Of a stretch of 30,382 nucleotides of DNA, positions 1 to 30,382 are shown one piece after another. How positions within the stretch are numbered: position 1 is the stretch's first letter; the number at the start of each line of letters is the position of its first letter. The translations under genes and the position numbers were made by a program. This stretch comes from a virus: the IMG/VR virus record IMGVR_UViG_3300021371_000073, positions 1 through 30,382 of that record. One strand, 5' to 3'. The notes beneath the pieces were generated by a model. That model saw only the letters and a program-made list of their open reading frames with translations. It was not told where the DNA came from and made no database searches.

Positions 1-155
1 TCAAATATTAAAGATTTAAGCTATGGTTTAGATTTTATTGATAGCTTACAACCAAGAGAGTTTATTTGGGATAATCGAGCAGAAACTAAATTACAACAAG
101 TTAAAGATGAAAATGGTGATGATGTATTTGATGAAAATAATGATAATGTTTTTGA
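1..155. repeat. Terminal overlap, left copy (same sequence as 30228-30382)
   Basis: Bases 1-155 match 30228-30382 at 154 of 155 positions. The only difference is T at 127 versus C at 30354, which changes a Phe codon (ttt) to Leu (ctt) in the fibre. The overlap keeps the fibre frame, so it marks circular closure or terminal redundancy and not two different fibre genes. An exact k-mer assembly artefact would not contain a mismatch. Confidence 0.9.
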
Positions 156-360
156 AGAAGTTGAATTTTATTCTGATAATAAAGGTAAAAAAGATTTTGG
201 TTTTATAGCCCAAGAAGTACAAAGTTTAGATGATGATACTTTAAGATTGGTGTATGATAAAAACCCAGAAAAATTAGAAATTAGTTATGGTAAATTATTA
301 CCAATTTTAGTTAAAGCAATACAAGAATTAAAAGCAGAAATAGAAACATTAAAATCTTAA
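1..360 (+). CDS. Tail fibre, C-terminal end with S74 intramolecular chaperone domain (partial; continues from 27618)
   Basis: This is the last 119 codons of the tail-fibre gene whose start is at 27618; the frame is open from base 1 to the TAA at 358-360. It reads SNIKDLSYGLDFIDSLQPRE at the start, then GFIAQEVQ and a terminal helix ISYGKLLPILVKAIQELKAE. This is the pattern of the Peptidase_S74 domain, the C-terminal chaperone of endosialidases and other phage fibres. In that family the domain helps a trimer fold and then cuts itself off at a Ser in a SDxRxK motif; that motif lies just upstream at 30210-30227. Residues VFDEN here read VLDEN in the overlapping copy at the window end. The family call is confident; the receptor is unknown. 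Confidence 0.88.
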   Translation, partial: SNIKDLSYGLDFIDSLQPREFIWDNRAETKLQQVKDENGDDVFDENNDNVFEEVEFYSDNKGKKDFGFIAQEVQSLDDDTLRLVYDKNPEKLEISYGKLLPILVKAIQELKAEIETLKS

Positions 361-364
361 AATT

Positions 365-706
365 ATGATTACTTACGAATGGGATTGCAAAACAGTTGAT
401 TGTTATGTTGAAACAGAGGGAAAATCTGATGTAGTGTATAACGTACATTGGATTGTTACTGGAGTTTCAGATACATTAAACCCAGAGGGTAAGCCTTACA
501 CATCTAACAATATTGGAACACAACAATTAAAAATTGATGACATTACAAACTTTATACCTTTTGACCAACTTACAAACGATGAAGTAGTAGGGTGGACTAA
601 AAGCACAATGGGAGATGAACAAGTAGCATCTATTGAAGCAAATATTGCATCAGCTATTGAGTTACTTATAAACCCAGTTTCTGTTACTTTACAAGTTGGA
701 GAATAG
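365..706 (+). CDS. Small conserved-looking phage protein after the tail fibre
   Basis: A 113-residue acidic, soluble protein beginning MITYEWDCKTVDCYV four bases after the fibre stop. It has no signal peptide, membrane segment or recognised catalytic motif. The alternating hydrophobic pattern (VVYNVHWIVTGVSD, then VSVTLQV at the end) suggests mainly beta structure. Small proteins starting M-x-Y-x-W after the fibre gene are, as I recall, common in marine phages. Its position between fibre and lysis genes, presumably on the fibre transcript, fits a minor virion or fibre-accessory role. The function is not recognised. Confidence 0.7.
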   Translation: MITYEWDCKTVDCYVETEGKSDVVYNVHWIVTGVSDTLNPEGKPYTSNNIGTQQLKIDDITNFIPFDQLTNDEVVGWTKSTMGDEQVASIEANIASAIELLINPVSVTLQVGE

Positions 707-730
707 TTAAATATAAAATGATTATCTTTG
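696..730 (+). promoter_or_regulatory. Possible Bacteroidota-type promoter before the lysis cassette
   Basis: TATCTTTG at 723-730 is a perfect match to the TAnnTTTG -7 element. The nearest TTG (696-698) is 24 bases away, longer than the usual 19-21, so the -33 element is weak. Transcription would start near 737, about 20 bases before the gene at 757. Confidence 0.45.
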
Positions 731-743
731 GTACTTAACCAAA
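727..743. promoter_or_regulatory. Small inverted repeat over the start-site region
   Basis: TTTGGT (727-732) and ACCAAA (738-743) form a 6-bp inverted repeat with a 5-base spacer. It overlaps the end of the -7 element and the expected transcription start of the lysis promoter. It could be an operator or a short 5' hairpin; no regulator is identified. Confidence 0.35.
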
Positions 744-756
744 AAAAATATATAAA

Positions 757-993
757 ATGTCAAAAATCACAAAAGAAGAATTAAAATTAATTCAAGAACA
801 AGATCAAAGAAAAAAAGCAATTTTAAATGATATAGGTTTATTACAAGTGCAAATACACACATTAAGCCATATGTTTGCACAACTTAATCAAGAAATTGAA
901 GAAAATAAAAAGGTACTTGAAGATAAGTATGGTGAAGTAAATATTGAATTATCTGATGGTAGCATAAAACCAATAGAAAATGAAAAAAATTAG
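757..993 (+). CDS. Small coiled-coil protein
   Basis: A 78-residue protein, mostly helical, with heptad-like hydrophobics over about residues 5-60 (for example LLQVQIHTLSHMFAQLNQEI), followed by an acidic tail. The start is the ATG after an A-rich tract, about 20 bases downstream of the predicted transcription start. The last 14 bases overlap the endolysin gene, which implies translational coupling. Short two-helix coiled-coil proteins like this are frequent in marine phages near fibre or lysis genes; the role is unknown. It could be a chaperone or a minor structural protein. Confidence 0.7.
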   Translation: MSKITKEELKLIQEQDQRKKAILNDIGLLQVQIHTLSHMFAQLNQEIEENKKVLEDKYGEVNIELSDGSIKPIENEKN

Positions 994-1444
994 TGATCAT
1001 ATAAGTTATAAAGAAGCTACATTTTCAAAGACTGCAAATGCTTTGGGTATTAAAAACAAACCTAAAGCAGAACATATTAAAAATATGGAAAAGGTTGCAG
1101 AAAAAGTTTTTGAACCATTACGCGAATGGGTGGGTTGTCCAATTAAAGTAAATAGTTTTTACAGAAGTGAGCAATTAAATTCAGCTATTAAAGGTAGTGC
1201 AGTAAGCAGTCATTTAAAAGGTCAAGCAATAGATATTACAAGTATGGCTTGTGAAAAAGATGACTGCAAAAGCAATTTAGATATGTTTCATTACATTAGA
1301 AAAAATTTAGACTTTGACCAACTTATATGGGAATTTGGATCTGAACCAAAATGGTTGCACGTTTCTTATGTATCTAAAAAAGCAAATAGAAACCAAGTAT
1401 TGGTAACAAAAAGACGGGGTAAATATTTCACATACGCAGATTAA
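980..1444 (+). CDS. Endolysin: M15-family peptidase
   Basis: A 154-residue protein with the zinc-peptidase pattern of family M15 (D-Ala-D-Ala carboxypeptidase / phage L-Ala-D-Glu endopeptidase type). The segment SFYRSEQLNSAI (59-70) is followed by SSHLKGQAIDI (76-86), in which His78 and Asp85 would bind zinc. WLHVSY (125-130) supplies the third ligand, His127, and Glu118 is a plausible catalytic acid. There is no signal peptide, so the enzyme would need a holin to reach the peptidoglycan, and membrane proteins follow at 1834 and 1989. The ATG at 980 overlaps the upstream gene by 14 bases. A virion-associated lysin is possible but less likely given the holin neighbours. Confidence 0.87.
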   Translation: MKKISDHISYKEATFSKTANALGIKNKPKAEHIKNMEKVAEKVFEPLREWVGCPIKVNSFYRSEQLNSAIKGSAVSSHLKGQAIDITSMACEKDDCKSNLDMFHYIRKNLDFDQLIWEFGSEPKWLHVSYVSKKANRNQVLVTKRRGKYFTYAD

Positions 1445-1446
1445 TT

Positions 1447-1686
1447 ATGAAAGTTGGTAAATACGAATTTGATACTATAGAAGCATACGAAGATGCAATA
1501 GCAAATATTGATGCTATAAAAAATAGAGTAGTTAGTTTAGGTTTAAGTAATGATAAATATAAAGTAGATGTTTTATGGGATGGTGAAGAATCACACCCTA
1601 CTAAATGGCTACCTTATGCTATTGATATTGAAGATGAGGGTATACATTATTTTCACGATTACCCTTATTTAGAAAACAAATTTTAA
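1447..1686 (+). CDS. Hypothetical acidic protein in the lysis cassette
   Basis: A 79-residue acidic protein (MKVGKYEFDTIEAYEDAI...), starting two bases after the endolysin stop. It has no membrane segment and no recognised motif. It is rich in aromatic residues toward the C-terminus (HYFHDYPYLE). Tight spacing puts it on the lysis transcript. The function is not recognised. Confidence 0.68.
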   Translation: MKVGKYEFDTIEAYEDAIANIDAIKNRVVSLGLSNDKYKVDVLWDGEESHPTKWLPYAIDIEDEGIHYFHDYPYLENKF

Positions 1687-1687
1687 G

Positions 1688-1819
1688 ATGCCAATACCAA
1701 AGAAAAAAAAAGGAGAAAAACAAAAAGATTTTATGATTAGGTGTGTACCACAATTAATGAAGTACCACGAAAAATCACAAGCTATTGCAATTTGCTATAA
1801 GTCTTTTAAAGATAATTAA
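1688..1819 (+). CDS. Small protein, KGE...DF..RC...QAIAICY motif
   Basis: A 43-residue ORF, MPIPKKKKGEKQKDFMIRCV..., ending in SQAIAICYKSFKDN. The pattern K-G-E-x3-D-F-x2-R-C followed by QAxAICYxxxK resembles a short motif I recall in many phage head-associated proteins (protease or portal regions), here as a stand-alone peptide. It begins one base after the previous stop. Its two Cys residues and conserved-looking spacing argue for a real gene despite its length. The role is unknown. Confidence 0.6.
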   Translation: MPIPKKKKGEKQKDFMIRCVPQLMKYHEKSQAIAICYKSFKDN

Positions 1820-1833
1820 TAAAAAAAATAAGA

Positions 1834-1989
1834 ATGATAACAGATTATAAAACATTACTTATAAATATAGGAACATTTGGAATATCAATGACAAATATAG
1901 ACATAGCTTTAAAAATTATACTTGTACTGGTAACCATAGGTTATACTGTACAAAAGTGGTATTTACTAAATAAGAATAAAAAGAAGTAG
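1834..1989 (+). CDS. Small one-TM protein, holin-like or lysis accessory
   Basis: A 51-residue protein: a short N-terminal segment, one hydrophobic helix at about residues 23-40 (IDIALKIILVLVTIGYTV), and a Lys-rich tail ending NKNKKK. One TM segment with a basic cytoplasmic tail fits a small holin, antiholin or other lysis accessory. The TAG stop overlaps the GTG start of the next gene, a three-TM holin, so the two are probably translationally coupled and may act as a pair. The precise class is not certain. Confidence 0.65.
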   Translation: MITDYKTLLINIGTFGISMTNIDIALKIILVLVTIGYTVQKWYLLNKNKKK

Positions 1990-2444
1990 TGCCAAAAAAA
2001 AAGTTTAAAGATACAAGAGTAGGTAAGTTCCTTGTAAAAGCAGCACCCAATATTTTAGGAGTTGCAAGTGATTTATTACCAGATGCTGGAGTACTTGGTA
2101 TGGTTAAACAACTTATTTCAAATGATAGTGCTTTACCTACTAAAGACAAAGAAGAAGCATTAAAACTTATTGAACTTGATATAATAGAAGCACAAGAGGT
2201 TAGTAAAAGGTGGAGTGCTGATATGGCTTCAGATAGTTATTTAAGTAAGAACACAAGACCAATGACTTTAATATTTTTAACTGTATCTATGATACTTTTA
2301 ATAGTGCTTGATTCTTTAGATATTGATTTTGGTGTAAATACTGAATGGATAGAACTACTTAAAAGCCTTTTAATAACAGTTTATGTTGCTTACTTTGGAT
2401 CAAGGGGTGTAGAAAAATTTAAATACATATCCCAAAAAAAATAG
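1989..2444 (+). CDS. Three-TM holin
   Basis: A 151-residue protein that starts at GTG, overlapping the preceding TAG by one base; the first in-frame ATG (at 2099) would remove about 36 conserved-looking residues. A basic N-terminus leads to an amphipathic region. Hydrophobic segments follow at about 95-110 (MTLIFLTVSMILLIVL) and 125-140 (LLKSLLITVYVAYFGS), with a weaker one near 20-35. The pattern of a charged helical N-half, then NTRPMTL before the first TM, and a C-terminal SRGVEK resembles the 3TM GTA-type holin family. It would form the membrane lesion that lets the M15 endolysin out. Confidence 0.78.
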   Translation: MPKKKFKDTRVGKFLVKAAPNILGVASDLLPDAGVLGMVKQLISNDSALPTKDKEEALKLIELDIIEAQEVSKRWSADMASDSYLSKNTRPMTLIFLTVSMILLIVLDSLDIDFGVNTEWIELLKSLLITVYVAYFGSRGVEKFKYISQKK

Positions 2445-2639
2445 AATATATTGCCAAGATCATTACATTTTTATTAATTATATATTTCTTTAGATATATA
2501 TTTATATTTCTTTATATTTGTTATAGAATATATTTTGGTATTTATTTTTAGATATATTTATATATACATTTAGATAAAATACTAAATTATAAAAAATTCA
2601 AAGTTATTACATTTTTTTTAAAAATCAAAATCAAATATT
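2445..2639. other. Very AT-rich intergenic region, candidate origin / early control region
   Basis: These 195 bases contain almost no G or C and no convincing ORF. They carry repeated TTTAGATATAT-type units (2489-2507, 2547-2565 and a short copy at 2569-2576) and two attacattttt tracts near each end. A TAnnTTTG match lies at 2513-2520 without a good TTG, and TACATTTA at 2565-2572 is another weak -7-like match. The region separates the lysis genes from the first early gene, so it could hold the early promoter and a DNA-unwinding element. No DnaA box is visible. Confidence 0.4.
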
Positions 2640-2768
2640 ATGGATGAAACAAAATGTTTAAAAATTAGAAAAGAACACTATATGCTATCAATAAAAGGTG
2701 TTGTAGTAGGTGAATTTGAATTAAGTGAGTTAAGGCATTTAATAGAAGTTATAGATAATGCCATCTAA
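2640..2768 (+). CDS. Small hypothetical protein, first early gene
   Basis: A 42-residue ORF (MDETKCLKIRKEHYMLSIKG...) ending LRHLIEVIDNAI. It starts at an ATG after an A-rich leader, directly downstream of the AT-rich gap. Its 3' end overlaps the NinG-like gene by 11 bases, which suggests translational coupling. The composition (beta-like middle, helical end) is that of a small folded protein. The function is unknown. Confidence 0.6.
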   Translation: MDETKCLKIRKEHYMLSIKGVVVGEFELSELRHLIEVIDNAI

Positions 2769-3150
2769 AAAAGTTAGTAGAAGTAAACTTGTTAAAAAAC
2801 TGGATGCAGTATTTAGTCAATATATAAGACTAAAAGATTCGGTAGATGAAATAGCAACTTGCTTTACTTGTGGTAAAAAAGACCATTGGAAGAAACTACA
2901 AAACGGACATTTCCAAAGTAGAAAACATTATGCTACAAGATGGGATGAACAGAATTGCCAAGTGCAATGTGCTGGGTGCAATGTGTTTCGATATGGTGAA
3001 CAATTCTTATTTGCAAAGTATTTAGATGAAAGGTTTTATGCTGGGTTATCTGATGAATTATACTTTAAATCAAAACAGATCGTTAAGTTTTCAAATATAG
3101 AAATAGAAGATATGATTTTAAAATATAAAAACTTGGTAGATAGTATGTAA
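2758..3150 (+). CDS. ninG: NinG-like recombination endonuclease
   Basis: A 130-residue protein matching the layout of phage lambda NinG (Rap): an N-terminal KKLDAVFSQYIRLKDS, then CFTCGKK (a Cys pair at about 35-38). Next comes LQNGHFQSRKHYATRWDEQN and then CQVQCAGCN. The Cys pairs and His residues form a zinc-bound, HNH-like nuclease core. Lambda Rap acts on recombination intermediates such as Holliday junctions and D-loops; here it would act in phage recombination or repair. The ATG at 2758 overlaps the preceding small gene. Confidence 0.85.
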   Translation: MPSKKVSRSKLVKKLDAVFSQYIRLKDSVDEIATCFTCGKKDHWKKLQNGHFQSRKHYATRWDEQNCQVQCAGCNVFRYGEQFLFAKYLDERFYAGLSDELYFKSKQIVKFSNIEIEDMILKYKNLVDSM

Positions 3151-3163
3151 AATAGTATCTTTG
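3133..3163 (+). promoter_or_regulatory. Bacteroidota-type promoter at the end of the ninG-like gene
   Basis: TTG (3133-3135), 20 bases, then TATCTTTG (3156-3163), an exact TAnnTTTG match. Transcription would start near 3170. A terminator lies only about 25 bases further on, so the predicted product is a roughly 50-nt RNA unless it is read through. Confidence 0.65.
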
Positions 3164-3169
3164 CGTATA

Positions 3170-3220
3170 GTTTGTTTTGTTATGTTTAAATTGGGTTGCA
3201 GAAATGTAACCCTTTTTTTT
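3170..3220 (+). ncRNA. Possible short terminated RNA (about 50 nt)
   Basis: This lies between a good promoter (3133-3163) and a strong intrinsic terminator (3193-3220), and has no ORF. The 5' part contains TTTGTTTTGTT (3171-3181). This is the exact reverse complement of AACAAAACAAA at 3266-3276, the A-rich leader plus the A of the ATG of the next gene. It could be a small regulatory RNA or an attenuated leader. The pairing segment is low-complexity, so chance complementarity is possible. Confidence 0.4.
3193..3220 (+). terminator. Rho-independent terminator after the ninG-like gene
   Basis: GGGTTGCA (3193-3200) pairs with TGTAACCC (3205-3212), with one G-U pair and a GAAA tetraloop. It is followed by eight T residues (3213-3220). 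Confidence 0.85.
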
Positions 3221-3249
3221 GTTTATTAACATAAATGTTTATACCTTTA
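3219..3249 (+). promoter_or_regulatory. Promoter for the methylase/SSB early operon
   Basis: TTG (3219-3221), 20 bases, then TACCTTTA (3242-3249), differing from TAnnTTTG only at the last base. The predicted start near 3256 leaves an A-rich leader of about 20 bases before the ATG at 3276. It begins directly on the T-tract of the preceding terminator. Confidence 0.55.
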
Positions 3250-3275
3250 CAAATATTAATTTTAAAACAAAACAA

Positions 3276-3404
3276 ATGGTAAACACAAATTTTAGTAACC
3301 AAACTACAAATCAACTACTTACTGAATATCAGTTTAAAGTTGAAGCCTTACAAAACAAGATAGAAGAATTAAAGGCAATTCTACAAGTAAACAATTTAAT
3401 ATAA
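3276..3404 (+). CDS. Small coiled-coil protein
   Basis: A 42-residue ORF (MVNTNFSNQTTNQLLTEYQF...) whose C-terminal half is a heptad-like helix, VEALQNKIEELKAILQV. The ATG at 3276 is preferred over an upstream TTG at 3219 because the latter lies in the terminator T-tract and the promoter; the chosen ATG follows an aaaacaaaacaa leader. The function is unknown, possibly a dimeric regulator or adaptor. Confidence 0.6.
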   Translation: MVNTNFSNQTTNQLLTEYQFKVEALQNKIEELKAILQVNNLI

Positions 3405-3408
3405 CATA

Positions 3409-3783
3409 ATGGAACGAAACAAATTAGTTGAGTTATACAAGAAGTATAATTTAGAAAAATCAGATGTATTTAAACACCAACACTATGTAATTATTACAAG
3501 GCAAGGAATAGAAAAAATACAAGCACAAGAACAAATCAAAATAAAATTTGATGTAATAAAATGCGAACCTAACTTTGCAGTTGTAAAAGCAGTAAATGAA
3601 AACATTGAAACTTTTGGATCAGCTTATAAAGGTGCAAGTTTTAAAGAGGGTAACACCAATAGTTGGTACGTAATGGAAATGGCAGAGAAACGTGCATTAT
3701 CAAGAGCAGTATTAAAACTAACTGGGTTTTATGAACTTGGTGTTTTTGGTGAAGATGAAAGCGAAGATTTTAAAAAGAAATAA
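3409..3783 (+). CDS. Conserved phage protein, possible recombination/annealing role
   Basis: A 124-residue protein. It has an N-terminal helix, a beta-rich middle (HYVIITRQGIEKIQ..., KIKFDVIKCEPNFAVVKAV), and the segment WYVMEMAEKRALSRAVLKLTG near residues 85-105. The last segment resembles the 'AE-(T/K)-(S/R)-A-x-x-R-A-x-x-x-x-G' element of ERF- and Rad52-like single-strand annealing proteins, and the gene lies near NinG, nucleases and SSB. It is shorter than typical annealing proteins and I cannot assign it with confidence. It is one base away from the methylase gene that follows, so the two are co-expressed. Confidence 0.65.
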   Translation: MERNKLVELYKKYNLEKSDVFKHQHYVIITRQGIEKIQAQEQIKIKFDVIKCEPNFAVVKAVNENIETFGSAYKGASFKEGNTNSWYVMEMAEKRALSRAVLKLTGFYELGVFGEDESEDFKKK

Positions 3784-3784
3784 A

Positions 3785-4930
3785 ATGATAAAAATAAAAG
3801 AAGAATTTAAAAGTTTAATACCACCATTAACAACTGAAGAATTTAAGCAGTTAGAAGATAATTGTTTAGCAGAGGGTATAAGAGAAAAAATAATTACTTG
3901 GAATGGTTTTATTATAGATGGGCATAATAGGTTTGAAATTTCTAAACGATGTAATTTAGATTTTGAAACTAAAAGTAAACATTTTGATAGTGAAATAGAT
4001 GTTAAAATATGGATGGCTTACAACCAATTAGGTAGAAGAAACTTAATGGATTTTGTAAAAGGCGAACTATATTCTACTATTGAAGAACTTTTAAAAGAAA
4101 AAGGAAAAAAGAATATAATTGAAGCACAAAAAGAAAGACATTCTGGAGTAACTTTATCAACTATTGATAAAGATAGAAAACACAACACACAAAAAATAGT
4201 TTCTAAAAAACTTGGATGGAGTACTGGTAAGAAAGCAATGTTTGATGTAGTTAAAAAGAAAGCAACAGAAGAAGTAAAAGCAAAATTAAGAACTGGTGAA
4301 GTAAGTATTAATGCTGCTTATAAAGAAATAAAAAAAGAGGAAAAGAAGCTTATACGTTTAGAAAAAATAGAAGAAATAAAAACAGAAATAGCAAAAGGAT
4401 TAAAAGCACCAAATGGCTTGTACGATGTTATTGCAATAGATCCACCTTGGGAGTATTCAGAAAGAGGGGGAAGTAATAGTAAATCATTTGACGATGATGG
4501 AAATAGAGGTGGTGTGGATTATCCAACAATGACTGTTGAAGAACTAAAAAAAATTAATATACCTTGCAAAGATGATTCTGTAATTTACTTATGGACTACA
4601 CACGCATTTTTAAGAGATGCTTTTGATTTATTAGAAGCTTGGGGTTACACATATAAAGCAACTATTGTATGGGATAAAGTAAGTATGGGTATGGGTAGAA
4701 ATATTAGGATGCAAGTAGAATTTTGTTTATTGGCTACAAAAGGAAAGCCTATATTAGATGGTTCTGGTGAAAGAGATATTATAACAGAAACAAGAAGACA
4801 ACATAGTAGAAAACCAGAAGCCTTTTATACAAAAGTAGAAAATATGACTGCTGGGTATAAATTAGATTATTTTGCAAGGGAACAAAGGGATGGTTGGTTT
4901 ACATACGGAGCAGAGGATGGCAAATTTTAA
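3785..4930 (+). CDS. ParB-like domain fused to MT-A70-type adenine methylase
   Basis: A 381-residue fusion. The N-terminal part (about 1-100) has a ParB/Srx-like core with the hallmark DGHNR at residues 45-49. A Lys-rich helical linker follows (about 110-205). The C-terminal domain has DPPW at 219-222, the catalytic signature of MT-A70-family DNA N6-adenine methyltransferases, followed by a YPTMTVEEL segment typical of phage members. ParB-MT-A70 fusions are widespread in phages and probably protect DNA from host restriction or mark it for another phage process. The ATG at 3785 directly follows the upstream stop; an in-frame TTG further up lies inside that gene. It overlaps the next gene by 14 bases. 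Confidence 0.85.
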   Translation: MIKIKEEFKSLIPPLTTEEFKQLEDNCLAEGIREKIITWNGFIIDGHNRFEISKRCNLDFETKSKHFDSEIDVKIWMAYNQLGRRNLMDFVKGELYSTIEELLKEKGKKNIIEAQKERHSGVTLSTIDKDRKHNTQKIVSKKLGWSTGKKAMFDVVKKKATEEVKAKLRTGEVSINAAYKEIKKEEKKLIRLEKIEEIKTEIAKGLKAPNGLYDVIAIDPPWEYSERGGSNSKSFDDDGNRGGVDYPTMTVEELKKINIPCKDDSVIYLWTTHAFLRDAFDLLEAWGYTYKATIVWDKVSMGMGRNIRMQVEFCLLATKGKPILDGSGERDIITETRRQHSRKPEAFYTKVENMTAGYKLDYFAREQRDGWFTYGAEDGKF

Positions 4931-5387
4931 AGAAGCATTAGAATTTGGAGAAGAGGGAGAAAAAGAAGTAGCATTGTTTTTAATGAATAAAGGTTATACT
5001 GTATTACCTTTGTACCAATTTAATAAAGAACACGCACCTTTTTTACTTTCTATAAATGTTAAAATTACTTTACCAGATTTAGATTGTTATCATAAAACAA
5101 AGCCAAGTATATATGTTGAAGTAAAAAGCAAAAACCAATGGAATATAACGAACAAAATTATAGAAACTGGTTTTGATTTAAAACACTTTAAAGAATATAT
5201 AAAAATACAAGACAAAACAAATAAAGAAGTATGGGTTGTGTTTAACCACAAAGGTAAAAATGAGGGTATGTATATTATTAAGTTAAATAAATTTCATAGA
5301 AAATGGGATGGTAAAAACAATAAAGGAGAAATAAAGTCAAAGGCTTTGGTTTTTTACAAAAAAGAAGATTTACAAAAAATTAAATAA
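4917..5387 (+). CDS. Putative PD-(D/E)XK nuclease
   Basis: A 156-residue protein (MANFKEALEFGEEGEKEVAL...). A GEEGEKEVALFLMNKGYTV N-terminus, then LPDLDC and YVEVKSK at about residues 50-75, gives the D...ExK arrangement of the PD-(D/E)XK nuclease fold. The rest is basic and beta-rich. I chose the ATG at 4917 over an upstream ATG at 4872, since 4917 starts at the conserved-looking N-terminus and gives a 14-base overlap with the methylase. It could be a structure-specific or resolvase-like nuclease; the substrate is unknown. It is co-transcribed with the methylase and lies upstream of SSB. Confidence 0.72.
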   Translation: MANFKEALEFGEEGEKEVALFLMNKGYTVLPLYQFNKEHAPFLLSINVKITLPDLDCYHKTKPSIYVEVKSKNQWNITNKIIETGFDLKHFKEYIKIQDKTNKEVWVVFNHKGKNEGMYIIKLNKFHRKWDGKNNKGEIKSKALVFYKKEDLQKIK

Positions 5388-5388
5388 A

Positions 5389-5418
5389 ACACGAGGTATT
5401 GCGTGTATTGACAATACC
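5389..5418 (+). promoter_or_regulatory. Candidate H-type RNA pseudoknot in the SSB leader
   Basis: Stem 1 is ACACG (5389-5393) with CGTGT (5402-5406), 5 perfect pairs. Stem 2 is GGTATTG (5395-5401), which is the loop of stem 1, with CAATACC (5412-5418), 7 perfect pairs. Loop lengths are 1, 0 and 5 nt, the geometry of a compact coaxially stacked pseudoknot. An A/U-rich unstructured stretch of 19 nt follows, up to the SSB ATG at 5438. In T-even phages a pseudoknot leader nucleates SSB (gp32) binding to its own mRNA; the analogy is inference. Confidence 0.55.
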
Positions 5419-5437
5419 AAAATTTAATATATAAATT

Positions 5438-5743
5438 ATGAGTACATTAATTAATGGTTCAATTAGAGTAGACAAACTGCCAAAAGAAAAGTTTGTGAAA
5501 GGAAAAGATGGTGCAGTTTATTACAACTTTACTATCGCAGTAAATGATGAAACACGATACGGAAATAACGTAGCGTTTATGGATTCACAAACAAAAGAAG
5601 AACGTGAAGCAAAAATGCCAAAAACCTATTTAGGTAATGGTAAAGTAGTATGGGTTTCAGATGGAACTATACAAGTAGCTGAACGTGAAGAAGAAAAGGT
5701 ATTAGTACCAGTAGATGAGCAAAGTGGTGATTTACCATTTTAA
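5438..5743 (+). CDS. ssb: Single-stranded DNA-binding protein (SSB)
   Basis: A 101-residue OB-fold protein: MSTLINGSIRVDKLPKEKF, then YYNFTIAVNDETRYGNNVAF and GNGKVVWVSDGTIQVA. It ends in an acidic tail and the hydrophobic tip GDLPF, like the DDIPF tail by which bacterial SSBs recruit partners. It is shorter than bacterial SSB (about 170 residues), with the linker reduced. It would coat single strands during phage replication and recombination. A terminator immediately follows and a pseudoknot-capable leader precedes, so it may be autoregulated. Confidence 0.85.
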   Translation: MSTLINGSIRVDKLPKEKFVKGKDGAVYYNFTIAVNDETRYGNNVAFMDSQTKEEREAKMPKTYLGNGKVVWVSDGTIQVAEREEEKVLVPVDEQSGDLPF

Positions 5744-5748
5744 ATTTA

Positions 5749-5780
5749 AAAGGGTGTTATTAATTTAACACCTTTTTTTT
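5749..5780 (+). terminator. Rho-independent terminator after SSB
   Basis: GGTGTTA (5753-5759) pairs with TAACACC (5766-5772), extendable by AAAG/TTTT flanks, with a 6-base loop. The T-tract begins at 5773. Confidence 0.87.
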
Positions 5781-5782
5781 TA

Positions 5783-5790
5783 TATCTTTA
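5783..5790 (+). promoter_or_regulatory. Weak -7-like element before the ATPase gene
   Basis: TATCTTTA (5783-5790) matches TAnnTTTG except for the last base. No TTG lies at the right distance upstream because that stretch is the terminator stem. Transcription from here would give a leader of only about 8 bases for the gene at 5805. TATCTTTA also follows the terminator at 13743-13775, so this may be a recurrent arrangement. Confidence 0.35.
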
Positions 5791-5804
5791 TAGAAAAATA
5801 ATAT

Positions 5805-6644
5805 ATGACTAAACAACAACAAACTGAACACAATATGTTAATGGACTTTATCGAACACGATTGTAAAGTCAACATTAATGAAAAAATAGATTATCCACCA
5901 GTAGCATTAAGTTATGGTGAAAAACTTTTAAAATCTGAAAGTGGTGATAAATTAGTACCTATTGCTTTAGGAACTTACGGAAACTTATCCGTAGTTACTG
6001 CACCACCAAAAACTATGAAAACATTTTTTATATCTTTATTAGCATCAGTTTATTTAAGTGGATCAAATATATACGGTGGTAACTTAAAAGGACATAAAGG
6101 TAATGGGCATCTTTTACACATAGATACAGAACAAGGTTTATGGCATTGTCAAAAGGTATTTAAAAGACCATTAACAATGGATTCAAGTATAAATACAAAT
6201 AACTACCATACATTTGGTTTAAGGTCAATAGACCACAAAATGCGAATAGATTTTATAGATTACTATTTAGAAAACAAAATAGATAAACCAAGTTTAATAA
6301 TAATAGATGGTATTGCTGATTTATGTAGTGATGCAAATGCAATAGTAGAATCAAATGCTTTAGTACAAAAATTAATGGAGTGGAGTGCTAAATACAAATG
6401 TCATATTATAAATGTAATACACCAAAACTATGGCAGTCAAAAATTAGGTACTGGGCATTTAGGAAGTTTTCTTGAAAAAAAAGCAGAAACAGTTATAGCA
6501 TTAGAAGCGAATACAGTAAATAAAGATTGGGTAACTGTTAAGTGTGGTAGGTCAAGGGGTTATTCTTTTGATACTTTTTCGTTTGAAGTTAACGATGTAG
6601 GCTTACCACAAATAGTAAATAATATTTATGATCCTTTAGCGTAA
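5805..6644 (+). CDS. RecA-like (RepA/AAA_25-type) replication ATPase
   Basis: A 279-residue protein. SVVTAPPKTMKTFF carries a degenerate Walker A (PPKTMKT, about 67-73), HLLHIDTEQG follows near 103-111, and the Walker B is SLIIIDGIADL (about 163-173). Next come a Gln/His sensor region IINVIHQN and GTGHLGSFLEKKAETVI. This is the layout of the RepA/DnaB-like RecA-fold ATPases (AAA_25), used by plasmids and phages as replicative helicases or helicase loaders. It is the only helicase-like protein in the genome, so it probably drives replication with SSB and the DnaA-like protein at 9286. The stop overlaps the next ATG by one base. Confidence 0.8.
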   Translation: MTKQQQTEHNMLMDFIEHDCKVNINEKIDYPPVALSYGEKLLKSESGDKLVPIALGTYGNLSVVTAPPKTMKTFFISLLASVYLSGSNIYGGNLKGHKGNGHLLHIDTEQGLWHCQKVFKRPLTMDSSINTNNYHTFGLRSIDHKMRIDFIDYYLENKIDKPSLIIIDGIADLCSDANAIVESNALVQKLMEWSAKYKCHIINVIHQNYGSQKLGTGHLGSFLEKKAETVIALEANTVNKDWVTVKCGRSRGYSFDTFSFEVNDVGLPQIVNNIYDPLA

Positions 6645-7123
6645 TGGTAGAAAAAACAATGATTCTTATTGCACAAAAGCACAAAACCTGGATAGAGATA
6701 GTTACCAGCTTTGGTTGCCCAAAAGAAACATCAGAAGATATAGTACAAGAAATGTATATTAAGATAAATAAAAAACTAAATAAAGGTTTAGATATTATGT
6801 ACAAGGATGAAGTTAATTACTACTATATATTTAAAACATTAAGAACATTATTTTACGATTTAAAACGCAAAGAAAAAAACATTACTATTATTAATATTGA
6901 AGATGTAGATATTGATAAATCTATTTCAGATATAGATTATGATAAGGCATACGCAATAATAAAAAAGGAATTAGATAATATGTTTTGGTATGATAGAAAA
7001 GTATTTGAAATAATTAATAGTGGTGAAAGCATAGCTGAATTTAGTAGAAAATCATACATACAATATTATTCATTGTATAATACCTACAACAAAGTAAAAG
7101 ATAAACTAAAAAAATTATTATGA
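6644..7123 (+). CDS. Phage sigma-70/ECF-like factor
   Basis: A 159-residue protein with the two-domain layout of a small sigma factor. A region-2-like helix SEDIVQEMYIKINKKL (30-45; compare AEDLVQEVFLKLW of ECF sigmas) is followed by YYYIFKTLRTLFYDLKRKEK (59-78). An acidic linker leads to a region-4-like helix-turn-helix at about 112-158 (VFEIINSGESIAEFSRKSYI, then SLYNTYNKVKDKLKKLL). Such proteins occur in Bacteroidota phages. It could redirect host RNA polymerase, and the five CGTTATATA elements before late operons are an obvious candidate target. The ATG overlaps the preceding stop. Confidence 0.72.
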   Translation: MVEKTMILIAQKHKTWIEIVTSFGCPKETSEDIVQEMYIKINKKLNKGLDIMYKDEVNYYYIFKTLRTLFYDLKRKEKNITIINIEDVDIDKSISDIDYDKAYAIIKKELDNMFWYDRKVFEIINSGESIAEFSRKSYIQYYSLYNTYNKVKDKLKKLL

Positions 7124-7266
7124 AATTAGGAAACCTTATTTACTACATTACTAAATATACTGGTATAAAATACCTTGTTGATACTTGGCATAAATACAGA
7201 GGTACAAAATGTAACTGCAATAAACGAAGAAAAAAATTAAACGAAATAAAAATTGAACGATGGTAA
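7120..7266 (+). CDS. Small CxC-KR protein
   Basis: A 48-residue ORF: MKLGNLIYYITKYTGIKYLV, then KCNCNKRRKKLNEIKIERW. The form 'MKLG-x-L-I-x3-T-K-x-T-G-I-K ... C-x-C-x-K-R-x3-LN' recurs in my recollection of small Bacteroidota phage proteins, sometimes with CGC in place of CNC. The two Cys residues could bind a metal in a multimer. It starts with an ATGA overlap on the sigma-like gene and overlaps the next gene by 7 bases, so it is tightly coupled. The function is unknown. Confidence 0.65.
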   Translation: MKLGNLIYYITKYTGIKYLVDTWHKYRGTKCNCNKRRKKLNEIKIERW

Positions 7267-7478
7267 AATTTAATAAACAAGATTATGCAAAATGGGAAAA
7301 CTTTAGAATGGGTACAAAGCAACACATTACTAACAAAGAATTTGAATTGGTTTGTAAACTACACGCTGAATACCATAACGGAGGACATAACTACTATAAA
7401 CCTTGTACCTGCAACCCAAAAACAATAAAGCAATGGATAAAAGATTTAAACGCAATTTGGAACAATGGTATTAAATAA
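7260..7478 (+). CDS. Small Cys/His-rich protein
   Basis: A 72-residue basic protein. The middle contains CKLHAEYHNGGHNYYKPCTC with several Cys and His residues that could form a zinc site, followed by PKTIKQWIKDLNAIW, a helix that could sit on DNA. It overlaps both neighbours. A small DNA- or RNA-binding regulator is a reasonable guess, but the family is not identified. Confidence 0.65.
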   Translation: MVKFNKQDYAKWENFRMGTKQHITNKEFELVCKLHAEYHNGGHNYYKPCTCNPKTIKQWIKDLNAIWNNGIK

Positions 7479-7878
7479 AATACACCATCTTGAAAAAGCT
7501 ATGGTAGTGCTGCTAAATTTTGATGGTTGGGAATTAGAATGGAGTGGGGAGGGTATGGAACGTTACGATGCTAAAGGCAAAACACCTAAAGGTTTTGATT
7601 GTGTTATAGAAATGAAATTTAGAAAAACATACTATGAAACCAAGATGCTTGAAAAAGATAAATACGATGCTTTAATGAAGTTGGGCAAAGATGTAATAAA
7701 GATTTATTTTGTAAATGATCCAAAAGGTAATTTTATGTATTACTTAAATACATTAGAGATGCCAAAGACCGAAAAGAAATATTGCCCAGATACTACAATG
7801 TGGACAAAAAAAAGACTGCTTAAAGATGTATATCTACTAAAGGAAAACGATGCAGTTAGAATTAATTTGAATGAATAG
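7465..7878 (+). CDS. Putative PD-(D/E)XK-type endonuclease
   Basis: A 137-residue protein. FDGWELEWSGEGMERYDAKG leads to GFDCVIEMKFRKTYYETKML, where Asp and the E-x-K of IEMK give a D...ExK active-site pattern (about residues 43-51). YDALMKLGKDVIKIYFVNDPKG continues the beta-alpha core. This is consistent with a phage nuclease of the restriction-endonuclease-like fold. It starts inside the end of the previous gene (14-base overlap). The specificity is unknown. Confidence 0.65.
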   Translation: MVLNKIHHLEKAMVVLLNFDGWELEWSGEGMERYDAKGKTPKGFDCVIEMKFRKTYYETKMLEKDKYDALMKLGKDVIKIYFVNDPKGNFMYYLNTLEMPKTEKKYCPDTTMWTKKRLLKDVYLLKENDAVRINLNE

Positions 7879-7890
7879 TTATCAATATTT

Positions 7891-7920
7891 TTGTTTATAA
7901 GTTAATTAATAGTATATTTG
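7891..7920 (+). promoter_or_regulatory. Bacteroidota-type promoter, middle early operon
   Basis: TTG (7891-7893), 19 bases, then TATATTTG (7913-7920), an exact TAnnTTTG match with ideal spacing. The predicted start near 7927 leaves a short A-rich leader before the ATG at 7945. It is probably the promoter for 7945 to about 9864 and perhaps further. Confidence 0.72.
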
Positions 7921-7944
7921 TTATTATTAATTTAAAAAAAACAA

Positions 7945-8112
7945 ATGTTACACACAAAACGAATACAAGATTTAATTGATTTAACTAAAACAACTGATAA
8001 TAGTTATTTGTTGCATCAACTTGAACTTTTACAATTAGAAATTGAAAGGGATATTATACAAACAAAGTATGATACTATCGATGAATGTTACGAAAAAATA
8101 AATAAAAAATAA
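7945..8112 (+). CDS. Small helical protein
   Basis: A 55-residue ORF, MLHTKRIQDLIDLTKTTDNS..., followed by LLHQLELLQLEIERDIIQ, a heptad-like helix. It is the first gene after the promoter at 7891-7920, with the leader aaaaaaaacaaATG. The sequence is consistent with a helical hairpin. The function is unknown. Confidence 0.62.
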   Translation: MLHTKRIQDLIDLTKTTDNSYLLHQLELLQLEIERDIIQTKYDTIDECYEKINKK

Positions 8113-8119
8113 TAAACAA

Positions 8120-8236
8120 ATGGAACGAACAACAACACTTATGAAAATAGCATTTAGGTTATACAACAAATGCTTAACTGAACTAACAGTTGAAGAAAAA
8201 AATAATGTTATGGATATATACCAAGATTTTTACTAA
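8120..8236 (+). CDS. Small hypothetical protein
   Basis: A 38-residue ORF: MERTTTLMKIAFRLYNKCLT, then ELTVEEKNNVMDIYQDFY. It starts after taaacaa, seven bases from the previous stop, and its TAA shares a base with the next ATG. The tight packing supports a real gene. The function is unknown. Confidence 0.52.
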   Translation: MERTTTLMKIAFRLYNKCLTELTVEEKNNVMDIYQDFY

Positions 8237-8430
8237 TGATACAGATAGCAGTAGGGTTAATAGTATTAAGTTTCTTTGTACCAGCAGAACCAACATTTTA
8301 TACTTTAAGAAATAAAGGGTATGTAAAACTTGCACAAGTATTAGAAACATTAATAACTGGATTAGCAATAATATGTCAATGGTCTTGGTACTTTACTTTT
8401 TTCTACATAATAATAAGTATATTCAGATGA
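8236..8430 (+). CDS. Small membrane protein, two TM segments
   Basis: A 64-residue protein with hydrophobic helices at about 2-18 (IQIAVGLIVLSFFVPAE) and 38-62 (VLETLITGLAIICQWSWYFTFFYIIIS), joined by a basic loop (RNKGYVK). It is located in the early region, away from the lysis cassette. This argues for a role in altering the host membrane or in superinfection exclusion, but that is inference. The ATG overlaps the upstream TAA and its TGA overlaps the next ATG. Confidence 0.62.
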   Translation: MIQIAVGLIVLSFFVPAEPTFYTLRNKGYVKLAQVLETLITGLAIICQWSWYFTFFYIIISIFR

Positions 8431-8576
8431 AAGTAAGCAAAGCAGTATGGGATGGTTTAAAAGAGCAAATAGAACACTTTACAGAACAAGATAAAGAAAT
8501 AACTGATATAACAATTACATATCAAGTAAGACCAGCAGAAAACAAAAACTATTTAAAACTAACAGTAAAACAATGA
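8427..8576 (+). CDS. Small hypothetical protein upstream of the exonuclease
   Basis: A 49-residue ORF, MKVSKAVWDGLKEQIEHFTE, then DITITYQVRPAENKNYLKLT. I chose the ATG at 8427 (ATGA overlap with the membrane-protein stop) over an ATG at 8373, whose extra residues are an out-of-frame reading of the membrane gene. A helix followed by a beta-hairpin is visible. It overlaps the exonuclease start by four bases. The function is unknown. Confidence 0.6.
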   Translation: MKVSKAVWDGLKEQIEHFTEQDKEITDITITYQVRPAENKNYLKLTVKQ

Positions 8577-9286
8577 TATTATTAGTAGATGCAGATAGTT
8601 TAATATTCGCTGCTTGTTATAAGAAACGTGAACACCCAGAAGATGAAAAGTACTATACAGATATAGAAGATGCAAGGGCAAAGTTTGATGAGCAATATAT
8701 GTCAATAGTAAACCACCTTGAAGAAATGTACCAAATAGATAAGGTAATAACCTTTAGTGGATCAAAGGGTAACTTTAGAAAACTTATAACAAACGATTAT
8801 AAAGCCAATAGAAAAAAACAAGAGTTACCACCATTGCTAAATGAAATGCACAAATTTGTAAAAGAACATTACGATTCAGTATATGGTTATGGTATTGAAA
8901 CTGATGATATGGTTGCAAGGTACTGGAAGCAACTAACCGATGAATTAGGTAGGGATGAAGTAATGATTGTATCAATAGATAAAGACTACAAACAATTCCC
9001 TTGCTTGATGTACAACTATCACTATAAGCACAAAGAAGTATTAGACATTTCAGAAGATGAAGCGTTATATAATTTCTATGAACAAATGATAGTAGGGGAT
9101 ACTGCTGATAATGTAAACTACTTTAAAGGTAAAGGTGTAAGGTTTGCACAAAAGTATTTTGAAGATTGCCAAACAAAATACCAATACACAAAAAAGATGT
9201 ACGAATTATTTAAAGAACAATACAAAGGAAAAGCAAAACAAAAATATATAGAGTGCTACAACCTTTTAAAATTAAGAACCAATTAA
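8573..9286 (+). CDS. Phage 5'-3' exonuclease (FEN/PIN-like)
   Basis: A 237-residue protein with the acidic clusters of the phage flap-endonuclease/RNase H family. These are ILLVDADSL (2-10), a basic NDYKANRK (about 74-81), ETDDMVA, SIDKDYKQ and VGDTADNV. The last is the helix-hairpin-helix lead-in usually written GDxxDNIPG. These Asp residues bind two metals. It would remove RNA primers and process flaps during phage replication or recombination. It is slightly short, lacking an extended C-terminal domain. The TAA shares its last base with the ATG of the DnaA-like gene. Confidence 0.83.
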   Translation: MILLVDADSLIFAACYKKREHPEDEKYYTDIEDARAKFDEQYMSIVNHLEEMYQIDKVITFSGSKGNFRKLITNDYKANRKKQELPPLLNEMHKFVKEHYDSVYGYGIETDDMVARYWKQLTDELGRDEVMIVSIDKDYKQFPCLMYNYHYKHKEVLDISEDEALYNFYEQMIVGDTADNVNYFKGKGVRFAQKYFEDCQTKYQYTKKMYELFKEQYKGKAKQKYIECYNLLKLRTN

Positions 9287-9864
9287 TGGATATACAAAAA
9301 CACGAAATAGAACTTAATAGAATAAAAAGCTATGTAGATAAACATAGTGGATATGATATAAGCACAAGGTCAAGAAAAGCTGAAGTAGTATTGTTTAGAG
9401 CATTGTACTTTAAATTAGCCATAGATACCACAAGTTGGTCATTAGAGAAAATAGGCAAAATAGTTAATAGGGATCACTCAACAGTATTACACGCAAGAAA
9501 AAATCTATTTGATGAACTAATGAAAAATAAACATCTAACAAACCTATATGATATATATAGAATAGAAGTATTAGGTCAACAAGTAAAAACTTATTATAAA
9601 GATGTAGAACAATACAACAGACTAAAAGAAAAGTATAACGATTTATTGGCTTTAAAAATACCTAACAATTTAGGGTACGAACTAACCAAAAACGAAACTG
9701 CATATAGAAAACTAAATAAAGAAGATAAAAATGTATATGATGAACGTGCAGAACTTGTATTAAAGTCTTTTGAATGGAAACGTAAAGATGAACAACGTGA
9801 AGAAGTTTACGATATAATTATTGGTGAACCAACAGTAACGGATGCAAGAGCAAGTTTAAGATAA
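9286..9864 (+). CDS. Protein with DnaA domain IV-like DNA-binding motif
   Basis: A 192-residue protein. Residues about 25-75 follow the DnaA C-terminal domain, including SLEKIGKIVNRDHSTVLHAR, whose RDHSTV matches the DnaA-box recognition signature. There is no AAA+ ATPase domain; instead a coiled-coil and charged tail follow. It may bind a phage or host origin, guide the RecA-like ATPase, or compete with host DnaA. I chose the ATG at 9286 (sharing a base with the upstream stop); an upstream TTG at 9253 lies inside the exonuclease. Confidence 0.75.
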   Translation: MDIQKHEIELNRIKSYVDKHSGYDISTRSRKAEVVLFRALYFKLAIDTTSWSLEKIGKIVNRDHSTVLHARKNLFDELMKNKHLTNLYDIYRIEVLGQQVKTYYKDVEQYNRLKEKYNDLLALKIPNNLGYELTKNETAYRKLNKEDKNVYDERAELVLKSFEWKRKDEQREEVYDIIIGEPTVTDARASLR

Positions 9865-9876
9865 AAAAAATAAAAT

Positions 9877-10020
9877 ATGGATTGGGAATTAGAAATACAA
9901 CTGCACTACCCACACGATCGTTTTATGTTAGGGTGGGAATTTTTACAAGCAACTGAAGAATATGATTATAGAACTATAAAACTATATTTATTTATAGTAA
10001 CATTTACTTTAGACTTTTAA
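9877..10020 (+). CDS. Small protein, YPHDRF..GWEF pattern
   Basis: A 47-residue ORF: MDWELEIQLHYPHDRFMLGW, then YDYRTIKLYLFIVTFTLDF. The C-terminal 15 residues are strongly hydrophobic and could be a beta-hairpin or a short membrane-contacting segment. Similar miniproteins with a YP-x-DR-x3-GW core appear, in my recollection, in Bacteroidota phages. It lies between the DnaA-like gene and the PAPS-reductase-like gene, with one base to the latter. The function is unknown. Confidence 0.6.
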   Translation: MDWELEIQLHYPHDRFMLGWEFLQATEEYDYRTIKLYLFIVTFTLDF

Positions 10021-10021
10021 T

Positions 10022-10882
10022 ATGAAAACAGTAAATAGTTTAAGTGGTGGTAAAACATCATCATACATAGCAGCTAATTATACTGCTGATCATAATGTAT
10101 TTGCTTTAGTAAGAACAAATGATAAGAACTGTATTTTTCCCGATAAAAAAATAAGACAAGAGGTTAGTGATAGAATTGGAACTGAATTTGTTGGTACTTT
10201 AGAAATGGACACAATAATATATACTATGTTGGATTTAGAACAATATATAGGTAAAAATATTATATGGACAACAGGTTTAACTTTTGAAAATTTAATAGAT
10301 AGTCCATCAAATAATATGTTGCCAAGTCCATTAAGAAGATATTGTACTGCTGAATTAAAAATGAAACCTATATTTGATTGGTGGTTAAAAACTATTGGTA
10401 AACCTGCAATTTTTAGAATAGGGTTTAGAGCAAATGAACAAAACAGAGCAAAAAATGTTATTGAAAAATATAATAAAAATGGTTTTTTAGAAATGAAACA
10501 TATAATTGGTAAACATAAAAATGGTAATAATAAATGGAAAATTACTGAATGGCAAAGACAAGAACACCCATTAATATCAATAGATAATCCAATATATAAA
10601 GATGATATAGAAAATTATTGGAATAACAAACCTGTAAGATTTGCTAAATTAAATAATTGTGTAGGTTGTTTTCATAGAAGTATTCCATTACTTAAAAAAA
10701 TGTGGCAAACACACGAAAATAAAATGCAGTTTTTTTCAAATTTAGAAAAAAATAGAAAATACCCTAAAGATACTTTAACTGCTAAAGACACAACATACGA
10801 ACAAATTAAAAATTGGAAAATACAAACAGAATTGTCATTTGATGATTTTGATGAATGTGATTCGGGATATTGTGGAATATAA
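10022..10882 (+). CDS. PAPS reductase-like (PP-loop) protein
   Basis: A 286-residue protein that starts MKTVNSLSGGKTSSYIA; SGGKTSS (8-14) is the PP-loop of the adenine-nucleotide alpha-hydrolase superfamily (PAPS reductase, DndC, tRNA thiolases). Cys residues lie at RRYCTAELK, in NNCVGCFHR (CxxC) and near the C-terminus (ECDSGYCGI), possibly forming a metal or Fe-S site. Phage members are often labelled CysH-like but their substrate is unknown. With a DNA methylase close by, sulfur or nucleotide chemistry on DNA or tRNA is possible but unproven. No DndD/E-like partner is present. Confidence 0.75.
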   Translation: MKTVNSLSGGKTSSYIAANYTADHNVFALVRTNDKNCIFPDKKIRQEVSDRIGTEFVGTLEMDTIIYTMLDLEQYIGKNIIWTTGLTFENLIDSPSNNMLPSPLRRYCTAELKMKPIFDWWLKTIGKPAIFRIGFRANEQNRAKNVIEKYNKNGFLEMKHIIGKHKNGNNKWKITEWQRQEHPLISIDNPIYKDDIENYWNNKPVRFAKLNNCVGCFHRSIPLLKKMWQTHENKMQFFSNLEKNRKYPKDTLTAKDTTYEQIKNWKIQTELSFDDFDECDSGYCGI

Positions 10883-10889
10883 AATAGAT

Positions 10890-10997
10890 ATGAAAAAACA
10901 AATACAAAGAATACAACAACTTATTGATAAACTACCTAAAGGTAAAATAAGAAAAGAACTATTTAAAAAGTTACTTAAACTAAAAACAAAGAAATGA
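10890..10997 (+). CDS. Very small basic protein abutting the methylase
   Basis: A 35-residue Lys/Arg-rich helical ORF: MKKQIQRIQQLIDKLPKGKI, then RKELFKKLLKLKTKK. It ends with an ATGA overlap onto the methylase start. Its last codons (acttaaactaaaaacaaag) reappear in the same frame at the end of the methylase gene. A precise deletion between the repeats would leave this ORF intact, ending KTKI in place of KTKK. It may be the ancestral gene into which the methylase cassette was placed. The function is unknown. Confidence 0.5.
   Translation: MKKQIQRIQQLIDKLPKGKIRKELFKKLLKLKTKK
10973..10992. repeat. 20-bp direct repeat, left copy, flanking the methylase
   Basis: acttaaactaaaaacaaaga, identical to 11743-11762. 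It is AT-rich and low-complexity but exact over 20 bases. It is placed at the two edges of the methylase gene in the same codon phase. Confidence 0.8.
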
Positions 10998-11767
10998 TAT
11001 ATAATGAGAATTGCCTTGAAACAATGGCAAGAATGGAAGATAACTATATTGATTTAACAGTAACATCTCCACCTTATGATAATTTAAGAAAATACAACGG
11101 TTATAGTTTTGATTTTGAAAGCATAGCAAAAGAACTTTATAGAGTTACTAAACAAGGTGGTGTGGTTGTTTGGGTAGTTGGTGATGCTACAATAAAAGGT
11201 AGTGAAAGCCTAACATCTTTTAGACAAGCGTTATTTTTTAAAGAATGTGGTTTTAATGTTGAAACAATGATATTTGAAACATCTACTTATATGCCTATAA
11301 GAGCAAATAGATACGATAATAATTTTCAATATATGTTTATTTTTAGTAAAGGTAAACCAAAAACATTTAACCCTATTATGGTTATGAAAAGTGAAAAATC
11401 TTTACAAAGAGGGAAAAGTGGTAGAGATGTTTCTTTTAGGGAATTAGATGGTAAAAGACAAGATAAAAAACCACAAAAAATAACAACGCATAAAAAGAAA
11501 ACAAATATTTGGCGTTTTTTAACTGGGTTTTGTTCTTCTTCTGATAATATAGCAAGTAAACACCCTGCAATATTCCCAGAACAATTAGCAAATGACCATA
11601 TAATAAGCTGGAGTAATGAAGAAGATTTAGTTTACGATCCTTTTATGGGTAGTGGAACAACTGCAAAAATGGCTGAATTAAATAATCGTAAATGGATAGG
11701 AAGTGAAATATCAAAAGAGTATTGTAATATTATAAAAGAAAGACTTAAACTAAAAACAAAGATTTAA
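10994..11767 (+). CDS. Beta-class DNA methyltransferase (N6-adenine or N4-cytosine)
   Basis: A 257-residue amino-methyltransferase. The catalytic motif IV, TSPPYDN (24-30), precedes the SAM-binding motif I, DPFMGSGTT (215-223), the order of the beta class. TSPPY is typical of N4-cytosine enzymes but also occurs in N6-adenine ones. The target-recognition region is the basic stretch at about 120-180 (SEKSLQRGKSGRDVSFRELD, then KKPQKITTHKKKT). No restriction partner is present, so protection from host restriction is the likely role. The gene is bracketed by 20-bp direct repeats. Confidence 0.87.
   Translation: MIYNENCLETMARMEDNYIDLTVTSPPYDNLRKYNGYSFDFESIAKELYRVTKQGGVVVWVVGDATIKGSESLTSFRQALFFKECGFNVETMIFETSTYMPIRANRYDNNFQYMFIFSKGKPKTFNPIMVMKSEKSLQRGKSGRDVSFRELDGKRQDKKPQKITTHKKKTNIWRFLTGFCSSSDNIASKHPAIFPEQLANDHIISWSNEEDLVYDPFMGSGTTAKMAELNNRKWIGSEISKEYCNIIKERLKLKTKI
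11743..11762. repeat. 20-bp direct repeat, right copy, flanking the methylase
   Basis: Identical to 10973-10992 and encodes the methylase C-terminus (LKLKTK). Recombination between the copies would remove 770 bp, i.e. the whole methylase, and restore a short ORF. Confidence 0.8.
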
Positions 11768-11769
11768 TA

Positions 11770-11778
11770 CGTTATATA
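11770..11778 (+). promoter_or_regulatory. CGTTATATA element 1, before the terminase operon
   Basis: CGTTATATA one base before a possible TTG start (11780) and 25 bases before the ATG at 11804. One of five identical nonamers placed before the first gene of each late unit. An A/T-rich tract (atttaata) precedes it, as at the other sites. Confidence 0.6.
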
Positions 11779-11779
11779 A

Positions 11780-12070
11780 TTGAATAAACAAAATACTTTC
11801 AATATGGATAAAAGAAAAAACAACGGAGGTGCAAGGGAGGGTGCTGGTAGACCAAAGAAAGCTGATGAACTAAAACTAATTGAAAAATTAGATAATCTAA
11901 TTGATAATGATGAGGTAATTAAAACATTAGGCAAACAAATCTTTAAAGGTGATTCACGTGCTATGTCATTATACTTTGGTTACAGATATGGTAAACCAAA
12001 AGAAACAGTTGATATAAATTCAAGCGAGGGTTTTAATATAAACTTTAAAGACATTATAAGGTTTAAGTGA
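11780..12070 (+). CDS. terS: Probable terminase small subunit
   Basis: Up to 96 residues from a TTG at 11780, or 88 from the ATG at 11804 (MDKRKNNGGAREGAGRPKKA). GGAREGAGRP is the basic N-terminal motif found in many small terminase and DNA-binding phage proteins. The rest is helical (LIEKLDNLIDNDEVIKTLGK). I favour the ATG at 11804: if CGTTATATA is a promoter it would then have a leader of about 20 bases, although the TTG cannot be excluded. Its TGA overlaps the GTG of the large terminase. It would recognise the packaging site on phage DNA. Confidence 0.72.
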   Translation: MNKQNTFNMDKRKNNGGAREGAGRPKKADELKLIEKLDNLIDNDEVIKTLGKQIFKGDSRAMSLYFGYRYGKPKETVDINSSEGFNINFKDIIRFK

Positions 12071-13275
12071 TAGATGTAAACCCAAAGTACGAACCAATAA
12101 AAACATCAGATGCAAGATATTTTATTGTAACTGGTGGTAGAGGTTCTGGTAAGTCTTATTCAATTAACCTATTGCTTTTGCTTTTAACATTTGAAGCTGG
12201 GCATATAATTCTATTTACAAGGTTTACTTTATCATCTGCATACATATCTATCATACCAGAATTTATAGACAAAATAGAAACACTTGAATTACAAGACTAT
12301 TTTTATATAACTAAAAACGAAATAATAAATAAGCTATCTGGAAGTAAGATAATATTTAAAGGTATCAAAACATCAAGTGGTGATCAAACTGCAAATCTAA
12401 AATCACTTACTAATATATCTACTTGGGTAATGGATGAAGCAGAAGAACTTACAGATGAAAACATTTTTGATAAAATAGACTTATCAGTTAGAAACCTAAA
12501 AAACAAAAATAGGGTTATACTTATATTAAACCCAGTTACAAAAGAACATTGGATATACAACAGATTTTTCCAGGATAAAGGAGTACAAGCTGGTAGTAAC
12601 ATCACAAAAGGCAATACAACGTACATACACACTACTTATTTAGATAATGAAGAAAACCTATCAAAAAGTTATTTAGAGCAAATAGAGAACATTAAAATAC
12701 GCAGACCAAATAAATACAAACATCAAATGCTTGGTGGTTGGTTAGAAAAAGCAGAGGGTGTAATATTTACTAATTGGTCAATAGGTGAATTTAAAAAAGT
12801 AGGTGTTTCAGTCTTTGGACAAGATTACGGTTTTGCAAACGATGAAAATACTTTAGTAGAAACTAACATAGATACTACAAACAAAATAATCTATTTAAAG
12901 GAATGTTTTTACTTAAAAGCACTTACTACATCACAAATAGCTGAACTGAACTTAAAACACGCTGGAAACAATTTAATAGTTGGTGATAGTGCTGAACCAA
13001 GATTAATATATGAAATAAAAGCAAAGGGTTGTAATGTTGTTGCATCAATTAAAGGTGCTGGATCAATAACCTATGGAATATCTTTATTACAAGATTATGA
13101 TTTAGTGATAGAAGAAAATAGTATTAACTTAATAAAAGAACTAAACAACTATTCTTGGTTAGAGAAAAAGTCTAAAACACCACAAGATAAATTTAACCAT
13201 ATTATAGATGCAATTAGGTATTCTGTTTCATATCAATTACAAAACCCTAATAGGGGAACTTATTATGTTTCTTAA
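12067..13275 (+). CDS. terL: Terminase large subunit
   Basis: A 402-residue packaging motor. The ATPase domain has Walker A TGGRGSGKS (about 24-32) and Walker B TWVMDEAEEL (about 117-126), then ILILNPVTKEHWIYNRFF, the coupling region of PBSX/Terminase_3-type enzymes. The C-terminal nuclease domain shows FGQDYGFAND (Asp), IVGDSAEPR (Asp) and HIIDAIRYSV (Asp), the acidic residues of the RNase H-like fold. Starts at GTG (12067), overlapping the previous TGA; there is no early in-frame ATG. It cuts the concatemer and pumps DNA into proheads. Confidence 0.93.
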   Translation: MIDVNPKYEPIKTSDARYFIVTGGRGSGKSYSINLLLLLLTFEAGHIILFTRFTLSSAYISIIPEFIDKIETLELQDYFYITKNEIINKLSGSKIIFKGIKTSSGDQTANLKSLTNISTWVMDEAEELTDENIFDKIDLSVRNLKNKNRVILILNPVTKEHWIYNRFFQDKGVQAGSNITKGNTTYIHTTYLDNEENLSKSYLEQIENIKIRRPNKYKHQMLGGWLEKAEGVIFTNWSIGEFKKVGVSVFGQDYGFANDENTLVETNIDTTNKIIYLKECFYLKALTTSQIAELNLKHAGNNLIVGDSAEPRLIYEIKAKGCNVVASIKGAGSITYGISLLQDYDLVIEENSINLIKELNNYSWLEKKSKTPQDKFNHIIDAIRYSVSYQLQNPNRGTYYVS

Positions 13276-13287
13276 CAATTTTGTTAA
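13272..13287. promoter_or_regulatory. Palindrome at the terL 3' end, possible operator
   Basis: TTAACAA (13272-13278) and TTGTTAA (13281-13287) form a perfect 7-bp inverted repeat around TT. It covers the terL stop codon and a TTG that could be the -33 element of a weak promoter. Confidence 0.4.
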
Positions 13288-13310
13288 TTAAATAATATTT
13301 TATATATTGC
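13281..13310 (+). promoter_or_regulatory. Weak promoter-like sequence before three small genes
   Basis: TTG (13281-13283), then TATATATTGC (13301-13310) at roughly the right spacing. The -7 match to TAnnTTTG is imperfect. The small gene at 13315 would have a very short leader. Confidence 0.3.
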
Positions 13311-13314
13311 ACCT

Positions 13315-13470
13315 ATGAAAACAGAACTAACAGAAATACAAGACCAACTGAAAACTTATTTGTATTCTAATGATCAAGAACAAATTGATTGTGCTGAAGT
13401 ATATTTAAGAAACGTACATAGAAAATATGGAACGGTAGACATAGTACAAATTAAAAACATAACAAAATGA
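13315..13470 (+). CDS. Small hypothetical protein after terL
   Basis: A 51-residue ORF: MKTELTEIQDQLKTYLYSND, then QIDCAEVYLRNVHRKYGTVD. Two helices are likely. Its TGA overlaps the next ATG (ATGA), and the three ORFs at 13315-13720 form one coupled set closed by a terminator. The function is unknown. Confidence 0.6.
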   Translation: MKTELTEIQDQLKTYLYSNDQEQIDCAEVYLRNVHRKYGTVDIVQIKNITK

Positions 13471-13598
13471 AAACAGACAAACCAAGTAATGCTGAAAAAG
13501 CAGCAAAGATTTTTAAGAAGTTAACAAAGTATTTTTTAATATTTGCATTGTGCTACTTTGTAGGTAGAACACTTGCATCAGTACTTTTTGATATATGA
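13467..13598 (+). CDS. Small one-TM protein
   Basis: A 43-residue ORF with a basic N-terminal helix (NAEKAAKIFKKLTK) followed by one hydrophobic segment (YFLIFALCYFVGRTLASVLF). This predicts a single-pass membrane protein with a positive N-terminal face. It overlaps both neighbours by four bases. Its location in a packaging-tail interval is unusual for a holin; the role is unknown. Confidence 0.55.
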   Translation: MKTDKPSNAEKAAKIFKKLTKYFLIFALCYFVGRTLASVLFDI

Positions 13599-13720
13599 GT
13601 TGGGATGATTTTTTAAACCCACACGAACAAACCGAATATGAATGTAGCGAATGTGGTGCTGCAATGCAAACCGATAAAGGTGTGTGTTCGGGAACTTGTT
13701 TTGAAGCAAGTATGATTTAG
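13595..13720 (+). CDS. Zinc-ribbon miniprotein
   Basis: A 41-residue ORF: MSWDDFLNPHEQTEYECSEC, then GAAMQTDKGVCSGTCFEASM. CxxC (Cys17, Cys20) and CxxxC (Cys31, Cys35) are well placed for one zinc ion. It starts with an ATGA overlap on the preceding gene, and a terminator follows about 20 bases after its stop. Similar tiny ribbons are common in marine phages; a nucleic-acid or host-polymerase contact is plausible. Confidence 0.62.
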   Translation: MSWDDFLNPHEQTEYECSECGAAMQTDKGVCSGTCFEASMI

Positions 13721-13742
13721 TAGTTAGTTTTTTTTATGATAG

Positions 13743-13775
13743 GAAAGGGCAGTCAGAAATGGCTGCTTTTTTTTT
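13743..13775 (+). terminator. Rho-independent terminator between packaging and tail units
   Basis: GCAGTC (13749-13754) pairs with GGCTGC (13761-13766), with one G-U pair and an AGAAAT loop. The stem is extendable outward by AAAGG/TTTTT and is followed by nine T residues. TATCTTTA (13778-13785), a weak -7-like element, follows at once. Confidence 0.85.
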
Positions 13776-13810
13776 ATTATCTTTACTACTATAAAATAGT
13801 TAAATAAAAA

Positions 13811-13819
13811 CGTTATATA
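13811..13819 (+). promoter_or_regulatory. CGTTATATA element 2, before the tail operon
   Basis: CGTTATATA preceded by agttaaataaaaa and lying three bases before the ATG at 13823. It comes 36 bases after the terminator T-tract, so it is in the right place to open a new transcription unit. Confidence 0.65.
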
Positions 13820-13822
13820 GAT

Positions 13823-14473
13823 ATGAATATTAATATTGAAATACCAACAAAGTTATCTGATATTACTTTAGGGCAATACAAAAGGTTTCTAAATATCCAA
13901 AAGCAAACAGAAGAATCACATTTTTTAAATGCTAAAGCTATTGAAATATTTTGTGATGTAGAACTTAAAAACGTTATGCGTTTGAAGATGGCAGACTTTG
14001 ATAAAATTACAAATAGGATCAATTCATTGTTTGAGCAAAAACCAAAGCTAGTACAACGCTTTAAAATTGATAGTGTTGAATATGGCTTCCATCCACAATT
14101 AGATGAATTAACATTAGGTGAATATATTGATGTAGATACTTACATTGCAGATTGGGAAAATATGGAAAAGACAATGAACGTATTATACAGACCAATAGAA
14201 AACAAATTAAAAGATAGATATTCAATAAAAGAATACAATGTTGATACAAGTGATAATTTATTAGATATGCCAATGGATGCTGTATTGTCATCAATTTTTT
14301 TTTTGTGGAATTTAGGGATAGACTTATCAAAAACTATTCTGAACTATTCGGATCTGGGGGTGGAAACGAACTTAATTCATCAGCAAATTTTAGCAGAAAA
14401 TGGGGATGGTATCAGTCAATATACACACTCGCTAATGGGGATATTACAAGACTTGAAAATATCACCAAATTAG
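13823..14473 (+). CDS. Tail-assembly chaperone, upstream frame (gpG-like)
   Basis: A 216-residue protein: MNINIEIPTKLSDITLGQYK, then a helical body. First gene of the tail operon, directly upstream of tail genes and two kilobases ahead of the baseplate and tape-measure genes, the usual place for lambda G/T-like chaperones. A T10 tract at 14295-14304 (codons 158-161) is followed by a second ORF in the -1 frame that extends to 14562. The last 56 residues of this frame (LWNLGIDLSKT...) overlap that ORF. As in lambda G/GT, most ribosomes would make this short form and a minority the extended one. Confidence 0.7.
   Translation: MNINIEIPTKLSDITLGQYKRFLNIQKQTEESHFLNAKAIEIFCDVELKNVMRLKMADFDKITNRINSLFEQKPKLVQRFKIDSVEYGFHPQLDELTLGEYIDVDTYIADWENMEKTMNVLYRPIENKLKDRYSIKEYNVDTSDNLLDMPMDAVLSSIFFLWNLGIDLSKTILNYSDLGVETNLIHQQILAENGDGISQYTHSLMGILQDLKISPN
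14295..14304 (+). other. T10 slippery tract: likely -1 frameshift or polymerase-slippage site
   Basis: Ten consecutive T. In the 13823 frame the codons are att-ttt-ttt-ttg, so T-TTT-TTT (14296-14302) fits the X-XXY-YYZ rule for -1 tandem slippage. RNA polymerase stuttering on T10 would give the same result. A sequencing indel is the dull alternative. Confidence 0.6.
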
Positions 14474-14562
14474 AAGTGCATAAATGTTTTATGATGTTAT
14501 CATTTGTAAAGGAAAAAAACGAAATAGAATCAAAACAAATTAAAAGTAAATTCAAAAGATGA
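14302..14562 (+). CDS. Tail-assembly chaperone, -1 frame extension (gpT-like)
   Basis: An 86-codon ORF with no ATG, open from the T10 tract (reads FVEFRDRLIKNYSELF...). It contains KWGWYQSIYTLANGDITRLE and then ITKLEVHKCFMMLSFVKEKN, an aromatic and helical pattern that looks conserved. The competing frame reads the same DNA as NGDGISQYTHS. A -1 slip at 14296-14302 would fuse it to residue 160 of the upstream gene, giving about 246 residues. A GTG at 14305 could in principle be an independent start, but a fusion is more in keeping with siphovirus tail chaperones. It overlaps the next gene by four bases. Confidence 0.62.
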   Translation, partial: FVEFRDRLIKNYSELFGSGGGNELNSSANFSRKWGWYQSIYTLANGDITRLENITKLEVHKCFMMLSFVKEKNEIESKQIKSKFKR

Positions 14563-15026
14563 ATCAAGGTATAAGAGGTTTTTATCAATTAACAGAAACA
14601 ATAAAAGAACAACTACTTGCTGATACAAATATCAATACTGTTTCAACTGGTGATGTTTCAAATTTGAATTTAAACAAACAAGATATATTTCCTTTAGGTC
14701 ATTTAATAGTAAATAACGTAGTAGCAGAGGAACAAGTATTAAGATTTAACATTACAGTAATTGCTTGTGATATTGTAGACCAATCAAAAGAATTAACACT
14801 TGATAGATTTGTAGGCAACAACAATGAACAAGATATTTTAAACACGCAGTTAAGCGTATTAAACAAATTAATACAAAACTTACGTAAAGGAAATTTACAT
14901 AAAGATATGTACCAGTTAGAGGGTAACCCATCATTAGAACCTTTTTATGATAGGTTTGAAAATATGTTAGCTGGTTGGAGTTGTGGTATAGAAATATTAA
15001 TATACAATGATATAACTATCTGCTAA
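14559..15026 (+). CDS. Conserved tail/neck protein (tail terminator-like)
   Basis: A 155-residue protein: MNQGIRGFYQLTETIKEQLL, with FPLGHLIVNNV and VLRFNITVIACDIVDQSK. EPFYDRFENMLAGWSCGIEI forms a C-terminal beta sheet. Size, alpha/beta layout and place between the chaperones and an HK97 gp10-like protein fit a tail terminator or tail-completion protein. The family itself is not identified by a diagnostic motif. It shares overlapping stop/start bases with both neighbours. Confidence 0.62.
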   Translation: MNQGIRGFYQLTETIKEQLLADTNINTVSTGDVSNLNLNKQDIFPLGHLIVNNVVAEEQVLRFNITVIACDIVDQSKELTLDRFVGNNNEQDILNTQLSVLNKLIQNLRKGNLHKDMYQLEGNPSLEPFYDRFENMLAGWSCGIEILIYNDITIC

Positions 15027-15565
15027 TGGAATTAACTAACACACAAAAAGCATTAGAATCATTTTCTGATTATGTGATCCAGCAGTCAAGAACAAGACTA
15101 ACTAAAAAAAAGAGAAACTATACAAGAGAATTATATGATTCTTTAACGTATGATTTTGAAAAAGCAGATGATGGTTTTATTATTGATTTTAAAATGGAAG
15201 AATATGGAGAATACCAAGATAGAGGTGTAAAGGGTGTTAATAGTAATTACATAGAAAACAAAAACAGTCCATTTAGTTATAAGCCAAGTAGCAAGTTAAG
15301 AGGGTTAGAATATCATACTGGTATATTTTCAAAGTGGGCAAAAGCTAAATTAAATAAAATACCAAGAAGCAAAAAAACTGGTAGGTTTATAACTTACAAG
15401 TCTATGGGTTATATATTAGCTGATAGTATAAAGAAAAAAGGAATTAAGGCAACTATGTTTTTTACCAAATCATTTGAAATGGGTTTTGAAAGGTTACCAC
15501 AAGAATTGCAAGAAGCATTTATTATAGATGTAGAATATGCAATAACATTAGCACAAAAGAAATAA
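15026..15565 (+). CDS. HK97 gp10-like neck/tail-completion protein
   Basis: A 179-residue basic protein. MEEYGEYQDRGVKGVNSNYI, followed by a basic loop and then SIKKKGIKATMFFTKSFEMG, matches the general form of HK97 gp10-type head-tail connector proteins: a 'Y-x2-Y-x-D-x-G' loop, then 'G-(I/T)-K-A-x2-F' near the C-terminus. It would sit at the neck, joining head and tail. It starts on the last base of the preceding stop and lies three bases upstream of the next gene. Confidence 0.65.
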   Translation: MELTNTQKALESFSDYVIQQSRTRLTKKKRNYTRELYDSLTYDFEKADDGFIIDFKMEEYGEYQDRGVKGVNSNYIENKNSPFSYKPSSKLRGLEYHTGIFSKWAKAKLNKIPRSKKTGRFITYKSMGYILADSIKKKGIKATMFFTKSFEMGFERLPQELQEAFIIDVEYAITLAQKK

Positions 15566-15568
15566 GAT

Positions 15569-16582
15569 ATGGCAATAATAGCTTTACGCAGTCCACAATT
15601 TAGATTCAAACAAATACCATTAAGTGGTGTAGCTTCAACACAATGTGTAATAACTATTGATGGTACAGTTAGATATACACTAATAAAAAACGTACAAAAA
15701 AGCACAACTGTAAATTTTGATATATCGGAACTTGCAAGAGATTATTTAGATATAACTTATGATGCAACCTATGTACCACAAACAATAGCTATAACTACAA
15801 CATTAACTAATTATAGTGGTGTAGATGGTACGGGTTCTGTTGTTGGATTAGCAACTACTTTTACTGATACTGGTGTTGAGGGTTACGGATATTTTGAAGA
15901 AAATACAAATCCCGAAGTACCCATTAATATATTTTTAATTTCTAAAAACCCAGATACAAACGAAGTACAATTATATTATCCAAAAGGTTTAACGGGTGTT
16001 ACAAATTATGGGGGTATAATACCATATACAGCTTTTTCTGGTGGTGGTGTTGTATCTATAAGCACAAAAGCATTTGTAAACGGTACAACTTCATTAAATA
16101 TTCCCTACAATGCAACTATAAAAAGAATAGAATGTACTAAATATGGAGATGGTAGAAAAATAATATTTATAAATAGATATGGTGTTCAGCAAGATTTATG
16201 GTTTTTCTTAAAAGAAACAAAAACACTTGCAAGACAAAACGAGGGTTACAAAGCTAATATATTAACATATCCAAGTACAAATAACCCAGCTACATATTCT
16301 ATTTCTGATGCACCTAACAAAACATTTAACACAACTGCTAAACAAACATTTATTTTAAGTAGTGGTTACTATCCACAAGGTGCTAATAATTTCTTTGAAG
16401 AACTTTTATTAAGTGAGTATGTATGGTATGAGCGAATAAATAAAGTTAGTGGTGCTGATGAAGTTATACCAGTAAAAGTAAAAAAATCATCTATACAATT
16501 TAAAACATCTGTTAATGATAGGTTAATTGAATACACTATTGATTTTGAAGAAGCATTTGATTATATAAATAATATTAGATAA
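15569..16582 (+). CDS. Tail/baseplate structural protein
   Basis: A 337-residue, beta-rich, Thr/Asn-rich protein (MAIIALRSPQFRFKQIPLSG...). It contains NFDISELARDYLDITYDATY near residue 50 and a central Gly-rich segment (FSGGGVVSIS). GDGRKIIFINRYGVQQDLWF looks like a conserved core. It is one base from the 715-residue tail protein, with which it is probably translated and assembled. A distal-tail or baseplate role is inferred from position and composition; the family is not identified. Confidence 0.6.
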   Translation: MAIIALRSPQFRFKQIPLSGVASTQCVITIDGTVRYTLIKNVQKSTTVNFDISELARDYLDITYDATYVPQTIAITTTLTNYSGVDGTGSVVGLATTFTDTGVEGYGYFEENTNPEVPINIFLISKNPDTNEVQLYYPKGLTGVTNYGGIIPYTAFSGGGVVSISTKAFVNGTTSLNIPYNATIKRIECTKYGDGRKIIFINRYGVQQDLWFFLKETKTLARQNEGYKANILTYPSTNNPATYSISDAPNKTFNTTAKQTFILSSGYYPQGANNFFEELLLSEYVWYERINKVSGADEVIPVKVKKSSIQFKTSVNDRLIEYTIDFEEAFDYINNIR

Positions 16583-18729
16583 TGCAACAAAAATTAGTAT
16601 TATATATAGCAAGTGTTTTACCTAATAATAGGGTAGATCAATTCAAAGATGAAAATGTTTCTTTTACTCAAACAATACAAAACGTAAAAGACTTAAAAAA
16701 AATCTTTACTGAATTTACTAAAACTTTTGCATTACCAGCTTCAAAAAAAAACAATAAAATATTTGATCATTATTATAACTATGATATTGCAGGAGGTTTT
16801 GATGCAAGAACAAAAGTAGATGCTTTTTTAGAATTAAACGATATACCATTTAAAAAAGGTAAAATAGCTTTAACTGGAGTTGATTTAAAAAACAATGTAC
16901 CACACACATACAAGGTAACTTTTTATGGGAACACCGTTAATTTAAAAGATATTTTAGGTGATGACCAATTAAGTAATTTGTCTGCATTAAGTATATTAGA
17001 TACTGATTATAATAATAGTACTGTTTTAGCAGCTATGCAAAATGAATATTTAGGTAATTTAATTGTACCTTTAATTACACATACTGATAGAGCATTTTAT
17101 GATAGTAACCCAAATGCAGCATCAAATGGTAATTTGTATTATAATAGTAATTCTTTATTTGATGATAATGGGCTTGAATTTACACAATTTAAATATGCTA
17201 TAAGATTACAAGCTATTATATCAGCAATACAAACACAATACCCAAGTATTACATTTTCTGATGATTTTTTTAATGATACATCAAATACAGATTTTTATAA
17301 TTTGTATATGTGGTTACATCGTAAAAAAGGAGATGTAGAACCAACTGAACAAGTACAAAGGGTTTATAATACAACATCAACTTTTGCACAAACAGCTGCA
17401 TTAAATCAAAGAAATTCTATTATACAATCAGGTTCTTTAAGGTTACAATTAAACTATCCACAAGAATCACCAAATCAAAATAATTCTTTTCAATCAGTAG
17501 TTTTATTATTTGCACCCACACAACAATCAACTGATTATAGTGTTAGGGTTTTTAATGTAGCAGCAGGGAATCAAGAAGTAGGGGGGTTTATTGACCAACA
17601 AGGTAACCAAACAATAGATTTTGATAATGATTTAGATAATATGGGCTTGTATGTTGTGCAAATAGCTTGTGCAACAACTATTGTATTTCCAGCAAATAGT
17701 ATAGAATGGTATGTCCAATCAAGAGAGTTTACATTTAACCCTACTGCAATAGAAACATCGGTATATCGTTATAAAAATTCAGTTGCATTTAGCACCAGTT
17801 TAACTATAGAGTTTAATATATTAGAACAAATACCTAAAATGAAAATTATAGATTTTCTAACTGGTATATTTCAAATGTTTAATTTAACTGCATACGTAGA
17901 AAATGATATTATTGTAGTACAACCTTTAGATGAATTTTATGATAAAGCACCAACTAATTCAACCACAAATCAAGTAATACCAGTTAATATTGATCAGTAT
18001 TTAGATACTACAAAATCATCAGTAGATATTGCATTACCTTTTTCAAAAGTTAATTTTACTTACAAAGGTGTTAAGACATTTTTAGCACAACAATTTAATC
18101 AGTTAAACAATAGGGTTTGGGGTTCAAGCAGCTATTCATTAAATGGTGATATTTATGATACACCAAGTACTGAATATAAAATAGAAATACCATTTGAACA
18201 CGCAATGTTTGAGAGATTAGTAAATCAAACTGAGGGTACTAATACTGATATTCAATATGGTTATTTTGTGGATGATAACCAAGAACCTTATATAGGTGAT
18301 CCATTAATATTTTATAGATATAGAATAGCAAGTGGTACTAATGTTGCAATTAGAGATTTAGCAGGAAATATAACACCAATTAATAATTACTATATCCCTA
18401 TGAATAGTAAAGATATTAATTCAAATACAAGCAAAGTAAATATACATTTTGATAGCTATATTAATGAATACAATGCAAATGATAGTGCTAATGCTACTGC
18501 TTTTACTGATACTTTATTTCAAACACAATATAGCAATTATATAAACGAGGTGTTTAGTCCAACAAGAAGATTAACAAAAGTAACTGCATACCTACCATAT
18601 AAAATATTTAGTAGCTTACAATTATATGATGTTATAGAAATAGGACAAAAATATTACAAAATTAATTCAATGACTACAAACCTAACAACTGGTAAAACAG
18701 AATTTGAATTATTAAATACTGATTTATGA
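16582..18729 (+). CDS. Large tail protein, probable baseplate hub / tail-associated protein
   Basis: A 715-residue protein. The N-terminal domain (about 1-140) has NVKDLKKIFTEFTKTFALPA, then HYYNYDIAGGFDARTKVDAF and YKVTFYGNTVNLKDILGDDQ. This arrangement recurs in large tail proteins of Bacteroidota phages. The middle is beta-rich, and a hub-like segment IDFLTGIFQMFNLTAYVEND (about 420-440) resembles the gp27/hub 'L-x2-I-x2-x-F-N-L' theme. The C-terminus ends in a beta fold (VIEIGQKYYKINSMT). It is probably the central baseplate or tail-tip protein. Genes on both sides overlap it. Confidence 0.62.
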   Translation: MQQKLVLYIASVLPNNRVDQFKDENVSFTQTIQNVKDLKKIFTEFTKTFALPASKKNNKIFDHYYNYDIAGGFDARTKVDAFLELNDIPFKKGKIALTGVDLKNNVPHTYKVTFYGNTVNLKDILGDDQLSNLSALSILDTDYNNSTVLAAMQNEYLGNLIVPLITHTDRAFYDSNPNAASNGNLYYNSNSLFDDNGLEFTQFKYAIRLQAIISAIQTQYPSITFSDDFFNDTSNTDFYNLYMWLHRKKGDVEPTEQVQRVYNTTSTFAQTAALNQRNSIIQSGSLRLQLNYPQESPNQNNSFQSVVLLFAPTQQSTDYSVRVFNVAAGNQEVGGFIDQQGNQTIDFDNDLDNMGLYVVQIACATTIVFPANSIEWYVQSREFTFNPTAIETSVYRYKNSVAFSTSLTIEFNILEQIPKMKIIDFLTGIFQMFNLTAYVENDIIVVQPLDEFYDKAPTNSTTNQVIPVNIDQYLDTTKSSVDIALPFSKVNFTYKGVKTFLAQQFNQLNNRVWGSSSYSLNGDIYDTPSTEYKIEIPFEHAMFERLVNQTEGTNTDIQYGYFVDDNQEPYIGDPLIFYRYRIASGTNVAIRDLAGNITPINNYYIPMNSKDINSNTSKVNIHFDSYINEYNANDSANATAFTDTLFQTQYSNYINEVFSPTRRLTKVTAYLPYKIFSSLQLYDVIEIGQKYYKINSMTTNLTTGKTEFELLNTDL

Positions 18730-18875
18730 TAAAAAACATATTAGACTTATTACAAGAGGTAAAAGGTGAAACGGAAAACATACAAATTGCACAAGGTAAA
18801 TATGCTTTACCTACATCAGTAAAAAACAGTTATAAATTAATAAAACAAGTATGGGCAAAGAAAAATACGAAGTAG
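18726..18875 (+). CDS. Small protein overlapping the tape-measure start
   Basis: A 49-residue ORF, MIKNILDLLQEVKGETENIQ, then KYALPTSVKNSYKLIKQVWA. It starts with an ATGA overlap on the large tail protein and runs 25 bases into the tape-measure gene in another frame. Its amphipathic helices could pair with the tape measure or its chaperones. The coupling on both sides supports it being translated. Confidence 0.5.
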   Translation: MIKNILDLLQEVKGETENIQIAQGKYALPTSVKNSYKLIKQVWAKKNTK

Positions 18876-20602
18876 AATTAGCAGCAAATACAAAAGAAGC
18901 AGAAAAAAATGTTGATGCCTTAAATAAAAAAGTCAAAGATACTGGTAAAACTGCACGAAAAACTGGTAAAGAAATATCTGCTGCTATGCAAATAGGTAAT
19001 GAAGCAGCAAGAGGTTTAGATAGATATACTGGTGGTTTAGCATCTAAACTACTAAAAGTAGGTAAAGCAGCAAAGTTAAGTGGTAAGGCTATGAAAACTG
19101 CTTTAATATCAACTGGTATTGGTGCTTTAGTTGTTGCTTTAGGTTTAGTTGTTCAGTATTGGGATGACATAGTTGGTTTAGTTGATGGTGTTAGTAGTGA
19201 ACAAAAAGATTTATTAGAAACTACACAAAAAACTTTAGATGTACAAGAGCAGCAATTAAAGTCAACTGGTCAAATGGAAAACACTTTAAAGTTACAAGGC
19301 AAAAGTGAAAAAGAAATAAGAGATTTAAAAAAGCAACAAACCGATGAAATAATTACATCTACTGAATTATTATTAGAACAACAAAAATCACAGAAAAAAG
19401 CACAAGTAGAAGCAGCAGAACGAAACCAAAAAATAACACAAGGTATAATAGCATTTTTGACTGCACCCTTAACTATTTTACTTGGTACAATAGATGGAAT
19501 CACAAATAGTTTAGCAAGTTTAGGTATTATAGATGAAGCTACAACACTAACAGAAGATTACCTTAATTTTACATCATCTTTATTATTTGATCCCGAATCT
19601 GTAGCTGAAGCAGGGGATGAAACTATTAACGAAACAGAAAACAAGTTAAGACAATTAAAAAACAAAAGGGATGGTTTTGCTTTACAAGACAAAGAAGATG
19701 CAAAGAAAACTGCACAAGAAAAAGCACAAGATGAAATAGATGCAGAAAAAGCAAAAGCAGCAGCACTTGAAAGTATTAGAAAAGCATTAATAGATACTGA
19801 AGCAGAAGAACGTGCAGAAAAGTTAAGAAAAATTAAAGAAGATTTTGATAAGCAAATTGCATTAGCTGAAGAATATTACGGTAAGGAAAGTGAACAAGTT
19901 TTAGCATTAAGAGCAGCACAAAAATCAGCATTAGATACACAAGAAGCAGAATTTAAAGAACAAGATGCAGCAAAAGCACAAGCTGATTTAGATTATTGGG
20001 CAAATGAAAGTGATAAACGATTAAAGAAATTACAAGAAGAAAAAGAAGAAGAAGCAAGAATAGAAAAAGAAGCTGCTGAATATAAAGAAAAAGAATTTAG
20101 GGATACATATAATAATTTACAAAATGTATTAAGTGTTGGTGGTAAAAAAATGCAAAAGGTAAGTAAGGCATTAGCTATTGCAGATGTAGCAAGAACATCT
20201 TTTAAATCTATTTCAGAAACTATTTCAGAAACTGGAAAAGCAAACGCTGCTGCTACTGCTGCAAGTCCATTAACGGGGGGTATGCCTTTTGTTGCTATTA
20301 ATACTGCAAAAGCTGCATTATCTATTGGTTCTACTTTAGCAAGTGCTAAAAAAAGTATTTCAGCAATAACTGCTGATTCTAAAAACCCAAGTGGTCAAAG
20401 ACCAGCACCAAGTGGTGGGGGTGGTGGTGCTGCAAGTATACCACCAGCTTTTAATATAGTAGGTGCAAGTGGTACAAATCAATTAGCAGATGCAATAGGT
20501 GGTCAAACACAACAACCAACAAAAGCATACGTAGTTGCAAGTGATGTTTCTACTGCACAAGAAATGGACAGAAACATTATTGAGGGTGCAAGTATAGGAT
20601 AA
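18851..20602 (+). CDS. Tail tape-measure protein
   Basis: A 583-residue protein: long charged helices (KYEVELAANTKEAEKNVDAL), then a hydrophobic hairpin (ALISTGIGALVVALGLVVQY, about 94-115) and a second hydrophobic stretch near residue 200. A coiled coil rich in Ala, Glu and Lys spans about 280-430. An Ala/Ser-rich C-terminus carries a Gly/Pro segment (SGGGGGAASIPPA). This is the profile of a siphovirus tape measure, which sets tail length; at about 0.15 nm per residue it predicts a tail near 85-90 nm. It is the last gene before CGTTATATA element 3. Confidence 0.85.
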   Translation: MGKEKYEVELAANTKEAEKNVDALNKKVKDTGKTARKTGKEISAAMQIGNEAARGLDRYTGGLASKLLKVGKAAKLSGKAMKTALISTGIGALVVALGLVVQYWDDIVGLVDGVSSEQKDLLETTQKTLDVQEQQLKSTGQMENTLKLQGKSEKEIRDLKKQQTDEIITSTELLLEQQKSQKKAQVEAAERNQKITQGIIAFLTAPLTILLGTIDGITNSLASLGIIDEATTLTEDYLNFTSSLLFDPESVAEAGDETINETENKLRQLKNKRDGFALQDKEDAKKTAQEKAQDEIDAEKAKAAALESIRKALIDTEAEERAEKLRKIKEDFDKQIALAEEYYGKESEQVLALRAAQKSALDTQEAEFKEQDAAKAQADLDYWANESDKRLKKLQEEKEEEARIEKEAAEYKEKEFRDTYNNLQNVLSVGGKKMQKVSKALAIADVARTSFKSISETISETGKANAAATAASPLTGGMPFVAINTAKAALSIGSTLASAKKSISAITADSKNPSGQRPAPSGGGGGAASIPPAFNIVGASGTNQLADAIGGQTQQPTKAYVVASDVSTAQEMDRNIIEGASIG

Positions 20603-20633
20603 ACGCAAAATTTAAAATTAAAAACGTTATATA
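20601..20633 (+). promoter_or_regulatory. Bipartite element 3: AAACGC-N18-CGTTATATA, before the protease operon
   Basis: AAACGC at 20601-20606, 18 bases, then CGTTATATA at 20625-20633, three bases before the protease ATG. The same two blocks with the same spacing occur at 22293-22325, so both halves may be read together like a -35/-10 pair. Confidence 0.65.
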
Positions 20634-20636
20634 ATT

Positions 20637-21245
20637 ATGAAAATAATAGAACTTATTTTAGATGAGGAACAAGAAGAAGCAGGAGTAGAAGCTATTTCTA
20701 TTGTAGAAAGTCCAGCTATTGAATCAGACTTTATTGCTTTAAAAGACCAAGAAATAAAATTGGCAAAAGTAGATGGTGATAAAAAAATCTTAATGGGTGC
20801 TTTATTAATACCTAATAAGCCTATATACAGAAATGGTGCAGAGGGTGAATATTACATTTACTTTTCTAAAGATACAGTACAAAAAGCATCACAAATGTAT
20901 TTAAAGAATGGCTATCAAAACAATAGTACATTAGAACACGCTGAAACTTTAAGTGGTTTAACACTTGTTGAAAGTTGGTTGGTAGAAGATGAAGTACAAG
21001 ACAAATCAAGAAAATACGGAATTAATGTACCAGTAGGTACTTGGATGGGTGCAGTAAAAGTTAATAACGATGAAATATGGCAAGAGTATGTTAAAACAAA
21101 TAAAGTTAAAGGTTTTTCTATTGAAGGTTACTTTGCAGACAAAATGGAAGCACCTAAAGACAAGATTAAAGAAGAATATTCAAAAGATAAAAGTGCTGAA
21201 AAGACATTAAATAAAATCATAAATATATTGACCAATGAAAAATAA
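20637..21245 (+). CDS. Prohead protease (XkdF / S78-like)
   Basis: A 202-residue protein. AISIVESPAIESDFIAL (19-35) opens the domain, KILMGALLIPNKPIYR (50-65) and YYIYFSKDTVQKASQMYL follow. The catalytic pair is probably His101 (STLEHAETL) and Ser161 (VKGFSIEGYF). This is the order of the XkdF-like serine protease family, the maturation protease of HK97-type proheads. It is placed upstream of the scaffold and capsid genes, as expected. The C-terminal Lys/Glu helix may be removed on maturation. Confidence 0.82.
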   Translation: MKIIELILDEEQEEAGVEAISIVESPAIESDFIALKDQEIKLAKVDGDKKILMGALLIPNKPIYRNGAEGEYYIYFSKDTVQKASQMYLKNGYQNNSTLEHAETLSGLTLVESWLVEDEVQDKSRKYGINVPVGTWMGAVKVNNDEIWQEYVKTNKVKGFSIEGYFADKMEAPKDKIKEEYSKDKSAEKTLNKIINILTNEK

Positions 21246-21654
21246 CATAGAAAAGGTTTACGGAAAACTACCAAAGAAAAAATTAGGTTTAAAAAAGCAT
21301 AAAATTGATTTATCACTTGTTGATGATATTTATAAAGCAACAGAAGCATCAACGGATACATTAGAAAGTATTGATACTTTGGTAACGTATGCAAATAGAA
21401 TAACAGAAGATTATAGACTTATTAAAGAACGGATAGATCTTGTATTACCAGAATTAGATGGACAATTAAATGAAGCTAATGATATATTTGAAAAAAGTGC
21501 AACTATATTATCAAAAGCACAAAATTCAGCAGAAGAATTAGGAATATCAATAAATAATATTGATGGATATAATGAATTAGAACAAACACTAAATGTATTA
21601 GCAAGATATATTGATAGTGTTATAAGTTCTAAAAGAGATATAGACAACATATAA
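21235..21654 (+). CDS. Helical protein, paralogue A of a tandem pair
   Basis: A 139-residue protein beginning MKNNIEKVYGKLPKKKLGLK and continuing as long helices with coiled-coil character. Its N-terminal 25 residues follow M-K-x3-EKVY-x-K-x-P-x-KK-x2-LK-x-HK, the same pattern as the next gene, so the two are tandem paralogues. It overlaps the protease by 11 bases. Position between protease and scaffold suggests an internal head, scaffold-accessory or assembly role. No known family was assigned. Confidence 0.65.
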   Translation: MKNNIEKVYGKLPKKKLGLKKHKIDLSLVDDIYKATEASTDTLESIDTLVTYANRITEDYRLIKERIDLVLPELDGQLNEANDIFEKSATILSKAQNSAEELGISINNIDGYNELEQTLNVLARYIDSVISSKRDIDNI

Positions 21655-21666
21655 ATTAATAAAAAA

Positions 21667-22131
21667 ATGAAAAGTAGATTAGAAAAAGTATATGATAAAA
21701 TGCCTAATAAAAAGGTAGATTTAAAAGCACATAAAGTAGCTTTAGGTTTAAAGCAAGAAATAACAAGTTTAATTGATAAGGCTTATTATCACGCAGAAGC
21801 AATGTATGATATGTCTTTAGAGAGCAATAACGCATACGAAAAAATAAGAGATGCATTAAATACATATAATAGTTTGTTAGAAGATTATAATATTGCTATT
21901 GAAAGTTTTTCATTTAATCAAAAACAATTTTTAGATAGTTATGTAGAAATAGCACCAAGATTTGACAGATATTTAGATGCATCTAATGAATTAGGGGTTG
22001 ATGTAGAACCATCTATGCAAAAAGATATGGAAGAATTAGATAAATATTTTACTCTTAGTAATAATTCAGATACTACATTATTAAAAGATTTAAAATTTAG
22101 AGAAATAGATGAATTTGGAAATTTTAGATAA
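21667..22131 (+). CDS. Helical protein, paralogue B of a tandem pair
   Basis: A 154-residue protein beginning MKSRLEKVYDKMPNKKVDLK. It shares the N-terminal motif with the 21235 gene but diverges afterwards (helical middle, then acidic tail LDKYFTLSNNSD). The shared N-terminus could bind a common partner such as scaffold, protease or capsid, with the differing bodies doing different jobs. The next ATG overlaps its stop by one base. Confidence 0.65.
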   Translation: MKSRLEKVYDKMPNKKVDLKAHKVALGLKQEITSLIDKAYYHAEAMYDMSLESNNAYEKIRDALNTYNSLLEDYNIAIESFSFNQKQFLDSYVEIAPRFDRYLDASNELGVDVEPSMQKDMEELDKYFTLSNNSDTTLLKDLKFREIDEFGNFR

Positions 22132-22292
22132 TGCCAAGAAACAACAAAAATAAAACCTTTATACCAAGTAGAACATCACCTACTGGATCATCACGTGCTT
22201 GTTTATGTTGGGATACCAATACATATTCTATTGATTGTTGTGATGGTTCTATACACGCACAAGGCATAGGTGTAATAACAAGAACAGACTGA
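22131..22292 (+). CDS. Cys-rich miniprotein (CLC...CCDGS motif)
   Basis: A 53-residue ORF: MPRNNKNKTFIPSRTSPTGS, then SRACLCWDTNTYSIDCCDGS and IHAQGIGVITRTD. The core ACLCxDxxxYSxxCCDGSxxAQGIG is, from memory, a recurrent miniprotein motif near capsid genes of Bacteroidota phages. The four Cys could bind zinc or form disulfides in the virion. It starts on the last base of the preceding stop and ends immediately before element 4. Confidence 0.65.
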   Translation: MPRNNKNKTFIPSRTSPTGSSRACLCWDTNTYSIDCCDGSIHAQGIGVITRTD

Positions 22293-22325
22293 AAACGCAA
22301 AAAATAAATTAAAAATCGTTATATA
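22293..22325 (+). promoter_or_regulatory. Bipartite element 4: AAACGC-N18-CGTTATATA, before scaffold/capsid
   Basis: AAACGC at 22293-22298 and CGTTATATA at 22317-22325, six bases before the ATG at 22332. The alignment with element 3 is ungapped, and 10 bases at the left block are identical (aaacgcaaaa). Confidence 0.65.
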
Positions 22326-22331
22326 AGTATT

Positions 22332-22937
22332 ATGAAAGCAACCAAAATGTTAAATGACATAAAAACGCTTCTAAACATCGAGGTAAAACTTGAAGAAATG
22401 AAGCTGGAAAATGGTACGGTTATTACAACTGAATCATTAGAAAAAGGAAACGAAGTATTTATCGTTACCGATGATGAAAAAGTAGCAATGCCAGTAGGGG
22501 AATATATCCTTGATGATGGTAGGCTATTGATCGTAGAAGAAGAAGGTATTATTGCAGATGTAAGGGATGTATCTGATGGTGTACCTGCTAAAGAAGAAGA
22601 AACTACTGAAGATTTAGAAGAAGAAACTATTGAAACGGAAGTACCCGAAGAAGTAGCATCAGAAGTTGAAGCAATAGTTGAAGCAGTAGTTGAGGTTATT
22701 GCACCAGTTATTGAGGAAGTAAAATCTGAAATTGAAGAACTTAAAAAACAATACGCTTCTTTAATGGATGACAAAGAAGAAGAAAAAGTAGAAGATAAGA
22801 AAAAAGAAGATTTATCTGCAGCAAGAAAACCAATTACAAGAAATTCAGCACCAAAATCTAACAAAACTAAAGTAGAGTTTGGAAGTGGAAAATTCGCAAC
22901 AACATTAGATAGAGTATTAAATAAATTAAATAAATAA
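22332..22937 (+). CDS. Probable scaffold protein
   Basis: A 201-residue, extremely acidic, Glu-rich protein. The N-terminal part (1-80) is a small beta domain (MKLENGTVITTESLEKGNEV, then VGEYILDDGRLLIVEEEGII). A long Glu/Val helix follows (about 95-160, with EVKSEIEELKKQYASLM), and a basic C-terminus (KPITRNSAPKSNKTK, ending TTLDRVLNKLNK). An acidic helical body with a basic C-terminal tail is typical of phage scaffolds. It is immediately upstream of the major capsid gene and downstream of the protease that would degrade it. Confidence 0.72.
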   Translation: MKATKMLNDIKTLLNIEVKLEEMKLENGTVITTESLEKGNEVFIVTDDEKVAMPVGEYILDDGRLLIVEEEGIIADVRDVSDGVPAKEEETTEDLEEETIETEVPEEVASEVEAIVEAVVEVIAPVIEEVKSEIEELKKQYASLMDDKEEEKVEDKKKEDLSAARKPITRNSAPKSNKTKVEFGSGKFATTLDRVLNKLNK

Positions 22938-22944
22938 AATAAAA

Positions 22945-23925
22945 ATGGCAAATTTAAGAAAAACAAATCTTGCAACTACTGTAAATATCACTACAACTTA
23001 CGCTGGTGAATTTGCTGGTGAGTATATTGCAGCAGCTTTACTATCTGCATCAACTATTGATGATGGTGGTTTAACGGTAAAAGCAAATATTGCTTACAAA
23101 GAAGTATTAAAGAAATTAGCAACAAGTGCAGTAGTAAGTGCAGCAAGTTGTGATTTTACACCTACATCAACTGTAACACTAACTGAAAGAATTATACAAC
23201 CAGTAGAATTACAAGTGAACCTACAGTTATGTAAGTATGACTTTGTGAACGATTGGGAAGCACAACAAATGGGTTACGGTTTAGGTCAAACATTACCACC
23301 TAAATTCGCAGATTTTATGATTGCACACGTAGCAGCAGAAGTTGCCCAGAATACAGAATTTTGTATTTGGCAAGGTGATACTGCAGCAGGTACTAACAAT
23401 TCATTTGATGGGTTTGAAAAACTAATTGCAGCTTCAGCAGCAGCAGGTGATATACCAGCAGGTCAGCAAGTAGCAGCAGTAGGTGGTGGATTAAGTGCAA
23501 CAAACATTATTGCTGAAATGTCTAAAGTAGTAGATGCTATTCCAGCAGCACTTTATGGAAAAGAAGATTTATTCCTATACATAGGATCAGCAGCAGCTAA
23601 ATTTTACGTACAAGCATTAGGAGGTTTCGCAGCAGCAGGTCTTGGTGCAAATGGTGTAAACAATATGGGAACACAATGGTGGAACAACGGGAGTTTAACA
23701 GTAAATGGAGTTAAGATTTTTGTATGTCCAGGAATGAGTGCAAACAAAATGTATGCAGCACAACGTTCTAACTTATACTTTGGAACGGGATTGTTAAACG
23801 ATACAAATTCTATTAAAGTATTGGATATGGCTGATTTAGATGCTTCAAACAACGTTAGAATGGTAATGCGTTTTACATCAGCAGTACAATTTGGAATTGC
23901 ATCTGATTTAGTAGAATACGCTTAA
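22945..23925 (+). CDS. Major capsid protein (HK97-fold)
   Basis: A 326-residue Ala-rich protein. The N-terminal arm MANLRKTNLATTVNITTTYA is followed by helical and beta segments. VELQVNLQLCKYDFVNDWEA and AEVAQNTEFCIWQGDTAAGT, the spine helix/P-domain region, lie in the middle, and VNGVKIFVCPGMSANKMYAA near the end resembles the A-domain of HK97-like capsids. It lies directly after the scaffold and is closed by a strong terminator, as expected for the most abundant protein. It has no Cys-rich or enzyme motif. The capsid assignment rests on context plus this overall pattern. Confidence 0.82.
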   Translation: MANLRKTNLATTVNITTTYAGEFAGEYIAAALLSASTIDDGGLTVKANIAYKEVLKKLATSAVVSAASCDFTPTSTVTLTERIIQPVELQVNLQLCKYDFVNDWEAQQMGYGLGQTLPPKFADFMIAHVAAEVAQNTEFCIWQGDTAAGTNNSFDGFEKLIAASAAAGDIPAGQQVAAVGGGLSATNIIAEMSKVVDAIPAALYGKEDLFLYIGSAAAKFYVQALGGFAAAGLGANGVNNMGTQWWNNGSLTVNGVKIFVCPGMSANKMYAAQRSNLYFGTGLLNDTNSIKVLDMADLDASNNVRMVMRFTSAVQFGIASDLVEYA

Positions 23926-23946
23926 AATTAATTAACCAATAAATTA

Positions 23947-23980
23947 GGGTAGGTAGGTCATCTACTTGCCCTTTTTTTTT
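23947..23980 (+). terminator. Strong terminator after the major capsid gene
   Basis: GGGTAGGTAG (23947-23956) pairs with CTACTTGCCC (23962-23971) over ten bases, with two G-U pairs and a 5-base loop. Nine T residues follow. Confidence 0.87.
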
Positions 23981-23995
23981 AAAAAAAATATATAT

Positions 23996-24517
23996 ATGTC
24001 TTGTTTATTAACAACTGGAAGAAAAATACCTTGCAAATCAGCGTTTGGTGGTATTAAAAGAGTATATTTTGCTGATTACGGTGGTATAACTGCAGTAACA
24101 GTAGATAGTACAACTAAAGAAGCTACATTAACTGGTAGCCCAACGTGGTTTGAATTTGATGTAAAAGGTAATTCATCTTTAGAAACTACTGTAACAAGTA
24201 GTAGAGAAAATGGAACTACATTTTATACTCAAACTTTAAACTTAACGCTAACTTATTTAGATGCAAAAACACAAGCAGAACTACAAACACTTGCTGTAGC
24301 AAGACCATATATTGTAGTTGAAGATTATTACGGTAATAGCTTCTTGTGTGGGTTTGAAAATGGAATGGAATGTACGGGTGGTACGGTAGTAACTGGTGCA
24401 GCAGCTGGTGATTTAAGTGGTTTCACACTTACCTTTGAGGGTATGGAGGAAACTGCACCTTACTTTTTAGATGCAGCAGTAACACCAGATGCAACACAAA
24501 TTGATCCAACTGCATAG
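23996..24517 (+). CDS. Probable major tail tube protein
   Basis: A 173-residue protein: MSCLLTTGRKIPCKSAFGGI, then IKRVYFADYGGITAVTVDST. A beta-rich body follows (TWFEFDVKGNSSLETTVTSS, then LNLTLTYLDAKTQAELQTLA). It is beta-sandwich-like with a closing ...LTFEGMEETAPYFL, a pattern common in tail tube proteins. I chose the ATG at 23996; an upstream in-frame TTG lies inside the terminator T-tract. It stands alone between two terminators (23947-23980 and 24541-24568), so it has its own promoter or relies on read-through, and would be abundant. Confidence 0.65.
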   Translation: MSCLLTTGRKIPCKSAFGGIKRVYFADYGGITAVTVDSTTKEATLTGSPTWFEFDVKGNSSLETTVTSSRENGTTFYTQTLNLTLTYLDAKTQAELQTLAVARPYIVVEDYYGNSFLCGFENGMECTGGTVVTGAAAGDLSGFTLTFEGMEETAPYFLDAAVTPDATQIDPTA

Positions 24518-24540
24518 TTTTAATTTTAGTTAATAAATTA

Positions 24541-24568
24541 AGCATCCTTTATAGGGTGCTTTTTTTTT
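24541..24568 (+). terminator. Terminator after the tail tube gene
   Basis: AGCATCC (24541-24547) pairs with GGGTGCT (24554-24560), with one G-U pair and a 6-base loop. Eight T residues follow. Confidence 0.85.
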
Positions 24569-24602
24569 ACAATATAATTTCTACAAATTAGTTAATTAAT
24601 TA

Positions 24603-24611
24603 CGTTATATA
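24603..24611 (+). promoter_or_regulatory. CGTTATATA element 5, before the portal operon
   Basis: CGTTATATA four bases before the ATG at 24616, 35 bases after a terminator, preceded by agttaattaatta. It is the fifth copy of the nonamer. Confidence 0.65.
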
Positions 24612-24615
24612 GTTG

Positions 24616-25044
24616 ATGATTATATTAACCACAAGTGCAACTGCACAATCGTTATCAGTAATACCAAGAGATTACTTAACAGATTTTATTATGTCTATTC
24701 GTGATGATAGTACAAACGTAGTAAAAACCTATCAAATTACGGGTGCTACACAAGTAGGTAATTATTTAACATTTACAAATATATTTAACCCTATATTAGT
24801 AGAAAATCATTTTTACGATGTAACATTAGAAACTGCAAATAGTTTTTGGAATACAAATGTTAAGTTATGGGAAAACGATACAACGCTTTGGAATGTAGAT
24901 GATGCAAGTGATGGAGTTATTTATAAAGATAGAATTTTCTGTACAGACCAAGATATAGATCAAAATAATAATGACTATTATAACTTAAATAAAGGGCAAT
25001 ATACAACCTACAATGGTTATAATAATACTTATATAGTAATATGA
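24616..25044 (+). CDS. Structural protein, first gene of the portal unit
   Basis: A 142-residue beta-rich protein: MIILTTSATAQSLSVIPRDY, then YLTDFIMSIRDDSTNVVKTY and YLTFTNIFNPILVENHFYDV. SFWNTNVKLWENDTTLWNVD in the C-terminal half is aromatic-rich. The C-terminus is Asn/Tyr-rich. It directly precedes portal (4-base overlap) and follows the tail tube, so it may be a neck or minor virion protein. No family was recognised. Confidence 0.6.
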   Translation: MIILTTSATAQSLSVIPRDYLTDFIMSIRDDSTNVVKTYQITGATQVGNYLTFTNIFNPILVENHFYDVTLETANSFWNTNVKLWENDTTLWNVDDASDGVIYKDRIFCTDQDIDQNNNDYYNLNKGQYTTYNGYNNTYIVI

Positions 25045-27026
25045 AAAGACAAAGAAATAGTAAAGGACAATTCACAAAAGCATCTAAAGTTTCAGAGTTT
25101 GGTTTTGTTAATTTAAGTACATATACAAGTCCAGAAATTAAAGAAGTTAACGGTGAAGATTGGATAGAATATGGTGCAGATAACAATTATTTTCAATACT
25201 TAATAGATAGATACAATGGTTCACCTACTAATAATGCTGCTATTAATGGCATTAGCCAAGCTATATATGGAAAAGGACTAAACGCTACTGATAGCAATAG
25301 AAAACCTAATGAGTACGCACAAATGATTGCATTGTTTAAAAAAGATGTGGTTAGAAAAGTGTGTTACGATTTAAAATTAATGGGTAATGCTGCAATACAA
25401 GTAATTTATTCAAAGGATCGTAGTAAGATAGTTCAGTTAGAGCATATGCCTATTGAAACATTACGTGCTGAAAAATGCAATGAAGATGGTGAAATACCAG
25501 CATACTTTTATTTTGATGATTGGGAAAACATAAAACGTAGTGATGAACCATTAAGAATACCAGCTTTTGATATGTCAAATGAGGGTATAGAAATATATTA
25601 TATAAAACCATATAAAAGTGGTTTCTATTATTACAGTCCAGTAGATTATCAAGGTGGTTTACAGTATGCTGAATTAGAAGAAGAAGTATCTAATTACCAC
25701 CTCAACAACATTATGAATGGATTAGCACCATCAATGTTGATTAATTTCAACAACGGAACACCTAACCAACAAGAAAGACAATTAATAGAAAAGAAGATAG
25801 CACAGAAGTTTAGTGGTACATCTAATGCTGGGAAGTTTATATTGGCTTTTAATGACAATAAAGAAAGTCAAGCAGAAATAACACCAGTACAATTAAGTGA
25901 TGCACATAACCAATACCAATTTTTAAGTGAAGAATCTACACAAAAAATAATGGTAGCCCATCGTATTGTATCACCTATGTTATTAGGTATAAAAGATGGA
26001 AGTGGTTTAGGTAACAATGCAGAGGAAATAAAGACTGCATCCTTACTTATGGATAACACCGTTATAAGACCATTTCAAGAACTTTTAATTGATTGCTTTG
26101 ACCAAATACTTGCATACAATGATATTGCTTTAAACCTATACTTTACAACCTTACAACCATTAGAATTTACAGATGTAGATAAGTCAGTACAAGATGATGA
26201 AACTATTGAAGAAGAAACGGGAGTTGAAAAAAGAAGATTTAGCCTAAAACAAATTGATGGCAAAGAAGCATACGAAACTAAAGAAGAAGCAATAAAGGTA
26301 GCAGAAGAAATGGGTTGTGGTGGTTATCACGAACACGAAGTTGAGGGTATTACATATTATATGCCTTGTGAAACACACGATGATGTTAAGATGGAAAAAG
26401 AACCTTTTTTATCTGATGAAATGGGGGAATCTATTTTAAAACATCTACAAGGTGAAAAAGCTGGTGATGAATGGGAATTAGTTGATGAATTAAGTGCAGA
26501 TGAAAATATTAGTGATGAGGATTGGGCAACTATTTGTATAAAAAAGAAAAAAAGTTTATTCACAAGACTTTATGATGAAATTACATCTAAAAACAATGGT
26601 AGTGCTGAAAGTTATTTAGATAGTGAATATTACAAGATAAGGTATAAATATGTTGTAGGATCAACTAAAGCAATGGAAGATGGTAACCAGTCAAGAACGT
26701 TTTGTAAGAATATGATGCGTTTGTCTGATGATGGTATTATATACAGAAAAGAAGATATTGACCAAGCAAGTTTTAGAGGTGTAAATAATGAGTTTGGACA
26801 TAAAGGTCAGAACTATAGTTTGTTCCGATTTAAGGGGGGAATTTACTGTAGACATAAATGGAATAGGGTTTTATATAGAATGAAAGCAACAACAGAACCA
26901 TCTGAAAATTTAGATGACTATAAAAGAACAAGAGAAATACCAGCTAAATACGATATTAAACCAAATGGTACAAGAGAATCAGAAATAGCACCAATTAATA
27001 TGCCTAATCGTGGTGCATACAACTAA
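25041..27026 (+). CDS. Portal protein with C-terminal extension
   Basis: A 661-residue protein. The N-terminal part (about 1-400) is an HK97-like portal: WIEYGADNNYFQYLIDRYNG, then INGISQAIYGKG and a long core including LINFNNGTPNQQERQLIEKK and EESTQKIMVAHRIVSPMLLG. An insert follows with metal-site-like residues Cys426, His430, His432, Cys443 and His446 (GYHEHEVEG...YMPCETH). A C-terminal domain reads YKYVVGSTKA, then SRTFCKNMM and FKGGIYCRHKWNRVLYRM. Classical portals are about 400-500 residues, so the extra 200 residues are a fusion. It would form the DNA gate in the capsid vertex. Confidence 0.83.
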   Translation: MKRQRNSKGQFTKASKVSEFGFVNLSTYTSPEIKEVNGEDWIEYGADNNYFQYLIDRYNGSPTNNAAINGISQAIYGKGLNATDSNRKPNEYAQMIALFKKDVVRKVCYDLKLMGNAAIQVIYSKDRSKIVQLEHMPIETLRAEKCNEDGEIPAYFYFDDWENIKRSDEPLRIPAFDMSNEGIEIYYIKPYKSGFYYYSPVDYQGGLQYAELEEEVSNYHLNNIMNGLAPSMLINFNNGTPNQQERQLIEKKIAQKFSGTSNAGKFILAFNDNKESQAEITPVQLSDAHNQYQFLSEESTQKIMVAHRIVSPMLLGIKDGSGLGNNAEEIKTASLLMDNTVIRPFQELLIDCFDQILAYNDIALNLYFTTLQPLEFTDVDKSVQDDETIEEETGVEKRRFSLKQIDGKEAYETKEEAIKVAEEMGCGGYHEHEVEGITYYMPCETHDDVKMEKEPFLSDEMGESILKHLQGEKAGDEWELVDELSADENISDEDWATICIKKKKSLFTRLYDEITSKNNGSAESYLDSEYYKIRYKYVVGSTKAMEDGNQSRTFCKNMMRLSDDGIIYRKEDIDQASFRGVNNEFGHKGQNYSLFRFKGGIYCRHKWNRVLYRMKATTEPSENLDDYKRTREIPAKYDIKPNGTRESEIAPINMPNRGAYN

Positions 27027-27032
27027 AAAAAT

Positions 27033-27539
27033 ATGGCTACAACTTTATTTATAAATAGAACAGATTTGATCCGTAATTCAATTATGGATGGTAATGTAGA
27101 TACTGATAAGTTTATACAGTTTATTAAGATTGCACAAGAAATAGATGTGCAGCAAATAATGGGAACTAAAATGTACGATGGTTTAACTACTGCAATACCT
27201 AATATTGACCAACCAGCTAATGCACGATGGAAAACAGTTTTAGATGATTATATAGCACCAATGTTAATATGGTATGCACAATCTAACTATATGCCTTTTG
27301 CAGCGTATCAAATAAAAAATGGTGGGGTGTTTAAGCATACATCAGAAAATGCACAATCAGTTGATAAAAACGAAATAGATTTTTTAGTAGAAAAAGCAAG
27401 AACAAACGCAGAATGGTATAGTAGAAGATTTATTGACTTTATGAGTTTTAACCAAACTACATATCCCGAATACACAAGTAATATAAATGATGATATATAC
27501 CCAAGTAATGATGCAACTTTTAATGGGTGGGTACTATGA
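27033..27539 (+). CDS. Head-tail adaptor (DUF6712-like)
   Basis: A 168-residue helical protein: MATTLFINRTDLIRNSIMDG, then FIQFIKIAQEIDVQQIMGTK and MYDGLTTAI. LIWYAQSNYMPFAAYQIKNG and EKARTNAEWYSRRFIDFMSF follow. This matches the layout of the DUF6712 family of connector or adaptor proteins in Bacteroidota phages, which sit below the portal. It is six bases after the portal stop, consistent with that. It shares ATGA overlap with the 26-residue ORF that follows. Confidence 0.72.
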   Translation: MATTLFINRTDLIRNSIMDGNVDTDKFIQFIKIAQEIDVQQIMGTKMYDGLTTAIPNIDQPANARWKTVLDDYIAPMLIWYAQSNYMPFAAYQIKNGGVFKHTSENAQSVDKNEIDFLVEKARTNAEWYSRRFIDFMSFNQTTYPEYTSNINDDIYPSNDATFNGWVL

Positions 27540-27616
27540 TTTATAAACCAAAAAAAGCAAACATAGAAAAACTAAAAACCTTTTTAAAAAGGATAAAAAT
27601 AAAAAACAAGAAATAG
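27536..27616 (+). CDS. Tiny basic ORF between adaptor and tail fibre
   Basis: A 26-residue ORF, MIYKPKKANIEKLKTFLKRI, ending KIKNKK. It starts with an ATGA overlap on the adaptor and ends one base before the fibre ATG. Lys makes up over a third of it, as in the 35-residue ORF at 10890. Its coupling is suggestive, but at this length it may be a translational relay with no stable product. Confidence 0.4.
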   Translation: MIYKPKKANIEKLKTFLKRIKIKNKK

Positions 27617-27617
27617 T

Positions 27618-30382
27618 ATGGCAACTTTATTTAATACTAAAATATCTGATACTTACGAGGGGTTAATAAAAACATCTGATAATGGTGTAATAGGTGCAGT
27701 AGAAAAAAACTTAACAGATGGTTTAGGCAACGCATCAACTTTAAGTATAGGTACATCATCAGCAAGTTTTACTGGAACTTTAGATTTAACAAACGCAACT
27801 GTACTTGGTTTACCAAGTGATGCAGTAGATAGTGTAAACGGACAAACGGGTGTTGTGGTACTTACTACTACTAATATTGCAGAGGGTACAAATTTATATT
27901 TTACAGATGCAAGGGTAGAATCAAATAGTGCAGTTACGTTAAATACTACAAAGGTTTCGTTTCCAGAAGCACCAAACGATGGGCAACAGTATGCAAGACA
28001 ATCGCAAGGGTGGTCAGTTGTAAGTGGTGGTGGTGCTGTTTCAAGTGTAACAGGAAGTGGTACAGTTAGTGGTTTAACATTAACAACTGGGGGTACAAGT
28101 ACAGATCCTATATTAACATTAGGTGGTACATTAAGTTTAACAAGTGCAAACGTTACAGATGCTTTAACTTTTACACCTTATAATAATACAAACCCAAGCA
28201 ATTTCACAAGTAATTTAGGAATAGTACAAAGTGTTACAGGTAATGCAGGTGCATTAGCAATTTCTAATGGTGTTTTAAATGTTCCACCAACAGCAGGTGC
28301 GCCTGTCGATAGTGTAAACGGTGCAACAGGAGTAGTGGTGTTGGACACAGACGATATTGCAGAGGGTACGACCAATAAATATATGGTATTGGGTACTACA
28401 TCAACAACTGCATTAGCAGGGAACACTACAGTTATTAGTGCGCAACAAGCCACAGATATTTCTAATAACAATAATAAAATATCTTTTTCATCAACTGGTA
28501 CAGATAATTATTTGTCAAAATGGGATTCAAACACATTAATAGATAGTATTATATTTGATAATGGAACTAGCGTAGGTATAGGAACTGCTAGTCCTAGCGC
28601 ACCTTTAGATGTACGTAGGTCAGATGCTAGTGGTGTGGTCGCAGAGTTTAATAATAATGTTGGGTACGGTATTAATATTAACGTAGAGAGTGATGGTGGT
28701 GTGAATACTATAAGTTCAGCATCTAATCAATCGTTAGCCTTTGTAACAAATGGAGGTACAAATGAAAGAATGCGTATAGACTCTTCAGGCAACGTAGGTA
28801 TAGGAACTGATGCTCCTAGTTATAAATTGCACAACACAGGTACTTCTAGATTAGAGGGTAGGATTACATTAGGTGGAAACGTAAACAACTTTATAGAAGG
28901 TTCAGCAGGTGATGTTGACTTTAAAACTAATGGAAACTTCAATTTTATAAAAGGGAGTGATACGCTTTTAAAAATCTTAGAAACAGGTAACGTAGGAATA
29001 GGAACTACTGCCCCTCTTCACAAGCTTGAGGTTAATGGGAACATTAATATAGCTGGTGGAAATAATTCTTATTTAACTTTTAATAATGGAGATGCAAATA
29101 TAAAAATACACAACAATAATCTTACTGTAGATGGTAGAGATTTAGGTTTTGAAACTTATAAAGCTGGGGTTGGTACTACCGAAAAAATGAGAATTACTAG
29201 AGATGGTAACGTAGGAATAGGGACTACTACACCTTCTGATAAATTATCTGTTATTTCAACCGTTGGTATATTAGGTGATAACACAGATCAAGGTTTACTT
29301 AAATTATATTGTGAAGCATCATCACATTATGTAGGTTTTAAAGGTGGTGTTCACTCTGGTGGTAGTAGTTATACATTACAATTACCAAACGCATTACCTA
29401 ATGTAGCTAATCAAATACTTGAGTCAAACGCTTCGGGAACTTTATCTTGGATTGCTACCCCAAGTGGTGGTGGTGGTGCTACCGATTTAAATGGTTTAAG
29501 TGATGTGTTAGTTGATGGTACATCTGCTTATTTTTTAAATATACCAAGTAATTTAAGTGGTAACCCAGCAGATAATTTAGTTATTGGTGATAGTGCTGGT
29601 AATTCTTTAACAAGTGGGAATAGCAATATATTGTTAGGTAAAAATAGTGGTAACGCTTTAACCAGTGGTACTGCTTCAGTAATGATAGGGGAAAATGCAG
29701 GTTTAGGACATACAACAAATTCAGCATCAGTATATATAGGTTTTGATGCAGGAAAAGCAATGAATGCTTCAAATGCAGTTTGTATTGGTTATAGAGCAAT
29801 AAGAAATTTACAAGGTGCTTATAATAACCATACTGTTGTTGGTGGGCAATCTTGTGCTAATACATTATTTTATAATTCACATACTGCTTTTGGTTATAGA
29901 ACATTATTTTCACAATCAACTGGGCAAAGAAATACTCCAGTAGGTTATGAAGCTTTATATAGTGGTACATCTTTTACAGATAATTCTTCTCTTGGTTATG
30001 TTGCAGGTAAATCAATAACTGGAAATTCAAATACTGCTTTAGGTGCATACGCAGCAAATAGTGGAACTATTAATTTAACATCTGGCTCAAATAATACTTT
30101 AATAGGATTTGCTTCAGCACCAAGTGCAGCAACTGTAAGTAACGAAATTACTTTAGGTAATTCAAGTATAAGCACTTTAAGATGTGCAGTTACATCTATA
30201 ACATCATTATCTGATGAAAGGGATAAATCAAATATTAAAGATTTAAGCTATGGTTTAGATTTTATTGATAGCTTACAACCAAGAGAGTTTATTTGGGATA
30301 ATCGAGCAGAAACTAAATTACAACAAGTTAAAGATGAAAATGGTGATGATGTACTTGATGAAAATAATGATAATGTTTTTGA
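27618..30382 (+). CDS. Tail fibre with fibre repeats, YadA-head-like section and S74 domain (3' partial; ends at 360)
   Basis: 921 complete codons are visible; joined to 1-360 across the closure it makes 989 residues. Order: an N-terminal part with two VNG...GVVVL...AEGT repeats (from 27828 and 28308, exactly 160 codons apart). Four (N/S)VGIGT...P repeats follow (codons at 28569, 28791, 28989 and 29208; period 66-74 residues). A Gly/Ser/Asn-rich section of NTxxG-type repeats (about 29580-30160) resembles a YadA-type beta-roll head. Last is the S74 autocleavage motif S865-D-E-R-D-K870. Cutting before Ser865 would release a 125-residue chaperone. It is probably the main receptor-binding protein. 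Confidence 0.9.
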   Translation, partial: MATLFNTKISDTYEGLIKTSDNGVIGAVEKNLTDGLGNASTLSIGTSSASFTGTLDLTNATVLGLPSDAVDSVNGQTGVVVLTTTNIAEGTNLYFTDARVESNSAVTLNTTKVSFPEAPNDGQQYARQSQGWSVVSGGGAVSSVTGSGTVSGLTLTTGGTSTDPILTLGGTLSLTSANVTDALTFTPYNNTNPSNFTSNLGIVQSVTGNAGALAISNGVLNVPPTAGAPVDSVNGATGVVVLDTDDIAEGTTNKYMVLGTTSTTALAGNTTVISAQQATDISNNNNKISFSSTGTDNYLSKWDSNTLIDSIIFDNGTSVGIGTASPSAPLDVRRSDASGVVAEFNNNVGYGININVESDGGVNTISSASNQSLAFVTNGGTNERMRIDSSGNVGIGTDAPSYKLHNTGTSRLEGRITLGGNVNNFIEGSAGDVDFKTNGNFNFIKGSDTLLKILETGNVGIGTTAPLHKLEVNGNINIAGGNNSYLTFNNGDANIKIHNNNLTVDGRDLGFETYKAGVGTTEKMRITRDGNVGIGTTTPSDKLSVISTVGILGDNTDQGLLKLYCEASSHYVGFKGGVHSGGSSYTLQLPNALPNVANQILESNASGTLSWIATPSGGGGATDLNGLSDVLVDGTSAYFLNIPSNLSGNPADNLVIGDSAGNSLTSGNSNILLGKNSGNALTSGTASVMIGENAGLGHTTNSASVYIGFDAGKAMNASNAVCIGYRAIRNLQGAYNNHTVVGGQSCANTLFYNSHTAFGYRTLFSQSTGQRNTPVGYEALYSGTSFTDNSSLGYVAGKSITGNSNTALGAYAANSGTINLTSGSNNTLIGFASAPSAATVSNEITLGNSSISTLRCAVTSITSLSDERDKSNIKDLSYGLDFIDSLQPREFIWDNRAETKLQQVKDENGDDVLDENNDNVF
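27828..27905 (+). repeat. Fibre repeat VNG-GVVVL, copy 1
   Basis: Encodes DSVNGQTGVVVLTTTNIAEG, then TNLYFTDAR. The second copy at 28308 encodes DSVNGATGVVVLDTDDIAEG, then TTNKYM. This beta-hairpin-rich unit is common in phage fibres. Confidence 0.75.
28308..28385 (+). repeat. Fibre repeat VNG-GVVVL, copy 2
   Basis: Starts 480 bases (160 codons) after copy 1. The protein is conserved while the DNA has diverged, so it is an old duplication. Confidence 0.75.
28569..29250 (+). repeat. Four NVGIGT-type fibre repeats
   Basis: SVGIGT at 28569 and NVGIGT at 28791, 28989 and 29208, each followed by x-x-P and usually preceded by a 'GTxEKMRIxxxG' strand. The units are 66-74 codons. Pro is encoded by cct in all five motif-linked cases, whereas cca is commoner in the rest of the gene. 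Confidence 0.75.
30228..30382. repeat. Terminal overlap, right copy (same sequence as 1-155)
   Basis: Matches 1-155 with one mismatch (C at 30354 versus T at 127). The unit genome is therefore 30,227 bp. Confidence 0.9.

Follow-up and report, generated by a model that had tools for sequence, protein, structure and literature searches.

The leader of a gene for a single-strand-binding (SSB)-like protein in an uncultured virus was found to contain an H-type pseudoknot built like the operator in the leader of T4 gene 32. Sequence analysis demonstrated the fold and showed that it covaries among relatives, occurs before this gene exclusively, keeps a fixed spacing from the start codon and shares the T4-operator architecture. 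By analogy with T4, we consider it rather likely that the leader knot is an autogenous translational operator of the phage SSB with a gene 32-like mechanism; binding of SSB to the leader and the repression that would follow are what we infer from that analogy. The DNA analysed here, called the window, is the whole 30,382-nucleotide stretch of an uncultured IMG/VR virus record (IMGVR_UViG_3300021371_000073). Relatives of its portal protein, helicase and SSB come from Nonlabens, Flavobacterium, Polaribacter and Tenacibaculum phages, which indicates a tailed phage of Flavobacteriaceae.

Pseudoknot in the leader of the SSB-like gene

The SSB-like gene (5438-5743, + strand) encodes a protein of 101 amino acids with the tip ...GDLPF and is followed on its 3' side by an intrinsic-terminator-like hairpin (5748-5777, + strand). 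Read from the stop codon of the preceding gene, the + strand of the leader runs ...TAA, A, ACACG (5' strand of stem 1, 5389-5393), A (loop 1, 5394), GGTATTG (5' strand of stem 2, 5395-5401), CGTGT (3' strand of stem 1, 5402-5406), ATTGA (loop 3, 5407-5411), CAATACC (3' strand of stem 2, 5412-5418), the tract AAAATTTAATATATAAATT (5419-5437) and ATG; both 3' strands were assigned from sequence and covariation. The earlier note had described two perfect interlocking stems with loop lengths of 1, 0 and 5 nt, and a 19-nt A/U-rich stretch leading to the SSB start, and all of its coordinates proved right in the sequence. The geometry of the knot, given as stem 1, loop 1, stem 2, loop 2 and loop 3, is thus 5 bp, 1 nt, 7 bp, 0 and 5 nt. 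The single A of loop 1 spans the 7-bp stem 2, and loop 3, which occurs also as AATGA, TATGA and ATAGA, crosses stem 1.

A descriptor that allowed Watson-Crick pairs only and required G/C content in both stems was run over the whole window. This knot was the sole match on the + strand, and the - strand gave none. Under a looser rule (perfect stems of 5 and 7 bp, loop 1 of 0-2 nt, loop 2 of 0-1 nt and loop 3 of 3-9 nt) the window held two knots, and 300 dinucleotide shuffles scored by that rule gave 0.37 perfect 5 + 7 bp knots per 30-kb strand, or about 6e-4 per 49-nt leader. The nested fold of the leader was unremarkable by itself (z -1.34). Comparative evidence decides, and on that evidence we accept that the pseudoknot in the SSB leader is real.

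Covariation of the stems

Relatives were collected from IMG/VR by using the SSB-like protein as query, which gave 80 loci. Their leaders were of two kinds: about half carried the knot, and the rest had a short A/U leader only. Fourteen distinct leader versions from the IMG/VR relatives were aligned. Across these versions 98.8% of cells were paired, double-sided changes were present in 4 of the 12 pairs, and true mismatches were confined to two (versions v5 and v9). The covariation score was 0.248 in comparison with 0.105 for shuffled alignments, none of 500 shuffles reached 0.248, and slid registers were all far worse than the true register. The covariation test that the earlier note had suggested for related SSB leaders therefore came out in favor of the fold, as homologous leaders keep the stems by compensating changes.

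Stem 2 was better supported than stem 1, with 3 of its 7 pairs changed on both sides in relatives. Its compensated versions included GGTGTTG/CAACACC and GGCATAG/CTATGCC, together with single G.U changes, and GGTATAG/CTATACC occurred in combination with ACACT/AGTGT as stem 1. In stem 1 one pair covaried, 5393-5402 (G-C, U-A or U.G), and the other four never did; owing to the ACAC repeat, a partner slid by -2 keeps part of this covariation signal. The A of loop 1 and the GA of loop 3 were invariant in all 14 versions.

The minimum-energy nested fold of the leader was the stem 2 hairpin (-8.9 kcal/mol over 66 nt), which would suit a simple hairpin, with stem 2 extended by 2 bp beyond a bulge, in place of a pseudoknot. 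However, the two extra pairs of that hairpin broke in 3 and 1 of the 14 variants without compensation, whereas stem 1 was kept paired in 98.6% of cells with one pair compensated. A simple hairpin is thus most improbable in comparison with the pseudoknot.

The pattern of changes also had a strand. Four one-sided changes kept or made a pair, and all four were G.U on the + strand (C>U twice, A>G twice), where the opposite strand would have A.C mismatches. In a knot of this geometry 1 nt spans a 7-bp deep groove and 5 nt span a 5-bp shallow groove. The loop lengths fit the + strand only, as on the - strand a single nucleotide would have to cross a minor groove of 7 bp. The G.U wobbles and the loop lengths argue for an element that acts at the RNA level, in the SSB-like mRNA.

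IMG/VR was also scanned with one stem left free at a time, and the counts from these scans are of stretches and not of independent phages, some contigs having been fetched twice. With stem 2 wholly unconstrained, 108 distinct stretches were obtained, in 64 of which all seven stem 2 pairs formed, while the other 44 had 0-6 pairs. All 64 perfect stretches lay 48-50 nt before the start of this SSB-like gene, and in all 64 the free stem 1 pair was complementary too. Among the 44 imperfect stretches a single one (L042) precedes the SSB-like gene; it is one of two with 6 of 7 pairs and represents the same element with a mismatch. When stem 1 was left free, 36 of 37 stretches had 5/5 pairs and one had 4/5.

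Identity of the SSB-like protein

Pfam SSB (PF00436) matched the 101-aa protein with 16.5 bits (E=0.009), where the gathering score of the family is 26, and at E<0.1 it matched 3 of 33 relatives. The window protein belongs to the family phrog_24909, as does each of the 33 relatives examined; one relative also gave a weak match to phrog_378, an SSB family (E=0.029). An acidic C-terminal tip, DLPF (or DLPFN, DLPW, SLPF or QLPF), was present in nearly all 33. The AF2 model of the protein (pLDDT 72) had a strand order compatible with an OB fold, and the fold search with this model returned no PDB match. Comparison by hhalign, limited to two host SSBs, gave no clear result for or against homology. 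The gene is set among recombination and replication genes, with a DnaB-like helicase adjoining, and a Rad52-type protein is encoded in the neighborhood of one relative. Because of the sub-threshold Pfam match, the acidic DLPF tip and the gene context, the protein is likely an SSB, and we refer to it as SSB-like.

Start region and transcription context

Among knot-bearing leaders the tract from stem 2 to the ATG occurred in 16 distinct versions, all 18-20 nt long, with no G and at most two C; the window has 19 nt of A and U only. No conserved pairing between the knot and this tract was found across the knot-bearing leaders. A pairing of loop and start region, with 9 pairs that include 3 G.U, was best in the window only and not above chance in other leaders, and it was treated as a chance feature of this sequence. 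Bacteroidota are not known to rely on Shine-Dalgarno pairing.

No flavobacterial TAnnTTTG promoter box was present between 5013 and 5437 on the + strand, and the leader is therefore probably part of a longer, polycistronic transcript. The earlier note had made its reading depend on a transcript that does not begin downstream of 5389; judged by this box, no such downstream start is indicated.

The transcription context bears on an alternative in which the knot has a structural role in the mRNA, without sensing SSB, and either marks or protects the 5' end after polycistronic processing, or blocks nucleases and keeps the landing site open for high SSB output. In most knot-bearing loci the knot lies 1-2 nt 3' of the stop codon of whatever gene is upstream, the 400 bp that precede the SSB-like gene lack the box, which makes polycistronic transcription probable, and the T4 gene 32 mRNA, which RNase E cuts just upstream of its knot, is very stable (PMC3014915). 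A structural role needs no restriction to SSB genes, yet each of the 64 perfect occurrences precedes this gene, and it leaves the exact T4-operator geometry unexplained. We therefore regard a purely structural element as rather unlikely and prefer an operator that responds to SSB.

Two coding explanations were rejected. A stop-readthrough or frameshift signal does not fit the stop-to-ATG distances, which at 49, 50, 51 and more nt keep no frame. The knot is also not the coding C-terminus of the upstream gene, for in the loci without read-through the stop codon lies 1-13 nt before stem 1 and the genes are unrelated. In seven loci (L001, L002, L035, L122, L149, L155 and L189) the upstream ORF does read through the knot DNA, ending like TRGIACIDNTKI. 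Ribosomes on the upstream ORF would cross the knot in these loci, and coupling is possible there.

Variable gene slot upstream of the knot

The gene 5' of the knot differs between phages. In the window it is a candidate small PD-(D/E)XK-like nuclease gene with the motif VEVKSK (4917-5387, + strand), given here as context only, the stop codon of which lies 1 nt before stem 1. Several of the small proteins in this position have PD-(D/E)XK-like motifs, and two of them gave weak Pfam matches, to UPF0102/NERD and to VRR_NUC. The slot is hypervariable, with at least seven different small proteins (window 4917-5387; L018, L128, L180, L122, L001 and L082). An MT-A70-type DNA methyltransferase gene (3731-4930) overlaps the nuclease-like gene of the window, and the same pair recurs in L372-L375; it looks like a phage-borne restriction-modification or self-protection set. 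The window also has, at 10022-10882, a gene of the phosphoadenosine phosphosulfate reductase family (phrog_424, E=1.4e-15), possibly tied to DNA modification or sulfur metabolism.

Relatives of these nucleases also precede SSB-like genes without the knot (L372-L374, L478 and L480), so the slot and the knot are independent. Conversely, in 14 cases no nuclease gene intervenes and the element lies directly 3' of the usual recombination-type gene. The possibility that the knot is part of the upstream nuclease-like gene was rejected, as nucleases occur without the knot and the knot without nucleases.

These data bear also on a DNA-level element, such as a repressor operator made of inverted repeats, a single-stranded DNA structure, or a recombination or homing target at the variable slot. 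Such an element would account for a slot filled by many different small genes, several of them PD-(D/E)XK-like, and for a gene switch point that coincides with the 5' edge of stem 1. However, the nuclease genes before element-free SSB-like genes and the 14 elements that directly follow a recombination-type gene speak against it, as do the one-sided changes, which are wobbles on the + strand and A.C on the other, and the interlocked arms, which have knot-allowed loops on the + strand only. A DNA-level element is very unlikely on this evidence, and an RNA operator is retained as the preferred reading.

Distribution and exchange between phages

The knot was seen only in contigs of uncultured marine flavobacterial phages. 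Inspection of the leader or intergenic gap in the isolated flavophages elemo, Tenacibaculum JQ, Polaribacter P12002L and Olleya Harreka_1 revealed no element, and a pattern search of 397 Flavobacteriaceae genomes gave 0 matches. The element had no Rfam match at gathering or relaxed thresholds; because T4's own gene 32 knot has no matching Rfam family either, absence from Rfam says little. No earlier description of this knot was found in the literature searched, which was limited to open-licence papers.

A tree of 120 SSB-like proteins, many forks of which are unresolved, implies 5 switches between presence and absence of the knot, at least three of them on well-supported branches. The protein of one relative (L003) is 97% identical to the SSB-like protein of the window and its gene has no knot. 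As SSB-like proteins up to 97% identical do without it, the knot is useful but dispensable. Knot-bearing leaders of the MSAIINYS group retain their own A/U tract downstream, which indicates that the exchange introduced the knot plus upstream DNA. The knot was probably passed between related phages by recombination, with its upstream boundary at the 5' edge of stem 1.

Proposed mechanism

In the mechanism we propose, the leader RNA folds as a compact H-type pseudoknot, the unpaired A/U-rich RNA of about 19 nt lies 3' of it, and this tract would hold a ribosome landing site without a Shine-Dalgarno sequence. When SSB is in excess over the available single-stranded DNA, one molecule would dock on the pseudoknot, binding of further molecules would extend through the unstructured tract and cover the start codon, and translation of the SSB's own mRNA would be shut off, as by gp32. 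The element would have arisen independently of that of T4 and moved between related phages by recombination. Phages that have the knot and phages that lack it can encode SSB-like proteins as much as 97% identical, and such natural pairs allow a direct test.

Independent T4-style autoregulation of SSB had been suggested in the earlier note. Its structural side was borne out, more fully than one sequence would lead one to expect, by the fold, the covariation, the exclusive position before the SSB-like gene and the kept tract length. Regulation by the SSB itself would be the probable function; the identity of the SSB is likely but has weak support, and many close relatives do without the element.

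Comparison with known leader RNAs

Pseudoknot RNAs of the STAXI motif are often found near SSB genes (Weinberg et al. 2010, PMC2864571). STAXI RNAs consist of pseudoknots in tandem, two or three in number and frequently with UUCG tetraloops, and occur also near topoisomerase, antirestriction and integrase genes, whereas the window has a single knot without a tetraloop, found only before the SSB-like gene. In place of the at least two tandem pseudoknots of STAXI, one such knot was present in the window, with no Rfam match.

E. coli rpsO, which encodes ribosomal protein S15, is under autogenous translational control through a leader pseudoknot (PMC3014915). The likeness to rpsO is one of description, the gene being a different one and its product a ribosomal protein. 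An H-type leader knot used by S15, together with the invariant A of loop 1 and GA of loop 3, would fit a regulatory RNA that controls SSB translation in response to another ligand, be it a host ribosomal protein, another phage protein or a metabolite. However, the element is confined to SSB-like genes, it matches nothing in Rfam, and no conserved alternative fold sequesters the start region. Control by another ligand is quite unlikely, and control by SSB itself, as in T4, remains our preferred reading.

One descriptor was applied to the gene 32 leaders of T4, T2 and other Tevenvirinae, and it matched those of T4, T2 and three more. The T4 leader (TGCC A GCTATGA GGTA AAGTG TCATAGC) gave 4/1(A)/7/0/5, that of T2 gave 5/1(A)/7/0/7, and that of a Mosigvirus (the genus of RB69) gave 5/1(A)/7/0/5, equal to the values of the window. 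The leaders of Jiaodavirus (Klebsiella phage ValerieMcCarty03, L493) and Winklervirus (Serratia phage LC53, L494) gave 4/1(A)/7/0/5 and 5/1(A)/7/0/4, respectively, and the gene 32 leader of an Aeromonas Tulanevirus gave no knot by the same descriptor. The parallel with the T4 gene 32 leader that the earlier note had drawn in structure and position was confirmed by this shared geometry in five Tevenvirinae leaders, with A as loop 1 throughout. The knots of Jiaodavirus and Winklervirus combine T4 geometry with other stem sequences, so that with them the T4 knot could be tested for covariation.

The element of the window is like those of T4, T2 and RB69 gene 32 in being H-type, with a stem 1 of 4-5 bp, a loop 1 of 1 nt (A), a stem 2 of 7 bp, no loop 2 and a loop 3 of 4-7 nt. 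As in T4, it lies in the leader of a phage SSB or SSB-like gene, and an unstructured, A/U-rich tract with UUAA/UAAA elements leads from it to the start codon. The T4 knot is the nucleation site for gp32, the binding of which then extends over the unstructured, UUAAA/UAAA-rich start region (PMC535899; PMC3014915). A variable or homing gene slot lies directly upstream in both cases; the homing endonuclease gene segG in this position in T4 (PMC535899) is a parallel worth noting, no more. The knot is also missing from some close relatives in both groups, as in RB49, a T4-like phage without a gene 32 knot (PMC535899).

In contrast, the spacer is 19 nt here and 29-54 nt in T4-type leaders, no Shine-Dalgarno sequence is present here, the hosts are Bacteroidota and not Enterobacterales, and the downstream protein is a 101-aa SSB-like protein and not the 301-aa gp32. 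The SSB-like protein showed no similarity to gp32 (BLASTP E=8.2 over 10 residues). The knot sequences of the window and of T4-type phages were unrelated apart from the A of loop 1 and the first G of stem 2, and blastn of the leader against phages gave no T4 gene 32 leader among the matches listed. Because of the lack of protein similarity to gp32, the element is described as one that may work like the T4 operator and is not filed as a homologous member of the T4 type. The T4-like operator probably arose a second time, by convergence rather than common descent, in an element whose 30 nt could not reveal a deep common origin.

We give about an even chance to a broader proposal, that phages of Bacteroidota independently evolved an autogenous SSB operator with an identical knot (5/1A/7/0/5), a non-homologous SSB and no Shine-Dalgarno sequence, that this knot is a preferred way for single-strand-binding proteins to recognize RNA, and that the operator spreads as a recombination cassette between SSB leaders. 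If true, a second case backed by covariation, notable for its different SSB and for hosts that initiate without Shine-Dalgarno pairing, would make a recurrent solution of what has been a textbook curiosity, and comparison of the two would help to explain how a protein that binds single strands irrespective of sequence selects its own mRNA.

Follow-up and report, generated by a model that had tools for sequence, protein, structure and literature searches.

The genome of a marine flavobacterial phage, one of a large marine group, was found to carry five copies of the nonamer CGTTATATA, each being one half of a conserved two-part signal that has a fixed spacing, stands before a late operon and is coupled among related phages to the gene for a sigma-like protein. 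In our judgement the probability is about 0.86 that CGTTATATA serves as the −10 element in a late promoter of the phage, opened by host core polymerase together with the sigma factor encoded at 6644-7123 and giving nearly leaderless mRNAs in four of the operons. In the proposed mechanism, the early genes, including the sigma gene, would be expressed first, and host core RNA polymerase would then take up the small phage sigma factor of extracytoplasmic function (ECF) type (6644-7123). Its sigma4 domain would read an AAA box at about −30 to −28, and its sigma2 domain would read CGTT (G−11, T−10 and T−9, if a conserved purine is +1). The five sites would then switch on the terminase, tail, head-protease, scaffold/capsid and portal operons, of which the terminase operon would retain a 22-nt leader and the other four would start 0-3 bases before their start codons.

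The analysed stretch, hereafter the window, is a virus record of 30,382 bases. Its ends (1-155 and 30228-30382) overlap by 155 bases with one mismatch; the window is therefore probably a complete genome, and the overlap suggests a circular or terminally redundant molecule of about 30.2 kb. Confirmed relatives in IMG/VR number 549 by capsid and at least 599 by terminase. The features discussed below are collected in Table 1.

Table 1. Predicted elements of the five putative late promoters, neighbouring terminators and the candidate reader, in window coordinates.
Feature	Position	Strand	Remarks
Late promoter 1, −35-like box ACTAAA	11749..11754	+	inside 3' end of methyltransferase gene; 29.7 bits
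Late promoter 1, −10 nonamer	11770..11778	+	terminase small subunit operon
Late promoter 1, predicted start	11782	+	leader of about 22 nt to ATG 11804
Late promoter 2, −35-like box TATAAA	13790..13795	+	fixed geometry, matrix
Late promoter 2, −10 nonamer	13811..13819	+	tail operon; 30.9 bits
Late promoter 2, predicted start	13823	+	A of ATG; leader 0 nt
Late promoter 3, −35-like box CGCAAA	20604..20609	+	fixed geometry, matrix
Late promoter 3, −10 nonamer	20625..20633	+	head protease; 30.9 bits
Late promoter 3, predicted start	20637	+	A of ATG; leader 0 nt
Late promoter 4, −35-like box CGCAAA	22296..22301	+	fixed geometry, matrix
Late promoter 4, −10 nonamer	22317..22325	+	scaffold, major capsid; 26.3 bits
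Late promoter 4, predicted start	22329	+	3-nt leader
Late promoter 5, −35-like box TACAAA	24582..24587	+	fixed geometry, matrix
Late promoter 5, −10 nonamer	24603..24611	+	24616 gene, portal; 33.1 bits
Late promoter 5, predicted start	24615	+	1-nt leader
Intrinsic terminator ahead of late promoter 2	13741..13774	+
Intrinsic terminator ahead of late promoter 5	24540..24561	+
Candidate reader, phage ECF-type sigma factor	6644..7123	+	159 aa

The two-part signal and its conservation

The nonamer CGTTATATA occurs six times in the window, always on the + strand, which is far above chance (0.29 expected; six copies reached in 0 of 100 shuffles). The conservation is exact, since a search permitting one mismatch returned no excess (17 matches against 13.1 expected). 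The sixth copy, at 9063, lies inside an exonuclease ORF, has no upstream box and was set aside as a chance coding match. The remaining five, whose positions in the initial annotation (11770, 13811, 20625, 22317 and 24603) are all exact, each stand 5' of the first gene in a late block, as had been proposed; the identities of the terminase, protease, portal and tape-measure genes are backed by PHROG matches. Terminators were likewise recovered ahead of the two copies said to follow one. Within the A/T tract described upstream of the copies lies a second element at a fixed position, [CT]AAA, with exactly 15 bases between it and CGTTATATA.

CGTTATATA is the downstream half of a predicted two-part promoter, in which exactly 15 A/T-rich bases separate it from [CT]AAA and two bases, a T and a purine follow it; with CGTTATATA as the −10 element, its full form would be (T)(A)[CT]AAA-N15-CGTTATATA-NN-T-R(+1). 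Counted from the C of CGTTATATA, AAA occupies positions −18 to −16 in 98% of 63 non-redundant sites, preceded by C or T and followed by an A/T-rich stretch up to CGTTATATA, and the boxes are conserved in 98-100% of sites. When a start codon at the right distance was required, a spacer of 15 gave 296 exact sites, and spacers of 11-14 and 16-19 gave 0-5 each. The signal thus shows the stringent −35 and −10 boxes and the rigid spacer of ECF promoters. Two loci that appeared to hold the motif without AAA (L100 and L107) were discarded, because both matches lie inside the sigma ORF and are chance coding matches; the only box-less CGTTATATA sites among the related loci are those inside the sigma gene.

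A weight matrix built solely from the contigs of other phages and then run on the window picked out exactly five sites, each at the start of a late operon, with scores of 26-33 bits. The next score on the + strand was 4.4 and the best on the − strand was 7.0; 30 simulated genomes yielded scores of up to 13. Internal late genes carry no two-part signal. The five sites are also unlike host-type promoters, as had been stated, TAnnTTTG being absent at all of them. In the window as a whole this host-type motif is not above chance (17 on the + strand against 22 expected; 6 against 3.9 expected when combined with a −33 TTG). The early genes of such phages are likely transcribed from the flavobacterial housekeeping promoter TTG-N-TAnnTTTG, which the five late sites do not match.

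Across 160 related loci (1.36 Mb), CGTTATATA occurs 363 times on the gene strand and 2 times on the opposite strand, and it is the most over-represented of the frequent 9-mers there. Some contigs have acquired a foreign terminase module, its TerL being about 30% identical, and in these the two-box signal was found directly before the new first gene (L171, L181, L206, L227, L229, L238, L246 and L252, and L177, where the signal contains CGTTATACA). The conservation footprint, the fixed two-box geometry and the matrix hits together support the phage-specific late promoter put forward in the initial annotation. Exact intergenic repeats can also be cos sites, pac sites or replication iterons, and the exactness of the CGTTATATA copies would suit a site with a part in DNA packaging, replication or recombination. 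Such a role in place of transcription is extremely unlikely, considering that the copies have a single orientation, always precede operon starts, share a fixed second box and are kept before foreign modules.

Some features of gene arrangement around these sites were also observed. The ORFs at 20637-21245 (head protease) and 22332-22937 (scaffold-like) match the N- and C-terminal parts, respectively, of one PHROG (24921) of 349 residues; gp01 of the cultured phage P12024S has 349 aa, and one promoter variant stands before it. The protease/scaffold protein appears to have been split here by inserted genes, with the second half having its own putative late promoter. Between protease and scaffold, at 21235-22131, lie two tandem small ORFs with the common N-terminal pattern EKVYxKxPxKKxxLKxHK, apparently a duplication. 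A strong terminator at 23946-23972 directly follows the major capsid gene and is not itself followed by a late promoter; it may lower the expression of the next gene relative to that of the capsid gene. The annotated TTG start of this next gene at 23966 overlaps the terminator; ATG 23996 is the more likely start.

Predicted transcription starts and leaders

Where would transcription begin? Of the 29 sites with an ATG 4-8 nt away, 26 have a T at −1 and a purine at +1, as do 17 of the 26 sites with a distant ATG, and the +1 position is inferred from this conservation. If that purine is +1, GTT lies at −11 to −9 and the AAA box spans −30 to −28. In Mycobacterium tuberculosis sigma H promoters, GTT has been reported at −11 to −9 (PMC6411747).

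Two start codons needed revision. TTG 11780, assigned as the start of the terminase small subunit, proved wrong: the conserved start is ATG 11804 (MDKRKNNGG), as indicated by the relative L081, in which an in-frame stop separates the TTG from the MDKRKNNGG start. Behind the copy at 24603, it is ATG 24616, and not TTG 24613, that is conserved as the start. The proposal of nearly leaderless mRNAs therefore fails for the terminase operon, and geometry favours it in the other four of the five operons. In these four, the predicted start lies 0-3 bases before the start codon, so that the mRNAs would be leaderless or nearly so.

The initial annotation had offered a translational start element as its second reading. 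Under this explanation the motif would act in translation initiation, or as an mRNA 5' element, on a transcript from a promoter further upstream; it draws on the position of CGTTATATA 3-7 nt ahead of an ATG before most operons and on the lack of Shine-Dalgarno sequences in hosts of this phylum (PMC6847099). Before the terminase small subunit, in contrast, the same motif keeps its sequence and its upstream box with the ATG 24-36 nt away. A signal kept at this distance from the start codon, and kept before a foreign terminase module, points to a promoter rather than a translation signal. A co-conserved AAA box at one fixed spacing would also be unexpected for a ribosome site, and internal late genes lack the motif, the matrix giving exactly five sites. 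The translational reading is thus very improbable.

With CGTTATATA taken as part of a promoter, the predicted late mRNAs would be unusual for the host, given that leaders in Flavobacterium johnsoniae exceed 10 nt in 87% of mRNAs (PMC6847099). Leaderless phage transcripts as such are already known (PMC5312081). We lean slightly towards the broader view that a widespread lineage of marine flavobacterial phages makes leaderless structural-gene mRNAs by means of a dedicated ECF-type sigma promoter placed on the start codon. If this is true, late proteins would be made by an initiation route other than that of the host, which could bias ribosomes to the phage.

The terminase leader (11782-11806) and its counterparts in relatives contain a recurrent inverted repeat, ATTGAA...TTCAAT, just 5' of the ATG; the version in the relative L290 is CTTGAA...TTCAAG. 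Because the repeat folds weakly, it may act either as an RNA hairpin or at the DNA level, as a site for the terminase small subunit.

The candidate sigma factor and its relatives

Structure prediction gives the protein encoded at 6644-7123 the fold of an ECF-type sigma factor. Its AlphaFold2 model, made from 53 sequences, has a mean pLDDT of 87.4 and a pTM of 0.49, the latter being low owing to uncertain domain placement. The model contains helices at residues 2-78 and 99-158 joined by a low-confidence linker; that is, sigma2 and sigma4 domains with a short linker, without sigma1.1 and sigma3, as is characteristic of the ECF class. In Foldseek, ECF sigma factors head the list of PDB matches (probability 1.00, best E 0.003). 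VIA-align ranks sigma H initiation complexes first (Z 10.9), and in both searches the top rows span residues 1-159. Fold similarity does not show promoter specificity.

At the sequence level the relationship is remote. The window protein alone has no Pfam match; against Sigma70_r2 (cut-off 24 bits), its relative from L152 scores 16.9 bits, and gp33 of P12024S passes with 25.2 bits. The window protein matches phrog_31712, of which gp33 is a member, and profile alignment of its family with gp33 gave a probability of 96%; solved ECF sigma factors were reached by its profile only at E 0.43. No match was obtained by tblastn with the window protein in the phage collection, and the link to cultured phages came by capsid, portal and terminase. 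Among 84,980 bacterial and archaeal genomes, the sigma profile found one contig only, L430 (3.5 kb, sigma relative 47%). This contig had been placed in a Campylobacterales MAG, so no host was assigned from it; given its length, it is probably phage DNA put in the wrong bin.

The signal and the sigma gene were found to occur together. Twelve long contigs were chosen by the DNA pattern alone and then checked for the sigma gene; 11 of them encode a sigma relative, two of these being very divergent (E about 1e-11 to 1e-12). The one lacking it, L391/G011 (100 kb), has a single pattern match with a G+C-containing spacer and was taken as a chance match. Contigs encoding more distant sigma relatives carry CGTTATACT or CGTTATAAT at the tail operon, and such variants are perhaps the reason why the strict motif is missing from some contigs with a sigma gene and long downstream sequence, for example L231, L242, L249 and L293. 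Common descent accounts in part for sigma and motif being linked among related phages. A contig of 89,305 bases (L280) encodes the sigma factor and holds five copies of the promoter-like signal between 71 and 85 kb; it is perhaps a larger phage, or a product of assembly or integration.

In annotated phages, the sole related capsid and portal genes are those of the Nonlabens phages P12024S/L (27-37% identity). These phages have a divergent sigma factor (23% identical) and a variant promoter-like signal, CGTTAATATA. The pattern AAA-N13/15-CGTTANTA-N4-ATG was observed at five of their late gene starts (0-0.02 expected), and CGTTA lies exactly 7 nt ahead of the ATG at six late starts, those of gp01, gp05, gp08, gp41, gp44 and gp45. 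In P12024S, the predicted transcription start is the A of the ATG in all six. In RAP44, Harreka_1 and BS-TP2, which are related by TerL, neither the sigma factor nor the signal was found.

The predicted fold and the co-occurrence of motif and sigma gene support the 6644-7123 protein as the candidate reader, as had been suggested. Co-occurrence does not prove contact, and the same gene cluster encodes a protein with a DnaA-type helix-turn-helix (9253-9864). The late promoter might accordingly be read by another phage factor, such as this DnaA-C-like protein activating the host holoenzyme, or the host polymerase might have been altered so as to read it. We regard this as unlikely, because the signal, with its two boxes at a fixed spacing, is built like a sigma promoter, the sites contain no host-type TAnnTTTG, an ECF-like sigma factor is encoded in 11 of 12 motif-chosen contigs, and a homologue accompanies the variant motif in P12024S. 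The DnaA-C-like protein was also compared as a possible sigma relative, with a negative result.

Comparison with known systems and significance

The closest known case by function is the arrangement of phiEco32 gp36 and phage 7-11, although without detectable homology. There, a small phage sigma factor, annotated as ECF in phage SU10, brings the host polymerase to a small number of middle and late operon promoters that are almost the same in sequence, and the five sites of the window form a set of this kind. The reported motifs, tAATGTATAtA (PMC4281155) and, for phage 7-11, tgtgatgttata (PMC4331800), have a GT(T)ATA core in common with CGTTATATA, which shares GTTATA with tgtgatgttata. By hhalign, neither the window sigma factor (probability 1.5%) nor that of P12024 (0.9%) showed homology to phiEco32 gp36. 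Unlike in phiEco32, a fixed AAA box lies 15 bp upstream, the start codon is at or next to the predicted +1, and the host, as inferred from relatives, belongs to Bacteroidota.

Bacterial ECF promoters, such as those of M. tuberculosis sigma H and Escherichia coli sigma E, likewise consist of two short stringent boxes at rigid spacing. The likeness extends to the predicted ECF fold of the candidate reader and, if +1 is as predicted, to GTT at −11 to −9 (PMC6411747). The differences are a −35 box of YAAA instead of the usual GGAAC, a −10 element extended to CGTTATATA, and a regulator that is a phage gene. Many, though not all, members of the ECF family are controlled by an anti-sigma factor. In phage T4, too, the late genes are preceded by a strict −10 element rich in A and T, which is served by a phage protein resembling a sigma factor. 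The T4 late promoter TATAAATA, read by gp55, has no −35 box and requires the sliding clamp; the −35-like box distinguishes the present signal. In the literature searched, coverage of which was incomplete, no report of this flavophage promoter or of sigma-driven flavophage promoters was found.

The analysis provides a predicted regulon, comprising sigma factor, promoter and start points, for abundant uncultured marine flavophages, and the cultured Nonlabens phages P12024S/L allow this prediction to be tested directly. Late operons in metagenomic contigs would become predictable from DNA alone, and Bacteroidota would gain a candidate for an orthogonal pair of promoter and sigma factor. Finally, leaderless translation in a phylum that does not use Shine-Dalgarno sequences becomes testable on highly expressed genes.
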